Part shown: positions 1-64,000 of the stretch, piece by piece
Position numbering within the stretch: position 1 is the first letter of the stretch
Layout: every line of letters begins with the position of its first letter
Translations under genes and position numbers: made by a program
From: Pseudoxanthomonas sp. PXM03
GTDB taxonomy: Bacteria; Pseudomonadota; Gammaproteobacteria; Xanthomonadales; Xanthomonadaceae
DNA length: 64,000 bases
Assembly (NCBI RefSeq): GCF_014852005.1
Contig: NZ_JACVAU010000005.1
Span: 62,001 to 126,000, forward strand
Direction: 5' to 3'
The notes under the pieces: generated by a model
Databases searched by the model: none
What the model was told of the DNA's origin: nothing
Seen by the model: the letters and a program-made list of their open reading frames with translations, nothing else

Positions 1-645
1 ACCACGCCCTTGACCCTGGTGCTCTATCGCGACGCGGACGAGTTCGCGCGCAACAACCGCAGTCGCCCATGGGCAGAAGCTTATTACCTGCGTCCCGCCT
101 GCTACGCGTACTACGGCGTTGGGAGCGCGAACCCACATCACTGGATGCTGCACGAGGCCGTGCACCAACTGAACACTGAAGTCGCAGGCTGGCGCTTGCC
201 CGCGTGGGCCAATGAAGGGGTCGCAGGCTACTTGGGCGCGAGCTGGCTTGAGAATGGCGTGCTGACGCCGGGTAAGAGCGACCCGGACACCTACCCGATC
301 TGGTGGTTGTCGCGCATGAAGCTCACCGGGAGCCTGGAGGCCGACGTCGGAGCCGTCCGCTTCATCCGGCTACGCGACCTGCTTGAAAGCAGCGGTCCCG
401 ACATCAACCAGCACGTCAATCTGTACTACCTGCACTACTGGGGCCTGACACACTTCCTGTTCCACTACGAGAACGGCCGGTACGCCGCGGCCTACAAGCA
501 GCTGCTCGCACGGGGCGCGTCGACGTCCGACTTCGAGCGCTTGATCGGCCCGATCGAGACCATCGAGAAAGCATGGTACGCGTACCTGCTGGACGCTATT
601 ACGACGATGCAGGCGTACGAAGCGGAGAACGGCATCGAGCGCTGA
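1..645 (+). CDS. Partial gluzincin-like (peptidase MA fold) metallopeptidase
   Basis: The reading frame is open to the left edge, so the N-terminus is missing; 214 codons are visible. The protein carries HEAVH (an HExxH zinc-binding motif) and, about 20 residues later, AWANEGVAGY, where the Glu of NEG fits the third zinc ligand of gluzincins. This two-part pattern is typical of DUF1570/peptidase-MA-like proteins. The rest is rich in Trp and Tyr, without a visible membrane segment in the part seen. Substrate and localisation are unknown; a signal peptide, if any, lies outside the window. The convergent reductase gene follows after 11 bases. Peptidase fold likely; exact family uncertain. Confidence 0.6.
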   Translation, partial: TTPLTLVLYRDADEFARNNRSRPWAEAYYLRPACYAYYGVGSANPHHWMLHEAVHQLNTEVAGWRLPAWANEGVAGYLGASWLENGVLTPGKSDPDTYPIWWLSRMKLTGSLEADVGAVRFIRLRDLLESSGPDINQHVNLYYLHYWGLTHFLFHYENGRYAAAYKQLLARGASTSDFERLIGPIETIEKAWYAYLLDAITTMQAYEAENGIER

Positions 646-656
646 GTGGGTGGTCC

Positions 657-1685
657 TTAAAGCTTCACTACCACCTTGCCGAAGTTCTCGCCGCGCAACA
701 GGCCTATCAGTGCGCGCGGAGCGTTTTCCAGCCCTTCCACGATGTCCTCGCGGTAGCGGATCTTTCCGTCGACGAGCCATGCGCCCATCTCGCGCAGGAA
801 CTGCGGATAGAGCGCGATGAAATCGTGCTGGATGAAACCGCGCACGGTCAGGTGGCGGGTCAGGATCTGGCTCATCAGCAACGCCATGCGATCGGGGCCG
901 CCTGGCAACGTCTGGTCGTTGTAGTGCGCCACCAGCCCGCAGACCGGGATGCGGGCGAAGTCGTTGAGCAGCGGCAACACGGCGTCGAACACCGCACCAC
1001 CGACATTCTCGAAGTAGACGTCGATGCCGTCCGGACATGCCGCGCGCAGTCGCGCCGCGAAATCCGGCGCGCGATGGTCCAGCGCGACATCGAAACCGAG
1101 TTCGTCGCGCAGGTAGGCGCACTTGCGTTCGCCGCCGGCGATGCCGACGGTACGGGCGCCCTGCAGCTTCGCGATCTGGCCCACGGTCGCCCCGACCGGT
1201 CCGCTGGCCGCGGCGACCACCACGGTTTCGCCTGGCTTCGGCTGGCCGATCTCGTGCAAGCCGACATAGGCGGTGAACCCCGGCATGCCATACACGCCCA
1301 GCGCGGTGGTCAGCGGTGCGACGCGCGCATCCAGCTTGCGCTTGAGCGTCCTGCCATCGGCCACGGCATGCGTCCGCCAACCGCCGTGCGCCAGCACCAT
1401 GTCGCCGGGCTGCAGGTCGGGGTGGCGCGAGACGATCACTTCCGACACCGTGCCGCCATCCATCACCTCGCCGATCTCCACCGGCTTCGCATACGAGCGC
1501 CCCGCATTCATGCGGCCGCGCATGTACGGGTCCAGCGACAGATAGCGGTTGCGCAGCAGCACTTCGCCTTCCGCGGGGGCAGGCATCGCCGCATGTTCCA
1601 GGCGGAAGTCGTCGAGGGTCGGCTCGCCTTGTGGGCGTGCGGCCAGCACGACGCGGGTGGTGTGGATCGCATTCTCTGTTTCCAC
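657..1685 (-). CDS. NADPH-dependent medium-chain reductase, CurA-like
   Basis: A 342-residue zinc-independent medium-chain dehydrogenase/reductase of the CurA (YncB)/prostaglandin reductase/leukotriene hydroxydehydrogenase group, which reduces alpha,beta-unsaturated ketones with NADPH in the cytoplasm. Visible marks are the N-terminal LSLDPYMRGRM, GMPGFTAYVGL before the Rossmann domain, the nucleotide-binding AAASGPVGATVGQIAK, and YFENVGG, all characteristic of this family. The length matches E. coli CurA. The start is a GTG with a weak GGAG upstream. It stands alone between convergent and divergent neighbours. The physiological substrate cannot be inferred. Confidence 0.85.
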   Translation of the reverse strand: METENAIHTTRVVLAARPQGEPTLDDFRLEHAAMPAPAEGEVLLRNRYLSLDPYMRGRMNAGRSYAKPVEIGEVMDGGTVSEVIVSRHPDLQPGDMVLAHGGWRTHAVADGRTLKRKLDARVAPLTTALGVYGMPGFTAYVGLHEIGQPKPGETVVVAAASGPVGATVGQIAKLQGARTVGIAGGERKCAYLRDELGFDVALDHRAPDFAARLRAACPDGIDVYFENVGGAVFDAVLPLLNDFARIPVCGLVAHYNDQTLPGGPDRMALLMSQILTRHLTVRGFIQHDFIALYPQFLREMGAWLVDGKIRYREDIVEGLENAPRALIGLLRGENFGKVVVKL

Positions 1686-1832
1686 ATCCTGTCTCCATGG
1701 CCGCCGACGTCCGCCAGTCTACTCGCCGCTGCACGTCCGGATGCGATGAAGCGTGCACGGCCTGCGGTGGCCGCCATGCCGGCTGAACATGCCGCGTGCT
1801 AGTCTCCGCGCACCTTTCTGGAGGGCTCACGC

Positions 1833-2699
1833 ATGACGACTCGCATTCCGCTGTCCCTGGCGCTCGTGGCGGCGCTGGCTGCCTCGCAACCCTTGTTTGC
1901 TGCATCGCCGGCCAAGCCTGCCGATGCGACACAGTCGCTGTCCGCTGCCGATACGGTTGCGCTGGACGCCGCGCTGAAGGGCGAATGGCGCGACCCGAAG
2001 AATGCAGCGCGCGACGTCCATCGCCACCCGAAGGAAACCCTGTCGTTCTTCGGCGTGACGCCGACGCAGATCGTGGTCGAGATCACGCCCGGCGGCGGTT
2101 GGTACGCGGAAATCCTCGGCCCCTACCTGAAGGCGGGAGGCCAGTATGTCGCCGCCGTGGTTGATCCTGCCTCGGTCGCCGAGAAGAGCCGCAACTACTA
2201 CCAGCGCGGCGTGGACGGCCTGCAGAAGAAGTTCACCGACGGGCCCGCGCAGTTCGACAAGGCCACGATGGTGAAATACAACCCCGCCGCGCCGGTATTC
2301 GGCACCGCAGGCTCCGCCGATGTCGTGCTGACCTTCCGCAACGTGCACAACTGGCGCAGTGCGCAGCAGGCGGAGGGCATGTTCAAGGGCTTCTTCGACG
2401 TGCTCAAGCCCGGCGGCGTGCTGGGCGTGGTGGAACACCGCGCGAACCAGGACGTGGCGGCGGACGACGACTCCGGCTATGTCAGCGAGGCGCAGGTCAT
2501 CGCGCTTGCGGCAGCGGCGGGCTTCCGCCTGGATGCGAAGAGCGAAGTGAACGCGAACCCGAAGGACACCAAGGACCATCCGAACGGCGTGTGGACCCTG
2601 CCGCCGTCCAACAACCATCCGGAAGCGGAGCGCGCGAAGTACCAGGCGATCGGCGAGAGCGACCGCATGACGCTGCGGTTCGTGAAGCCGCAATCCTGA
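1833..2699 (+). CDS. Exported class I SAM-methyltransferase-like protein (COG4798 type)
   Basis: 288 residues with a clear Sec signal peptide (MTTRIPLSLALVAALAASQP then FAAS). The mature part looks like the predicted methyltransferase family COG4798: the glycine-rich SAM-binding region is ITPGGGWYAEILGPYL and a later strand reads ADVVLTFRNVHNW. A GGAGG ribosome site lies 9 bases before the ATG. Finding a SAM-binding fold behind a signal peptide is odd because SAM is not expected in the periplasm; the family as a whole nevertheless often carries such leaders. Function unknown; the fold is confident, activity is not. Confidence 0.75.
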   Translation: MTTRIPLSLALVAALAASQPLFAASPAKPADATQSLSAADTVALDAALKGEWRDPKNAARDVHRHPKETLSFFGVTPTQIVVEITPGGGWYAEILGPYLKAGGQYVAAVVDPASVAEKSRNYYQRGVDGLQKKFTDGPAQFDKATMVKYNPAAPVFGTAGSADVVLTFRNVHNWRSAQQAEGMFKGFFDVLKPGGVLGVVEHRANQDVAADDDSGYVSEAQVIALAAAAGFRLDAKSEVNANPKDTKDHPNGVWTLPPSNNHPEAERAKYQAIGESDRMTLRFVKPQS

Positions 2700-2759
2700 T
2701 CTCGCCGCTGACGGCGCCACGTCCCGCATGGGCGTGACGCCGCGGTTCCCTGGTCTTCC

Positions 2760-3296
2760 ATGCTGATCGCGTTCAACAAGCCGTTCAACGTGCTCTGCCA
2801 GTTCACCGATCGCAGCGAACCGCCGCGGCGGACGCTGGCGGAATTCGGCCTGCCGCCCGGCGTGTATGCCGCAGGGCGGCTGGACTACGACAGTGAAGGC
2901 TTGCTGCTGCTCACCGACGACGGCACGCTGGCGAACCGGCTGACCGATCCGCGCCACAAGCAGCCGAAGACCTATTGGGTCCAGGTGGAAGGGGTGCCCG
3001 CTGACGGGCAGCTGGAGGCGCTACGCCGCGGTGTGGTGTTGAACGATGGCCCCACGCGGCCCGCACGGATCGAGCGCCTCGAACCCGCGCCGGCCTTGTG
3101 GCCACGGGATCCGCCCGTGCGCTTCCGCAAATCGGTACCGGACACATGGCTGGCAGTGACGATCACCGAAGGTCGCAACCGCCAGGTTCGCCGCATGACG
3201 GCGGCGGCAGGCTTGCCGACGTTGCGGTTGGTCCGCGTTGCGATGGGAGACGTGCGGCTGGACCGATTGGCGCCCGGCCAATGGCGCGAGGTGTAG
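2760..3296 (+). CDS. rluE: 23S rRNA pseudouridine synthase E
   Basis: 178 residues of the RsuA/RluB/E/F family. The catalytic motif is [14 protein letters not shown], whose Asp attacks the uridine; the N-terminal [11 protein letters not shown] and the C-terminal [10 protein letters not shown] are the other family blocks. No N-terminal S4 domain is present and the protein is short, which is the RluE layout. In E. coli this enzyme makes pseudouridine 2457 of 23S rRNA. It sits about 60 bases after the exported methyltransferase-like gene, with no sign that they share a function. Confidence 0.9.
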
Positions 3297-3363
3297 GACA
3301 TGCGAGAACCGCATCGCCCTGTAGGAGCGGTGCGGGACCGGACACAGGAACACGCTGGGTCGA

Positions 3364-3747
3364 TCAGCTCTCCGCCGAATGAGACGCGGTGCTACGGGGT
3401 TTGCGCGGCGTGCCGGTCTTGCGCGCCGTGGAGGTCTTGCCAGCCCCGTTGACCTTGCGCGCTTCGACGCGGCGCGACTTGCCCTCGATCGGCGCATTGG
3501 CCTGGTCGCGCTTGCGCTTGCGGTAGGCGACCAGCGCCAGCAGGCCCACGCCAATGCCGGTGGCCACCGCGACGGCAGGATTGCGCCGCACGAAATTCAC
3601 CGCGAGCTTGCCGCCGGTCCTGGCGACGCCCAGCGCGGCTCCCGTCTGCAGCAACCTGTCTGCACTGGGCACGGCGTGCCTGAGGCTGGTGCCCGCCTGG
3701 CTTGCCAGTTCGAGTGCGCGGTCGGTGATGGTGGTCAATTTGCTCAT
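3364..3747 (-). CDS. Small basic single-pass membrane protein
   Basis: 127 residues from the ATG at 3747, which has an AGGGAAGG ribosome site; a longer reading frame upstream has no such site. There is one membrane segment around NPAVAVATGIGVGLLALVAY, preceded by an amphipathic region and followed by a Lys/Arg/Thr/Ala-rich tail (GKTSTARKTGTPRKPRSTAS). The layout recalls ElaB/YqjD-type proteins, which tether ribosomes or associate with the inner membrane, but the similarity is only architectural. No enzyme motif. It is convergent with rluE and lies downstream of hrpB. Confidence 0.6.
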   Translation of the reverse strand: MSKLTTITDRALELASQAGTSLRHAVPSADRLLQTGAALGVARTGGKLAVNFVRRNPAVAVATGIGVGLLALVAYRKRKRDQANAPIEGKSRRVEARKVNGAGKTSTARKTGTPRKPRSTASHSAES

Positions 3748-3846
3748 GATGCCTTCCCTGAAGGTGGGTAACGGGATCAGTGTCCATGGAGGGATGTTCA
3801 AGGCGCGTTAGCACTACGCCGCCGGGCTGGCCCCCGGCTGAACGGA

Positions 3847-6444
3847 TCAGGTGCCGCGAGGCTTTGCGCGATGGGTCGCCTGCGCGCTCCACGGATCATC
3901 CGGCCACGGATGTTTCGGATACCGCCCTTTCATTTCCTTCTTCACCTCGGCGTAGGTGGAGTTCCAGAAGTTGCGCAGGTCCGAGGTGACCTGCAGCGGT
4001 TTGCCGCCCGGCGACAACAGGTGCAGCAGCACCGGCACGCGACCATCCGCCACGCGCGGGGTGTCGGCGAGGCCGAACAGCTCCTGCAGCTTCACCGCCA
4101 GTACCGGCGGGTGGCCGTGCGCGTACTCGATACGGCGCTCCATGCCCGACGGCACGATGATGCGTACGGGTGCCAGTTGGTCGATGCGCTGCCGCAGCGA
4201 CCAGTCCATGCCTGACTTCAGCGCATTCGCCAGCGCGTCCTCTTCCAGCGCGTCGAGCCGCGTCTTGCCGGCGAATGCGGGCTTGAGCCAGTCGTCGAGC
4301 GTGGCCATCAGCGCATCGTCGCCAACATCGGGAAGGCCCAGCTCCGGCATCCACTCGCGCAGGCAGCGCACGCGCTCGCGCCATTGCCGCAGCGACTCAG
4401 GCCAGGGCAACGCGTCCAATCCCAGTTCGCGCACGGCGTCCGTCAATGCCGCCGCCGCGAGCGCGGGATCGACGCGTCCCGCCGGGCGTGCATCGAAGAC
4501 GATCTGGTCGAAGCGCGATTCGCGTTGCGCCACCAGCGCGCGACGCGACGCATCCCAGCGCACGGTGTCCTCGGTGACGAAGCGGTCGGCGAACTCGGTG
4601 CGCAGGCGTTTCTCGTCCACGGGCGCGCCGCGCTGGATCAAGGCGTCGCGTGCTTCGTAACGCAGTTCGCTGGCGACGATCCAGGGTTCGCCGAACAGCG
4701 CGCTGTCGTCGAACAGGCGCGCCGTGCGCCCGTTCGCCAGTTGGTAGCGACGCGGATCCTGCGGATGCTGAGTACCGATGCGGTCGGGAAAGGCATGCAT
4801 GAGCACATCGCCGAGACGGTGCGCTTCGAGGGACGAGGGCGGCGGCGCGTCTTCGCGGATGCGGCGGCGCCACTGCTTCGCGGCGGCATCGATGGCAGCC
4901 AGTCCGGTGCGATGGGCCTCGTGCGGCGCACGCCCCATGCGGAACGCCGCCAGCGCCCGCCAGCGTGCGGCCAGGGCATCGCCACCCATGCGCAAGGGAT
5001 CGCGCGCCTCGACGAGCGCGGCCAGATCGGCGGCCAGCGCGCGATCCTCGGCTCCCGTCGCCGACAGCAGCATCGCGGCCAGGCGCGGATGGGTGCCCAG
5101 TGCCAGCATGCGCTTGCCCAGCGGGGTGATGGCCTGCGATGCGCTCAGCGCGCCAAGACGCGCCAACAGATCCCGCGCGGCATTCAGCGCGCCCGGTGGC
5201 GGTGCATCGACGAAGCGCAGGTCGTCACTGCCCCAGGCGGCCAGTTCCAATGCCAACGAGCCCAGTTCGACCAACGCGATCTCCGGACGGCGCTGCGGAT
5301 CGAGCCGCTGCGACGGCGGCCACAGCCGGTAGGCCCAGCCTTCGGCCACGCGGCCGGCACGACCGGCGCGCTGATCGGCGGACGCCTGCGAAATGCTGGT
5401 CACTTCCAGGCGCGAGAAGCCGCTGTTCGGATCGTAGGACGGCTCGCGCGCCAGTCCGCTGTCGACCACCACGCGCACGCCCGGCAGCGTCACCGATGAT
5501 TCGGCCACATTGGTGGCCAGCACCACGCGACGGCGGCCCTGCGGATCGGGTTGCAGGGCTTCGGATTGTTTCTCCACCGGCAGTTCGCCATGCAATGCCA
5601 GCACCATGAAATTTTCTTTCCCTTCTCCCCTCGGGAGAAGGTGCCCGGAGGGCGGATGAGGGGCGAGCGGAGCCATGTTGCCGGCAGCATCGCGTCCTTC
5701 GTGCTCCCTCTCCCCAACCCCTCTCCCGGCGGGAGAGGGGCTCAACATCGCCTCCACGCGCGCGATCTCGCGCTGTCCCGGCAAGAACACCAGCACGTCG
5801 CCGGGATGCGTTTGCAGGGCCTGTTCGATCGCTCGGCGCGCCTGCACCTCGATCGTCTCGTCCCGGCGGGCGGCGAAGTGCGCGACGTGGACGGGATGAC
5901 CGCGACCCTCGCTGCTCAGACGCGGCGCGTCGAGGAACCGCGCGAGCTTCTCGCCATCGAGCGTGGCGGACATGACCACGATGCGCAGGTCCTCGCGCAG
6001 CTGCGCCTGCACGTCCAGCGCCAGCGCCAGGCCCAGGTCGCCGGCGAGGTGGCGTTCGTGGAACTCGTCGAAGAGGATCGCGCCGACTCCCTCCAGCATC
6101 GGGTCATCCTGGATCATCCGGGTCAGGATGCCCTCGGTGACGACTTCGACGCGGGTCTTCGGTCCGACCTTGTTCTCGAACCGGATGCGGTAACCGACCG
6201 TGTCGCCGACGGCCTCACCCCGCTGCTTCGCCATGAAGCCGGCTGCCGCGCGCGCGGCCACGCGGCGCGGCTCCAGCATCACGATCTTCTTCCCTTGCAG
6301 CCAGGGCTGGTCCAGCAACGCCAGCGGCACCTGCGTGGTCTTGCCGGCGCCGGGTGGCGCCTCCAGCACAAGGCGCGGGTGGTCGGACAGGCTGCGGACG
6401 ATGTCCGGCAGCAGCGGGGTGATCGGGAACGTGGGCGACGGCAT
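3847..6444 (-). CDS. hrpB: ATP-dependent helicase HrpB
   Basis: About 865 residues of the DEAH-box helicase HrpB. Visible are Walker A (PPGAGKTTQVPLAL), the DEFHER box, motif III (SATLDG), motif VI (QRAGRAGR) and the HrpB C-terminal domain ending in LRNFWNSTYAEVKKEMKGRYPKHPWPDDPW. The ATG at 6444 is preferred over an upstream TTG; neither has a good ribosome site. Odd: roughly 45 residues from about residue 234 (LSPSPAGRGVGERE… to …LLPRGEGKENF) are encoded by an inserted palindromic repeat and separate two conserved helicase blocks, explaining why the protein is longer than its E. coli relative (about 820). The frame stays open. Confidence 0.92.
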   Translation of the reverse strand: MPSPTFPITPLLPDIVRSLSDHPRLVLEAPPGAGKTTQVPLALLDQPWLQGKKIVMLEPRRVAARAAAGFMAKQRGEAVGDTVGYRIRFENKVGPKTRVEVVTEGILTRMIQDDPMLEGVGAILFDEFHERHLAGDLGLALALDVQAQLREDLRIVVMSATLDGEKLARFLDAPRLSSEGRGHPVHVAHFAARRDETIEVQARRAIEQALQTHPGDVLVFLPGQREIARVEAMLSPSPAGRGVGEREHEGRDAAGNMAPLAPHPPSGHLLPRGEGKENFMVLALHGELPVEKQSEALQPDPQGRRRVVLATNVAESSVTLPGVRVVVDSGLAREPSYDPNSGFSRLEVTSISQASADQRAGRAGRVAEGWAYRLWPPSQRLDPQRRPEIALVELGSLALELAAWGSDDLRFVDAPPPGALNAARDLLARLGALSASQAITPLGKRMLALGTHPRLAAMLLSATGAEDRALAADLAALVEARDPLRMGGDALAARWRALAAFRMGRAPHEAHRTGLAAIDAAAKQWRRRIREDAPPPSSLEAHRLGDVLMHAFPDRIGTQHPQDPRRYQLANGRTARLFDDSALFGEPWIVASELRYEARDALIQRGAPVDEKRLRTEFADRFVTEDTVRWDASRRALVAQRESRFDQIVFDARPAGRVDPALAAAALTDAVRELGLDALPWPESLRQWRERVRCLREWMPELGLPDVGDDALMATLDDWLKPAFAGKTRLDALEEDALANALKSGMDWSLRQRIDQLAPVRIIVPSGMERRIEYAHGHPPVLAVKLQELFGLADTPRVADGRVPVLLHLLSPGGKPLQVTSDLRNFWNSTYAEVKKEMKGRYPKHPWPDDPWSAQATHRAKPRGT
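5611..5745. repeat. Palindromic repeat inserted in frame within hrpB
   Basis: Two perfect hairpins bracket this stretch: CCTTCTCCC/GGGAGAAGG (5621-5641, 3-base loop) and CCCCTCTCCC/GGGAGAGGGG (5718-5740, 3-base loop). The element type (…PSPAGRGVGE…, …PHPPSGHLLPRGEG…) is a common intergenic repeat in GC-rich proteobacteria; here it lies inside a coding region, its length is a multiple of three and no stop arises. Confidence 0.8.
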
Positions 6445-6476
6445 GCGGCGCAAAGGATAAACGCATGCGGTCCCAC

Positions 6477-6502
6477 TGTAGGAGCGACGTGAGTCGCGAC
6501 CG
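6477..6502 (+). repeat. REP-like repeat, left copy of an inverted pair
   Basis: Begins TGTAGGAGCGACGTGAGTCG and continues to the CGACCG at 6502. The same 26 bases occur inverted at 6594-6619. This is the widespread Xanthomonadaceae/Pseudomonas intergenic REP-type sequence. A degenerate single copy may be present at about 3319-3340 (TGTAGGAGCGGTGCGGGACC). Confidence 0.8.
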
Positions 6503-6593
6503 CACGGTTTTGCACACTCACAACGGGGTCAGCCACGACGCTACCAAACGACCCTCTTCTTGTGAGCTCGGCCGTCCGGACCCTCTTTTCTTC

Positions 6594-6619
6594 CGGTCGC
6601 GACTCACGTCGCTCCTACA
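6594..6619 (-). repeat. REP-like repeat, right copy of an inverted pair
   Basis: Exact reverse complement of 6477-6502, separated from it by 91 bases. Together they form a long-range hairpin (BIME-like doublet) between the divergent hrpB and tatD genes. It ends about 30 bases before the tatD start, so tatD's promoter must lie in or between the repeats. Confidence 0.8.
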
Positions 6620-6650
6620 ACAGCCTGATCCAACGACTAAAATGGCCGCC

Positions 6651-7460
6651 ATGGATCTCATCGATATCGGCGCCAACCTGACCCACGACAGCTTCGACCA
6701 CGACCGCAACGCGGTGCTGCAGCGCGCGCGCGAGGCCGGGGTGGTCCAGCAGGTCGTCACGGGCGCGAGCCGCGAGCATTCGCCGATGGCATTGCGGCTG
6801 GCACAGGCGCATCCCGGGGAACTGTTCGCCACCGCCGGCGTGCATCCGCACCACGCCACCGAATACACCGACGAATGCGATGCCGAGATGCGCGCGCTGC
6901 TGGCGCATGCCGAGGTCGTCGCCGTGGGCGAATGCGGGCTGGACTATTTCCGCGATTTCTCGCCGCGTCCGGCCCAGCGCAAGGCATTCGAGCGCCAGTT
7001 GCAGATCGCCGTGGATACCGGCAAACCCTTGTTCCTGCACCAGCGAGACGCGCACGACGACTTCGTGGCGATGATGAAGAACTTCGACGGCAGGCTCGGC
7101 CCGGCCGTGGTGCACTGCTTCACCGGCACGAAGAAGGAACTGTTCGACTGCCTGGACCAGGACTGGCATATCGGCATCACCGGCTGGCTGTGCGACGAAC
7201 GCCGCGGCCTGCACCTGCGCGAACTGGTGAAGAACATCCCGGCGAACCGGCTGATGATCGAGACCGACGCGCCCTACCTGCTGCCGCGCACGGTGAAGCC
7301 GCAACCCTCGCACCGTCGCAACGAGCCGATGTACCTGGCCCATATCGTTGCCGAGCTGGCACGCGACCGCGGCGAGGACATCGAGGTCACGGCTGTGGCG
7401 ACAACGGCGACCGCGCGTGCGTTCTTCCGGTTGCCCCCGGCGGGCCGGGACGCCACCTGA
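6651..7460 (+). CDS. tatD: TatD-family 3'-5' DNase
   Basis: 269 residues of the TatD metal-dependent hydrolase family (TIM barrel). Metal ligands are visible in GVHPHHA, GECGLDYFRD, FLHQRDAH, VHCFTG and ETDAPYLLPR. IDIGANLTHDSF matches the start of E. coli TatD (F/IDIGVNLTSSQF) better than TatD paralogues, so the ATG at 6651 is taken; an ATG at 6642 is possible. The family degrades single-stranded DNA 3' to 5' in DNA repair and fragmentation. It is monocistronic and ends at a GC-rich hairpin shared with the convergent next gene. Confidence 0.9.
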   Translation: MDLIDIGANLTHDSFDHDRNAVLQRAREAGVVQQVVTGASREHSPMALRLAQAHPGELFATAGVHPHHATEYTDECDAEMRALLAHAEVVAVGECGLDYFRDFSPRPAQRKAFERQLQIAVDTGKPLFLHQRDAHDDFVAMMKNFDGRLGPAVVHCFTGTKKELFDCLDQDWHIGITGWLCDERRGLHLRELVKNIPANRLMIETDAPYLLPRTVKPQPSHRRNEPMYLAHIVAELARDRGEDIEVTAVATTATARAFFRLPPAGRDAT

Positions 7461-7486
7461 CGGGGACGCCCCGGATGACGTCCCCG
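7461..7486. terminator. GC-rich hairpin between convergent genes
   Basis: CGGGGACG and CGTCCCCG form an 8-bp stem with a 10-base loop between the stop codons of tatD and the convergent haloperoxidase-like gene. It has no T-tract, so it is at most a weak or factor-assisted bidirectional terminator. Confidence 0.45.
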
Positions 7487-7488
7487 CG

Positions 7489-8742
7489 TCAGCGCCGGCG
7501 TGGCCGCAGGTAGTGGCGGGTCACGTAGTTGCCGATCTTGTTGCCCTGCTTAAGGCCGTCCATGCATGCCGTGCGGAAGTGGATGCCGGCATACACGCGC
7601 GACATCGCCGCCTCGTGTTCGGCCTGCGACAGCGTGTCGAAATGGCGTTCGATGCCGGCGGCCGTATATGTGTACGGCAAGGCATCCGTGCCCAGCAGGC
7701 GTCGCAGCACCTCCATCGCGCTCGCGGTGAGCGCCGACAGGCCGCTGGCATAGTCCGGATAGGGCGGCGATGCGAGGTACGACATCCACTGCGGGTTGCC
7801 GGCCGCATGGATCGCGGTGATCGGGCGCCAGAACTTGTAGTGGTACTTGCCGTTGAACACACCGAAGGATGCATCGGCCTGTGCCATGTTCATCAGCGCG
7901 AACAGGCGCGCGTGCTGCCACAGGTCCAGGCCGCGGCCGGCAACGACCTGCTGGGCGATGGCATTGGCGTTGGCACCTCCGCCGGCCCAGTAGCGCGCAG
8001 CGCGGCTTTCGTATGAATCCACGTTCTGCGGCGCAGCGCGCACCGCGGCGCTGCCGACCGCCATCACCTCCTGGTACTCGCGCCGGTAGGTGCCGCTGCG
8101 CAGGTTCAGCAGGGGTGACGGACCCGCGCGGAACTGGGTGACGTGGTTCAGCGCGAACGGTTTCACCTTGCCCCAGTTGCCGAACTGCGGCGGCGCGAAA
8201 TTGGGCGCGGTGGGCTGGTACACACCCGGCAACGGCGGCGCCGAGTACGGCGCATGCGGCGTTGCCGCGCCATCGTTCGCGCGTAGCGCGAGGATCGCGG
8301 CGGCGGCGGCCGAACCGACGGCGATGCCGTCGCTCACGCAACCGGGAAATGCGGACGGGCACGTGAGCCCGGCCAGGTAGGTGTCGTATGTCGTCTCCAG
8401 TGCGGCCGCCTGCGAAGGCACCGTGATCGACAGCGTCATGTAGGCGGCGGTGGCCACCGCCGCCTCCGGCGAGGCACCGCGCGCGGCGGGATGTGCGCCC
8501 GCATAGGGTTCATAACGCAACTCGATCGAGTTCAGCGCGTCGTGGATCGCCAGGTGGGTGATCGCATTGACGCGCGTCTGGATCGGCGGCGCGCCTGCCG
8601 CGGTCGCGGTCTGCCAGGCGGTGGTGTTCCAGTCGATGACGGCGTCGGCCTGGGCCAGGCCGGGCGCGAGGGCCGCGATGAGCAGGACGAAGCGCCGCCG
8701 ACGGACGGTGAAGCGGCGGGTCGCGGTGGAGATCAGGTTCAT
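7489..8742 (-). CDS. Exported vanadium-haloperoxidase/PAP2-like protein lacking the acid-base His
   Basis: 417 residues from an ATG with a GAAGGAAG ribosome site. A signal peptide (FVLLIAALAPGLAQA) precedes a mature domain of the vanadium-dependent haloperoxidase / phosphatidic acid phosphatase-2 fold. The vanadate/phosphate-binding blocks are KYHYKFWRP (Lys and Arg), YPDYASGLSALTAS (normally …SGHS…) and SRVYAGIHF (Arg and His). The His that acts as acid-base in the SGH motif (His404 in Curvularia chloroperoxidase) is Leu335 here. The protein may bind phosphate or vanadate without normal turnover. It probably acts in the periplasm. Confidence 0.75.
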   Translation of the reverse strand: MNLISTATRRFTVRRRRFVLLIAALAPGLAQADAVIDWNTTAWQTATAAGAPPIQTRVNAITHLAIHDALNSIELRYEPYAGAHPAARGASPEAAVATAAYMTLSITVPSQAAALETTYDTYLAGLTCPSAFPGCVSDGIAVGSAAAAAILALRANDGAATPHAPYSAPPLPGVYQPTAPNFAPPQFGNWGKVKPFALNHVTQFRAGPSPLLNLRSGTYRREYQEVMAVGSAAVRAAPQNVDSYESRAARYWAGGGANANAIAQQVVAGRGLDLWQHARLFALMNMAQADASFGVFNGKYHYKFWRPITAIHAAGNPQWMSYLASPPYPDYASGLSALTASAMEVLRRLLGTDALPYTYTAAGIERHFDTLSQAEHEAAMSRVYAGIHFRTACMDGLKQGNKIGNYVTRHYLRPRRR

Positions 8743-8840
8743 GATGGACTTCCTTCGTGTTGGTGGAGGGCCGCCCTGCAGGGCGGCAATCAGTCCATGC
8801 CGGAGGATGCCTGTCCGGCACGGGCATGCTGGCCGGCGCA

Positions 8841-9167
8841 TCATTCGCTGCGCCGGTTGTCGGCCATGCGGCGCGCGTCCGACGGACGGGACGGGGCACG
8901 TTCGAAGACCACGCGCTGCGGGCGCGCACCCTGGCGGCGGCAGGCACGGCGTGCCTCGCCCATCAGCGCGGCGCGGCTGGCATAGACCTGGCTGGCGTTG
9001 TGCTGGCCCAGCAGGGCCCCGACCTCGTGCTGTGGCGGCAGGCGCGGGTGGGCGCAGTCGATCACGATGCGCGGCGCGATCGTCTCGTCGGCGCCCGCAG
9101 GCCCGGCAATGGACGGTGTGGCGACGGACAGGACGACCAGCGCGACGATGGGGGCGTACGGGTTCAT
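8841..9167 (-). CDS. Small secreted protein, unknown function
   Basis: 108 residues starting at an ATG with a strong GAGGAGAA ribosome site. A signal peptide (MNPYAPIVALVVLSVATPSIAG) is followed by a short mature part with two Cys (VIDCAHP and RRACRRQG) that could form a disulfide, and an Arg-rich tail. It is upstream of and co-directional with the haloperoxidase-like gene (about 100-base gap), so the two could be co-transcribed. No family recognised. Confidence 0.6.
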   Translation of the reverse strand: MNPYAPIVALVVLSVATPSIAGPAGADETIAPRIVIDCAHPRLPPQHEVGALLGQHNASQVYASRAALMGEARRACRRQGARPQRVVFERAPSRPSDARRMADNRRSE

Positions 9168-9350
9168 GGCGTTCTCCTCGGCCCGGACGTCGGGCGTCGG
9201 CCACCAGCGTCCGCCCCCTCGGGACCACCGGTCTTGAGGAAACGCTGAGGCGGGCGCGGAGATACCCCGCGAAACCTTGGGGAATGCTTAGGCCGACCGG
9301 CCACGCGCGCTGCGTTGAAGGAAGACCGACCCCGGGGATGCTGCTCCGCC

Positions 9351-11318
9351 ATGTCCTCGCCCGACCACGCACTGCACTTCGGCGACACCACGATCGACCT
9401 GGCCGGCCGACGCCTGTGGCGTGCGGGCGAAGAGCAGGCGCTGGAGCCGAAGGCGTTCGGCGTGCTGGCGCTGCTGGTCGGCGATCCCGGTCGCGTCTTC
9501 ACCCGCGATGAGATCCTCGACGCCGTCTGGGGCCACCGGCACATCACCCCCGGCGTGCTGAACCGCATCGTGACCCTGCTGCGCCACGCACTGGGCGAAG
9601 ACGCGCACCATCCCCGGCTGCTGCACACCCTGCATGGCGTGGGCTACCGCTTCGACATGCCGGTCATCGCCGGGCCGCCGACAACCGAGCCTGCCGGAGC
9701 CGCAGCCGAGGTGCATGCGGACGCGAACACGGATGCGCGCCGCCGCACCGCGCCTGCCGTGCTCTGGTACGCCGTGCTGCTCGTCGCGGCGGGTGCGGTC
9801 GGCGCGGCCTGGTGGTGGTCGACCCGCTCGACGGCGAACGCCGTGCACCTTGACCCGTCCCCACCGAAGGTAGCCGCTGCTGCCGCGCCACCCACGCTGG
9901 TGGTCATGCCCTTGAAGCCGATCGGCGAGGGCGACAGCGTGCGGATCATCGCCGACGGCCTGGGTGAGGAACTGATCTGCAGCCTGGCGCAAGTGCAAGG
10001 ACTGCGCGTGATCGCGCGCGATTCCACCCAACTTGCCACCGATGCTTCGGCCGACCCGGCGACGCTGGTGCAACGGCTCGGCATCACCCATGCGCTGGAA
10101 GGCAACCTGCAGCAGGCCGGCCAATCCCTGCGTGTGCGGTTGCGCCTGGTCGACGCGCGCGGCGGCGGCGCGTTGTGGACGAAGGATTTCGATCGCGACG
10201 CCTCGGAAGTGCTGTTGCTGCAACGGGAGATCGCCGAGACGGTTGCAGGTTCGCTCGCCCTCCGCCTGGGGCTGACCACCCCGCCTTCGCGCAGCGGCGA
10301 TGCCGAATTTCTGCGTCGCTATCACATGGCACGCGCGCTGGTCAGCCTGCGCGACCTGCCGCCCGAGACATCGACCGAGCGTGCGGAGCGGGAGTTCCGC
10401 GTGCTGCTTCGCGAGCGCCCGGACGATGCCCGCGCCCATGCCGGGCTCGCCCTGGCGCTTGAGATTCGCGCGCAACGGCGACCCACGCTGGCGGCCACCC
10501 TGCGCGAGGAAGCCATCCGCGAAGCGACACTGGCCCAACACCTTGACGCGACCCTCGCCGAGCCGTACTTCGTGCTCGCCGCCAATGCCTGCATCGCCGA
10601 CGAGTGGGAGCGCTGCCTGGCACTGCAGGAGCGCGCGTTGCGCGTGAACCCCAGCAACGCGGAGATGGCCTATGGCATGACGCTCTCGCTGGCCCGGCTG
10701 GGTTACCTCGATCGTGCGGAAGCCAGGGCACGCGACCTGCAGGCGCGCGATCCCCTGGGCCGCAACGGCGGCTTCATGCTGGCACGCGTGCTGGATACCC
10801 AGGGACGGCACGACGAGGCGCACCGCCTGCTGGAGCCCCTTCCCGCCTACGCGGCCTATGCGCGCTGGTTCAATGCCGTCTGGCGCAAGGACTACGCGAG
10901 CGCGTTGCGGATCGCGAAGGTGGACATCGACGGATCAAACCACCCCGATGCGTATGCGAAGCAGCTCGCGCCCGGATACATCGCTACGTCGGAGGCCTTG
11001 ATCGATCCTTCCCGATGGCCGCGCGCCATCACCGAAATCGATGCGTACGAAAAAACCACCGGCATGGGCAACTTCTCGCGCGTACTGGCACCCGACGCGC
11101 CCGCAAACGCTGCTTCTCTGATCGACGACCTCAACCAGGTACGCCAACGGGGCTATTCCACCTGGGACCTGCTGCTGTGGACGAAGGACCTGGCCTACCT
11201 GCGGCGCGATCCCGCGTTCCAGCGGTTCCTGCGCGACAACGGCATCCTCGCCTACTGGCGGGCGCACGGATTCCCGACACAGTGCCGTGCGCAGGGCGAC
11301 GGCGCGGTGTGCGAATGA
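9351..11318 (+). CDS. CadC-like winged-helix regulator with membrane anchor and TPRs
   Basis: 655 residues. Residues about 1-100 are an OmpR/CadC-type winged helix (LEPKAFGVLALLVGDPGRVF, …HTLHGVGYRFD). A single membrane segment (VLWYAVLLVAAGAVGAAWWW) follows, then a TolB-N-like region (VVMPLKPIGEGDSVRIIADG) and a C-terminal TPR-like helical domain. This ToxR/CadC architecture senses from the periplasm and binds DNA from the membrane. The ATG at 9351 is chosen over an earlier TTG because it starts just before the winged helix. It is divergent from the small secreted protein gene, which with the haloperoxidase-like gene is a plausible target. Confidence 0.8.
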   Translation: MSSPDHALHFGDTTIDLAGRRLWRAGEEQALEPKAFGVLALLVGDPGRVFTRDEILDAVWGHRHITPGVLNRIVTLLRHALGEDAHHPRLLHTLHGVGYRFDMPVIAGPPTTEPAGAAAEVHADANTDARRRTAPAVLWYAVLLVAAGAVGAAWWWSTRSTANAVHLDPSPPKVAAAAAPPTLVVMPLKPIGEGDSVRIIADGLGEELICSLAQVQGLRVIARDSTQLATDASADPATLVQRLGITHALEGNLQQAGQSLRVRLRLVDARGGGALWTKDFDRDASEVLLLQREIAETVAGSLALRLGLTTPPSRSGDAEFLRRYHMARALVSLRDLPPETSTERAEREFRVLLRERPDDARAHAGLALALEIRAQRRPTLAATLREEAIREATLAQHLDATLAEPYFVLAANACIADEWERCLALQERALRVNPSNAEMAYGMTLSLARLGYLDRAEARARDLQARDPLGRNGGFMLARVLDTQGRHDEAHRLLEPLPAYAAYARWFNAVWRKDYASALRIAKVDIDGSNHPDAYAKQLAPGYIATSEALIDPSRWPRAITEIDAYEKTTGMGNFSRVLAPDAPANAASLIDDLNQVRQRGYSTWDLLLWTKDLAYLRRDPAFQRFLRDNGILAYWRAHGFPTQCRAQGDGAVCE

Positions 11319-11322
11319 GGCG

Positions 11323-11838
11323 TCAGTCGACCTTGCGGTCTTCCGACTTGGCCTGCTCCATCGCCTCGGGCTCCAGTTCCTCGGCGCTGCGGTTGAGGCG
11401 GACGAACACGCCCCACGCCACCAGCAGCAATGCCGCCGAGCCGCCTATCGCGATGACGTACGGAAGCTGGCGCGCGTCCTCGTGCATCAGCTCGAACGTG
11501 GCCACCAGTGTTTCTATCGATAGCGCGATGACGATGACCACGAGGAAGCGCGACAGGTAACGGCGCACGCGCGTGGGTCCGCTGACCTTGACGTCACGCT
11601 GCACCTCTTCCTCGAACACCGTCTGCGCCAGTTCCAGCGCGACCAACCCGATGGTCAGCATGCCGATGCTCTCCAGGATGCGGTCGAAACGGTCGCGCAG
11701 GCCGGCGTCTCCACCCGCCATGACCACGCCATGCCACAACTCGCTGGCCGCCAGCACGACCAGCGCGGCGGCGGCGAAGAAGAACAGGGCGATGATGGCC
11801 AGGTGGCCGGCAAGGAAGAGTTTCTGCAAGTGCTTCAT
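11323..11838 (-). CDS. Four-helix inner-membrane protein, unknown function
   Basis: 171 residues with four hydrophobic helices (AIIALFFFAAAALVVLA, SIGMLTIGLVALELA, FLVVIVIALSIETLVA, VIAIGGSAALLLVAWGVFV). A conserved-looking acidic loop (QTVFEEEVQRDVKVSGPTRV) lies between helices 2 and 3, and the C-terminal tail is charged (EELEPEAMEQAKSEDRKVD). No recognised domain. It is convergent with the CadC-like gene and downstream of panE on the same strand. Confidence 0.65.
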   Translation of the reverse strand: MKHLQKLFLAGHLAIIALFFFAAAALVVLAASELWHGVVMAGGDAGLRDRFDRILESIGMLTIGLVALELAQTVFEEEVQRDVKVSGPTRVRRYLSRFLVVIVIALSIETLVATFELMHEDARQLPYVIAIGGSAALLLVAWGVFVRLNRSAEELEPEAMEQAKSEDRKVD

Positions 11839-11906
11839 GGCAGCGCCACCGGAAAGGTGGCGCAGGATGGAGGCAGGCGCCGTCAGCGCGGCGTGAAGCC
11901 CGCAGC

Positions 11907-12836
11907 TCAGGCCGCGCGCTGTGCCTCGTAGGCCTGCAGGTGCGCCCAGGCGGCCTGCAGGTGGGGCGTGGCGATGCCGTGCGCGGCCGCGCGATGGACC
12001 ATGTCGCCGACGATGTGCGCGGCTTCGACGCGCTGGCCCGCCTCCAGGTCGCGCAGCATCGACGCCTTCATCGGTGAGCCCGGCATCGTCAACGTCTCGC
12101 GCGCGCCGGCATGCGCCGGGTCGGGGATCGGATGGGCGCTGGCGGCTGCGACCGCGACGCATTCGGCATGCAGGGCGGCCATGAACTCCTTGCCGCCCTC
12201 GACCGCCATGATCGTGCCGATCGGCGCGCGCATCAGGCAGGTTCCCGCCGCGAGCGCGGCAAGGAAGCTGTACTTCACCCATTGCGCCTGTGCGATGTCC
12301 GGCGTGTGCTGATGGTCGATGCTGGCCTGCGCGCAGGCGGCGGCCAGCGCCTGCAGGCGCGCATCGGGCGACTGGCCTTCGCGTTCGCCGAACGTCATCG
12401 ATGCCGGCTTGCCGAGATGCAGGATCTCGCCTTCGCCACCCAGCGTGGCGCTGATGAAGCAGAGGCCGCCGAGGACGTTCGGGAAACCGAAGCGCGCATC
12501 CAGGGCTTCGTAATGGCGCAGGCCGTTGAGCAGCGGCAGCACGCGGGCACCTGCCTCGACCGCCGGCGCGATGGCGTCCATCGCGCTGTCCAGATCGTAG
12601 GCCTTGCAGCTCAGCAGCACCAGGTCGAACGGTGTGGCGTGGGGCAGTTCGTCCGCCGTCAGCACCTGCACGGGCAGATCGGCATCACCAAGCGGGCTGC
12701 GGATGCGCAGGCCGCGTTCCCGCAACAGGGCCGCGCGCGCGGGACGGACGAGGAAACCGACATCGACGCCCGCTTGCGCCAGCCGACCGCCGAAGTAGCC
12801 GCCTGTACCGCCGGCGCCGAGCACGAGCACGCGCAT
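11907..12836 (-). CDS. panE: 2-dehydropantoate 2-reductase
   Basis: 309 residues of the ketopantoate reductase family (NADPH-dependent reduction of 2-dehydropantoate to pantoate in coenzyme A biosynthesis). Visible are the N-terminal GAGGTGGYFGG (Rossmann), VLLSCKAYD (catalytic Lys), NGLRHYE and AQWVKYSFLAA. The start overlaps the stop of the upstream ABC permease (TGATG), so all three genes 11907-14613 probably form one transcript. The function link to the transporter is unclear. Confidence 0.85.
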   Translation of the reverse strand: MRVLVLGAGGTGGYFGGRLAQAGVDVGFLVRPARAALLRERGLRIRSPLGDADLPVQVLTADELPHATPFDLVLLSCKAYDLDSAMDAIAPAVEAGARVLPLLNGLRHYEALDARFGFPNVLGGLCFISATLGGEGEILHLGKPASMTFGEREGQSPDARLQALAAACAQASIDHQHTPDIAQAQWVKYSFLAALAAGTCLMRAPIGTIMAVEGGKEFMAALHAECVAVAAASAHPIPDPAHAGARETLTMPGSPMKASMLRDLEAGQRVEAAHIVGDMVHRAAAHGIATPHLQAAWAHLQAYEAQRAA

Positions 12837-13645
12837 CAGCTGCGCAGCCCCACGCCCTTCTTCAACAGCCACAGGCCCAGCGATGCCAGCGCGACGACGA
12901 ACCCGATCATCAGCGCATACGCCACCCACAGCGGCACGTCGCTGGTGCCGAGCAGGCCGTAGCGGAACGCGTTGACCATGTAGAAGATCGGGTTGGCATG
13001 CGTGAGCGCTTCGGCCCACGGCGGCAGCAGGGTCACCGAATAGAACACGCCACCCAGGTAGGTGAGCGGGGTGAGGATGAAGGTCGGCACGATGGCGATG
13101 TCATCGAACTTCTTCGCATACGCCGCATTGACGAAGCCGGCCAGCGAGAAGATCGTCGCACCCAGCAGCACGGTGGTGATGGTCACCAGCGGGTGCGGCA
13201 CGCGGACTTTGGTGAAGAACATCGCGATGACCAGCACGATGGCGCCCACCATCAGGCCGCGCAGCACCGCGCCGGCCACGTAGCCGAGTAGGATCACCCA
13301 GTTCGGCATCGGGCTGACCAGCAGCTCTTCCACGTGACGGCCGAACTTGGCGCCGAAGAAACTGGAGCTGATGTTGCCGTAGCTGTTCTGGATGATGCTC
13401 ATCATCACCAGGCCCGGCACGATGAACTCCATGTAGGTGTAGCCGCCCATGTCGCCGATCTTCGAGCCGATCAGGCCGCCGAAGATCAGGAAGTACAGCG
13501 TCATGGTGATGGCCGGCGGCACCAGGGTCTGGCCCCAGATGCGCAGGATGCGGTTCACTTCGCGGCGCACGATGGTGCCCAGCGCGACGAAGTTCTTCTG
13601 CAGCGGCGTGGTCTGGGCGGTTTCCTTCGGAGTGAGGGTGCTCAT
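12836..13645 (-). CDS. ABC-2 type transporter permease (YadH-like)
   Basis: 269 residues with six predicted membrane helices and the ABC-2 membrane domain: FVALGTIVRREVNRILRIWG at the N-terminus, FGAKFGRHVEELLVSPMPNW as the coupling region, and the family signature TYLGGVFYSVTLLPPWAEAL. It is the permease partner of the preceding ATPase, which it overlaps by ATGA. E. coli YadGH is the closest well-known pair; substrate unknown, export direction likely. Confidence 0.85.
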   Translation of the reverse strand: MSTLTPKETAQTTPLQKNFVALGTIVRREVNRILRIWGQTLVPPAITMTLYFLIFGGLIGSKIGDMGGYTYMEFIVPGLVMMSIIQNSYGNISSSFFGAKFGRHVEELLVSPMPNWVILLGYVAGAVLRGLMVGAIVLVIAMFFTKVRVPHPLVTITTVLLGATIFSLAGFVNAAYAKKFDDIAIVPTFILTPLTYLGGVFYSVTLLPPWAEALTHANPIFYMVNAFRYGLLGTSDVPLWVAYALMIGFVVALASLGLWLLKKGVGLRS

Positions 13646-14613
13646 GCGGCCTGCTCCCGCTTGGCGGCGGCCTCGTCGCCGGTCAGGCGCACGAACAACT
13701 CTTCCAGCCGGTTGCTCTTGGTGCGCATGGAGCGCACGCGGATGCCCGCATCGCCCAGCGCGGTGAAGACGCGGTTGAGGTCCATCGCGCGCGGCATGTC
13801 CAGGTCCAGGGTGTGGCTGTCGGTGGCGGACAGCGTGGTGCCTTCGATCACCGGCAACTGCGCCGGCAGCTCGCCGTCGATGTCGAACAGGAAGCCCTCC
13901 ACGTCCAGCTTGGCCAGCAATGCGCGCATCGGCCCCTGTTCGACGATCACGCCACGGTCGATGATGGCCAGGTTGCGGCAGAGGCTCTCGGCCTCTTCCA
14001 GGTAATGCGTGGTCAGGATGATCGTGGTGCCGGCTTCGTTGATGTCCTTCAGCGTCTTCCACATGCCGCGGCGGATCTCGATGTCGACGCCGGCGGTCGG
14101 CTCGTCGAGGATCAACAGCTTGGGCCGGGTCATCATGGCGCGGGCGATCATCAGCCGGCGCTTCATGCCACCGGACAGCGTGCGGCTCATGACGTTGGCT
14201 TTCTCCCACAGCTGCGCGCGCTTGAGTTCCTCTTCGGCCCGCACCAACGCCTCGGCGCGCGGGATGCCGTAGAAGCCCGCGTAGTTCACGCAGATGTCGA
14301 GCGGCTTCTCGAACATGTTGAAGTTGATCTCCTGCGGCACCAGGCCCAGCAGGCGCATCGCGCCGTCGCGGTCGCGGTCCAGGTCCACACCGAACACCCC
14401 GACCTGCCCGCTGGTCTTGTTGACCAGCGAACTGACGATGCCGATGAGGGTGGACTTGCCCGCACCGTTGGGGCCGAGCAGCGCGAAGAAGTCGCCGGGC
14501 TCGACCTGCAGCGACACGCCCTTGAGGGCCTGTACGCCGGTGTCGTAGACCTTGCGCAGGTCGGTGATGGCCAGCGCGGGAGCCGCCGCCGGAGCCGTTG
14601 TTGCGGACGCCAT
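13642..14613 (-). CDS. ABC transporter ATP-binding protein (YadG-like)
   Basis: 323 residues. Walker A is GPNGAGKST, the signature is LSGGMKRRL, Walker B is LLILDEPTAGVD, and the switch His is in TTHYLEEAE. About 90 residues follow the nucleotide-binding domain (DELFVRLTG-type end LEELFVRLTGDEAA). An AAGG ribosome site precedes the ATG. Forms an exporter with the following YadH-like permease. Confidence 0.88.
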   Translation of the reverse strand: MASATTAPAAAPALAITDLRKVYDTGVQALKGVSLQVEPGDFFALLGPNGAGKSTLIGIVSSLVNKTSGQVGVFGVDLDRDRDGAMRLLGLVPQEINFNMFEKPLDICVNYAGFYGIPRAEALVRAEEELKRAQLWEKANVMSRTLSGGMKRRLMIARAMMTRPKLLILDEPTAGVDIEIRRGMWKTLKDINEAGTTIILTTHYLEEAESLCRNLAIIDRGVIVEQGPMRALLAKLDVEGFLFDIDGELPAQLPVIEGTTLSATDSHTLDLDMPRAMDLNRVFTALGDAGIRVRSMRTKSNRLEELFVRLTGDEAAAKREQAA

Positions 14614-14712
14614 GGGATACCTTGTGGCGCCGCGAAGGCGCCCGGGGGATGCGAGCGCTTATTATAGGCGTCCCGCCGGGGCCGCCCCGGGCCACACAGT
14701 GTTCCAGCCGCC

Positions 14713-15465
14713 TTGGCGATCGTGCATTTCCCGTTGAAGCTCGTCGGACGCCGCATGCTGGCGCCCAGCGTGGGCCACTACAGCTTCGTCCGCGACGACG
14801 GGCAGCCGCTGGATTTCATCCCCGGCCAGTTCATCCAGGTGCACTTCACCTACGCCGACGGCACGGCGACCAAGCGCAGCTATTCGCTGGCCACCATCCA
14901 CGACCATGCGATGGGCCCGGGCGAAGCGGTGGAGATCGCGGTCAGTTATGTCCCCGGTGGTGCCGCAACCGCCTTGTTCGAGGGCCTGCCGGAAGGCGGC
15001 CACGTCGAGGCAAGCGGGCCCTTCGGCCGTTTCTGCCTGATGCCGGGCGACCACAACGCGCGCTACCTGCTGATCGCCACCGGTACCGGCGTGACGCCGT
15101 ATCGCTCGATGCTGCCGCAGCTGGCTGCGCTGATGTCCGAACGCGGGGTGGAGGTCGTACTGCTGCAAGGCGCGCGCACGCCCACCGAACTGCTGTACGG
15201 CGACGAGTTCCGTGCGTTCGCCGATGCGCATCCCGGCTTCCGCTTCGTGCCCTGCCTCTCGCGTGAACTGCCGTCCCATCCGCACCCTGACGTGCGCCAG
15301 GGTTATGTGCAGCAGCACCTGGCGGAGTTCGCGCCGGATCCGGCGCGCGACATCGCCTACCTGTGCGGCAACCCGGACATGGTGGACGCCTGCTTCGAGG
15401 CGCTGAAGACCTGCGGCCTGCCGATTCCCCAGATACGCCGCGAGAAGTACGTCAGCAGCAAGTAG
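14713..15465 (+). CDS. fpr: Ferredoxin--NADP(+) reductase
   Basis: 250 residues of the bacterial FNR (Fpr) family: FAD-binding RSYSLATIH, the phosphate-binding stretch IAVSYVPGGAAT, NADP-binding GTGVTPYRSML and LCGNPDMVD. Unlike many subclass I bacterial FNRs the C-terminus is REKYVSSK. It transfers electrons between NADPH and ferredoxin/flavodoxin, typically in oxidative stress or Fe-S assembly. The start codon is uncertain: TTG at 14713 or GTG at 14722. Divergent from the YadGH operon. Confidence 0.85.
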   Translation: MAIVHFPLKLVGRRMLAPSVGHYSFVRDDGQPLDFIPGQFIQVHFTYADGTATKRSYSLATIHDHAMGPGEAVEIAVSYVPGGAATALFEGLPEGGHVEASGPFGRFCLMPGDHNARYLLIATGTGVTPYRSMLPQLAALMSERGVEVVLLQGARTPTELLYGDEFRAFADAHPGFRFVPCLSRELPSHPHPDVRQGYVQQHLAEFAPDPARDIAYLCGNPDMVDACFEALKTCGLPIPQIRREKYVSSK

Positions 15466-15573
15466 TCCCTGCCGGGCAGCGACCTTCCGCTATCGCGCCC
15501 GCACTTGTCCGGTCACATCCGCCGCGCTGCACCGTCATGGCATGCTGGAACCCGCCTACAACGGAACAGATGC

Positions 15574-17082
15574 ATGGACTCCACTCTTCGTAGATCCCTC
15601 GCGCCGGCCCTGGGCGTCCTGCTGCTGGCAGGCTGCCAGGGCACCGCTACCAGCCCCGACCAGCAAGCCGTGCGCCACTACGGCGATATCGCCTTCAAGC
15701 CCTGCACGCTGACGGCGCCCTACCTGACCACCACGGTGGAGGCGCAGTGCGCGACCTTCAACGTGGCCGAAGACCCGGCCAAGCCCGCGGGCCGCAAGGT
15801 TGCGCTCAACATCGCGTGGCTGCCGGCGACCAATGAGGGGGCCGCCACCGACGATCCGGTGTTCTTCCTGGCCGGTGGCCCCGGACAGGCCGCAGTGCAG
15901 GTCTGGCCCGCCATCGACGCCGCCTTCCGCGAGGTACGCAAGTCGCGCCATATCGTGCTTGTCGACCAGCGCGGCACCGGCAAGTCGAACCCGCTGTCGT
16001 GCAAGGACGACAAGGGCCGCAATGCCTACAGCGATGCGGAGGACCTCAGCGAGGCCGCCGCGGTCGCATTCGCACGCGACTGCGCCGCGTCGCTGCAGGC
16101 CGATCCGCGCTTCTACACCACCACCGATGCCGTGCGCGACCTGGACAGCGTGCGCAAGGCGCTGGGCGCGGCGAAGATCAACCTGGTCGGCGGCTCCTAC
16201 GGCACGCGCGTGGCGCAGCAGTACGCCATGCGCCATCCGGACAGCACGCGCAGCGTGGTGATCGACGGCGTGGTGCCGAACGAGCTGGTACTGGGCAGCG
16301 AGCACGCGCGCAACCTGGATGCGGCGCTGGCGCTGCAGTTCCAGCGCTGCCAGGCCACGCAGACGTGCAGGGACCGTTTCGGCGATGACCTGCGCGGGCA
16401 GCTGCGCACGCTGATGACGCGGCTGGCGGCCGCACCAGTGAACACCGAGTATCGCGACCCCTCGACCGGCGAACTGGTCACTGGCGAAGTCACCGCAGGC
16501 ACCGTCGCCGGCATCACGCGCATGTACTCCTACTTCCCGCAGGGCACCGCACTGCTGCCACTGGTGTTGAACGAAGCACAGCAGGGCCGCTACGGCTCGT
16601 TGATGTCGCTGTCCAAGCTGCTGGAAACGCAGGTCGGCGACCAGTTCATGCACGGCATGCAGCTGTCGGTGATCTGCGCCGAGGACGCCGACCTGCTGAA
16701 GGCCGACCCCGGCGACGCCGACACGGTGCTTGGCAGCCTGCTGGGCGACACCCTGAAGACGCAGTGCGGTGCGTGGCCAACGGGCAAGCGGCCGGCCGAC
16801 TTCCACACCGCGTGGACGTCCGACATTCCGACACTGCTGACCTCCGGCGAGCTGGATCCGGTCACGCCGCCGCGCTACGGCGACCAGGTGCTGCGCACGC
16901 TGTCGAATGGACGCCACCTGGTATTGAAGGGTCAGGGCCACGGCACGTTCGCCGTCGGCTGCATGCCCAAGCTCCTCGGCCGCTTCCTGGAGACCGCGAG
17001 CGCCAAGGACCTGGACGCGAAGTGCCTCGACAGCCTCGACTACGTACCGCCTTTCACCAGCTTCAACGGCTGGGAACCGTGA
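15574..17082 (+). CDS. Lipoprotein alpha/beta-hydrolase (TAP-like peptidase, S33)
   Basis: 502 residues. The N-terminus has a lipobox (GVLLLAGC), so the enzyme is likely an envelope lipoprotein. The hydrolase fold shows the oxyanion region FFLAGGPGQAA, VDQRGTGKSNPL and the nucleophile elbow GGSYGTR; the catalytic Asp is probably in SGELDPVTPP and the His in GQGHGTFAVGCMP, which is the TAP C-terminal domain pattern. Such enzymes are proline-iminopeptidase or tripeptidyl-peptidase related. It lies 43 bases before the NatA-like gene. Confidence 0.82.
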   Translation: MDSTLRRSLAPALGVLLLAGCQGTATSPDQQAVRHYGDIAFKPCTLTAPYLTTTVEAQCATFNVAEDPAKPAGRKVALNIAWLPATNEGAATDDPVFFLAGGPGQAAVQVWPAIDAAFREVRKSRHIVLVDQRGTGKSNPLSCKDDKGRNAYSDAEDLSEAAAVAFARDCAASLQADPRFYTTTDAVRDLDSVRKALGAAKINLVGGSYGTRVAQQYAMRHPDSTRSVVIDGVVPNELVLGSEHARNLDAALALQFQRCQATQTCRDRFGDDLRGQLRTLMTRLAAAPVNTEYRDPSTGELVTGEVTAGTVAGITRMYSYFPQGTALLPLVLNEAQQGRYGSLMSLSKLLETQVGDQFMHGMQLSVICAEDADLLKADPGDADTVLGSLLGDTLKTQCGAWPTGKRPADFHTAWTSDIPTLLTSGELDPVTPPRYGDQVLRTLSNGRHLVLKGQGHGTFAVGCMPKLLGRFLETASAKDLDAKCLDSLDYVPPFTSFNGWEP

Positions 17083-17125
17083 GTCGCGCCCTGCGCGCCC
17101 GCCCTTCTTCAATGGACATGACCGA

Positions 17126-17868
<743 letters not shown>

Positions 17869-17872
<4 letters not shown>

Positions 17873-19050
17873 ACATGTTCCGCACAGTCTTCACCGTGAT
17901 GCGCAAGGAATTGCGCGACCTTTCCCGTGACCGCCGCACGCTGGCGCTGGCACTGTTCCTGGGGCCGCTGCTCTATCCGGCACTGATGCTGGGCATGGGT
18001 TACCTGACCGAAAACCGCATCCGCACCCAGGTCGACAAGACGCTGGAGATTCCGATGGTGGGCGCCGAACATGCACCGAACCTGGTGAAGTTCCTCGCCA
18101 CCAACGGCATCACGGCGGCGAAGGCGCCGGCCAACCTCGATGCCGCGATCCGCACGCAGGAGATCGATGTCGCGTTGCGCATCAGCCCCGGCTATGCGGA
18201 GGACTGGCGCAACGGTCGTCCCGCGCTGGTGGAGATCATCCGCGACAGCACGCGTCGTGACGCGGACATTCCCACCCAGCGCGTCAATGCCGCGCTCTCG
18301 GCCTACAGCCAGCAGGTCGGCGCACTGCGTCTGCTGGCACGTGGCGTCGATGCGTCCGTCGCGCGGCCGGTGAACGTCGGCATGCAGGACCTGGCCACGC
18401 CCGAGGCCAAGCAGGGCATGCTGCTGTCGGTGCTGTTGCCCTACCTGCTGATCCTGACGTCCTTCATCGGTGGCGCTTACCTGATCCTCGACGCAACGGC
18501 CGGCGAGCGCGAGCGGCAGTCGTTGGAGCCGTTGTTGGCCACGCCGGCACCACGCAGTGCGGTGGTGAGCGGCAAGATCGCGGCGGCGTGCGTGATCGGC
18601 CTGACCACCTTGCTGCTGACGTTGCTGGCGTTCAAGTTCAGCGCGCAGTTCGCCGGCTCGCTGGGCCGCCAGTTGAATGTGTCGTTCCTGTCGATGGGCA
18701 AGATGCTGCTGATCCTGCTGCCGATGCTGTTCATCGGCACCTCGCTGCTCACCTATCTCGCGGCGTCGGCCAAGAGCATGAAGGAGGCACAGAGTCACAT
18801 GACCTGGCTGATGCTGCTGCCGATGATCCCGACGTTCGCGCTGATGGCGAACCCGCTGAAGAGCCAGCCGTGGCAGTTCGCCGTGCCGTTCCTGGCACAG
18901 AACCAGTTGCTGCTGAAGGTCATCCGCAACGAGTACATCGGTCCGCAGACGTGGACCATCTACATCGCTGCGGCGTTCGGCGTGGCTGCACTGTTGTGGT
19001 TCGCCGCCGTGCGCAGGTACCACCAGGAGAAGCTCGCCGTCGCCGGGTAG
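17869..19050 (+). CDS. natB: ABC transporter permease (NatB-like)
   Basis: 393 residues of the ABC-2/NatB permease type. An N-terminal helix (LALALFLGPLLYPALMLGMG) is followed by a large extracytoplasmic domain (about residues 45-180) and then five more helices, starting with MLLSVLLPYLLILTSFIGGAYL and including the signature DATAGERERQSLEPLLATP. It forms the exporter with the preceding ATPase. An intrinsic terminator follows. Confidence 0.85.
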
Positions 19051-19078
19051 TTCCTGCCGTGTCGATGCTTCAGAAGAG

Positions 19079-19104
19079 AACGGCCACCTTCGGGTGGCCG
19101 TTTT
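19079..19104 (+). terminator. Intrinsic terminator after natAB
   Basis: AACGGCCACC, a TTCG tetraloop, and GGTGGCCGTT followed by more T form a perfect 10-bp stem, 28 bases after the natB stop. Confidence 0.85.
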
Positions 19105-19125
19105 CCATGCGCGCTTCGGGCTGCT

Positions 19126-19671
19126 TCAGAAGCGGTATTCGTAACCCAGCGTCAGCGTCTGTGCCTTCACATCGGCATTGAACAGGTCGGCCTTGTTGTA
19201 GTCGTAGTTCAGGCTGAGACCGTTGTGGTGATCGAAGTCGTAGCCCACGCCAACGCCCACGTAGGGTTTGGTCGACCGTTCGCGCAGGCGAAGGCCATCC
19301 ACGCTGAGCTTGGTATTGACGCTCTGTGCACCCGCACGTCCGGCGATGAAGAAGCCGGTGTCGTCGGCACCGAAGTTCTTCTTGCCCACCACGCCCATGC
19401 CCACTGCATCCATGTCGAACGACACGCCTTCCAGCGAGCGATCACCCAGGATGGAATAGAAACCTTCCACGGCGAAGCTGGGGTGGAAGTAGTGGCCCAC
19501 GCGCAGGCCATAGGCCGTATCGGTGTCGTCGGCGCTGAGGCCATCGACGCTCAGCTTGAGGTCGCTGTGGCCGATCTCGAAGCGGCCGTACCACTGGCCG
19601 GCTTCGGTGGCCATGGTCGGCGCGGACAGGGTTGCGAGGAACAGTGCGCAGGGAAAAAGAACGTGCTTCAT
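19126..19671 (-). CDS. Outer-membrane beta-barrel protein
   Basis: 181 residues with a signal peptide (MKHVLFPCALFLATLSAPTMA) and a mature part of alternating strands with aromatic girdle residues, ending in YEYRF, a C-terminal Phe signature for BAM-dependent insertion. The sequence YVGVGVGYDFDHHNGLSLNY fits small porin/OmpA-like barrels (OprF/OmpW/opacity type, eight strands). An AAGGAAGG ribosome site precedes the ATG. Ligand unknown. It is convergent with natB. Confidence 0.78.
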   Translation of the reverse strand: MKHVLFPCALFLATLSAPTMATEAGQWYGRFEIGHSDLKLSVDGLSADDTDTAYGLRVGHYFHPSFAVEGFYSILGDRSLEGVSFDMDAVGMGVVGKKNFGADDTGFFIAGRAGAQSVNTKLSVDGLRLRERSTKPYVGVGVGYDFDHHNGLSLNYDYNKADLFNADVKAQTLTLGYEYRF

Positions 19672-19820
19672 GGAATCCTTCCTTGAGTGTGATGTGTTGC
19701 CCGCCATGCGGGCGGCGCACATTAAGCACCGGGAAGACGATTGTCTACTGCGTGCGATCACATCACATTCAATCGCTGCGTCGCGCGCGCGGCCCACTTC
19801 GCATCACCATTCGTCTCACA

Positions 19821-19850
19821 AAAAGAAAGAGCCGGCGCATGGCCGGCTCT
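19821..19850 (-). terminator. Intrinsic terminator of the TonB-domain lipoprotein gene
   Basis: On the minus strand AGAGCCGGC and GCCGGCTCT form a 9-bp stem with a 5-base loop, followed by TTTCTTTTT. It lies 25 bases after the stop of the gene at 19875. Confidence 0.8.
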
Positions 19851-19874
19851 TCTCTCTTCTCGCCGAAGCGTGGA

Positions 19875-20861
19875 TCAGCCGGGGCTGAAACCAATCGTGC
19901 GGCGCGTGGTGACCGGCGCATCCAGCGGTTCGAAGCGCCAGCGTCGCACTGCGTTGAGCGCTTCGCGGTCGAAGACGCGCGCTGGGGTGGCACGCACCAC
20001 CCGCGCGTTGGTTACCGATCCGTCTGTGCCCACGGTGATTTCCACCAGCACTTCACCGCTGGTGCCCGAGCGCAGGGCTTCAGGCGGATAGCGCGGTGCC
20101 GGCGTGCTGACTGCACGCAGCGATTGCGCCGGCGCAGCGGCGGGAACCGCGGCACGGGTCGCGGCTGCCTGACGTTCCGCGGCTTCACGCTGGGCGGCTG
20201 CCTGGCGTTCGGCTTCCTGGCGGGCGGCCTCGGCGCGGGCCGCTTCCTGCTGCTGCGCCAGTTGCTGTGCCGCCGCCGCCTCGCTGGCGCGTTGCTGCTC
20301 GGCCTGCTGGGCCAGGCGCTGCTGTTCCTTCTGGCGCGCCTCATCGTCAGCCTTGGTCTTGGCATCGTCGGTGACCGCGCGCTCGGCCACTGCCTGTTGC
20401 GCGGCGGCAATGCTCTGCTGCAGGCGCGGCAGCGCCGGTGCCTTGGGGTCGGCCTTTTCGATGATGGCGGACAGGCGCTGGGCCTCCGTGAATTCTTCGC
20501 GCGCGATGCTCTGCTCGGCGGCGATCAGCGTGTACGGCATCAGGTCGGTCAGCGCGCTGCTGACACCGGGATCGTTCGGCAGTTTGTCGCGCAGGGCGAG
20601 GTAGTACTCCATCGCATTGTCGCCACCCGGCGCGTAGATCCGGTTCTCGCGCAGCGCCTTGGTGGCGGCGTCACGCAGGGCATCGGCGTTCATGGCCTGG
20701 ACCTCGGCAGACACGGCCGGCGGCGGCGGTGCGGCGGGCGTGGCAGCCGCACCGGCGGCAGGCGCGGCGGGTTCTTCCTTCTTCGAGCACGCCGCCACCG
20801 CGACGATCAGCAGCAACGGCGCGATGTAACGCAGGCGCCCGGTCGTTTTGATCAAGGACAT
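19875..20861 (-). CDS. Lipoprotein with coiled coil and C-terminal TonB domain
   Basis: 328 residues. It begins with a lipobox (LLLIVAVAACSK), then an Ala/Pro linker, a helical region, a long Ala/Glu/Gln/Arg coiled coil (about residues 150-235), and a TonB C-terminal domain (PRYPPEALRSGTSGEVLVEI … ALNAVRRWRFEPLDAPV). A lipid anchor instead of the usual TonB membrane helix means it cannot pair with ExbB in the standard way; a scaffold or cell-envelope structural role is possible. It has its own terminator and is not linked to exb genes. Confidence 0.75.
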   Translation of the reverse strand: MSLIKTTGRLRYIAPLLLIVAVAACSKKEEPAAPAAGAAATPAAPPPPAVSAEVQAMNADALRDAATKALRENRIYAPGGDNAMEYYLALRDKLPNDPGVSSALTDLMPYTLIAAEQSIAREEFTEAQRLSAIIEKADPKAPALPRLQQSIAAAQQAVAERAVTDDAKTKADDEARQKEQQRLAQQAEQQRASEAAAAQQLAQQQEAARAEAARQEAERQAAAQREAAERQAAATRAAVPAAAPAQSLRAVSTPAPRYPPEALRSGTSGEVLVEITVGTDGSVTNARVVRATPARVFDREALNAVRRWRFEPLDAPVTTRRTIGFSPG

Positions 20862-21099
20862 CAGTTTCTACTCCCCCAAGTGCGTTTCTAATGATGGCGA
20901 CACAGCCCCGACCCGCATAGGACGCGGGATCGGACGTTGGTTGTCAACGTGGGCCCGTCGCCGCACGCCGACACTTGGTCAGGCGGGAAACGGCGCGATG
21001 CCTTCCGGGTACCCCTACCCGGTGGTCAGGGTACGTCGCCTCATCATCATCGACACTTGACGTGCGTCACAGTTTTGGCCAGACCCGGACGGAGGCGCG

Positions 21100-22440
21100 T
21101 CACTTGCCGATGCAGAACGTGGAGAAGATGTGCCCCAGCATGTCGTCCGCGCTGAGGCGGCCGGTGATTTCGCCCAGCGCGTCATGGGCGAGCCGCAGTT
21201 CCTCGGCCGCCAGTTCCAGGTGTTCGTACCGCAGTTGCTCCGCTGCGGACGCCGCATGGAGGGAGGCGCGATGCAGTGCTTCCACATGGCGGGCACGCGC
21301 CGAGAACTCGCCTTCGCCTCCCGCGGCAGCCGGCTCTCCGGCCAGCGCGCGCAGGCGCTCGTGAAGGCGCGCCAGGCCGGCGCCCGTCGCGGCGGAGACA
21401 TGCACGCTGGCGTGGTCATCCGCAGGCACGTCGGTCAGCAGGTCGGCCTTGTTGTGGATCCAGAGCACCGTGGGCACGCCGGCGATGCTGTCGGCGATCG
21501 CACTGCGGCCGGCGTCGGGATCGCGCGCATCGACCACCGCCAGCGCGACATCGGCGCGCGTGAGCTCCGCGCGCGCGCGCCGCATGCCCTCGCGTTCGAT
21601 CGCGTCGCCGCCATCCCGGAGGCCTGCGGTATCCACCAGATGCAGTTCCAGGCCATCCAGCCGGATGGTTTCGCGCAAGGTATCGCGCGTGGTGCCCGCC
21701 ACGTCGGTGACGATGGCCCGCTCACTGCCCGCCAGTGCATTGAGCAGCGAGCTCTTGCCCGCATTCGGCGGACCGACGATGACGGCGTGCATGCCGTCGC
21801 GCAGCTTGCGCCCGCGCTCCGCATCGGCGATCAGACCGGCAAGCGAATCGCGGGTATCCGCCAGACGCGCGCGCACTTGCTCGCCTCCGAGCGTGTCGAT
21901 CGATTCGTCGGCGAAGTCGATCGCGGCTTCCACATGCACGCGCAAGGCCAGCAGCGACTGACCAATGCCGTCGACGCGCGTGGAGAACACGCCGTCGAGC
22001 GAGCGCCGGGCCGCGCGCGCCGCGCGGGTATCCGCGGCGGCAATCAGGTCGGCGATGGCTTCGGCTTGGGCAAGGTCGAGCTTGTGGTTGAGGAACGCGC
22101 GTTCGGAGAACTCGCCCGGCCGTGCCATGCGCGCGCCCAGTGCGCATGCGCGCGCCACCAGTTGCTGCAGCACGACGGGACTGCCGTGCGCCTGCAGTTC
22201 GACCACGTCCTCCCCGGTGAAACTGGCGGGAGCAGGAAACGAAAGCGCGATGCCGTCGTCGATGACGCGGCGTTCTTCATCGAGGAAACGCACGTAGTGT
22301 GCATGCCGGGGAGTCAGCGTACACGTGCAGATGTTCTTCGCGATGGCCTGCGCGACGGGCCCGGACAGACGCACGATGCCGACACCGCCCGCGCCCGGAG
22401 CGCTGGCAATGGCGACGATGGTGTCCTGTGCATTGTTCAT
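21100..22440 (-). CDS. mnmE: tRNA modification GTPase MnmE
   Basis: 446 residues: an N-terminal tetrahydrofolate-binding domain ([22 protein letters not shown]), helical domain, inserted G domain with G1 [13 protein letters not shown]2/G3 DVAGTTRD and DTAGLRDG, G4 NKAD, and the invariant C-terminal FCIGK. With MnmG it installs the carboxymethylaminomethyl group on U34 of several tRNAs. It ends the rpmH-rnpA-yidC-mnmE block reading away from the origin. Confidence 0.97.
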
Positions 22441-22481
22441 GGGGAAATGCCGGCGGGTGAGCTTTCAGCGTAGCGGAAACA

Positions 22482-22507
22482 CGAAGCCCGCCGGAGGGCG
22501 GGCTTCG
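22482..22507 (-). terminator. Hairpin between yidC and mnmE
   Basis: CGAAGCCCGCC and GGCGGGCTTCG form an 11-bp perfect stem with a GGAG loop, 21 bases after the yidC stop and 41 before the mnmE start. On the minus strand it is followed by only a short T-rich stretch (TGTTTCC), so it may partially terminate or process the transcript. Confidence 0.55.
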
Positions 22508-22528
22508 CGGCGCAGCGGTGGGCGGCAA

Positions 22529-24247
22529 TTATTTCGCCGTCGCGGCCTTCGGTGGCGTGGCCGACTCGCCGTGGCGCTTGGTCATCCACCACTGCTGCAG
22601 CAGGCCCAGCGCGCCGTTGGTGACCCAGTACAACACCAGGCCGGACGGGAAGAAGGCCATCATCACGCCGAACACCAGCGGCATGAACTGCATCATCTTC
22701 TGCTGCATCGGGTCCATGCCCGGCGCCGGCGTCAGCTTCTGCGTCAGCCACATCACCAGCATGTTGAGCACCGGCAGGATGAAGTACGGATCGCGCGCGG
22801 TCAGGTCCTGGATCCACGCGAACCAGGGCGCTTGGCGCAGTTCGACGGTTTCCACCAGCACCCAGTACAGCGCCAGGAACACCGGCATCTGCACGAGGAT
22901 CGGCAGGCAGCCGCCCATCGGATTGATCTTCTCCTTCTTGTACAGCTCCATCATGGCGACCTGGAACTTCTGCTTGTCGTCGCCGTAGCGTTCCTTCAAC
23001 TGCTGGATGCGTGGCTGGAACTTGCGCATCTTGGCGAAGCTCTTGTACTGCGCGGCCGACAGCGGGTACAGCGCCAGCTTCACCAGGATCACCAGGCCGA
23101 TGATCGACCAGCCCCAGTTGCCGATGAAGCCATGCAGGAAATTCAGCACCCAGAACAGGCCCTGGCCCAGCAGCGCGAGGATCGCGAACTGGCTGTAGTC
23201 GACCACGCGGTCGATGCCGGGCGCGTTGATTGCATGGATCTTGTCGACCAGCTTCGGACCTACCCACAAGCGGGCAGTCGTGGTGGCCTGCTGGCCCGGG
23301 CCGACATTCACACCCGGCCCCATCTCGCGGATCAACGCGCGCGCGCCGCCATTCGGGTTGTCGAGCGAGATGGTGGTGGTGTCGTCGGTGTGCGGAATCC
23401 ATGCCGTGAAGAAGTGGTGCTGCAGGATCGCGATCCAGCCACCCTTCACCTGCGCGTCGACGCGACCGTCTTCCAGATAATCCTCGTTGAACTTGCGGCG
23501 CTGGTAGCCGCCATCCCACCAGGTGGCGCCGCTGAAGCTGAAGGACTCCGGATTGGTCATCCCGCTCTTGACCTCCGGCGGTGCGCGCAGCAGCTGACGG
23601 TAGACCGTGCCCTGCCAGGTGCCGGTGCCCGCGTTGACGACCTCGTCGCGTACTTCCACCTCATAGCTGGCGCGCTTGAAGGTGTAGGTGCGGCGGATGC
23701 TCACGCCGTCCGGGCCCTGCCAGAGGAACGCCACGCGGACACTGTCGGCGCCCTGGGCGAGCGCGACATCGCCGGCACCGTTCTCGGGCACGAACGCATG
23801 GTGGTCGGGCGCCTTCGACTGCCCGCTGACCCAGCCGCTTTCGGCCACGTAGAAATGCTGGGGGTCTTCGCTCATGAGGCGGACCGGACCACTGCCCGGC
23901 GCCTTGCTCTGCGGGTAATGCAGCAGGTCTGCCTGCAGCACGCTGCCCCCGTCCACGACCAGGCGCAGCACGTCCGTGGACACCGTCACCCGTGCAGCCG
24001 TCGATGTCTTCGCCGCCGTCGCGGGCGTGGCGGGCACCATCGGCGCCGTCGGCACGGTCCCGCTGGCATTGGGTGCGGTGCCGGTACTGGGGGTCGCGGT
24101 CGGCACGGTGCTGCCGGCAGGCGCTGCCGTCGCGAGCGAGGCCGCAGCGGGCGCCACCGGGGCCGCCTTCTGCTGGCCCCACTGCATCCACAACAAGGTC
24201 GCCACCATCAGCCAGGCGAAGATCAGGAATACACGGGTCTGGTTCAT
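22529..24247 (-). CDS. yidC: Membrane protein insertase YidC
   Basis: 572 residues. An N-terminal uncleaved helix ([19 protein letters not shown]) is followed by a low-complexity Ala/Thr/Pro linker, the periplasmic beta-sandwich domain, and the five-helix insertase core ([43 protein letters not shown]-like [20 protein letters not shown]). It inserts membrane proteins alone or with SecYEG. It starts 13 bases after rnpA. Confidence 0.97.
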
Positions 24248-24260
24248 CAGGCAGGCAGTC

Positions 24261-24701
24261 TCAACCGGCGTCGGAAACCGGTTTGGTCGAAGAAGAAGGA
24301 GTGGGTGGCGGCGAAGGGGAATTCAAGCCCGGCGGCATTGTGCCGCCCGGTGCCGGTGGCGGCAATGCGCCGGCACGCACGAGGACACGTTCGAAGGTCG
24401 CCCGCAGCTGGCCTGCATCCGCCTTGGCAGCCGGCGCGCGCGCGACCACCACATAGTCGCCGCCGGGAAGGCCCGCGCGCAGACGACGGAAGTGTTCGCG
24501 CAACTGGCGCTTGATCCGGTTTCGCATGACGGCGCGCGTATCGACCTTGCGCGATACCGCCAACCCCAGGCGTACGGGCCCCTCGCCCGGCAGCCAGTGC
24601 AGGCTCAGCATCGGATCGGAGGTGCGGCGCGCCTGATCGAACACGCGCGCATAGTCTGCTTGCGCGCGGACGCGCGCTGCGCGCGGGAAAGTGGTGCTCA
24701 T
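24261..24701 (-). CDS. rnpA: Ribonuclease P protein component with Pro/Ser-rich tail
   Basis: 146 residues. The core RnpA fold is present ([27 protein letters not shown], and the RNA-binding [13 protein letters not shown]). The protein is about 25 residues longer than the usual 115-125 because of a Pro/Ser/Gly tail ([20 protein letters not shown] …). Only 13 bases separate it from yidC, leaving no room for yidD, which lies between these genes in many proteobacteria. Confidence 0.93.
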
Positions 24702-24788
24702 CTCAGCAAGAAGCCCGCTCGTGACCGGGCGGGCTCCTGGTGATGCAGTGAACGCATGGATGCATGGCCGCGATGTGCGGCCAAGCCA

Positions 24789-24929
24789 TCAGGCGGTCAG
24801 GCGCTTGCGGCCCTTGGCACGACGACGGGCCAGGATCTTGCGGCCGTCGGCGGTCTTCATGCGGGCACGAAAACCATGGTCGCGCTTGCGCTTCAGGTTG
24901 CTGGGTTGGTAAGTGCGCTTGGTGGCCAT
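24789..24929 (-). CDS. rpmH: Large ribosomal subunit protein bL34
   Basis: 46 residues, [20 protein letters not shown] … ending GRKRLTA, the standard length and sequence of bL34. First gene of the rpmH-rnpA-yidC-mnmE block and transcribed away from dnaA. Confidence 0.97.
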
Positions 24930-24968
24930 GGGGCCCTCGGGCGTGTTCGGGTGGAAAGAACCGGAAAT

Positions 24969-24996
24969 TCTATAGGAACCACCGGCTTACGGTCAA
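24969..24996 (-). promoter_or_regulatory. Probable rpmH promoter
   Basis: On the minus strand TTGACC (24996-24991) and TATAGA (24974-24969) are separated by 16 bases, 40 bases upstream of the rpmH ATG. Confidence 0.6.
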
Positions 24997-25060
24997 CTCC
25001 CCTGTGCTTTCGACACGATGGTCCTTCGCAACGGGCTAAACACGGTGCCGTTCACGCGCT

Positions 25061-25080
25061 TCATCCACATCTTATGCACA
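25061..25080 (+). promoter_or_regulatory. DnaA-box pair upstream of dnaA
   Basis: TCATCCACA (25061-25069) and TTATGCACA (25072-25080) each differ by one base from the DnaA box TTATCCACA. They lie about 120 bases before the dnaA start, where DnaA autorepression or origin function is expected. Confidence 0.6.
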
Positions 25081-25199
25081 GGATCGTTGGCGGGTCCCGA
25101 CGCCGGTGGTAGTCTGGCTGACCCCATTGACTCCGCCCCGTGCTGCCTCCGGCAACGCGGGATGGCCTGTTCTACCCCACACGCGAGTTGTTCCACCTG

Positions 25200-26531
25200 A
25201 TGGATGCCTGGCCCCGTTGCCTCGAACGCCTGGAAGCCGAATTGCCGGCCGAGGATGTACACACTTGGCTGAAGCCCTTGCAGGCCGAGCAGCGCAGCAA
25301 TGCCATGGTGCTGTACGCACCCAACGCCTTCATCGTGGAGCAGGTTCGCGAGCGTTACCTGGGCCGCATCCGTGAGCTGCTGGATTACTTCGTCGGCCAT
25401 GGTGACGTTTCGCTGGAAATCGGTTCGCGCAGCAAACCGGTCGACATCAACGCGCCGGTCGCGACAGGCCATGGCGCTGTTGGCGTTGCGGCGCCCGCCG
25501 AGCCTTTCGCCGGCAACATGGACCTGCACTACACCTTCGACAATTTCGTCGAAGGCCGCAGCAACCAGCTCGGTCGCGCCGCCGCATGGCAGGCCGCACA
25601 GAAGCCGGGCGATCGCTCGCATAACCCATTGTTGCTGTACGGCGGCACCGGCCTTGGCAAGACGCACCTGATGTTCGCGGCCGGCAATGAAATGCGCCGG
25701 CAGAACCCGAATGCGCGCGTGCTGTACCTGCGCAGCGAACAGTTCTTCAGCGCCATGACCAAGGCACTGATCGAAAAGTCGATGGACCAGTTCAAGCGCC
25801 GCTTCCAGCAAGTGGATGCGCTGCTGATCGACGACATCCAGTTTTTCGCCGGCAAGGACCGCACGCAGGAAGAGTTCTTCCACACCTTCAATGCGCTGTT
25901 CGACGGCCGCCAGCAGATCATCCTGACCTGCGACCGCTATCCGCGCGAAGTGGAAGGCCTGGAACCCCGGCTTAAATCACGCCTGGCCTGGGGCCTGAGC
26001 GTGGCGATCGACCCGCCGGACTTCGAGACGCGCGCGGCCATCGTGTTGGCCAAGGCGCACGAGCGCGGTGCGCAGATCCCCGACGACGTGGCGTTCCTGC
26101 TGGCCAAGAAGATGCGCAGCAACGTGCGCGACCTGGAAGGCGCACTCAACACGCTCGCGGCGCGCGCCAACTTCACCGGGCGCGCCATCACCACGGAGTT
26201 CGCCCAGGAAACCCTGCGCGACCTGCTGCGCGCGCAGCAGCAGGCCATCAGCATCCCCAATATCCAGAAGACCGTGGCAGACTACTACGGTCTGCAAGTC
26301 AAGGACCTGCTGTCCAAGCGGCGCACGCGTTCACTGGCGCGTCCGCGGCAGGTGGCGATGGCCCTGGCCAAGGAACTGACCGAACACAGCCTGCCGGAAA
26401 TCGGCGACGCGTTCGCCGGTCGCGATCACACGACCGTGCTGCACGCCTGCCGACAGATCCGCACCCTGATGGAAGCGGACGGCAAGCTGCGCGAGGACTG
26501 GGACAAGCTGATCCGGAAACTCAGCGAGTAA
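25200..26531 (+). CDS. dnaA: Chromosomal replication initiator DnaA
   Basis: 443 residues. Domain I ([20 protein letters not shown]) is followed by a short linker, the AAA+ domain (Walker [12 protein letters not shown], Walker [13 protein letters not shown], sensor [11 protein letters not shown]) and the DNA-binding domain with the DnaA signature [15 protein letters not shown]. The ATG at 25200 is supported by the Xanthomonas-type N-terminus. It initiates replication at the adjacent origin; boxes lie on both sides of the gene. Confidence 0.98.
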
Positions 26532-26961
26532 TCGAGGATCGCCCTGCGGCGCATCCACGTAGACGCAGGGCATCCGGCCAGTGCTTCACGTTGCCCCGTG
26601 TGTCCGCCGCAGGTGCCGGCTCTGCGTATGGCATGCCGTTCCTGTCGTCGACGTCACTGCTCCAGGCCGCCGCCGCAACCTGTGGCGTTACTGTAGGTGG
26701 GGCGACGAAACGGGGCAACGCATAACATCGTGGACAAGCAGGCCTGCCTTCTGTGGATAAGATGTGCGTGGAATCAGGCCGGAAAGTTGTCCACAGGTTT
26801 CTGCATAGGCCCACCTGCCCCTGTCCACCGGGTTGGAAGAAGAAGAAATTGATTCAATTCAAATGGTTATGTGGGTTTTCCCGGATTTCGGGCCCTACCA
26901 TCACCACCAGCTTTTAAGCTTTTAGTCTTTAAAAATCCAAAGCGAAGGGGCCCCAACACTC
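26532..26961. other. Putative chromosomal origin (oriC), dnaA-dnaN intergenic
   Basis: This 430-base gap has no gene. It contains a perfect DnaA box TGTGGATAA (26752-26760), a one-mismatch box TTGTCCACA (26787-26795) and a weaker CGTGGACAA (26729-26737). They are followed by an AT-rich stretch from about 26835 to 26940 with AGCTTTTAAGCTTTTAG, the likely unwinding element, in a chromosome that is otherwise GC-rich. The genes diverge here, as expected for oriC. Confidence 0.75.
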
Positions 26962-28062
26962 ATGCGTTTCAGTCTGCAGCGCGAAGCTTTCCTCAAGCCC
27001 TTGGCCCAGGTGGTCAATGTGGTCGAACGCCGGCAGACGTTGCCGGTATTGGCAAATTTCCTGGTGCAGGTGCAGAACGGGCAGCTCTCGCTGACCGGTA
27101 CCGACCTGGAAGTGGAGATGATTTCCCGTATCGGTGTCGATGAGGCGCAGGACGGTGAAACCACGATCCCGGCGCGCAAGCTGTTCGACATCATTCGGGC
27201 GCTGCCCGACGGCAGCAAGGTGACGGTGAGCCAGACGGGCGACAAGGTCACAGTGCAGGCCGGCCGTAGCCGTTTCACGCTGGCGACTCTGCCTGCGAAC
27301 GATTTCCCGTCAGTGGACGAAGTCGAAGCGACCGAACGTATCGAGGTGCCGGAAGCCACCTTGAAGGAGCTGATCGAACGCACTTCGTTCGCGATGGCCC
27401 AGCAGGACGTGCGCTACTACCTCAACGGCCTGCTGTTTGACCTGAGCGAACGGACGCTGCGCTGCGTGGCGACCGACGGCCATCGCCTCGCCCTGTGCGA
27501 GGCGGAGCTGGAAGGCGCGCCCGTGGGCAAGCGTCAGATCATCGTGCCCCGCAAGGGCGTGACCGAACTGCAGCGACTGCTGGAAGGTGGCGATCGGTCG
27601 CTGGAACTGGAGGTCGGCCGCAGCCACATCCGGGTCAAGCGGGACGATGTGACGTTCACCTCGAAGTTGATCGATGGCCGCTTCCCTGACTATGCCGCCG
27701 TGATTCCGATTGGCGCGGACCGAGAAGTCCTGCTGGACCGGGAAGTACTGCGCGCCGCCTTGCAGCGTGCCGCTATCCTGTCCAACGAGAAGTACCGGGG
27801 CGTCCGTGTCGAGGTTTCTCCCGGCCAGTTGAAGATCAGCGCTCATAACCCGGAGCAGGAAGAGGCGCAGGAAGAAATCGAAGCCGACACCAAGGTGGAC
27901 GGTCTGGCGATCGGGTTCAACGTCAACTATCTGCTGGACGCGTTGTCGGCCCTGCGCGACGAGCACATTGTCCTGCAGCTGCGCGATGCCAACTCCTCGG
28001 CACTCGTGCGTGAGGCGAGTAGCGAGAAGTCGCGCCATGTCGTGATGCCATTGCGTCTCTGA
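26962..28062 (+). CDS. dnaN: DNA polymerase III beta sliding clamp
   Basis: 366 residues, the standard length for the clamp: three repeated domains, with MRFSLQREAFLKPLAQVVNV at the start, VVERRQTLPVLANFLVQV, and the C-terminal hydrophobic pocket strand ending SRHVVMPLRL. It tethers polymerase III to DNA. A parS site sits immediately after the stop. Confidence 0.97.
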   Translation: MRFSLQREAFLKPLAQVVNVVERRQTLPVLANFLVQVQNGQLSLTGTDLEVEMISRIGVDEAQDGETTIPARKLFDIIRALPDGSKVTVSQTGDKVTVQAGRSRFTLATLPANDFPSVDEVEATERIEVPEATLKELIERTSFAMAQQDVRYYLNGLLFDLSERTLRCVATDGHRLALCEAELEGAPVGKRQIIVPRKGVTELQRLLEGGDRSLELEVGRSHIRVKRDDVTFTSKLIDGRFPDYAAVIPIGADREVLLDREVLRAALQRAAILSNEKYRGVRVEVSPGQLKISAHNPEQEEAQEEIEADTKVDGLAIGFNVNYLLDALSALRDEHIVLQLRDANSSALVREASSEKSRHVVMPLRL

Positions 28063-28069
28063 CCCACCT

Positions 28070-28085
28070 TGTTCCACGTGAAACA
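28070..28085 (+). promoter_or_regulatory. parS centromere site 1
   Basis: TGTTCCACGTGAAACA matches the bacterial parS consensus TGTTNCACGTGAAACA at every fixed position. It lies 8 bases after the dnaN stop, within the origin region, where ParB-parS complexes normally load. Confidence 0.9.
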
Positions 28086-28264
28086 CGTCAGTCGCCCGGC
28101 CCAGAGCCGGGCGATGTCGTTTCCAGGTGCCGATTTCGAGCGATCCGGCTTCCGGGCAACATCGCACGCTAGAATCTTGCGATGCCGCTGTCGCTCGCCT
28201 GCCCCTTGCTCCACCCTCGCCTTTCCCGTGCCCAGCTGCCTTGGGACACGCAGGGGAACTCCCC

Positions 28265-29383
28265 GTGCAGGTAACCCGCCTGGAGGTAAGCGGGTTGCGT
28301 CGATTCCAGCAGGTTTCAGTGGCCCCGGGACCCGGGCTCAATCTGATCACAGGCGATAACGGCGCGGGCAAGACCAGCCTGCTCGAAGCGCTGCACCTGA
28401 TGGCATACGGACGCAGCTTCCGTGGCCGAGTGCGTGACGGCCTGGTCCGAACCGGTGCAGACGCCGTCGAGGTGTTCGTGGAGTGGCGTGAGACGGGCCA
28501 GGAGCGTCTTCGTCGCGCGGGCCTTCGCCATACCGGCCAGACATGGACCGGTCGGCTGGATGGCGAGAATGTGGCTCAACTCGGAGATCTTTGCGCCGCG
28601 CTGGCAGTTGTCAGCTTCGAGCCCGGTAGCCATGCGCTGGTCACTGGGGGAGGTGAACCGCGTCGTCGTTTCATCGATTGGGGCTTGTTCCACGTGGAAC
28701 AGGGAGGTGAGGGGAGCTTCCTGCCGTTGTGGCGTCGGTATGCCCGGGCGCTCAAGCAGCGAAACGCCCTGCTGAAGTCAGGCGCAGGTGGTGCCCAACT
28801 CGATGCCTGGGATCACGAGATGGCCGAAGCGGGTGAGCCATTGACGGGCCATCGCCTGCGCTATCTCGAAGCTTTGCAGGACCATCTGTCGGCGGTCGCC
28901 ATGGAACTGGCGCCGTCGCTCGGTTCCGCGGACCTGCAGTTCCAGCCCGGGTGGCGGCGCCACGAACTGGCATTGGCGGACGCGTTGCTGCTCGCCCGGG
29001 AGCGGGACCGCGCGGCGGGTTACACCACTGTCGGCCCCCACCGGGCTGACTGGCGCATCGACTACTCCAGCCTGCCCCACCGCGAAACGCTTTCCCGTGG
29101 CCAGGCAAAACTGACCGCGTTGTGCTGCCTGCTGGCTCAGGCGGAGGATTTCGCTGCGCGGAGAGGCGAGTGGCCGGTCATCGCCCTGGATGACCTGGCA
29201 TCCGAGCTGGATCGACATCACCAGCGCCGCGTTCTGGAGCGGCTGCTGGCTTGCGGTGCCCAGGTCTTGATTACCGGCACCGAAAGCCCTTCCGGACTCA
29301 CTGGCATGCAGGCCACGCCCACTGTGTTCCACGTGGAACAGAGCGCCATCGGACTACAGCAGGTTGGCGGCAAAGAGGGCTAA
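28265..29383 (+). CDS. recF: DNA replication and repair protein RecF
   Basis: 372 residues starting at a GTG (MQVTRLEVSGLRRFQQVSVA). Walker A is GDNGAGKTSLLEAL, the SMC-like signature is LSRGQAKL, and Walker B is WPVIALDDLASELD. It loads RecA at gaps with RecO and RecR. Odd: the gene contains two identical 16-bp parS palindromes that both encode F-H-V-E-Q (…GLFHVEQGG… and, near the C-terminus, …VFHVEQSA…); the C-terminal one lies in an extension beyond the conserved core. Confidence 0.95.
   Translation: MQVTRLEVSGLRRFQQVSVAPGPGLNLITGDNGAGKTSLLEALHLMAYGRSFRGRVRDGLVRTGADAVEVFVEWRETGQERLRRAGLRHTGQTWTGRLDGENVAQLGDLCAALAVVSFEPGSHALVTGGGEPRRRFIDWGLFHVEQGGEGSFLPLWRRYARALKQRNALLKSGAGGAQLDAWDHEMAEAGEPLTGHRLRYLEALQDHLSAVAMELAPSLGSADLQFQPGWRRHELALADALLLARERDRAAGYTTVGPHRADWRIDYSSLPHRETLSRGQAKLTALCCLLAQAEDFAARRGEWPVIALDDLASELDRHHQRRVLERLLACGAQVLITGTESPSGLTGMQATPTVFHVEQSAIGLQQVGGKEG
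28686..28701 (+). promoter_or_regulatory. parS centromere site 2, inside recF
   Basis: TGTTCCACGTGGAACA, a perfect 16-bp palindrome, one base from the parS consensus half-site, encoding FHVEQ in the recF frame. Confidence 0.82.
29325..29340 (+). promoter_or_regulatory. parS centromere site 3, inside recF near its 3' end
   Basis: TGTTCCACGTGGAACA, identical to the site at 28686, again encoding FHVEQ in frame, 43 bases before the recF stop codon ends. Confidence 0.82.
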
Positions 29384-29394
29384 GTGCCCACCGG

Positions 29395-29403
29395 TGCTAT
29401 AAT
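29395..29403 (+). promoter_or_regulatory. Extended -10 promoter for gyrB
   Basis: TGCTATAAT (29395-29403): a consensus TATAAT hexamer with the extended TGn motif, about 80 bases before the gyrB ATG. No good -35 is visible, as expected for extended -10 promoters. Confidence 0.65.
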
Positions 29404-29451
29404 TCCGCATTGAATCCCTTGGCCCGCGCGTGGCGCCCACCGACCCGGTGA

Positions 29452-31931
<2,480 letters not shown>

Positions 31932-31932
<1 letters not shown>

Positions 31933-32774
31933 TGTTTCGGCGGATGAGCCCGGTCCCCTCCTCCCTGGTCGACGCGGGAGTCCCCGGCGGACGTCCATTG
32001 CGCGACGTGCTGCCGGCGTTCGCATTGGATGTCGTGCTGGCGGTGGTGCTTTCGTTCTCAGCCATGCTCCTGGGTTTGCTGGGATGGGCCGCTTGGCGCG
32101 GTGTGCAGTTGGCGCGCACGCATGGCGGCATGATCGATGCGCAGGCCCTGCAGGCGAATGTGGGTGCTCCGCCCGTCCTGTTCCTCATCGTGGCCACGCT
32201 CGTCAGCACGGGCGGCACGGCGCTGCTGCTGTACTTCTGGCGCCGACGCGCAACGATCACCGAACAGAAGCAGTCACGGGCCAACACGCGTCTTCCCCGG
32301 ACATGGTTCTGGGCGCTTGCTGCGGGAATTTCGACTTTCCTGTTCAGTGCGGTCATGAGCGGGTGCGGCCGCGCGCTGGGGCTGGACCTGGAACCGAGCA
32401 ACCTGGACGTGATCAAGGCCGGATTCGCGCAATACCCCGTGTTCCTGGGCCTGTTCGCTGTCGTCCTTGCGCCCATGTACGAGGAGCTGCTGTTCCGCCG
32501 CGTCCTGTTCGGGCGACTGTGGCATGCGGGCTGGCCCGTGCTGGGCCTGGTGCTGAGCAGCCTCGTGTTCGCCCTCGTCCATGAAATGCCGGGCCTCAAC
32601 GGAAAACCCCTCGCCAGCACACTTTTCCTGGTTCTGGTCTATGCGGGCATGGGCGCCATGTTTGCCGGGGTCTACCGGCTGACAGGCACGCTGTGGGCGC
32701 CGATCGCCGCGCATATCCTGAACAACGCCCTTGCGCTGGCTGTCTTGCAGATTTACGGCCAGACGCAGGCTTAA
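31932..32774 (+). CDS. CPBP-family intramembrane metalloprotease
   Basis: 280 residues with about six to eight membrane helices. Motif 1 is EELLFRRVLFGRL (EExxxR, Glu at residues 184-185), motif 2 FALVHEMPG (FxxxH) and motif 3 HILNNALAL (HxxxN), the signatures of the CPBP/ABI family of glutamic-type intramembrane proteases (Rce1-like). Start codon overlaps the gyrB stop (TGATG), so it is likely translationally coupled. Substrate unknown. Confidence 0.85.
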
Positions 32775-32843
32775 TGTGATTGACGAAAGTTTAAGACGCG
32801 TTTGCCCAGACTCGCGTTGTACGCAATGTCGCAGGGGGCGCGC

Positions 32844-33650
32844 ATGAAAGTCTGGATTCTCGGAACCGTCGCAGTACTCGGTCTGACGGCGTGTGCTACC
32901 ACGACCTCACCCACCGGCCGGACCCAAATGGTCGGTGGCGTCTCGCAGGCGCAACTCGATCAATTGGGCGCACAGGCCTTTGCCGAGACCAAGGCGAAGG
33001 AAACCTTGAGTCGCGACGCGCGACAGAACGGCTACGTCACCTGCGTGGTCAACGCACTCGTGCGCCAGCTGCCTCCCGAACAACGCAGCGTCGCGTGGGA
33101 AACCGCTGTTTTCTCGGACAAAGAGCCCAACGCGTTCGCGTTGCCGGGTGGCAAGGTGGGCGTGAACACCGGCATCTTCACCGTGGCCGAGAACCAGGAT
33201 CAGCTTGCGGCGGTGCTCGGCCATGAGATCGGCCACGTGATCGCGCGCCACCACGAGGAGCGCATTACCCGTCAGATGGGAGCGCAGGCCGGCTTGGGCG
33301 TCCTCGGTGCGCTGGCCGGTGCGCGCTACGGTGAGGGTGCAGCCAGCACGGTGAACCAGCTGGGCGGCATGACCGCACAGGCGGCTTTCCTGTTGCCAGG
33401 GTCACGCACCCAGGAGAGCGAGGCGGATGTGGTCGGCCAGCGGCTCATGGCCCAGGCGGGCTTCGATCCTCGCCAGGCCGTCGATCTCTGGCAGAACATG
33501 ATGGCCGCCAGCGGTGGCCGTCAACCGCAGTGGCTGTCCACGCACCCCGACCCCGCCAACCGCATTCGCGAACTGCAACGCGATGCGCCCTCCCTCGTAC
33601 CCACCTACGAGGCGGCCAGGAAGGCCGGAAACGCGCCGAAATGCGGCTGA
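32844..33650 (+). CDS. M48-family metalloprotease lipoprotein
   Basis: 268 residues. A signal peptide with lipobox (GTVAVLGLTACATT) anchors it in the envelope. The zinc motif is HEIGHVIARHHEER (HExxH at residues 127-131) with the third ligand probably in QESEADVVGQRLM; the C-terminal STHPDPANRIREL is typical of the LoiP/YggG/Oma1-like group that degrades misfolded envelope proteins. ATG at 32844 with a CAGGGGG ribosome site. Confidence 0.88.
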   Translation: MKVWILGTVAVLGLTACATTTSPTGRTQMVGGVSQAQLDQLGAQAFAETKAKETLSRDARQNGYVTCVVNALVRQLPPEQRSVAWETAVFSDKEPNAFALPGGKVGVNTGIFTVAENQDQLAAVLGHEIGHVIARHHEERITRQMGAQAGLGVLGALAGARYGEGAASTVNQLGGMTAQAAFLLPGSRTQESEADVVGQRLMAQAGFDPRQAVDLWQNMMAASGGRQPQWLSTHPDPANRIRELQRDAPSLVPTYEAARKAGNAPKCG

Positions 33651-33783
33651 CACACGGCACGGTATTGCTGCTACGCAACACCTGAAACGGTATCCGCACG
33701 CACCAGGTTTCTGTTAGTTTTGCCGGCCCCGCACGCAGGCGGGTTGGACCGTCATCCCCCGGATGGCCTGACGAGGTTTGAAC

Positions 33784-34977
33784 ATGAAGCTCCGCATGCA
33801 AAAGAACACCCTACTCAGCATGATGCTGCTGGCCGCCTTTGGCGGCGGCGTTGTCGCCGACGCCGTGGCGCAGTCCGCCCGTTCTGCCAACCGGAGCGGT
33901 TCGCGCGAAGGCAGCCAGAAAGCGGAAGTCCGTTACCCCGACGCGACGCGCGAGGACCCCAAGACCAAGCCCTCCAGCAAGATGCAGGGCAAGCTGGGCA
34001 AGCTGTTCAAGGCCTACGAGAAGGAAGACAACGACGCCGAGACGTTGGCCTTGGCCAAGGAGCTGCTGGCCGAACCGAATGCGAACGAATATGACAAGGC
34101 CATGGCTGCCCAACTGGGCGGCCAGGCGGCGTACAACCTGGATGACATGGCGACCGCCAAGCAGCTGCTCCAGCAGGTGATCGACCTCAACGCGCTGGAC
34201 AACAACGGCCACTACCAGTCGATGCTGATGCTGGCCCAGTTGCAGCTGCAGGACGACGAGTTCGAGCCGGGCATGGCCAATCTCAACCGTTATCTCGCAG
34301 AGACGAAATCCAACAAGCCTGACGACCTGATCCAGAAGGGCCAGGCGCTGTACCAGATGGAGAAGTACGCCGAAGCCATCCCGGTACTCGAGCAGGCCAT
34401 CGCCGCCACGCCCGAGCCCAAGGACAATTGGTACGGTCTGCTGCTGGCGTCGCTCATCGCCGCAGAGCGACCTGCCGAAGCGGTGAAGATCGCCGAGCAG
34501 ATGGCCGCCAAGAATCCGGCCGACAAGAAGGCCCAGCTCAACCTGGTCGCGACCTACCAGCAGGCGGACCAGTACGACAAGGCCGCCACCACGCTGGAGA
34601 AGATGCGTTCCGCTGGCCAGCTGACCGAAGAAAAGGAATACCGCCAGCTCTACGTGACCTACGCCAACATGGACGGCCGGGAGAAGGACGTCATTTCCGT
34701 CGTCAACGAAGGCCTGGAGAAGGGCTTGCTGAAGCCGGACCACCAGACCTTCCTGGCCCTGGCGCAGGCGTACTACTACTCCGAGCAGATCCCGCAAGCC
34801 ATCGACGCGTGGCAGAAGGCTGCGCCCCTCGCCGCGGATGGCGAAACCTATCTGAACCTGGCGCGCGTCCTGTGGCAGGAAGGCCGCATCCCAGAAGCCA
34901 AGGTTGCTGCGCGAGCCGCGCTGGGGAAGGGTTTGAAGAAGCCGGACGACGCGAAGAAGATCATCGCGCTGCCGTAA
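33784..34977 (+). CDS. Exported tetratricopeptide-repeat protein
   Basis: 397 residues. A signal peptide (NTLLSMMLLAAFGGGVVADA) is followed by a charged linker and TPR-like helical pairs from about residue 60 to the end (for example LIQKGQALYQMEKYAEAIPV, LVATYQQADQYDKAATTLEK, YYYSEQIPQAIDAWQKAAPL). A periplasmic partner-binding role is likely. It directly precedes tonB, and in Xanthomonadaceae a gene of this type sits at this position, so a link to TonB energisation is possible. Confidence 0.75.
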   Translation: MKLRMQKNTLLSMMLLAAFGGGVVADAVAQSARSANRSGSREGSQKAEVRYPDATREDPKTKPSSKMQGKLGKLFKAYEKEDNDAETLALAKELLAEPNANEYDKAMAAQLGGQAAYNLDDMATAKQLLQQVIDLNALDNNGHYQSMLMLAQLQLQDDEFEPGMANLNRYLAETKSNKPDDLIQKGQALYQMEKYAEAIPVLEQAIAATPEPKDNWYGLLLASLIAAERPAEAVKIAEQMAAKNPADKKAQLNLVATYQQADQYDKAATTLEKMRSAGQLTEEKEYRQLYVTYANMDGREKDVISVVNEGLEKGLLKPDHQTFLALAQAYYYSEQIPQAIDAWQKAAPLAADGETYLNLARVLWQEGRIPEAKVAARAALGKGLKKPDDAKKIIALP

Positions 34978-35136
34978 CGGGATTCGATGACACCGAAGGC
35001 CAATTAATCCATACGGATGATGGCATCGGGGCGCCGGATTGGTATAAGCTGGGGGTTCCGTCGGTGAAAACCACCGGCAGGGCCCAGAATCGACGAGGCG
35101 TCTCGGCGCTCGTAACAACCTTGAGTTAATTGGCGC

Positions 35137-35805
35137 ATGGCTGAACAACTGGTCATCAACAGGTACCGGGAAGAAGAAGAGGACAACAGCCTCAACTGGC
35201 CCCGTATCATCGGTATTGCCTTCGTGATCGCATTGCACGCAGCGGCCCTGCTTGCGCTGTTGATCCCGGCGGTTGCTCCGCCGGCTGAAAAGAAGGAAGA
35301 GCGCCGCACCTCGGTCGTCATCGTCGACGCGCCGCCTCCCCCGCCGCCGCCGCCGCCGCCGCCGCCGAAGCAGGACACGCCGCCGCCGCCGGTCAAGAAC
35401 CTGGCGCCGCCGAAGACGACCCCGCTGCCGCCGCCGCCGGAAGCACCGCCGGTCGATATCGCCGAGCCGCGTCCGACCGATATCGTGACTCCGCCGACGC
35501 CGCCTTCCAACCCGCCGTCGACGCCGGACATCGGTGCCAGCGTGGACATCTCGTCGAAGAACATGAACCCGCCGCGTTACCCGCCCGCCGCTGCGCGCGC
35601 CGGTATCACCGGTACGGTCATCCTGATCATCGACGTGGACGCCAACGGCAACGTCACCAACGTGTCGGTGGAAAAGTCGAGCCGCAACCGCGACCTCGAC
35701 CGTGCAGCGATCGATGCCGCACGCAAGTGGCGCTTCAATGCTTCCGTCGTCAACGGCCAGAAGTCAGCTGGCCGGGTCCGCGTGCCGGTGGATTTCACGC
35801 TTTAA
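35137..35805 (+). CDS. tonB: Energy transducer TonB
   Basis: 222 residues. A cytoplasmic start and a membrane helix with the ExbB-contacting His (IGIAFVIALHAAALLALLIP), a Pro-rich spacer of about 60 residues including an eleven-Pro run, and the TonB C-terminal domain (PPRYPPAAARAGITGTVILI, ARKWRFNASVVNGQ). It couples the proton motive force to outer-membrane receptors. The CCG tract (about 35334-35368) encoding the Pro run could slip. Followed by exbB-exbD-exbD. Confidence 0.93.
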   Translation: MAEQLVINRYREEEEDNSLNWPRIIGIAFVIALHAAALLALLIPAVAPPAEKKEERRTSVVIVDAPPPPPPPPPPPPKQDTPPPPVKNLAPPKTTPLPPPPEAPPVDIAEPRPTDIVTPPTPPSNPPSTPDIGASVDISSKNMNPPRYPPAAARAGITGTVILIIDVDANGNVTNVSVEKSSRNRDLDRAAIDAARKWRFNASVVNGQKSAGRVRVPVDFTL

Positions 35806-35901
35806 GAAGGAAGATCGCGGCCAACACCTGGGCCAACGTCAACGCTCCATCCTTTCAGAACCGCAACACCCTCTATCAACACTTATATAAAGGTAAGCGT
35901 C

Positions 35902-36663
35902 ATGCTGCAGGAAACCCTTTTTGCCGCCGCCGCCGGGGGCACCAACGCCGCGAATGCCCTGTCGCAGATGGGCTTCGAGCACATGATCAGCGAAATGATC
36001 AGCAAGCCCGGCGAGTTCATCGTCTCGTGGGTCGTGCTGCTCACCCTCGTCATCATGTCGGCCATGTCCTGGTACTGGACGGTCATCAACGTGCTGCGCA
36101 GCAGCCGCCTGAAGGGCCAGGCTGATCGCGTCACCAGCGCATTCTGGGAAACGCCGAACGCGCAGGACGCCATCCGCCTGATGGAAGAGCAGCCGAAGAA
36201 CGAGCCGTTCTCCAAGATCGCGCTTGACGCTGCCCAGGCAGCGGCGCACCACCAGCGCGCCGAAGGTTCCGCCGCAGGCCTGGGCGAAACCCTGAGCCGC
36301 TCCGAGTTCGTCGACCGCGCGCTGCGCCAGGCCGTGACCCGCGAGAGCACCAATCTCCAGGGTGGCATGACGCTGCTGGCCACCGTCGGTGCGACCGCGC
36401 CGTTCGTGGGTCTGCTGGGTACGGTGTGGGGCATCTACGGCGCCCTGATCCGCATCGGTGCGACTGGCCAGGCCTCGATCGACGCCGTTGCCGGCCCGGT
36501 GGGTGAAGCGCTGATCATGACCGCCATCGGTCTGTTCGTCGCCATCCCGGCCGTGTTCGCCTACAACTTCTTCAGCAAGACCAACTCGGCGACCATCGCC
36601 AAGTTCGATACGTTCGCGCACGACCTGCACGACTTCTTCGCCACCGGCTCGCGCGTTCGCTGA
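35902..36663 (+). CDS. exbB: TonB-system motor protein ExbB
   Basis: 253 residues of the MotA/TolQ/ExbB family with three membrane helices (VSWVVLLTLVIMSAMSWYW, LLATVGATAPFVGLLGTVWG with the GLLGTVWGI signature, and LIMTAIGLFVAIPAVFAYNF). It forms the proton channel with ExbD. ATG at 35902 with an AAAGG upstream. Confidence 0.93.
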   Translation: MLQETLFAAAAGGTNAANALSQMGFEHMISEMISKPGEFIVSWVVLLTLVIMSAMSWYWTVINVLRSSRLKGQADRVTSAFWETPNAQDAIRLMEEQPKNEPFSKIALDAAQAAAHHQRAEGSAAGLGETLSRSEFVDRALRQAVTRESTNLQGGMTLLATVGATAPFVGLLGTVWGIYGALIRIGATGQASIDAVAGPVGEALIMTAIGLFVAIPAVFAYNFFSKTNSATIAKFDTFAHDLHDFFATGSRVR

Positions 36664-36709
36664 GCCGGCGGTACAAGCAGTCAACGCAACGTTCTAGACG
36701 GAGCCCGTC

Positions 36710-37138
36710 ATGGCTTTCAGTAGTGGTAATAGCAGCGGCCCGATGGCCGAGATCAACGTCACGCCCCTCGTGGACGTGATGTTGGTGCTCCTGATCATCT
36801 TCATCATCACGGCGCCTCTGATGTCGCACAAGGTGAAGATCGAACTGCCCGAAGCGAATCTGGTGCAGGATCCGGCGGACAAGACCGCGCCGGCGACCCC
36901 GCCGATCACCATCTCCGTCAAGGAGAATGGCGATCTGTACTGGGGCGACGAGCCGGTGACCAAGGAGATCCTGGAATCCCGCCTGTCCAGCGTGGCCCAG
37001 CTGCAGCCGCAGCCGAAGCTCAACCTGCGCGGCGACAAGACGACGAAGATGGGCACCATCGCCGACGTCACCAAGATCGCGCAGGGTCAGGGCATGCTGG
37101 ACATCGGCTACGTGGCCACGAAAGAGAAGGGGCAGTAA
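36710..37138 (+). CDS. exbD: Biopolymer transport protein ExbD, copy 1
   Basis: 142 residues. One N-terminal membrane helix containing the proton-carrying Asp ([20 protein letters not shown]) and a periplasmic domain. Together with ExbB it energises TonB. It is followed after 3 bases by a second exbD paralogue. Confidence 0.92.
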   Translation: MAFSSGNSSGPMAEINVTPLVDVMLVLLIIFIITAPLMSHKVKIELPEANLVQDPADKTAPATPPITISVKENGDLYWGDEPVTKEILESRLSSVAQLQPQPKLNLRGDKTTKMGTIADVTKIAQGQGMLDIGYVATKEKGQ

Positions 37139-37141
37139 GCC

Positions 37142-37552
37142 ATGGCATTCAGCAGTGGTGGAAGCAAGGGCCCCATGGCCGACATCAACGTCACGCCCCT
37201 CGTGGACGTGATGCTGGTGCTGTTGATCATCTTCATCGTGACCGCGCCGATCATGACGTACCCGATCGAAGTGGCCCTGCCGCAGCGCGTGATCAACCCG
37301 CCGCCGCAGGTGCGTGAGCCGCCGCCGCCGATCGATCTGCGCATCGAGGCCGATGGCACGGTCTACTGGAACAACAGCCCGGCGAACGTGGCCGACCTCC
37401 AGCAGAAGATGGAAGAGGAAGTACAGCGCGATCCGACCAATCAGCCGGAGCTGCGCATCGAAGCCAATTCGGAATCGCACTACGACGTGATGGCCAAGGT
37501 GTTGGCCGCCGCGAAGAACGCGCAGATGATGAAGATCGGTTTCGTACAGTAA
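37142..37552 (+). CDS. exbD2: Biopolymer transport protein ExbD, copy 2
   Basis: 136 residues, same helix with the conserved Asp ([20 protein letters not shown]) and a different periplasmic domain. In Xanthomonas campestris an exbD2 in this position is required for host interactions but not iron uptake; that assignment here rests on position. A strong terminator follows. Confidence 0.9.
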
Positions 37553-37573
37553 TCCTGACGCGACAGACCTTTG

Positions 37574-37600
37574 AACGCCGCCCTCCCGGGCGGCGTTTTT
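37574..37600 (+). terminator. Intrinsic terminator after exbD2
   Basis: AACGCCGCCC and GGGCGGCGTT form a 10-bp stem with a 4-base loop and end in TTTTT. Confidence 0.9.
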
Positions 37601-37694
37601 CTTTGCGCCTGTACACGCCGGGTCACCCCTCTTGTCGGAACCCCGGGACCGGCGTAGCGTCAGAGCCACGGTCCCTGACAGAAGGAGGTGTGCC

Positions 37695-38090
37695 ATGGCG
37701 TTCTCCGTTCCTGCAAGCCGTCGTGAACTGGCCGAAATCAACATCACCCCGCTCGTGGACGTGATGCTGGTACTGCTGGTGATCTTCATCGTCACGGCGC
37801 CGTTGCTCTCGCGCCCGATCGAAACGATCCTGCCGCAGCCTGTACCGGGAGAAAGAACCGAGCCGCCGAACGACCTCGTCCTCAAGGTCGGTTTGGGGGG
37901 AACCTACACGCTGGACGACCGCCCGGTATCACTCGCCGAGCTGCGTCTCCGGCTCGAGGATGCCCTTGTCGCCGACCCCCGGACGGTACTGCAGGTGGAT
38001 GCTTCCGCTGGCGCCGACTACCAGCAACTGGTCAGCGCCCTGGCACAGGCCGAAGCGAGCGGCCTGGAGCATATCGTGATGCGGAACTGA
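37695..38090 (+). CDS. ExbD-family protein, copy 3
   Basis: 131 residues from an ATG with a very strong GAAGGAGGTG ribosome site. The helix again carries the proton-relay Asp ([20 protein letters not shown]), so it is a potentially functional third ExbD/TolR-type stator. It lies after the exbD2 terminator, so it is likely transcribed separately. The periplasmic domain (LKVGLGGTYTLDDRPVSLAE) differs from both upstream copies. Confidence 0.85.
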   Translation: MAFSVPASRRELAEINITPLVDVMLVLLVIFIVTAPLLSRPIETILPQPVPGERTEPPNDLVLKVGLGGTYTLDDRPVSLAELRLRLEDALVADPRTVLQVDASAGADYQQLVSALAQAEASGLEHIVMRN

Positions 38091-38117
38091 TGCGCTCGTG
38101 ATGGCGCCGGCCGGCGC

Positions 38118-38885
38118 TCAGCGAGCGGCGCCGGCGGGTGCTTGCAGGATGGCCAGGTAGGCCTCCACCGTGCGCTCGAGGCCGGCGTACAACGCTTCAC
38201 CGATCAACGCATGACCGATGGAGACCTCCAGGACCCCGGGCACGGCGGTCAGGAAATCACCCAGATTGTCCTGGCTCAGGTCGTGCCCGGCATTGACGCC
38301 CAGACCCAGGGCCTGCGCTTCGCGCGCGGTCCGGGTGCAGAGTGCCAGCGCGGTTGCAGCGTCGCCACGCGCGGCGGCCTCGGCGAAGGGGCCGGTATAG
38401 ATCTCGACGCGGTCCGCGCCAACACGCGCGGCTTCAGCCAGGCCCTCGCAACCGGCGTCGACGAACAGGCTGACACGACAGCCCATGGCCTTCAGTTCGG
38501 CAACGAGCGGCTGCAGGCGATCCATGTCGCGACTGAAATCGAAGCCGTGGTCTGACGTGATCTGCCCGTCGGCATCCGGCACCAGCGTCGCCTGCGCCGG
38601 CCGCACGGCATCGCACAGGGCCAGGAACCCGGGATAGCCCTCGCGGGGCGGGGCGAAAGGATTGCCCTCCAGGTTCAGTTCAACGCCGCGCTCGCGCGTC
38701 AGTGCCGACAGGGCATGCACGTCCGCCGTGCGGATGTGCCGCTGGTCCGGTCGCGGATGCACCGTGATCCCATGCGCGCCTGCGGACAGGCATGTGCGCG
38801 CGGCGCGCACGACGTCCGGTTCCGTGCCTCCCCGTGAATTGCGCAGAACGGCGATCTTGTTGACGTTGACGCTGAGCGCGGTCAC
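38118..38885 (-). CDS. pdxJ: Pyridoxine 5'-phosphate synthase
   Basis: 255 residues: [20 protein letters not shown] at the start, [38 protein letters not shown] and [11 protein letters not shown] are the PdxJ active-site strands of the TIM barrel. It condenses 1-deoxyxylulose 5-phosphate with 3-amino-2-oxopropyl phosphate to make vitamin B6. Its start overlaps the next upstream gene's stop by 4 bases (ATGA). Confidence 0.95.
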
Positions 38886-39142
38886 GAAGCGGGGGGCTCT
38901 GCGGGTGGCATCGCGTTGCGGCGCGCCTCGGCCACCTCGCGCAGGCGGCGCAGTTCGGTGGGATCGATCATCTGCGACGGATCCCGGCTGCTCTCACCGA
39001 TGCGGCGTGCGTACCAGCCCATGATCCAGAGCAGGAACAGCACCAGCGACGCGAGCAGGGAAATCACCATCACCGCCGTGGAGGTCACGGAAAAGCCGAC
39101 ATACAGGGCGCCGACCGCCATCAACAGGAACAACCAGTGCAT
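38882..39142 (-). CDS. Small two-helix membrane protein
   Basis: 86 residues. Two hydrophobic helices ([17 protein letters not shown] and [20 protein letters not shown]) are followed by a charged cytoplasmic tail with [16 protein letters not shown]. It overlaps pdxJ by ATGA, so the two are co-translated. No family recognised. Confidence 0.65.
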
Positions 39143-39206
39143 CGTCCACCCCCGGGTTGGTCGCGGCATATTACCGCCTCCGGCACGGCACAAAAACGGG
39201 CCTGCT

Positions 39207-40661
39207 TCACAGCAACGGCGACATCAGGCGGGCCAGCGCCTCGGGCAGCCGGTGCCGCCAGAGCGAACGGTCGCGCTGCAGCTTCACCGGTTCGCTGGCG
39301 GCGATTTCCGCTTCCAGCCACTGCGCCAGCGTGCCGGCGACGCCCCGGTCCCGGAACATCATCGAGATCTCGAAGTTGAGGCGGAAACTGCGGTGGTCGA
39401 AGTTGGCGCTGCCGATGATCGCCATGGCGTCGTCGCAGAGCAGGGCCTTGCTGTGCATCATCCGCGGGCCGTACTCGTAGACCTTCACGCCCGCGGCCAG
39501 CAACTCGTCGAAGTAGGACCGCGCGGCGAGCGTCACCAGGCGTGAATCACTCACTTTCGGGACCACGAGTCTTACATCCAGCCCACCCAGGGCCGCCGAC
39601 GTCAGCGCCATCCGCGCCGCTTCGCCCGGCACGAAGTAGGGCGTCACCAGCCACACGCGCTGCTTCGCTTCGTGGATGGCGGCGACCTTCAAGCGGTGGA
39701 TCGGCTCCCATGCGGAATCCGGTCCCGACACCAGCGCCTGCGTGGCGATGCCGCCCCGTACGTTCGCATCGCCCGCGCTCCACAACCGCGTGCCCTGGAA
39801 ATCCTTGCGTTGCTGTCCGGTCGCGTAGACCCAGTCCTCGACGAACACCTGCTGGATGCTGCGCACGATCTCGCCTTCCAGGCGCAGGTGCAGGTCGCGG
39901 TAGGCATCGTCGCGCAAGGATTCGTCTTCGTCGTCGGTGACGTTGATGCCGCCGGTGAAGGCGATGCGACCGTCGACCACCACGATCTTGCGGTGGGTGC
40001 GCAGGTTGAGCCATGGCCGGGTAAAGGGCCGGAAGCGGGTGGGGTGGAACCATGCGTACTCGCCACCGGCGTCCAACAGTGCCTGCAGTGCGCGCTTCTT
40101 CAGGCGGTTGGAGCCTACGGCGTCCAACAGCAAGCGGACTTTCACCCCTTGGCGCGCTTTCGCTGCCAGTGCGTCGAGCACGCGCATGCCGGTGCGGTCG
40201 CCATTGAAGATGTAGTACTCCAGGTGGATGTGGTTGTCCGCGGCTTCAATGGCGTCGACGATGGCCTGGTACGTGGCGCACCCATCGACCAGCTGCTGCA
40301 CGGAGGTTGCGGTGGAGGGAGGCAGCCCGGTGATCTTCTGCGCCAGCATGGGCAGCTCGGCGCTGTTGCCATCGGTGGGCGCGAAGACTTCGTAGCTGTC
40401 GAGCCCTTCGCGCGAGCGCGTACGACGCAACTGGTGGCGCTTGATCCGTTGCGGCCCCAGCAGGAAGTAGATCAGGTAGCCCACATAGGGCAGCAGCGCC
40501 AGCGACAGCAGCCAGCTCAGGGTGGCCACCGGTTCCCGCTTCTGCAGCACGATCCAGGCGCACAGCGGCACCAGGTACAAGAGCCACGCGGCCGTCACCC
40601 ACAACTGCAGATGCGGCAGCGAGGTGAAAGACTCCCACAGGGCGTTCAGCGCATCAGTCAT
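39207..40661 (-). CDS. cls: Cardiolipin synthase (phospholipase D family)
   Basis: 484 residues. Two N-terminal membrane helices are followed by two HKD motifs: [19 protein letters not shown] and [20 protein letters not shown]. The layout and the C-terminal stretch match ClsA-type synthases that join two phosphatidylglycerols into cardiolipin in the inner membrane. It is divergent from the truncated radical SAM gene. Confidence 0.9.
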
Positions 40662-40718
40662 CCAGCGATTCTATTCGGTGTCGCGCAGCCTGCGACGATC
40701 ACGGTGCAAACTGTCCGC

Positions 40719-40979
40719 ATGACGACACCCCCGCCCAGCGTGAAGGGACGTGGTTCCACCCGATACCTGCCCGGTCGCTTCGCGGTGACCACGCCGGAAG
40801 CCGTCGACGACGGTTGGCGTGATGCCGATGGCGAAGGCGACATCACGTCCGCGCCGAAGACCGAACTGCGTGAGGAGGTCGCGCGCAGTGTCCTGACCCA
40901 CAACCAGTCGCCGGACATCCCTTTCGACCAGTCGCTGAATCCCTACCGGGGGTGTGAGCACGGTATGGTTCTCTACTGA
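40719..40979 (+). pseudogene. Radical SAM gene (PA0069 family), 5' fragment cut by the integrative element
   Basis: Begins [20 protein letters not shown] and reads as a normal PA0069/SplB-related radical SAM protein for 84 codons to NPYRGCEHG, then runs into four foreign codons and a stop (MVLY*). The break falls inside the CxxxCxxC iron-sulfur motif, after its first Cys, so the fragment cannot bind a cluster. GC-rich codon use agrees with the core chromosome. A complete homologue lies at 46826-47926; both share TGTGAGCACGG at the break point. Confidence 0.88.
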
Positions 40980-40988
40980 AGTGTCCAG

Positions 40989-41014
40989 TCAATACTGTAT
41001 TGAATAATCAATAC
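40989..41014. repeat. TCAATAC/GTATTGA repeat cluster at the element's left end
   Basis: TCAATAC (40989-40995), a one-base spacer and GTATTGA (40997-41003) form a perfect inverted repeat; a third copy TCAATAC follows at 41008-41014. Spaced about 20 bases from the junction, these are plausible recombinase core or arm sites. Confidence 0.55.
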
Positions 41015-41037
41015 GTCATGGCCTAATTGATACATTC

Positions 41038-41066
41038 TTGACATAAAGCAACTGAACAAAATAGCT
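41038..41066 (+). promoter_or_regulatory. Possible promoter of the recombinase operon
   Basis: A consensus TTGACA (41038-41043) is followed after 17 bases by ATAGCT, a poor -10. It lies about 115 bases before the first recombinase start. Confidence 0.35.
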
Positions 41067-41182
41067 TTCGGCCCTGCTTCTCGTTCGAACGTGTTCACTT
41101 CGCAGCTTTGGACCATCGCTGCGAATTGCACCCGACAACGAGCTGTGATTTTTTCCATCACGGTCGCAATCAGGGACATCAC

Positions 41183-42418
41183 TTGGACATCTACCAACCG
41201 AAGGTCATCAAGGCCATTCCAATCAACGGAAAAGGCCAAGCAGCCCAGCTGCTCGGAAAGTCCGCGAACCTACCCGTGGGCTTTCACTTCATAGTCGACC
41301 GACGAACTCTTGAGCCCATACAAGACGCATTTGACTTCCTACTTGCCGAAAGCGTCAGCCCCATTGGGAAGCCACAGCTCCGCAATCAAGAGAACACCAG
41401 CAAGGCCAATGCTGAAGATCTAGTGGATCTGCTGCTCTACGCCAACAGCATTCGCGTTCCTCTTACGGACTTCACAGAGGAATTGATCCAGGGCTACGCC
41501 GACAGCATGTCGGAAACCATCAGTCCTCAGACTCAGAAGGTCTACTCCGATGCGACCATTCTCAAGCGCGTGTCAACCGCGAAGAGGTCCTTGGAGTACC
41601 TCCAGAACCAAGGAAGATTGAAGAACCGCATCGATGTGCGGCGCGCCGTGGTGAAGGGCGAACCCAAGCTTGTTTTCGCTCCCCGCGTGAAGCTGCCCAA
41701 GCCGCCCGCCGTCGACGCCTTGGTGAAGCACATTCCCCCGGCCCTATTTGAAGAACTGGCAGCGACGCTGGGCCGCATGCCGAGCGAGGAGCGTAATGGA
41801 CTGAGTAGGGACAGACTGTTCTTCACCTATCTCGCCAACACGGGTTGTCGAATCAGCGAAGGCTTGGCCGGCAGATGCAGTGACCTTCCCCTGTGGCAGA
41901 TTGGAAAGAAGGATCCTCTCACGGCTTGCTTCATCAAGGTCAAAGCAAAGGGCGGCCATCAGCGCAACGTACGGCTGCCGATCTGGCTGCTCGAAGAGCT
42001 AGATCTCTACATCAAGAACGAGCGAGCGGAAGCCGTCGCCAAGCATTCGCCGGATCAAGCTCACGACAGAATATTCGTGAATCACCAGCATGCCCATCGC
42101 GGTGCGGGTTCTCCTCTGTCTGCCGCAAACTTCAGAAAGATCTTTCGACGCGCAGCCCAAAAGGCGGCAGAGCGGGTAGGCAGCCAATCTGTTCCGAGTC
42201 CGCACAGCTGCAGGCATTCGTTTGCCTTGTTCAACTACGCGGCGGAAAAGCTCAACGGCAATCCGGATCCAGGCAAGACCGTCCAGGCATTGCTTGGTCA
42301 CCGAGACAAGGCAACCACAGACAAGATCTACCTGAACGCAAGCGTTGTGCTCGAAGAGGTGCTCTCCGAGGCAGACCAAAGCCACCTCACGAAACTCCTT
42401 AGCGAGCGTGGACTGTGA
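41183..42418 (+). CDS. Tyrosine recombinase 1 of trio (GinA-like)
   Basis: 411 residues from a TTG with an AGGGA ribosome site 6 bases upstream; a longer frame begins further up but has no such site. The complete catalytic set is present: Arg223 in NTGCRISEGL, HxxR as His341-Ser-Cys-Arg344 in SPHSCRHSFA, His373 in LLGHRDKATT, and the nucleophile Tyr383 in DKIYLN. An N-terminal core-binding (SAM-like) domain with FTEELIQGYADSMSE precedes it. It overlaps recombinase 2 by 4 bases. It is expected to integrate and excise the element with its two partners. Confidence 0.88.
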   Translation: MDIYQPKVIKAIPINGKGQAAQLLGKSANLPVGFHFIVDRRTLEPIQDAFDFLLAESVSPIGKPQLRNQENTSKANAEDLVDLLLYANSIRVPLTDFTEELIQGYADSMSETISPQTQKVYSDATILKRVSTAKRSLEYLQNQGRLKNRIDVRRAVVKGEPKLVFAPRVKLPKPPAVDALVKHIPPALFEELAATLGRMPSEERNGLSRDRLFFTYLANTGCRISEGLAGRCSDLPLWQIGKKDPLTACFIKVKAKGGHQRNVRLPIWLLEELDLYIKNERAEAVAKHSPDQAHDRIFVNHQHAHRGAGSPLSAANFRKIFRRAAQKAAERVGSQSVPSPHSCRHSFALFNYAAEKLNGNPDPGKTVQALLGHRDKATTDKIYLNASVVLEEVLSEADQSHLTKLLSERGL

Positions 42419-44229
42419 GGAAGAACAGGTTCGACAATACCTCGGGAGGCAATGAGGGTGGCCAAGGCGAATCCCCGGAAGAGGGGAAGCTCAAAGTCAC
42501 CTTCACCCGCCATCTGCGACGCGGAAAATTGTATCTAAAGTCTGAGAATCTTAACCCTGAAGACGACAGGTGGTATCTGCTTGATCTTTGGTCGAGCTTG
42601 CCAACGCTCGGTGAGCAGCTCATCGAGGCGACCGTTGCGGTCATGTCCAGCGAGAAACAGACGACCAGGACCGCAACTCATCGTGACCTGCGCTACGGCT
42701 TTATTGCCTTTCTCAACGAAGTTAAGCCCAATGCGGAACTCAAGGATCTCCGTGCAGAGCTGTTTCGCGATTTCGTGAAGTGGCTTGATGCGCCCGGTGC
42801 CGACGGAAAGCCAAAGCGCAGCTACTTCGACAAGCTGCACAAGCTGAGCTCACTCAAGAAGCTGATCGGGCGTCTCTCCCCAACGCTCTCCGCGCTTGGA
42901 GTAGATCACGAGATTCCGGTGAACTCATGGTCGGGGCAACACACACAACGGGGCAAGGGCAAAGAGACCATTCCTTTCAAGCAGTTCGTGGACCTACTCG
43001 CGGCGGCCATCACTGCCTACGAGGAGCAGGTCAAGGAGATCGATCGCCTACTCACAAAGGTAGACAAGAAGGTCGCCGCGCTTATCGAAACAGGGCAGGA
43101 GGACTTCGATACTGTCGAAGGGCTGTCCGCCGTGATAATCGAGCGCTATGACGGCATGCTCCCCGAGAGGGAGTGGTTGAAGAAGAAAGACAACAAGCTA
43201 TTCGAAGCGATTGAAGGGTTCGGCTATACCGGCTTCGCACGCATCATCAATCCTCAGGTGAATGACCTCATTCCGGCATTCATCATTCTGCAGTGCTTCA
43301 CGCACTGGAACGAGCAGCCGTTGTGCTGCCTGAGGATTACCGACATCGACAGGAATGCCGGAGTACTTCACAACAAGTACAAGCTCTCATCGCACAAAGT
43401 ACGTGCGAAGAAGATGGTCTTCCGATCCTTTGCAAAGGACGATGAGGTCTTCAATCCTTGCAATGTCGTTGACTTCATTGAGCGCTGGACAAAGCACATG
43501 CGGCGGTCTGCTCCGGAGCGCATCAAGCACGACCTCTTCCTCTATGCAAGTAAATTCAAGAACAGGAAGGTAGAGGCGGCCAGATCGTTGGCCCAACCAT
43601 TGGGAGCACTGTACACCCTGTCGCTTGATCGCAAGCTCAAGTTCTTCGAGGCACGTGGACTTGAGCCGGCGGGCGCCAATGCGCTGAGGCAAGCCGGTTC
43701 TGACTACCTGAGGGACCTCCTGAAGGACTCAGAGAAAGTGAGGATCTTGCTTAGCCACAGCAGCGTGACTACGACGGACGGGAACTACCGATCGAGTGAG
43801 GCGCAGCGGCATGACGAAGTGGCCTTGGCCGGTGCCATGGCGATGAAGGAACGCCATCAGGACAGCGCCGGCAAGATAGACCCTCGAAGCCACTATGAAG
43901 ATCGCTCTGCCGCTACCCCTGGTTACGACTGTCTGGATCCGTTTCAGAGTCCAGTTGTTGGAGAGATTCCTGGCCGCATGTGCACCGCCTATGGGTTCTG
44001 TCCGGCCTGCCCAATAAAAGTGATGCGGCTGGATGATGTCTCCTGGGGCCGGAGAATCCAGCTCCAGCAAAGGTATAAGCAGGCTGCACTGGCAATGGGC
44101 TCCGCGCGCTTCAACCAACGCTACGGTCCGGCAGCAGAGGCACTCAACACATCGTTGATGCGGCTTACCGACTCCGGCTTAGCCCGCATCGGCCGCCTCA
44201 ACCTAAACCCAATCCCCGAGCTGGAGTGA
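42415..44229 (+). CDS. Tyrosine recombinase 2 of trio (GinB-like), missing Arg I
   Basis: 604 residues, GTG start overlapping the previous stop. The C-terminal half shows recombinase motifs: Arg425 in NALRQAG (Arg II position), His448 in LSHSSVTTTD and Tyr458 in GNYRSSE. At the expected Arg I position (normally TGxR) the sequence is HWNEQPLCCLRITDID, so Asn replaces Arg. About 140 residues with four Cys (GRMCTAYGFCPACPIKVM) follow the Tyr. Tn554 TnpB and GinB are proteins of similar size. It may be a regulatory or structural subunit, or supply Tyr in trans. Confidence 0.82.
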   Translation: MRKNRFDNTSGGNEGGQGESPEEGKLKVTFTRHLRRGKLYLKSENLNPEDDRWYLLDLWSSLPTLGEQLIEATVAVMSSEKQTTRTATHRDLRYGFIAFLNEVKPNAELKDLRAELFRDFVKWLDAPGADGKPKRSYFDKLHKLSSLKKLIGRLSPTLSALGVDHEIPVNSWSGQHTQRGKGKETIPFKQFVDLLAAAITAYEEQVKEIDRLLTKVDKKVAALIETGQEDFDTVEGLSAVIIERYDGMLPEREWLKKKDNKLFEAIEGFGYTGFARIINPQVNDLIPAFIILQCFTHWNEQPLCCLRITDIDRNAGVLHNKYKLSSHKVRAKKMVFRSFAKDDEVFNPCNVVDFIERWTKHMRRSAPERIKHDLFLYASKFKNRKVEAARSLAQPLGALYTLSLDRKLKFFEARGLEPAGANALRQAGSDYLRDLLKDSEKVRILLSHSSVTTTDGNYRSSEAQRHDEVALAGAMAMKERHQDSAGKIDPRSHYEDRSAATPGYDCLDPFQSPVVGEIPGRMCTAYGFCPACPIKVMRLDDVSWGRRIQLQQRYKQAALAMGSARFNQRYGPAAEALNTSLMRLTDSGLARIGRLNLNPIPELE

Positions 44230-44232
44230 CCT

Positions 44233-46281
44233 ATGGCCAAGAAGGCTGAGAACAATGCTTCCCTGAAGTTCGCTGAAGTCGACTTCGACGCAGACACATG
44301 GGTGATCAAGAACGAAACGCCAGCCCAGGTGAAGCCATACGCGACCATTCAGTGGGCGAAGCCGCTGAGCAATGGAGAGTCACTCACGAACCCGCAGCAT
44401 CGGGCGCTCCTATTCTCCCTCAGGTGCTTTGTTTGGTCGCTGGTGTACGACCCTCAGGAGGCAACGGCAACATCGGCTGGAGGAATCGCCTCATTGTCGA
44501 TTGCAATACGTGATCTTGCTTGTTTCCTCACGGATCAGGGAATCGAAGACCTTGATGAGATCTACCCCGAGGACACGTGGGCGTTTGCGGAGGAGGTGCT
44601 GGAACTACACCAAGAGGGCACGCGAGACGGTCATCCAGGTCGCGCGCGCGCTCCAACTCATGCTGGCGTCATTCGATCGGTCAACATCCTGACCTTGATC
44701 TATCGACAGCGGCGGGCTATAGCGAAGTTGGGCGGCAAGTCGTTGAAGATGGCTCCCTATGATGGGGACAAGCCATTCAGTGTCGTCACTAAAGACCTTG
44801 GCCTCAAGCGAAGCTCCACTACCATCGCGCCGATTCCTGACCAGGTCGCCATTCCTATCCTTAATACTGCCATCAGAATGATCGACGAGTCTGCCGATGG
44901 TCTGATTACGGCTATGGAAGCACTGCTGGCGATCCGCGGCTTTGCCAAAGATTGGGAGCAAATCAGGCCGGCAGATCGCATGGCTTTGTATGCCGAGCTC
45001 AACGAGCTCGCAACAAAGCTGAGCGTACCGATGCCCAATGGTGTTGAAGCCGAGTTTCCTTTGAGTCAGCAAGTCACAAAGGTAGACGCTGACGGTCGTG
45101 AGTTCGTCCTGGATAGTCCGCTAGTGGTCCTTCGGTACCTGCTGACATCGTGCGTAGCGGCCTGTTCTATCGTCCTTCAGGCAGGAACAGGCCTGAGGAG
45201 CCATGAACTCTTGAGCCTGAAAGCACTACCCGTCAAGGACGATGGTTGGCCATCCTGCCTCTCAAGGAGAGTGAGCGGTGATGGGATGATCGAGCTCTTC
45301 TACGTGGAGGCCATCACCTCAAAGCGCGGCAAGCCACGTACGGCCGAATGGATTGTGGGCGCACGTCCCGTTGGATCCAGTTACCTGCCACCCACAGTAC
45401 GCGCAGTTCTCGCGGTAACGCGGCTCCTGGCAATGTTCCGAGAGCTCGGTGAGATCAGTGGCCTGTTTGTCGTACTGAAGACTAACGGCGGACTGCCTGC
45501 CGTGGGGACTTCAGTTAGCCCCATGACCAATGGATATCTCGCAAGGTTTCAACGCGCTTTCGTTCTCAACTGGGTGGATCTCAGTGAGCTGAGCTCACCG
45601 GACCACGAAGGCTACAAGCAGGGCAAGCTCAGGCCCCACCAGTGGCGTCCGACCTTTGCCACGTTTGTATTTCGAACCAATCCCACGATGCTCAAGGCCA
45701 TCAGTGAGCATTTCAAGCACGTGAGTGATGCGATTACCTCCAAGTACTACATCGGCAATGATCCGACATTTCTGGCCGCCTGTGACGATGCTCAGACCAT
45801 GGCGGCCGTCCAGGTTCTACGATCAATCACCTTCAAGGGCGCGCCTGTGGTAGGCGGCTTTTCTCGTTACGTCGATGAGATGAGGAAAGAGCTCAAGCTT
45901 CATCTGGTGGATGAGCAAGCTAAGTTCGACGAGCAGGGGGCCCTTCGTTATGTGAGCGAAGAGGAGATTGTGCTTTGGAACACGTCATATGGGAGGTGCT
46001 GGTCGTCCCAGCTGCCGACCAAGAGTCTATGCAACCAACGCGCAGGAGCCTCGGTATTGGGATCGACCAGCCCGAATCTGGCCATTGCCCATGTCGAACT
46101 TTGTACCGGCTGCAGTTGCCTTGAGATCAGTACCGAACACGCGGCGTACTGGATCGAGAGGCGCGATCAGAATGCGCTTCTCGTGGAGCAAGCGAAGCGT
46201 GCTAACGACCAGACGACGCTCGCAATCGTTCAAAAGAGACAAAGGCAGGCCGAAGCCATGGTCAAGCATTTGGCTTCTTAG
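44233..46281 (+). CDS. Tyrosine recombinase 3 of trio (GinC-like)
   Basis: 682 residues, ATG with GGAG 5 bases upstream, 3 bases after recombinase 2. Catalytic residues: Arg322 in AGTGLRSHELL, HxxR as His469-Gln-Trp-Arg472 in LRPHQWRPTF, His493/His496 in SEHFKHVSD, and Tyr505/Tyr506 in SKYYIGND. A C-terminal Cys-containing region (HVELCTGCSCLEI) and a long charged helix complete it. Its 3' end overlaps the convergent HTH gene by 20 bases. Confidence 0.85.
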   Translation: MAKKAENNASLKFAEVDFDADTWVIKNETPAQVKPYATIQWAKPLSNGESLTNPQHRALLFSLRCFVWSLVYDPQEATATSAGGIASLSIAIRDLACFLTDQGIEDLDEIYPEDTWAFAEEVLELHQEGTRDGHPGRARAPTHAGVIRSVNILTLIYRQRRAIAKLGGKSLKMAPYDGDKPFSVVTKDLGLKRSSTTIAPIPDQVAIPILNTAIRMIDESADGLITAMEALLAIRGFAKDWEQIRPADRMALYAELNELATKLSVPMPNGVEAEFPLSQQVTKVDADGREFVLDSPLVVLRYLLTSCVAACSIVLQAGTGLRSHELLSLKALPVKDDGWPSCLSRRVSGDGMIELFYVEAITSKRGKPRTAEWIVGARPVGSSYLPPTVRAVLAVTRLLAMFRELGEISGLFVVLKTNGGLPAVGTSVSPMTNGYLARFQRAFVLNWVDLSELSSPDHEGYKQGKLRPHQWRPTFATFVFRTNPTMLKAISEHFKHVSDAITSKYYIGNDPTFLAACDDAQTMAAVQVLRSITFKGAPVVGGFSRYVDEMRKELKLHLVDEQAKFDEQGALRYVSEEEIVLWNTSYGRCWSSQLPTKSLCNQRAGASVLGSTSPNLAIAHVELCTGCSCLEISTEHAAYWIERRDQNALLVEQAKRANDQTTLAIVQKRQRQAEAMVKHLAS

Positions 46282-46705
46282 GGGGCCGCGCACGAAAGTT
46301 GACTCCCATCCGCTTGACGGTCGGATCGTCACCCAAATCGACCAGCCGCGCCTTGGCGCGATCGAGCTCAGCCCGTAATGAAGCGCACACCGTGATCAGC
46401 TGGGCCTGTGTGTTCTTCAGCTCGGCGATCTCCCGCCTGAGCGCGCGCACGGTCTCGGCAGCCGGAGAGGCCTTCTTGGCCTTGAGGATCGCATTGCGGA
46501 CTTTGGGATAGGCACAGTCGACATGCCCGATTAGGGTTCGGCTGACACCGGCCTCCAAAGCGACGTTGGAGAAAGAGACCATGCCGTAGGGCTCGCCCTC
46601 AGCCTGCCGCTTCTCCAGCTTCGCGCGAACCTTTGGATGGGTGGGAGAGCCCTCGATGAGTCTCTGCAGGGCCTGAGAGAGCTTCTTTTCGGTCGGATCG
46701 CTCAA
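46262..46705 (-). CDS. Small HTH/coiled-coil protein of the element (GinD/TnpC-like)
   Basis: 147 residues from a TTG. The N-terminal half has a helix-turn-helix-like stretch (VSFSNVALEAGVSRTLIGHV), the C-terminal half a coiled coil (ETVRALRREIAELKNTQAQL … ASLRAELDRAKARL). This combination is that of Tn554 TnpC and of the fourth GInt protein, thought to be an accessory DNA-binding factor for excision. Odd: it is convergent to the recombinases and overlaps recombinase 3, rather than following in the same direction. Confidence 0.65.
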   Translation of the reverse strand: MSDPTEKKLSQALQRLIEGSPTHPKVRAKLEKRQAEGEPYGMVSFSNVALEAGVSRTLIGHVDCAYPKVRNAILKAKKASPAAETVRALRREIAELKNTQAQLITVCASLRAELDRAKARLVDLGDDPTVKRMGVNFRARPPKKPNA

Positions 46706-46789
46706 CGTAGTCTGAACCTAGCGGACCAAGGCGCATCATCCCACGCGCACCTAGCTGGGGCCCATTGAAGGGATCACCCAGCCATCTTC

Positions 46790-46809
46790 TGTTAGTATTA
46801 ATGCTAACA
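46790..46809. promoter_or_regulatory. Palindromic operator, LexA-like, upstream of the radical SAM gene
   Basis: TGTTAGTATTAATGCTAACA is a 20-bp inverted repeat with one imperfect pair, 16 bases before the GTG start. It contains TTAG-N6-TGCTA, one base from TTAG-N6-TACTA, the LexA box of Xylella/Xanthomonas, and a -10-like TATTAA. LexA control is an inference. Confidence 0.5.
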
Positions 46810-46825
46810 AAGGATGGAGCTCGCC

Positions 46826-47926
46826 GTGATCTGGGATAGTGAGGAGCCCAATGCCCTAAAGCCCACTGCAGCCCTAAAAGGAAGGGGTGCAGCGTCCTAT
46901 GTGACCGGACGGTTCGCATCGACCCCGGCGGTGGGCGTGGACGATGGCTGGGGTTCGGTCTACGAGGACCAGCCAGGGCGTCCGCAGACCACGGTGACCG
47001 AGGAGCGGGCTAGAACCATCATCAGCCGGAATGATTCGCCTGACATTGGTTTCACCCAGTCTGTGAACCCCTACAAGGGATGTGAGCACGGGTGCGTTTA
47101 CTGCTTCGCCCGCCCATCCCATGCGTACCTGGATCTCTCCCCAGGCTTGGACTTTGAGACCAAGATCTTCGCCAAGCCCAACGCGGCCGAACTCCTTCGA
47201 GCCGAGCTATCGAAGCGGTCCTATGAGTGCTCCCCGATTGCCTTGGGGATCAACACCGATGCCTATCAGCCGACCGAGCGGCGCTATGGCATTTCCAAGG
47301 CATGTCTGGAGCTGCTAGCGGAAACCAAGCATCCGGTCAGCGTGGTCACCAAGTCGGCGCTGGTTGAGCGCGACCTGGATATCTATCAAGAAATGGCAAA
47401 GGAAGATCTGGTGTCGGTGTACTTTTCGGTCACCACACTCGACAACCATCTCTCGGCCAAGATGGAGCCTCGGGCCGCAGCCCCTCATGCTCGGCTACGA
47501 GCCATGAAAGCGCTGAGCAACGCTGGCGTGCCTGTGGGGGTCCTCGTAGCCCCCGTTATCCCCATGATCAACGACCATGAACTGGAGCAGATCCTGCAGG
47601 CAGCTCGAGACCAGGGCGCTCGATCTGCTGGGTTCGTTCTTCTGCGGCTACCGCATGAACTGACCCAGATCTGGCGAGAGTGGCTTGAGCTGCACTATCC
47701 CGATCGGGCCAAACACGTCATGAGCTTGATACAGCAAATGCGTGGGGGAAAGGACTACGACAGTAGGTTTGGCGCGAGAATGCGAGGGGAGGGGCCCTTC
47801 GCTATGCTCATACAGGCGCGATTTGAAAGGGCCCATCGACGACTTGGCTATGGCCGAATGCCCGCGCTGGACTGCAGTCGCTTCATCCGGCCGGAAGTTG
47901 GTTCCCCGCAGGGCTCACTCTTCTAG
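46826..47926 (+). CDS. PA0069-family radical SAM protein, complete element-borne copy
   Basis: 366 residues from a GTG with GGAG 6 bases upstream (an ATG at 46814 is possible). The cluster motif GCEHGCVYCFARP (CxxxCxxC) is intact, followed by SplB-like blocks (FETKIFAKPNAAELLRAEL, TDAYQPTERRYGISKACLEL, PVSVVTKS, LAPVIPMIND-like). It is homologous to the fragment at 40719-40979 but not identical, and its codons (many CGA, AGA, CTA, ATA) are unlike the core chromosome along its whole length. It probably restores the function lost by integration. The family is related to spore photoproduct lyase; its reaction is not known. Confidence 0.88.
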   Translation: MIWDSEEPNALKPTAALKGRGAASYVTGRFASTPAVGVDDGWGSVYEDQPGRPQTTVTEERARTIISRNDSPDIGFTQSVNPYKGCEHGCVYCFARPSHAYLDLSPGLDFETKIFAKPNAAELLRAELSKRSYECSPIALGINTDAYQPTERRYGISKACLELLAETKHPVSVVTKSALVERDLDIYQEMAKEDLVSVYFSVTTLDNHLSAKMEPRAAAPHARLRAMKALSNAGVPVGVLVAPVIPMINDHELEQILQAARDQGARSAGFVLLRLPHELTQIWREWLELHYPDRAKHVMSLIQQMRGGKDYDSRFGARMRGEGPFAMLIQARFERAHRRLGYGRMPALDCSRFIRPEVGSPQGSLF

Positions 47927-48000
47927 GAGCGGCTCCGCAGGAAAGCGCGGCCAAGACATAGAAGCATTACTCTAGCGTCGCCTAACAAGGAATCACTGGC

Positions 48001-51000
48001 GTGCCTACTGATAAAACTGGCCCCTCGAAACCTCGAGCCAATAGCGGAGGGGCTGCAGCTGCAGCCGGCATGGTCTTTCAACAGCACGTAGGTGCTCTGG
48101 TCTCAACCTGGATGCTCTCGGGCGCCCCTCTCGACCGAATCTACGAGCTAGGAAATGCCCGCCCAATCTGGCTGAGGTTCGAAACCGAGGCACCTGTTGA
48201 CGACATTCTGGTCGCAACTTCAGACGGTGGGTACCTGGCATATCAGGTTAAGACGACCCTTTCATCATCTCCCGAGCCAAGCACCCCCTACGCAAAGACG
48301 GTGGATCAGCTAGTTAGGCATTGGCTCGCATGCCGCGATGGCGATGGGAGCATGGAGTGGAATCGTCCTCTGGACCCCAGTAAGGACCGACTAGTCATTG
48401 CTGTTGGGACGAGGGCTTCTGAGAAAATACGCATCGATCTCCCGAATGCGCTTCGGTCGCTATCGACTGGAGGAGGTGGCCCGAAGAACAGTGGGCAGAG
48501 AGCAGCTCTCGACGACTTCCAAGTGTGCGTTAGGCGCTCTTGGAGCAATGCAAGAACCGAACAGCTTCCTGAGAATCTACTCGGTGAGCTCTCGGCACTC
48601 ATATCCGTCGTCACGGTCGACCCAAGCGAAAAGGAAGTCGTGAGCAATCTCGCGGCATTCACCAACCGCACAAACGCACTGTCCCTTTCAGCCATCCTCG
48701 AAGTCTACTGTGGCGAAGAAATGTCGAAGCGAGGAGGCTTCGACAATAGCCTATTGAGACGCGCGCTCATTACTCGCGGTGCTGCTCTCCCATCGCCCCC
48801 CGAGTTCCAATCAGATATCGCAAAGCTCCGGGCACACAGCTCAGCGGTGCGTAGTCAACTTGAGCGATATGAAAGGATCAAGTCAGGGGATGGAAAGCTA
48901 GTTGCCATTCGGCGGGAATGCCAGGCCAAGCTTGAAGCGGCAGCAGAGTCAGGCTCACTGCTCATCATCGGAGAGCCAGGCGCTGGAAAGAGCGGTGTGC
49001 TTAATGCATTAGCGCGGAGTCTAGCCAACAAAGGCGGGGACGTAATTGAGCTCGCAGTGGATCAGTTCTCCGTAGAGACGCTTGAAGGCATTGCGTTTGA
49101 GTTGGGCTTGAGTCACGCACTCTTGGACGTGATCGCAGCCTGGGATGGGTCAGAACCAGGATGGCTAGTAGTAGATGCACTAGACGCCACACGGGGCGGA
49201 AAAGGGGAGGGAGCGTTCAGAACTCTTATAGAACGTGTAGTAGCCCTGGACGGCCGATGGAGGGTTGTTGCTTCGATCCGTACTTTTGACTTAAGAATGG
49301 GTCGCACGTTTCGAGAGATCTTCAAGGGCGCCCCTCCCTCAGCTGATCTAAGTGATCCCGAGTTTCGCGGAGTTAGGCATCTACGAGTGCCGCCTTGGTC
49401 TGAGAATGAGTTGGAAGAATTGCTTGAGCAAGCACCGCCCATCAAGGCGCTCCTAGCTCATGCCTCTACTCGCCTTCGAGAGCTGGCAGTTGTGCCATTC
49501 AATACGCGACTTATTGGTGAGCTGCTCGAGGACGGGATAGTCAGCGCCGACCTGTCGGAAGTTCAGACGCAAGCGCAACTTCTAGGTGTGTACTGGGATC
49601 ACCGCATATCACGTCACGGCTATGAAGCCGAAGCCTGCCTGAAACGCGTTGTTGGGCAGATGATGGAGTCCCGGGCGTTGCGCGCTTCCAGACTAGATCT
49701 CATTGACGTCTATCCTCAGGCGCTGGAGTTGTTGGTCCAAGAAGGTGTTCTGATCGAGACCGAGTCCGAACGCTGGATACAATTCAGGCACCACCTGTTG
49801 TTCGACTATGTGACTAGTCGTGTGTTTCTGAGACCGCTCTTGTCCAGTCACGACAATGCCGCCAAGGGACTGCAGGGGCTCGGTCTGATGCTCGCTCCGG
49901 CAGTGTCTTTCTGTCTACAGGAGCTGTGGTCGACGGAGGCCAATCGGCAGGAATTCTGGAACGTCGTGACACGCCTGGTAGCCGACGAGGAAACAGACCC
50001 CGTTATCAGAAGTGTGGCTAGTTGGATGCCAACAGAGCTGGCAGCCTCGAAACAAGACGTGGCAACAATCGGAAAGATGCTTGCCTCGGGCGAAGCCAAT
50101 TCCGAGAAGGCGGTTCAGCACTTCGTCGGGGCGTTAGCCGTTCGCCTTGATGATAAAGAGATCACATCGGTAGATCCCTGGATCTCCATATCTCTCGCCA
50201 TCTCTTCACGGCTACCGAACCTAGCGCGTGTGGCTCGACTCCTATGCTACCTCTTGATCAGCCGCACTGACTCACCTGAAGGACGTAGCGACTTAGGGGA
50301 AGTGTCACGAAAGCTGCTTGGCTTCTCCCTTTCTCTGGGTTCGGACGAGTACCTGATCGAATCTTCGATCGGCTTCGTAATAGACACCTATGACACCAAT
50401 CCAGAAGAGTCTCGAGATCTCATCCTGAAACTCTTCAGTCCGGCCAACTTCGGCGCGACGGGATGGAGCAGCGTGCCGGCAGTAGCGAGAAAGATCGAGA
50501 CTCTCGCAAAAAGCGACCCGGAGCTCGCCCGCTTCGTCTACGAGCAAACATACAAAAGAGACGTAGAGAAGGATCACGCTACAAACATTGGTAATAGCCA
50601 AATTCTTCCGCTTCGCTCGAGTGCAAAGCAAGACTATGAGCTTGCTCGATATGGCTTGGCTCAGTTCTTTCCCAAGTTCCTCCGAGCCCAACCTGATGTG
50701 GCGGCAAATGCCCTCTCTAGTGCGCTTGAGGGTTTCGTTGCGCGCGAGCACGCGACATCAACAGAGTTAGTACCTCATGAGATGGTCGTCAACGGCCAAC
50801 TGGTGCGACTTCAGGAGGATTACAGCCACATCTGGGCCCATGATCCAGAAGGAAAGCACGCTCAAGATGCGGACTCACTGGTAGCAAAGCTCCTGCCCTA
50901 TCTCCGAGAGGCATCGCAGGAAGATGCCATGTTGGTCATCAATGAGCTGTTGAGCGTCAGTAGCCTCGCTCTGCTATGGGCCAGAATGTTCATGATTGCC

Positions 51001-52845
51001 GCAGAGCGAAAGGACGCGGTTGCGCACCTACTCTGGCCATTCGCTACCGAAGAGGCCTTCATCCTCGCGAGTGAGACCAGGAAGGATGCTGTAGATCTGA
51101 TCTCGTCAATCTATCGGGAGCGGTCAACGACTGAGAGAATCGAGTTCGAGCACAGGGCTTTGAGCATTCGATTCTCCAAGTTCTCCGATTCAACGGCGGC
51201 ACGCGCCACCATCCTCGCGCGACTCTTCGGTGCTATCGGTAAAGAGAATCTCCTAACTCAAGAAGCTAGGGAAGCCTTGGGAGCGAAAGCCACAGGCCCC
51301 GAACAGGAGTCCAATGCGCGACTATTCTCAACAATGGCGACTTGGGCTAAGCCGTCGCCATACCATTGGCTAGAAGATCTAGAACAGGCCAGCCCAGCCA
51401 ATGCCGCCTTAATCACGGCCATTGAAGCATTCAAGGCAAATTTTGGGCTAGATCGCGGCAGTACCGCCACTGATGATCTCACTTTGAGTGAAGGTGTTCG
51501 TCAGATTCACGTCCTTCGAGAGCTGGTCGACTCATCAGCTGATGCTCACCAAGGTCTGAAGCAGCATGCAACGGGTGCTGTTGGCGAAGCGATAGCCAAA
51601 CTGGCAAAACGTGCGAGAAAGATCTCGGATGACGAGGCAGCCTCGCAAGCACTATTAGATCTCATCGTATGGATTGCCGGCTCACCGTATCCCGAGTCGG
51701 ACGAGGACACTGAGAAAGAGTTTGCGAAGTCTGCCGCATGGGGATCACCAGCTCCACGTGTCGATGCGGCAGTGGCCATCTTCGATCTGCTAGAAGGCCA
51801 TCCTGCCCTCTACCAACGGCTACGCGCGCACATCGAGACCTTGCTCGCTGATAGACATCCCGCAGTCCGTCTCCAGGCCATCGGGCGTCTTACAAACCTC
51901 TGGAACATCGATCGTGATGGGATGTGGATTCTGTTGCGTGACCGGGTAGACCGTGAGCGAAACCCAACGGTCATCCGTCAAGGTGTTTGCGATGTGCTTA
52001 CTCGCGTGCTGAATGCAGACGTTGCGCGCACGGAGGATCTCACCCTCCGCCTGCTTGCTCGCTACCAGAAAGAATCAAAGAGTGACGCAAAGGTCAGGGA
52101 ATCGTTGGCTACAGTACTCACCCACGCTTGGGTGGGTTATGGCCGATTCGAAGCTCAACAGGTCATTAGAGGTTGGATCCAGCGTCCCGAAGATCATCGA
52201 AAAGAGCTCCGCACTGCCATCACAGACCTTCGGCAGATCTACGTATACGGATTGGACGGGCAGGGAGAGGAGGACGCATTAGAGATTAGACACCGCGCGC
52301 AGGCCCTGCTCCATGAGATCGTTGGACACCTGCATTCCTTGGTGACTGAAGCGCTAGCATCACCTGAGCCTTCGGAGCTATACGAAACAGTCGGCAGATA
52401 CATTCGCCTCATCGATTGCGCCTGCATGCAGCTGTACTTTGCAGCGGAATCTCTTGGCGAAGATGGTGCAAGTTCTGTGTTTCTGGAAACTCTCTTGGAT
52501 GAGATCCAGGAGACTCTGAGTCTCATTGGAGAGGTAGGGACCCCACATACCATCTACTACCTATTGCAGCTGTTGGAGAAGTTCATCCCGTTCGACGCGG
52601 GAAGAGTGTTCGATCTCATAGCAGCCTCACTGCTCGCGGGCGGTCGTCGCTTCGGATACCAGTATGAGCCGATGGGAGCAGATCTTCTGGTTCGTCTGAT
52701 TGGTGTGTACTTAGCCGACTATAAGGAAATCTTCGAGGACGAACGTCGCAGGCTTGCACTCGTACAGTGTCTCGAGGTCTTCATGGAAGCTGGCTGGCCC
52801 TCCGCGCGCCGGCTGCTCTACCGCCTTCCTGAACTAGTCCAATGA
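48001..52845 (+). CDS. Nuclease-STAND ATPase, candidate antiviral sensor
   Basis: 1614 residues, GTG with AAGGAA upstream. Residues about 20-90 look like a PD-(D/E)xK nuclease (Asp67-Asp68 … Gln82-x-Lys84 in VDDILV … YLAYQVKTT), as in the Cap4/DUF4297-type effectors of Avs proteins. A STAND/NACHT-like ATPase follows: Walker A GEPGAGKS (324-331), Walker B WLVVDALDA (388-396), sensor RVVASIRTFDLR. The remaining 1100 residues are helical, HEAT/TPR-like, the usual sensor position. Start of a two-gene unit; overlaps the next gene by ATGA. Defence function is inferred from architecture and location. Confidence 0.72.
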   Translation: MPTDKTGPSKPRANSGGAAAAAGMVFQQHVGALVSTWMLSGAPLDRIYELGNARPIWLRFETEAPVDDILVATSDGGYLAYQVKTTLSSSPEPSTPYAKTVDQLVRHWLACRDGDGSMEWNRPLDPSKDRLVIAVGTRASEKIRIDLPNALRSLSTGGGGPKNSGQRAALDDFQVCVRRSWSNARTEQLPENLLGELSALISVVTVDPSEKEVVSNLAAFTNRTNALSLSAILEVYCGEEMSKRGGFDNSLLRRALITRGAALPSPPEFQSDIAKLRAHSSAVRSQLERYERIKSGDGKLVAIRRECQAKLEAAAESGSLLIIGEPGAGKSGVLNALARSLANKGGDVIELAVDQFSVETLEGIAFELGLSHALLDVIAAWDGSEPGWLVVDALDATRGGKGEGAFRTLIERVVALDGRWRVVASIRTFDLRMGRTFREIFKGAPPSADLSDPEFRGVRHLRVPPWSENELEELLEQAPPIKALLAHASTRLRELAVVPFNTRLIGELLEDGIVSADLSEVQTQAQLLGVYWDHRISRHGYEAEACLKRVVGQMMESRALRASRLDLIDVYPQALELLVQEGVLIETESERWIQFRHHLLFDYVTSRVFLRPLLSSHDNAAKGLQGLGLMLAPAVSFCLQELWSTEANRQEFWNVVTRLVADEETDPVIRSVASWMPTELAASKQDVATIGKMLASGEANSEKAVQHFVGALAVRLDDKEITSVDPWISISLAISSRLPNLARVARLLCYLLISRTDSPEGRSDLGEVSRKLLGFSLSLGSDEYLIESSIGFVIDTYDTNPEESRDLILKLFSPANFGATGWSSVPAVARKIETLAKSDPELARFVYEQTYKRDVEKDHATNIGNSQILPLRSSAKQDYELARYGLAQFFPKFLRAQPDVAANALSSALEGFVAREHATSTELVPHEMVVNGQLVRLQEDYSHIWAHDPEGKHAQDADSLVAKLLPYLREASQEDAMLVINELLSVSSLALLWARMFMIAAERKDAVAHLLWPFATEEAFILASETRKDAVDLISSIYRERSTTERIEFEHRALSIRFSKFSDSTAARATILARLFGAIGKENLLTQEAREALGAKATGPEQESNARLFSTMATWAKPSPYHWLEDLEQASPANAALITAIEAFKANFGLDRGSTATDDLTLSEGVRQIHVLRELVDSSADAHQGLKQHATGAVGEAIAKLAKRARKISDDEAASQALLDLIVWIAGSPYPESDEDTEKEFAKSAAWGSPAPRVDAAVAIFDLLEGHPALYQRLRAHIETLLADRHPAVRLQAIGRLTNLWNIDRDGMWILLRDRVDRERNPTVIRQGVCDVLTRVLNADVARTEDLTLRLLARYQKESKSDAKVRESLATVLTHAWVGYGRFEAQQVIRGWIQRPEDHRKELRTAITDLRQIYVYGLDGQGEEDALEIRHRAQALLHEIVGHLHSLVTEALASPEPSELYETVGRYIRLIDCACMQLYFAAESLGEDGASSVFLETLLDEIQETLSLIGEVGTPHTIYYLLQLLEKFIPFDAGRVFDLIAASLLAGGRRFGYQYEPMGADLLVRLIGVYLADYKEIFEDERRRLALVQCLEVFMEAGWPSARRLLYRLPELVQ

Positions 52846-54260
52846 ACGGCTCAAGAGAGAGGTCGGACTTTCGAAACGCTCTCGCGGCCCTTCTTGACAA
52901 CATGGAGGACGAGACGTCGGATCGTGGCACAAATTCCTACGACCGTGCGGCAGAGCCTGGCGTTCTTGAACATGTGACGCGAAGACTGTTCCTCGACGGC
53001 CTGTTGACAGAGCTTGGGTGGAGTCTGGGAGTCAGAGGAGATATGCCTGAAGAGGCGCGGGTACGCGCTGACACCACCCTCTACATCGACTACATGGGCG
53101 TGCATCCTGATGTCAGGACTCCGCTACTGATTGTGGAAGCAAAGGCTTGGGACGTGCCGCTTATTAATAGTCGAGGTCCAGGTCGCGTCGTCAGGCGCGA
53201 TGTCGATCTCGTGATACTCACTATTGAGCACTTCAAAGCCGGCAGCGCAAGAGAAGATTGCCCGGCAGCACTGGCTTGGTACGACTTTGTAGAACAGATT
53301 GCCGGATATGTCCGTGAGTTGAGAGATCGCCACGGGCACGACGTCCCGCGAGTCGTACTCACCAGCGGTCAGTGGATGGTGATATTCGTTTGCCCTACCA
53401 AGACGTTTCTTAGCCCCGCGGCGGTGGACGACGAACAGATCATTGTTCTGAGGAAGGAAGACTACCTCGCAGAATCGACGACGATACTGGATTTGCTTGC
53501 ACGGCGTGTGCTAGCCGGAGACAGTCAGTCCTTTGTAAGGCCAAGCCAGCTCCGTGGCTACATCGAGCCCGATACGTTGTCAGCAGCATTTCACGCGGTA
53601 CACGTGAAATACGAAGCGACCGGATCATCTAGGTTTGCGCCAAAGCCGCGAATACTCGTCTATCCGGTGGTAGTCCTCCAGCGAACAGACAACACACTGC
53701 TAATGGCAATTGAGGATACTGAGTTTCCACTCGACGAGCGCCAGGACTCGATCTTAGATCACTTGAGCGAAGTGAGTGACGCTGCAGAGCAGCTACTTCG
53801 TCGATGCGGGGAAATGCTCGGGCTCGAGCTCCAGGCCGCACCCCTAACTCAGTTTCCAGGTTTTCCAGTAAGACCTCGAAGGGTAGAAGCTGCGACGCCT
53901 GATCGCGTGCTAGTAAACGATCTTCCAGAGAGGAATGAGTGGGTAATGGTGACCGGCAGCTCAAGGCACTATCTACGTCCAGCGCCCGCCCAAGAGTGCA
54001 GATTTCATGCTTGGAGCGCATGCAACCAAGTAGCACAAGGGTGTGGCGCCAACTCGATCGCGTTCAGGGTTGCAACATCGCCCAGATCCTTCTTCACCGA
54101 CAACCAGCCACACCACTGCGCACATCAACATGTCATCGATGTGAGGGACGACCGTTGTCACATAGCCGCGATCGATAGCAGAACCTGCTGTCAGGCATGT
54201 CACTACAGCCCAATCTGCTGGAGTCAGTCCGAGATGGCGGCGCTCCCATGTGGAACTTGA
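52842..54260 (+). CDS. HsdR-N-like nuclease with Cys/His-rich tail
   Basis: 472 residues, ATG overlapping the STAND gene. The N-terminal 180 residues resemble the type I restriction HsdR nuclease domain: Asp83 in YIDYMG, then IVEAKAW with Glu99-x-Lys101, the PD-(D/E)xK motif. The last 90 residues contain some ten Cys and several His (CRFHAWSAC, HHCAHQH, CCQACHYSPIC … LPC), probably a metal-binding module. Tight coupling suggests it works with the STAND protein as partner or second effector. Confidence 0.65.
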   Translation: MNGSRERSDFRNALAALLDNMEDETSDRGTNSYDRAAEPGVLEHVTRRLFLDGLLTELGWSLGVRGDMPEEARVRADTTLYIDYMGVHPDVRTPLLIVEAKAWDVPLINSRGPGRVVRRDVDLVILTIEHFKAGSAREDCPAALAWYDFVEQIAGYVRELRDRHGHDVPRVVLTSGQWMVIFVCPTKTFLSPAAVDDEQIIVLRKEDYLAESTTILDLLARRVLAGDSQSFVRPSQLRGYIEPDTLSAAFHAVHVKYEATGSSRFAPKPRILVYPVVVLQRTDNTLLMAIEDTEFPLDERQDSILDHLSEVSDAAEQLLRRCGEMLGLELQAAPLTQFPGFPVRPRRVEAATPDRVLVNDLPERNEWVMVTGSSRHYLRPAPAQECRFHAWSACNQVAQGCGANSIAFRVATSPRSFFTDNQPHHCAHQHVIDVRDDRCHIAAIDSRTCCQACHYSPICWSQSEMAALPCGT

Positions 54261-54315
54261 GCGCATCTCGCCCGGTGGGCAGGAGCTTTAGTCCCGGTTG
54301 AGCAGCCTACGACGA

Positions 54316-55374
54316 TCAACTGTCGTCCGCTATCAGTCGCGTGATGTCCGAATGCGAGGCTATTGGTACTAGCGACCCAATCGCCTGCCGAAGGGTCGCC
54401 AGGTTGGCTCCGTCACTTTCGATTGCTATAAAGAACTCGTGCGAGAGCTCAGCGCTCATTTGGTTGATGCTGGTTAGGGATAGCGGGGTAGTCTCTGGCG
54501 AACGGCGAGCTAAAACACAGCGAGTCGGTGAGATCGGTAGGTAGATCATTGACTTATCGACATCTTCCTCAATCGCACCTAGAGCAAGTCGCGACTTACC
54601 ATCACTGAAGGTAGCGACCGGACCGCAATCGCCAAGGATAAAACGTTCATCCGGTCCGGACTCTAAGACCTCGAAAGTCATCTCAGCCATCATCTTCTGA
54701 ACCCTCAATGGGCTTTCGGGGCCCTTCGACAGAGCTCCGAGAAAGGCCTTGTTCGCTATCTTCTCTGACTCGGACTCAAATCGATCCATAAAGAGCTCGA
54801 CTAGATGCTCTGCCTCCTCGATGAACTTATGCTCCTGTTCAAGAACAAAGGATTTCCATCTAGGAACCATCTGCGAATAGAGCCTTGTCTGCAGTTCCCG
54901 GCTCAGATGACCATGATCCTTGCGAAGCTGCTCGTAGATTAGTTGTCGACGTTTCGCTGGGTCATGGAGGCTCCTGATAAGTTCACGTTGGACATACCTT
55001 TCCTTCTGAATTTTGGCCCGAATGCCCGCAATGAGTGCAGGAACCATTGTTGTGAGCGCCGATCTCATCGCCTTCGTGCGAATGCCAAGAGCACATACAA
55101 GCGTTGCCATCTCCGCAGAAGTGACTTGCTCGCCCTGATTGAGCTTATTGACCGTTATCGAAAGCAGTTTTTCACCTGCCGTTATCTTGTCATCCAGTGA
55201 CGGATCGTCGGGGCCTCCGTAGAAGTCGACCTCCTGGCCAAGCTCCATCACATTGGTTCCAAAGCTGCCGTGGGTCCTATGGTGGGCATGGACGTAGAAA
55301 TGCTTTCCCTTCTGATGAAAAGCGAACGGCCGCTGCAAGAAGCGAGGCAAGTAGTGATGTCGACGTCCGGCCAT
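54316..55374 (-). CDS. DUF4238-family protein
   Basis: About 352 residues. The N-terminus MAGRRHHYLPRFLQRPF is the hallmark of DUF4238, a family of unknown function often found in defence islands and on mobile elements. A helical middle and a DCGPVATF-type region follow. The ATG at 55374 has GAGGA 12 bases upstream; a TTG at 55386 overlapping the preceding microprotein's stop is an alternative. Last gene of an apparent SRAP-microprotein-DUF4238 operon. Confidence 0.7.
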   Translation of the reverse strand: MAGRRHHYLPRFLQRPFAFHQKGKHFYVHAHHRTHGSFGTNVMELGQEVDFYGGPDDPSLDDKITAGEKLLSITVNKLNQGEQVTSAEMATLVCALGIRTKAMRSALTTMVPALIAGIRAKIQKERYVQRELIRSLHDPAKRRQLIYEQLRKDHGHLSRELQTRLYSQMVPRWKSFVLEQEHKFIEEAEHLVELFMDRFESESEKIANKAFLGALSKGPESPLRVQKMMAEMTFEVLESGPDERFILGDCGPVATFSDGKSRLALGAIEEDVDKSMIYLPISPTRCVLARRSPETTPLSLTSINQMSAELSHEFFIAIESDGANLATLRQAIGSLVPIASHSDITRLIADDS

Positions 55375-55382
55375 GATCCAGG

Positions 55383-55538
55383 TCAATCCTCATGCTCGGT
55401 GGCATTGAGGAAGGCCTTAAGCTCAGGATCCTGTGTCGCGTAGTCGGCGTGGAACTGCGCGAACGTGTTCGAGCGCGCGTAAAGGCACACCCACCGATCA
55501 AGCGCATGAGCCCGGTCAATCGCCTCATCCATATCCAT
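55383..55538 (-). CDS. 51-residue microprotein between SRAP and DUF4238 genes
   Basis: Starts at an ATG formed with the stop of the SRAP gene (TGATG) and reads MDMDEAIDRAHALDRWVCLY, ending NATEHED before TGA. It is acidic, probably helical, with no membrane segment. Its stop overlaps a TTG that could start the DUF4238 gene. The tight overlap on one or both sides makes it a likely real gene; function unknown. Confidence 0.5.
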   Translation of the reverse strand: MDMDEAIDRAHALDRWVCLYARSNTFAQFHADYATQDPELKAFLNATEHED

Positions 55539-56503
55539 CACGCTGCCTTCGCCACTTGGTGTTCGTAATAGGCCTGCGGTCGGTCATCGAGAATTGCCTG
55601 TAGCTCTTCAGCGGGTCGGCCCTCAGGAGTCAGCCAGGCCTCAATGTGCTCAGGCTTGATCTGGATGATGGTGCGATCATGACCGGCGGCGGCAACCTCG
55701 GGAGCGGGGTCATCGGTGATGGCAGCGAACGACAACAGCGCCTCATCTCCGTCAGGCGACTCGTTCCACAGGCATGCAATCACCATGTCCTGCTCGGGCT
55801 TCGGCCGAAACTCCAGCACCACGTTCTCCGACTTCTCGCCCTCTGCTAGCTCGCGCTGCTCCATGTTGTGGCGCTCGACGTTCTCGTAGAACGCGCTGAC
55901 CACGATGACTGCATGGCGATGCCCGAAGAGCGCTTGCCAGCTTGTCTCAATCTTGTCTCTGCGAGCGTTGTAGGTCGTGTCGTACTTACGCTCGACTTCG
56001 GCAGTCCAGCCAGGGAGTCTGCATCGATACCGCATCGGCTTGATCACCTTTCTCCCGTTCTCCATGACGATGACCGGCGCATAGTTGCCGGGATAGAAGC
56101 GCCTATCACGCGCAAGCGGCTCGACTCGCTGCAGGTCATCTAGATCTAACTTGAGCTTGCTGATCTTGTCGGTCGATATACGCAGGTCCTCCTGCGCCTT
56201 CTTGGTGACCTTGGTCAGCAGGGCGCGCTCGGCATCGGCCTGGCGCTTCTTCTGCTTGAACAGCTCCTGCTGCAGTTCGGTCTCGCGCTCGGCGCGCTGG
56301 CGCTGGATCACGTGCCAGATCTCCTGCGCCTTCGGGTCACCCAAGTTGCGGAACCAGTCCTCCATGGCCTTCGGCCGGCGCCTCTTCTTCGCCCGATCGG
56401 GTGCCGACCACACGTTCATGACGAAGTCCTCGAGGCTCATCGTCGCGCCGTAGTGGCGGACATACTTCTCGTAGTCGGCCTGGATCATCGCGGAGTAGCA
56501 CAT
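55538..56503 (-). CDS. SRAP-domain (YedK/HMCES-type) protein with coiled-coil insertion
   Basis: 321 residues starting MCYSAMI, so Cys2 would be the DNA-crosslinking nucleophile of the SRAP family, which shields abasic sites by a thiazolidine bond. The ATG at 56503 is chosen because Cys must directly follow Met and a GAGGA lies 8 bases upstream. The second half has the SRAP core (FYPGNYAPVIV, YNARRDKIETSWQALFG, VVSAFYEN, GHDRTIIQI). Odd: about 90 residues of charged coiled coil (VIQRQRAERETELQQELFKQ … KISKLKLDLDDLQR) interrupt the domain after residue 50. Confidence 0.75.
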   Translation of the reverse strand: MCYSAMIQADYEKYVRHYGATMSLEDFVMNVWSAPDRAKKRRRPKAMEDWFRNLGDPKAQEIWHVIQRQRAERETELQQELFKQKKRQADAERALLTKVTKKAQEDLRISTDKISKLKLDLDDLQRVEPLARDRRFYPGNYAPVIVMENGRKVIKPMRYRCRLPGWTAEVERKYDTTYNARRDKIETSWQALFGHRHAVIVVSAFYENVERHNMEQRELAEGEKSENVVLEFRPKPEQDMVIACLWNESPDGDEALLSFAAITDDPAPEVAAAGHDRTIIQIKPEHIEAWLTPEGRPAEELQAILDDRPQAYYEHQVAKAA

Positions 56504-56547
56504 AGGCACAGTCCTCGGCAGTCGGCCCGAATATACCGCCGACCCTG

Positions 56548-56784
56548 TTAGCCGTTTGCAGCCAGCGGACGCTCGAAGCCACGGGTCAGCAGGACGATCG
56601 ACTCCAGGCGTTCGAACAGCGCCATGTGGTGCTGAGGCTCCACGAGCTCCAGGATGGCATTCGCCTCCGCGGCGAAGGCCTCCTGCCGATCTGAGGGCGC
56701 GATCGTGGCGTACATGGCCGGAAGGCTGGCCTGAATGGCATCGACCAGGGCGTTGGCTTCGGAGGGCGTCAGGTAGGTAGGCAT
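56548..56784 (-). CDS. Small protein of unknown function
   Basis: 78 residues from the ATG at 56784 (MPTYLTPSEANALVDAIQAS). It is helical and acidic with no recognised motif, ending LTRGFERPLAANG. A longer in-frame reading starts further upstream but has composition typical of a non-coding frame, so the short form is preferred. Co-directional with, and about 45 bases upstream of, the SRAP gene. Confidence 0.5.
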   Translation of the reverse strand: MPTYLTPSEANALVDAIQASLPAMYATIAPSDRQEAFAAEANAILELVEPQHHMALFERLESIVLLTRGFERPLAANG

Positions 56785-56871
56785 GGGCCCCATTCTTCGT
56801 CCGCCGGTCTCACCGGCTGCGACACGACCGTCGGTCTCAGTCCGTGGGATGGCGGCTCGTACGATGGCTGC

Positions 56872-57351
56872 ATGCCCCTCCCCGATGCCTATCGATGGTC
56901 CGACAGCGCAGATGGCAGCAGCCAGCTGTACTGGAACTACGGTTTCGTGGCGAGCATTGCTGCAGACGGGTCGACCCGGATCAAGCCCTGGGACAAGCGG
57001 GAGATCCACTCGAAGGCGGCGAGCGTTGCGCAGGGCAAGCGCTTCATCGAACGATGGCTGCTAGCCCAGTCCAGCGAGCGGGCGCGCGAGTGCGCGCGAT
57101 TGCGGGCCCGCTCCCGTGCAGCGTCCGCTCCTCAGTCCAAGAAGGCCGATGACGCCGCCCGCTTTCTGTGGCAGCAGACTCGGCCGGCGGGCGGGGGTCT
57201 TTCCTCCAGGATCATTAAGGTGGACAACGTCCTGCCTGACGACTTCGATTCCATCGCGGATGTAGGGGAACCTCTACAAGCATTCGCGCCACACGCCGAC
57301 TATTCGCGGATCAGGCGCCGGCACATGCTGGTCATGCCCAGCGTGGGCTAG
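56872..57351 (+). CDS. Hypothetical protein
   Basis: 159 residues. The start (MPLPDAYRWSDSADGSSQLY) and the compact N-terminal block WNYGFVASIAADGSTRIKPW look like a small folded domain, followed by a basic helix and a low-complexity linker. No family recognised and no clear ribosome site. Divergent from the small gene at 56548. Confidence 0.45.
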   Translation: MPLPDAYRWSDSADGSSQLYWNYGFVASIAADGSTRIKPWDKREIHSKAASVAQGKRFIERWLLAQSSERARECARLRARSRAASAPQSKKADDAARFLWQQTRPAGGGLSSRIIKVDNVLPDDFDSIADVGEPLQAFAPHADYSRIRRRHMLVMPSVG

Positions 57352-57757
57352 TACAGCACTCGTCCCGCCACGTTAAGCGCCATCCCTGCGATTGGTGGCG
57401 CCGGGCATCGCCGGTGGGTGTGCTGTGCACAACGCCACCCACCGGCACCTTCTCCACGCTTCCGTCTGGTTGACTGCTGACGGGTAATGTTTGCCACCCA
57501 GAGCGGACACTGGAGAACGCGCGCTCTGATGGCTAGGAGATTTGCTCTTGGGGGCAATTCAGGCCAGCGTACCGCCGTCAGCATCGTCGCTGGGGCCGGC
57601 TATACGTCGGCTTGTTGATCGGACCCAGCCACCCTAAGATCGAGCCGTCTCAAGGGGATAGTCGGCCTTACGGCGGACTTGGATAAGTCGTATAGGTGGA
57701 CCCATGGGTCCGGCTACCAGTTAGCTGGGCCCCTGTTGGTCGATGCAAGGAGATGTC
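57352..57757. other. Gene-free stretch before the cassette array
   Basis: 406 bases without a convincing gene. It holds a perfect 11-bp inverted repeat with a 15-base loop (GCCGGTGGGTG/CACCCACCGGC, 57410-57446) and a 14-bp palindrome GGACCCATGGGTCC (57698-57711). GTTAGCT at 57720 resembles the recombination triplet GTTRRRY that starts integron cassettes, making this the likely left edge of the array. Confidence 0.5.
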
Positions 57758-58192
57758 GTGCAGAACCCACATAACTTCAACGTCATATGCTCCTGTGGAT
57801 TTGAGATGTTGGAGCACAATCAATTTGTCGATGCCGCAAGCAATCTAGGTGTGGACCTTGAGATCCTGTACCAAATGGATCGGTACGAGGCTCAGTCGCA
57901 CGAGATTGACGAAGACGCCATCCCTACGACAGTTGCAATCTGTGCGAGATCAGAAGGCACGTATCTTTCAATTGCACAGCTTAGATTCCTAATTGATGTT
58001 GTTTGCCCACGTATCAAGGGGCAAGATTTCATAGTAATTGGATTCTTTGGGCCGCACGCCACAATCGATGACGCACCAGCGCTAGCGATCAATTCGAACT
58101 CTGTCAGTGCAGGAATTTTTGGTGATCTTAAGAAACTAGCTCGCGTTGAGCTCGATCTCTTTATGCTCGAAGTGGCGCTTTCACAGGCCTAA
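57758..58192 (+). CDS. Cassette 1: unknown protein
   Basis: 144 residues from a GTG with AAGGAG 5 bases upstream (an ATG at 57743 is in frame but has no ribosome site). Begins MQNPHNFNVICSCGFEMLEH; an alpha/beta-like sequence with FIVIGFFGP in the centre and an amphipathic C-terminal helix. No family recognised. The stop codon lies inside the first attC R'' box. Confidence 0.65.
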   Translation: MQNPHNFNVICSCGFEMLEHNQFVDAASNLGVDLEILYQMDRYEAQSHEIDEDAIPTTVAICARSEGTYLSIAQLRFLIDVVCPRIKGQDFIVIGFFGPHATIDDAPALAINSNSVSAGIFGDLKKLARVELDLFMLEVALSQA

Positions 58193-58246
58193 CAACTCAC
58201 TCAAGCCGACGCTGCTTCACGGCGCGGCTTAATTCAGGCGTTAGGT
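58187..58246 (+). repeat. attC site 1
   Basis: R'' box GCCTAAC (58187) and R' box GTTAGGT (ending 58246) with L-type arms TCAAGCCG and CGGCTTAA: a 60-base imperfect palindrome, the best preserved site of the array. Confidence 0.88.
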
Positions 58247-58262
58247 CTACCAGGAGAGTTCT

Positions 58263-58715
58263 TTGGATCTTTCTGCAATCACAAGCGCATATACCGCTCT
58301 TCAGTTCATGCGGGACTCAATGTCCTTAGCCTTGAACGCCAAGATCGACGAGGAGGCTCGAGCAAAGATTCATGCGGCAATGGATCAGATCACGAAACTT
58401 CAAGATGGCTTGTTCCATACGCAGCAGCAGCTACTCGCTCTACAGCAGACAAATGAGGCCTTGCGCAAAGAGCTTGCTACAATGTCCGCTTGGGAGGATC
58501 GCACCTCCGAGTACAAGCTGGTGCAAGCTCCGGGAAGAGCTGTTGTGTATCAGTACTCTGGAGAACCAAGGCACTACGCCTGTCCAACATGTTATGAGAG
58601 CCGCAAGATTTCTCCGCTTCAGGATATGAAGCAGCCAAACGGAGACTTCTGGTGCGCGACCTGCAACAAAAATTTCCCTGTAGATCCGGTTCGCGGCAGG
58701 GGCTATCGTGGGTAG
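58263..58715 (+). CDS. Cassette 2: coiled coil plus zinc ribbon protein
   Basis: 150 residues from a TTG with AGGAGAG 5-6 bases upstream. An N-terminal helical/coiled-coil part (EEARAKIHAAMDQITKLQDG … QQLLALQQTNEALRKEL) is joined to a C-terminal zinc ribbon with CPTC and CATC about 30 residues apart. Proteins of this design occur in integron cassettes and phages; nucleic-acid binding is plausible. Function unknown. Confidence 0.72.
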   Translation: MDLSAITSAYTALQFMRDSMSLALNAKIDEEARAKIHAAMDQITKLQDGLFHTQQQLLALQQTNEALRKELATMSAWEDRTSEYKLVQAPGRAVVYQYSGEPRHYACPTCYESRKISPLQDMKQPNGDFWCATCNKNFPVDPVRGRGYRG

Positions 58716-58775
58716 CTCTAACAATTCACTCAAGCCAACGCCGCTTCGCAGCGCGGATTAATTTAGGCGTTAGGT
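58716..58775 (+). repeat. attC site 2
   Basis: CTCTAAC to GTTAGGT with arms TCAAGCCA and CGGATTAA; 60 bases, closely similar to site 1. Confidence 0.85.
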
Positions 58776-58780
58776 GCCAT

Positions 58781-59284
58781 ATGAAGCGTCTAGTAGCTCT
58801 ATCAGCAGCATTCCTGACCTTCACTGCCACCGCTGCGACCCCGTATCACTCCGAGAGTGTCATGCTGCTCCTGCCGGACTCAGTTCTCCAAGAACGAGTT
58901 CCATCGGTGGATGCGCTAGCCAACTACATCAAGGCGGTTCAGACCTCTTCTGAGCAGGCTCTGTCGGGGCAGGCACCAAGCCCAACCGGTGGCCATCTTG
59001 TGCTGGCCGTCCGTCCCGGCGGCCAATCAATGGTCTGGCTGGACTTCAAGCCTGCGTTGCCTGGCCCAACTGCAGCCAAGCTGCGCGCCGCCATCTTGGC
59101 CGTTCCTGCTTTTGAGGCACAGGCCGGCGTGGTTGTTGTTGCGCTCAACTCATCTCTTTGGGGCGCCCCCGCATCATCTACTTTCACCAGCCCGCCAGAG
59201 TGGACAGACGCCATGCAAGGGCATCACGGGGCAATGGAGGTTCGAGAGCTTGTCGATAGAGTGTGGCCCGGCCGGCCGGGCTAA
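58781..59284 (+). CDS. Cassette 3: exported protein of unknown function
   Basis: 167 residues beginning 5 bases after the attC recombination box. A signal peptide (MKRLVALSAAFLTFTATAAT) precedes a mature domain with GGHLVLAVRPGGQSMVWLDF and AQAGVVVVALNSSLW. No ribosome site is obvious beyond GTGCC. No family recognised. Confidence 0.65.
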   Translation: MKRLVALSAAFLTFTATAATPYHSESVMLLLPDSVLQERVPSVDALANYIKAVQTSSEQALSGQAPSPTGGHLVLAVRPGGQSMVWLDFKPALPGPTAAKLRAAILAVPAFEAQAGVVVVALNSSLWGAPASSTFTSPPEWTDAMQGHHGAMEVRELVDRVWPGRPG

Positions 59285-59337
59285 CAAATCATTCAAGCCG
59301 AACCCGCTACGCGGATCGGCCAGTTTAGGCGTGATAC
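59279..59337 (+). repeat. attC site 3, degenerate R' box
   Basis: GGCTAAC start and TTCAAGCCG arm are kept, but the recombination box reads GTGATAC instead of GTTRRRY, so it may no longer recombine. Confidence 0.72.
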
Positions 59338-59354
59338 GGAATTTGGAGCCCTCA

Positions 59355-60164
59355 ATGACTCTTTGCATCGCATGGAAGCAGGACAACGCAATTCACTTAG
59401 CTGCGGACTCGCGGCTGATGATCGCTACCAATTCTTATGCTGATGTTGGCATCAAGGTACTAGCCCTTCCCTACAGAATCCTTCAGCCGGCGCATCCGGA
59501 TCCTTCAAGAGCTAGGAGTGTGGCTTACCAGGGACGGCTCGGGATGTGCTTTGCCGGAAGCGCGGTAAATTCGCTGATGATCAAAGAGTCCGTTGCCGCA
59601 GTGCTGCAGGATCTTCAGTATGCGCCAGGCCACACGGACGTGAGTATGAAGGGGATATGCGAGTTCATATTCAAAGCTTACAAACTAATCTCCATTGAGA
59701 TCTGCAAAACCGCAGTGGGCCCTAAGGGAATCGCAAGCTTCATTGTGTGTGGCCAATGTCCCTCTACCGGCCTGCTGAGAGCATTCAAGTTCTCGACCAA
59801 CAGCAACAATGTGCACTCGCTTGATGAGGTGCTCGTTGCGTCAAAGCACGAGTTCCTAGGATCTGGATCAAAACACGTGAATCCGAAGGCGACCCTAGTT
59901 CGGAACAAAGACTATCTGTCGGTACTTCGCGACATCATCAATGATGAGTCGATAGAATCGGTTGGGGGAAACATCCAGTACGGCACGCTTCACAACAACG
60001 ACTTCACCGTGTATGGAATCATGGAGTTGAAGGACGGCGTTCACCATTGGCGAGGCGCGCTTGACATGAACAGCGACTACTTCATGTCCGGGCATTCCGA
60101 TCTGATATCGGGCATCTCCTACATTGACCCCTTCGACACCTTCGGGAAGTCGGGTGCGGTGTAA
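59355..60164 (+). CDS. Cassette 4: Ntn-hydrolase / proteasome-beta-like protein
   Basis: 269 residues. After removal of Met the N-terminal residue is Thr (TLCIAWKQDNAIHLAADSRL). Counting that Thr as 1, Asp falls at 17, Arg at 19 and Lys at 33, the exact catalytic spacing of proteasome beta subunits and HslV (Thr1, Asp17, Lys33). The ADSR motif and short beta strands on either side fit the Ntn fold. Substrates, and whether it forms rings, are unknown. The protein is longer than HslV (about 175) and has a C-terminal part without recognised motifs. Confidence 0.7.
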   Translation: MTLCIAWKQDNAIHLAADSRLMIATNSYADVGIKVLALPYRILQPAHPDPSRARSVAYQGRLGMCFAGSAVNSLMIKESVAAVLQDLQYAPGHTDVSMKGICEFIFKAYKLISIEICKTAVGPKGIASFIVCGQCPSTGLLRAFKFSTNSNNVHSLDEVLVASKHEFLGSGSKHVNPKATLVRNKDYLSVLRDIINDESIESVGGNIQYGTLHNNDFTVYGIMELKDGVHHWRGALDMNSDYFMSGHSDLISGISYIDPFDTFGKSGAV

Positions 60165-60218
60165 CAATTCATCCGAGCCGACGGCCCTTCACGGCGCGTC
60201 TCAATTCAGGTGTTTTCG
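60159..60218 (+). repeat. attC site 4, degenerate
   Basis: GTAACAATTCATCCGAGCCG start with a central CTTCACGG and TCAATTCAGG; recombination box is GTTTTCG. Recognisable as attC by its match to sites 1 and 2. Confidence 0.68.
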
Positions 60219-60221
60219 CCC

Positions 60222-60635
60222 ATGACCAATGATTCCTTGTTTGCATTGATACTTTCACTGCCTATCGGCATCGTCAGCGGGCTGTATTCCAGCCTCATCG
60301 TTACCAAGTATGCAAGGTTTTCCGAGCTTCGCAGAGAAGCACTTCGGATCATTAGGTCGATCAACTACATCGGCGACGGCGCGCAGATGACGGTGCAGGA
60401 ACCAGCTAACCTGAGCTACCTGGCGCTGATCGCGAGTGACCTATATGGCCTCGGCCACCGCTCGGCCGGCGATACGATCAACTCTCTGTATGACACCATT
60501 CTCGGCGCCAACAGGTCGGTTATGTCGGGTGCAATGGACCCGCTAACGTACATATCTCAGCACGGTGATTGGCAGCGTCAAGCCAGAGAGATCGATCCCA
60601 ACAAGCGGATCTACTTGCCGTGGGGATGGCCTTGA
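60222..60635 (+). CDS. Cassette 5: membrane-anchored protein
   Basis: 137 residues. One N-terminal membrane helix (FALILSLPIGIVSGLYSSLI) and a cytoplasmic helical domain ending in INPNKRIYLPWGWP-like IDPNKRIYLPWGW. ATG at 60222 lies just after the attC box (a GTG at 60210 is in frame within the attC). No family recognised. Confidence 0.62.
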   Translation: MTNDSLFALILSLPIGIVSGLYSSLIVTKYARFSELRREALRIIRSINYIGDGAQMTVQEPANLSYLALIASDLYGLGHRSAGDTINSLYDTILGANRSVMSGAMDPLTYISQHGDWQRQAREIDPNKRIYLPWGWP

Positions 60636-60653
60636 AAGTGCACCGACTTCGCG

Positions 60654-60707
60654 GCCAAAGTTCATTCAAGCTGAAGCCGCTTCGTGGCTCGGCCAAATTG
60701 GTGTAAT
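60654..60707 (+). repeat. attC site 5 remnant
   Basis: TTCATTCAAGCTGAAGCCGC … GGCCAAATTGGTGTAAT still follows the array pattern (TTCAAGC arm, CTTCGTGG loop) but both outer boxes are decayed. It marks the right edge of the array. Confidence 0.55.
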
Positions 60708-60742
60708 AGATTGTTGCCGAAACTAGCAACTTGGAGGCCGTT

Positions 60743-61648
60743 GTGCGAGATACCGAGGGACTTGATATCTACCTGCAGTTGGCCGCTCAGGACCGTGACC
60801 ACGACCGAGATGGACAGTTGCTTGCCCGTCTGTCTCAACTCGCCCGTGAAATGGAGCCGAATAGCGAATCCGATCAGTTCGGTAGCATTGATATCGACAA
60901 TTGCCTCCATGCCATCGCGCAGTCGCCCCTGCTGTTCCCTACCGCACTAGCGCGCTGGCTGACGACTGACTCTGATGTCCGACTGGGCAAGGCGCTCTTG
61001 CACCACGCCAACATTACCCATCTCGATCAGCACTTTCCCCAGCCCTACGACCTGACCCGAGTGCTGGAGGACGAAGCAATCACAACGGCCAGGCGCGCGT
61101 GCGCGTTAGCAGCCGCACCTTCGGTGTCGCTCGGATGGACATTGAGCATGGCGCGTGACTTTCCCGGCAGCGATGAGGTTCGCAACTGTACGACTGAGCT
61201 ACTCGACTACCACGTGGAACAGCTGCTGGTCAGTACCGTCGAGCTTCTGGGCTCTCCAGATTCGAGCTTCCTGGAGCTCGATGTCTCAACTGAGACACTT
61301 CGCAAGGCGCGCGAAGTGCAGCAGGTCCTTGATGAGCTACCGCGGCTCCGGGAACTCGAGATGACGGCGGATATGCGCCTCCTGTATTCCTCGCTCAAGC
61401 GAAGTGAGCACCGAGAAATTCATCGCCGTGCCGAGGAATCCTCAGCATTTCGCGGACTGCTGCATGAAGTGAGGCTCAAGTACACTAGTCGACCGGTCAT
61501 TGAAGTCCCGCACGACTCGGGCACGGAAGAGATGACTTTGGCCATGTCCTCGCACGAGCTTGCGATTGAGCCTCCGCTTTCTGAGCTTACGGATCCCGTC
61601 CTCGGGCTCATGCGTCGCAATCAACTCTGGCGGAGCACCAGTTCATGA
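60743..61648 (+). CDS. Unrecognised helical protein, first gene of a coupled pair
   Basis: 301 residues from a GTG with GGAGG 5 bases upstream (an in-frame TTG at 60731 has no site). Begins MRDTEGLDIYLQLAAQDRDH. Predominantly helical and acidic with repeated short Leu-rich helices; no membrane segment or catalytic motif seen. Overlaps the next gene by ATGA, so the products are made together. No known family recognised. Confidence 0.65.
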   Translation: MRDTEGLDIYLQLAAQDRDHDRDGQLLARLSQLAREMEPNSESDQFGSIDIDNCLHAIAQSPLLFPTALARWLTTDSDVRLGKALLHHANITHLDQHFPQPYDLTRVLEDEAITTARRACALAAAPSVSLGWTLSMARDFPGSDEVRNCTTELLDYHVEQLLVSTVELLGSPDSSFLELDVSTETLRKAREVQQVLDELPRLRELEMTADMRLLYSSLKRSEHREIHRRAEESSAFRGLLHEVRLKYTSRPVIEVPHDSGTEEMTLAMSSHELAIEPPLSELTDPVLGLMRRNQLWRSTSS

Positions 61649-63300
61649 GCCTGCAACTCGTTCTTCAGAACTACATAAGCAGTCTAAGAGAGCGCAACGA
61701 ACTGGACGCTCTTTTGCCAGAGCTGCTGACTGCGATGGGTCATTCGGTACTAAGTCGTCCGCAGACAGGCGTCCCTCAGGCAGGGGTGGACGTTCTGTCG
61801 AGCTTTCAGAACTCTGAAGGTAGAGAAGAGCTGTACCTGTTCATAATCAAGTTCGGTGACATTCGTCGAGAAGATCTGTTTACCGGCCAACAGGCCATTG
61901 AGCCATCCGCGCGTGAGGCGTGTACCGACTTTGCGCGCAATCGTCTAACGGAGTCTCAACGAGCACTGACCAAGCACGTTGTGGTCGTTTCAAGTGGGGT
62001 CATAAAGCAGGAGGCTGCAACCGGCTTTGCAGGACTCGCGGACGAGGTCAACGCCCGACCCGGTTTTATCTTCGGCTTCTGGGGAATCGACCAGCTCACG
62101 CCCCTAATTGAGAAACACGTTTTCGACGAGTCACTGCTGCTTGGGCACGCACAGTCCGATCTCCGCGCGGCCCTGGCTGGGCTGAGTGACTCGAGTGCTT
62201 CGATCCAGCGCTTCGTACACTTCATTGAGAAGGTGATGACCGCGCCCGCGAATGAGGCTGACGATAGCCCAGCGCCAGCGCGCCGCAAGTTCCTACGTCG
62301 TTGTGCAGCTGCGGCAATGGGCCATGGTGTGCTGGTGGTGTGGGGTGGCGCAGAGAACAACTTGAAGCCGGCTGTCGTGGCGGGCGAGTACCTTGCGCTA
62401 AGGATGTGGTCCGCATCGGTCAGCCTTGGGTTGACGGGTGATTCCGAGTTTCTGCGACGTCTCAATGCAACGGTCGAACTTCACGTTCACACCTTGTCGA
62501 CCTATTTCGACAAGACACTGCCAGCCCTAAGGAACGCACGAGCAATCGTACGGCACCGACCAAACCCTGTCTTCTATGCGGATCTCGTCTTCGATGAGTT
62601 GGGCCGGCTTGCGACACTGCTACTGCTTCTCCAGCGCATGGAAGGGTCTGAAGATAGACGGCGCCAGGTGCTTCAGGACATCGTGAAGGTAATCAATGCC
62701 AACAGCATTGTTGCAAGGCCCTTGTTGGACGGTCAGGGCATCGACCTGAGTCTTGTGTTTACAGCACTGTTGAAAGAAGGCGCTATCCAGTCTGTGCAGA
62801 ATCTGGCAATGGGAGTCACGCAGCTCTTGAAGCGGTCATTGATGACGAATGAGCGCTTGCCGGTCGATACAGATTTGCTTGAGGACGCCGTTGCGGTGCA
62901 TTTCACCCGCGACGCGGGTGACCGCGACTTCTTCAAGACGACGACGCTCGTGCCCTTGCTGGCGACCATCTTTTCGGTAATGGAAGACGAAGCAGGATTG
63001 ACGCTTCTGCGAAGTCTCACGCCCCACTTGTCCGGAGTTACCCTTGAGCGCTGGTACCACACCTCTGGCATTGAGACCTTTACCGGCTCAAACCGCAGTC
63101 TAGATGCGATTAGCGTCTCGAGGGTGATTGCAGGGTTAGGAGAAGATACTTCTTCGGAGCTTCAGGCATCTTTACGCATTCCAGAGGGTGCAGCAGACCC
63201 AACACAACTTGGTTGGTATGCGCAGCCCTGGAGCGTCCTTACTGCTCTGTCGGCGCGATTGCACCGCCACCCCCTGCCCACTTGGTACCTTGCCAGATGA
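61645..63300 (+). CDS. Protein with possible nuclease-like N-terminus, second gene of a coupled pair
   Basis: 551 residues. The N-terminal 130 residues contain VDVLSSF … ELYLFIIKFGDI, which has the spacing of a PD-(D/E)xK-type core (Asp in VDV, Lys in IIKFG), followed by an alpha/beta segment (HVVVVSSGVIKQEA, FIFGFWGIDQLTPLI). The remainder is helical (about residues 190-550) with no recognised motif. It is in the same accessory region as the STAND system, so a defence role is possible, but no family is assigned. Confidence 0.6.
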   Translation: MSLQLVLQNYISSLRERNELDALLPELLTAMGHSVLSRPQTGVPQAGVDVLSSFQNSEGREELYLFIIKFGDIRREDLFTGQQAIEPSAREACTDFARNRLTESQRALTKHVVVVSSGVIKQEAATGFAGLADEVNARPGFIFGFWGIDQLTPLIEKHVFDESLLLGHAQSDLRAALAGLSDSSASIQRFVHFIEKVMTAPANEADDSPAPARRKFLRRCAAAAMGHGVLVVWGGAENNLKPAVVAGEYLALRMWSASVSLGLTGDSEFLRRLNATVELHVHTLSTYFDKTLPALRNARAIVRHRPNPVFYADLVFDELGRLATLLLLLQRMEGSEDRRRQVLQDIVKVINANSIVARPLLDGQGIDLSLVFTALLKEGAIQSVQNLAMGVTQLLKRSLMTNERLPVDTDLLEDAVAVHFTRDAGDRDFFKTTTLVPLLATIFSVMEDEAGLTLLRSLTPHLSGVTLERWYHTSGIETFTGSNRSLDAISVSRVIAGLGEDTSSELQASLRIPEGAADPTQLGWYAQPWSVLTALSARLHRHPLPTWYLAR

Positions 63301-63542
63301 GTTCGAACGAACCTGCGCGCACAGCTAACTTGATCTGGACCAGAAACCTGGCTCGAGATCCGCTTGAACGGTTGGGCACTCGCTGGACTTCTGTGGCGGA
63401 AACGTCGGTCCGAGATCCTGTGAGGCTATGAGTCAGGGTTCTTCGCGGTCTCGCTTCACCAAGGCCCAAGGCAGGTTCAGGGCCTAATGTGTTGGCCGAC
63501 ATAGCCGATACCGTTGAGGATCGCAAAGCAAAGGAGCACTCG

Positions 63543-64000
63543 ATGACCTTCAGAAAGGAAGCGGTACACGTAGGTTGGGCGGTGGGGCTGGCCTTGATGG
63601 CTCTGGGTGTAGTGATCGTGGACTCCATCATGGCTCCAGTGATCCGCGGAGTCCTGGGCGGCGCATTTTGGTGCTGCATGCTCGCCCTAGCAGTATCGAC
63701 GCTGGTGCTTACCCTGATGTACCTCAAGCACATCGGTACGACCAAGCGCATGCGTGTGCTCTTCAGCCTATCCGTCATCGTGATGAGCATCCTTACGCAC
63801 TCGCTCTTTGGCCTCGTGATTGAGACGTTCGCGCTCTTTGATCCCTCTAACAGTTCAAAGCTAGTGATGTTCATCTACTCGCTTCTAGCGCAACTCGTTG
63901 AGGCCTCGCAGCTCGTTGCCACCTTGGTAATGGCTGGACTGGCCGTCGGCCTGCTGATTAATACGTTTCCTGGTGTATCAGAGGGTCCGTCAGAGTCGGC
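63543..64000 (+). CDS. Partial four-helix membrane protein, runs off the window
   Basis: 152 codons are visible without a stop, from an ATG with an AAGGAG ribosome site 6 bases upstream. It has at least four hydrophobic helices (VGLALMALGVVIVDSIM, CCMLALAVSTLVLTLMYL, VLFSLSVIVMSILTHSLFGL, LVATLVMAGLAVGLLI). No family recognised. The 242 bases before it hold no gene that can be supported. Confidence 0.65.
   Translation, partial: MTFRKEAVHVGWAVGLALMALGVVIVDSIMAPVIRGVLGGAFWCCMLALAVSTLVLTLMYLKHIGTTKRMRVLFSLSVIVMSILTHSLFGLVIETFALFDPSNSSKLVMFIYSLLAQLVEASQLVATLVMAGLAVGLLINTFPGVSEGPSES

Follow-up and report, generated by a model that had tools for sequence, protein, structure and literature searches.

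An SE-like island within the Fe-S motif codons of a PA0069-family radical SAM gene, and the complete spare gene that it carries

The split gene, the island and its ends

The window analysed here is a stretch of 64,000 nucleotides of Pseudoxanthomonas sp. PXM03 (C7:62001-126000, in a genome of 4.03 Mb). At 40719..40963 (+), it contains the 5' remnant of a native PA0069-family radical SAM gene, which starts near 40719, reads ...NPYRGCEHG and is cut at GCEHG|C, inside the CxxxCxxC motif, as a preliminary description of the locus had stated. The last target base at the left junction is 40963, followed by TATGG... with an early stop. A complete homologue, placed correctly by the same description behind the recombinase genes, lies at 46814..47926 (+); it encodes 370 aa and matches NF033668 (rSAM_PA0069) with 506.7 bits at a curated cut-off of 360, and its start may perhaps be a GTG a few codons further on. 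A search of the whole genome located the gene in three places, namely this complete copy, the 5' fragment, and a native 3' remnant beyond the window at C7:129361-130201 (window-equivalent 67361-68201), 26.4 kb downstream and 61% identical to the complete copy. Such a remnant had been predicted past position 64000; it starts with CSYCFARP instead of the anticipated CVYCFARP, and is not preceded by the anticipated repeat, as the right junction reads ...GGTTCCATAAATTGCTG|CTGCAGCTACTGC. The 11 bases seen to be shared at the break, TGTGAGCACGG, are common to the 5' fragment and the complete copy and occur exactly twice in the genome. They are found in both genes because both encode C-E-H-G; since neither occurrence is at the right end, an att repeat was rejected, and the expected attR copy is absent.

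The inserted element (+) extends from 40964 through the end of the window at 64000 to window-equivalent 67360, which gives 26,397 bp in all from the coordinates, with ends uncertain by a few bases. In 1-kb bins, the G+C content of its part within the window is 0.53-0.63, and that of the left flank 0.63-0.70. At the left end of the element, the gene order is intA, tfp, intB, srap, as in SEs (strand-biased circularizing integrative elements), with an intA-like tyrosine recombinase of 436 aa (41108..42418, +, listed from TTG), a tfp-like protein of 604 aa (42415..44229, +), an intB-like large tyrosine recombinase of 682 aa (44233..46281, +) and a srap-like small protein of 147 aa (46262..46705, -), inverted as reported for SE-XcaCN17. 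Between the last of these and the complete radical SAM gene lies GTTAGTATTAATGCTAAC (46791..46808), which includes, on the minus strand, the pattern TTAGN6TACTA that is also present at the genome's own lexA promoter.

Ten proteins of the cargo were scanned with PADLOC, yielding the candidate defence proteins PDC-M54A (48001..52845, +) and PDC-M54B (52842..54260, +), an OloA-like protein (60731..61648, +), of which the profile match covers the second half only, and an OloB-like protein (61645..63300, +). The cargo also includes an SRAP domain protein (SOS response associated peptidase; 55538..56509, -), which is distinct from the Srap of the SE module and is encoded near the radical SAM copy with its LexA-like box. 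For comparison, nine large reading frames from 35 listed in seven other islands were scanned; five of them, in five islands (G052, G233, G305, G307, G414), gave PADLOC matches at E<=1e-10 (type I restriction in two, Avs2, PDC-S06 and SspC), and four had no PADLOC match.

The element ends were compared with the SE criterion of imperfect inverted repeats of 13-19 bp. The left end reads TATGG...TGTCCAG (40964..40989, +) and the right end, read inwards, TTTATGGAACC...TGTTCAC; they have TATGG and TGTYCA alone in common, and their overall agreement of 12 of 26 bases, reached by 544 of 2000 shuffles, is not above chance. G052, G305 and G316 have clear terminal repeats (17-18 of 26 bases, a score equalled in 0-2 of 2000 shuffles), G346 has 14 of 26 bases (29 of 2000 shuffles), and those of G013, G007, G414, G307, G076 and G249 are not significant against shuffles. 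TATGR is present at 6/14 left and 8/16 right ends, TGTTCA at 6/14 left and 12/16 right ends. Judged by eye with respect to the 6-bp footprint of SEs, the bases to the left of the element are those of the target, and the bases at the right junction differ from the left flank in the PA0069 gene, perhaps with the exception of G307.

The recombination module and its class

Pfam assigns the 436-aa protein to Phage_integrase and gives no match for the 604-aa and 682-aa proteins. In the latter, R322, H469, R472, H496 and Y506 are invariant in all seven aligned rows; in the 604-aa protein, an invariant Asn stands where the first catalytic Arg is expected, its place being set by what we take to be the catalytic motif. 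Against a database of 12 proteins, the matches to SE-6283 and SE-6945 had E-values of 5e-17 and 3e-14 for IntA, 9e-12 and 1e-7 for IntB, and 4e-9 and 0.097 for Srap. In the same database, Tfp was weakly similar to its SE-6945 counterpart (E 0.0014) and had no match in SE-6283; the hhalign probability for Tfp was 0.2. A profile of the 682-aa protein matched pSEA1 in two places only, identified from their neighbours (bcp and blaGMA-1, respectively) as intB of SE-6283 and of SE-6945. The fourth gene of SE-6283 was read as srap from its position and the profile match; the plasmid table labels it 'bacterioferritin comigratory protein'. With the gene order and three of four genes matching SE-6283, the element is SE-like. 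The srap gene is inverted in four of the nine loci where it was found, namely the window, G007, G013 and G414.

Four other classes were considered and rejected. GInts have flanking direct imperfect repeats of 10-17 nt, which are absent here, the left-flank sequence TGTGAGCACGG not being found at the right end. For GMT islands, GmtY reached 15.1 bits against a curated cut-off of 340. The archetypal RIT has three recombinases of 315-410 aa (sizes from PMC10214605), compared with 436, 604 and 682 aa in the window, and Tn554 has tnpA-tnpB-tnpC with no counterpart of Tfp, whereas here an extra recombinase-like gene stands between intA and intB.

One scan of viral contigs with the intB profile gave no match. 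In the class sample, 3/369 genomes matched, which are the genome itself and two weak partial matches, and 50 plasmid records have intB-like genes, every one below 60% identity. On one of these replicons, plasmid pUP202 (Methylomonas), a four-gene SE-like module (L192 8737-14479) is embedded in an F-type conjugation operon, where it is flanked by traU and traN.

Recurrence of the cut, and origin of the spare

Empty sites are frequent in the genus, in line with the expectation of the preliminary description: 31 of 38 genomes have a single uninterrupted match to the gene. Three (the genome itself, G000, and G007 and G013) have a 5' piece, a full copy and a 3' piece; G006, G024 and G027 have two matches that do not form this split, and G014 has none. 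In the four of these 31 whose flanks were compared (L012, L018, L020, L024), the neighbours of the locus lie on both sides of one intact gene, some of them falling outside individual fetched stretches.

In a sample of 299 genomes of the order, five besides the genome itself encode full-length relatives of the 682-aa protein with 25-33% identity, and three further matches are weak or partial. The PA0069 gene is split at the same codons in all five, and distant SEs in three families have this cut in common. A survey blind to the recombinase, in which every genome with more than one match was resolved individually, found the gene in 277 of 397 genomes of the order. With a strict split defined as a 5' piece ending at family positions 70-73 and a 3' piece starting at 68-71, the junction recurs in 12 of the 277 (G000, G013, G052, G076, G233, G249, G296, G305, G307, G316, G346, G414); in G233 and G296 the two pieces are on different contigs, and the 5' piece of G076 starts only at 35. 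A full spare accompanies 9 of the 12 strictly split genes and occurs in 4 of the 265 other genomes (Fisher p=6.5e-12, with rows that are not independent); G050, with a 5' piece, a spare and a C-terminal piece only, is counted among the 265, and G007 is outside this sample. Two full copies among the 265 are found in G209, G252, G269 and G338; in the last three, two full PA0069-family genes lie close together with no split, as tandem paralogues. The spare is not obligatory, as three strictly split genes (G307, with a complete SE module, G346, and G296, where the island is unassembled between contigs) have none.

The complete set of four SE genes can be recognised in G000, G007, G013, G052, G305, G307, G316 and G414; the module of G233 is cut by a contig end, and the islands of G050, G076, G229, G249, G318, G340 and G364 have no full module. 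The spare varies in position and orientation from element to element. It follows srap in G000, G007, G013 and G414, and lies towards the right end in opposite orientation in G052, G233 and G305 and in the same orientation in G316. In G050 and G076, which yielded no SE recombinase, and in G249, with part of intA only, it stands beside the 5' remnant. G316 (L092, L056) has two additional fragments, an N-terminal one behind srap and a C-terminal one past the right end, perhaps from successive insertions. In three genomes of genus g58 (G229, G318, G364; L110-L115), the left side has a full gene, and a 3' remnant follows after about 20 kb; the right ends are SE-like, no SE recombinases were found, and the DNA identity between the two 3' parts is 98% in G318 and 91-92% in G229 and G364. 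This arrangement could stem from hybrid reconstitution or from later recombination.

Of 398 genomes sampled across the phylum, 177 have the gene. One of them from outside the class, G1065, has a 5' remnant ending in GCEHG, followed after about 50 bp by a full spare; its 3' remnant starts with CIYC and lies 14 kb further (island at L212 979-17104). The SE profiles match nothing in the 40 kb fetched, and the region between the spare and the 3' remnant encodes two serine recombinases of large size, 591 and 707 aa, this being a single genome. Another genome, G1104, gave two matches, the better of which scores like a fragment. Its spare reads NPYNGCSHG and its native 5' piece NPYKGCEHG.

A tree of the 3' part was calculated with 78 rows, with the spares of G233 and G305 left out. 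The remnants of G000, G007 and G013 group with natives of the genus, and the complete copies of the same genomes cluster apart from these, in one clade with that of G414; the complete copy is thus a foreign spare, as the preliminary description had proposed, and the native gene is present in two pieces. Where a row of the host genus is present, the other remnants group with its natives, with the exception of that of G307, which forms a long branch apart from its own genus. A full-length tree without remnants (63 rows, comprising 42 of 66 natives, 11 spares and 10 of 30 from outside the class) reproduces the spare clades. There are about four of these, all away from the host's native gene except for that of G316, the spare of which originates in its own genus.

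The dN/dS ratio of the spares is 0.03-0.11 in six pairs with dS of 0.3-1.4, four of the pairs being among G000, G007, G013 and G414. The broken 3' remnants (three, compared with six natives and with one another) have similar ratios of 0.07-0.19; the insertions therefore look recent, and the ratio of the spares records past selection and is no proof of present activity. None of the 11 spares alters more than four of the 89 columns that are invariant in 66 natives. A PDB sequence search with the spare gave no match at E<=1.

The exact motif NPYRGCEHG is present in 64/66 natives and in 29 of the 30 natives that scored best among genomes outside the class, compared with 3/11 spares, the rows being related. 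The altered forms in the spares are NPYKG, NPFRG, GCQHG and NPYNGCSHG; one of the 66 natives reads NPYKG, and G1065 has this form in its native 5' piece. For this motif count there is no independent window of equal conservation to serve as control. Invariant nucleotide columns that have changed show no enrichment at the site (5/29 versus 37/270, p=0.39). The motif changes may hint at an escape from integration, which, with the column-level control negative, we offer as a hypothesis only.

The pattern TTAGN6TACTA, which we take to be the LexA box of this bacterial group, was searched on either strand within 250 bp upstream of the genes. It is present at 7/7 spares of the window's family (f1), at 0/4 spares from other families, at 0/32 intact natives with flanks (L012-L038, L201-L205) and at 0/14 5' remnants. 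In the genome itself it has three locations, directly upstream of lexA (which adjoins recA), once on C5, and at the spare; a reversed control pattern has eight occurrences, so the motif alone is not rare. The box upstream of the spare looks like a LexA operator, and control of the spare by LexA would be expected from this resemblance. The pattern is also present in G347 (L199) and G285 (L200), each of which has a single PA0069 gene, spare-like and in inverted orientation at the native locus, between the cls-like and right-flank genes. A native remnant is not recognisable in the gaps at these two loci, and the native gene has apparently been replaced in place.

Proposed explanation, alternatives and known systems

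We propose that the 26.4-kb SE-like island recognises, in PA0069-family genes, the DNA that codes for the CxxxCxxC (SAM/Fe-S) motif, which enzyme function would hold nearly constant, and that it inserts itself there by means of its own recombination module of four proteins. The insertion would destroy the host enzyme, and the island would supply a complete, separately placed foreign spare, in the window's family with its own upstream box resembling a LexA operator; the cell could thereby keep the activity, and the island would be tolerated. That the island targets the motif codons and brings a tolerated foreign replacement is, as a whole, very probable in our judgement. The split, the spare, its foreign origin, past purifying selection on it and the recurrence of the arrangement can be read from the sequences themselves, and from these we infer that the four proteins catalyse integration, that the spare is active, and that rescue is the selected benefit.

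The preliminary description had left two readings, of which it favoured a whole replacement at a dedicated site. The downstream remnant speaks for this one, as do the empty sites, the tree and the recurrence in other genomes; the outcome named as refuting it, with neither an empty-site genome nor a second junction, did not occur. The other, in which the second gene is a hybrid of an element-borne 5' part and the native 3' part, would account for the 11 shared bases at the break and has a parallel in the g58 genomes with their full gene on the left and 3' remnant about 20 kb on; it is scarcely credible for the window, where the native 3' part lies 26.4 kb away and groups with the genus, and where the second copy belongs to a foreign clade by its 3' part and over its full length. 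As the remnant groups with natives of the same genus and the complete copy is foreign, whole replacement holds and the hybrid fails.

Radical SAM genes might also travel in islands as ordinary cargo, their presence at a disrupted homologue being coincidental. Three strictly split loci have no spare and the islands contain much other cargo, as this would predict, but the idea is unlikely given the spare at 9 of 12 split versus 4 of 265 other loci, its several lineages, positions and orientations, its occurrence with unrelated recombinases in G1065, and the bcp precedent of SE-6283. We consider it less likely still that the spare serves as a homology arm or as a new target (for tandem insertion or transfer by homologous recombination) and not as an enzyme replacement. 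The spares directly beside the 5' remnant in G050, G076 and G249, the first two with no SE recombinase found and the third with part of intA, and the inverted spare-type genes at the native locus in G347 and G285, are in its favour; against it stand the purifying selection on the spare protein, tempered by the same ratio in the broken remnants, the upstream box of the spare, and the changed residues in its target motif.

Beyond the replacement of a destroyed target by a carried spare, a wider reading is possible, which we hold only tentatively: unrelated islands, tyrosine-recombinase SEs and a serine-recombinase element, may have converged on the Fe-S codons because function freezes this DNA, with a spare that would be self-immune through its altered motif, keeping activity yet escaping integration, that would have a promoter able to bring the enzyme under SOS regulation, and that could displace the native gene in place.

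If the replacement proposal is correct, the published bcp case of SE-6283 and its relatives would become a recurrent pattern, in which gene-destroying islands can pre-pay with a replacement, and the use of an enzyme's most conserved codons as a landing site would be explained. The locus would further provide a defence-island hotspot with defined ends, suggest a route by which a foreign gene replaces a native one in place, and link an uncharacterised radical SAM family to DNA-damage regulation.

Inteins of Rv2578c-family radical SAM proteins act by protein splicing. The intein-containing proteins of this family (NF038136, to which the complete copy of the window has a match below cut-off) likewise have a mobile sequence in a related radical SAM gene, but no spare.

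The remaining comparisons draw on portions of PMC5385486, PMC10214605 and PMC9345347. In searches of the open-access literature, the radical SAM site and its place in catalytic codons were not found, nor were the recurrence with several spare lineages, the serine-recombinase case or the LexA-like box. GInts (PMC5385486) resemble the element in having three recombinases and a small protein, and in that distant members use one site (ssb); for one pair, the site described is a ribonucleotide reductase gene that is duplicated. They differ in that the protein lacking the first Arg is the third and not the second, in their direct repeats of 10-17 nt, and, in the portion considered, in a target described as probably not fully inactivated, with no spare described. 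For SEs, the order intA-tfp-intB-srap is given in PMC10214605, where one element, SE-XcaCN17 of Xanthomonas campestris, is named as having srap inverted, as in the window, G007, G013 and G414; its insertion site may be the same as that of the window element. Close in organisation is SE-6283 (Tn6283) of Vibrio alfacsensis (PMC9345347), which has the same intA-tfp-intB-srap module, an internal site in a conserved gene, bcp, and a complete homologue of its target, which on pSEA1 lies directly behind the fourth core gene. The homologue is described, for SE-6283 and likewise for relatives, 'as if it complements', so that the idea of a carried replacement has a precedent in print. In contrast to SE-6283, the target of the window element is a PA0069-family radical SAM gene cut in its catalytic motif, srap is inverted, the recombinases are very distant, and the cargo includes defence genes. 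What appears to be new beyond SE-6283 is that distant SEs in three families share one cut, and that spares recur at the split loci.
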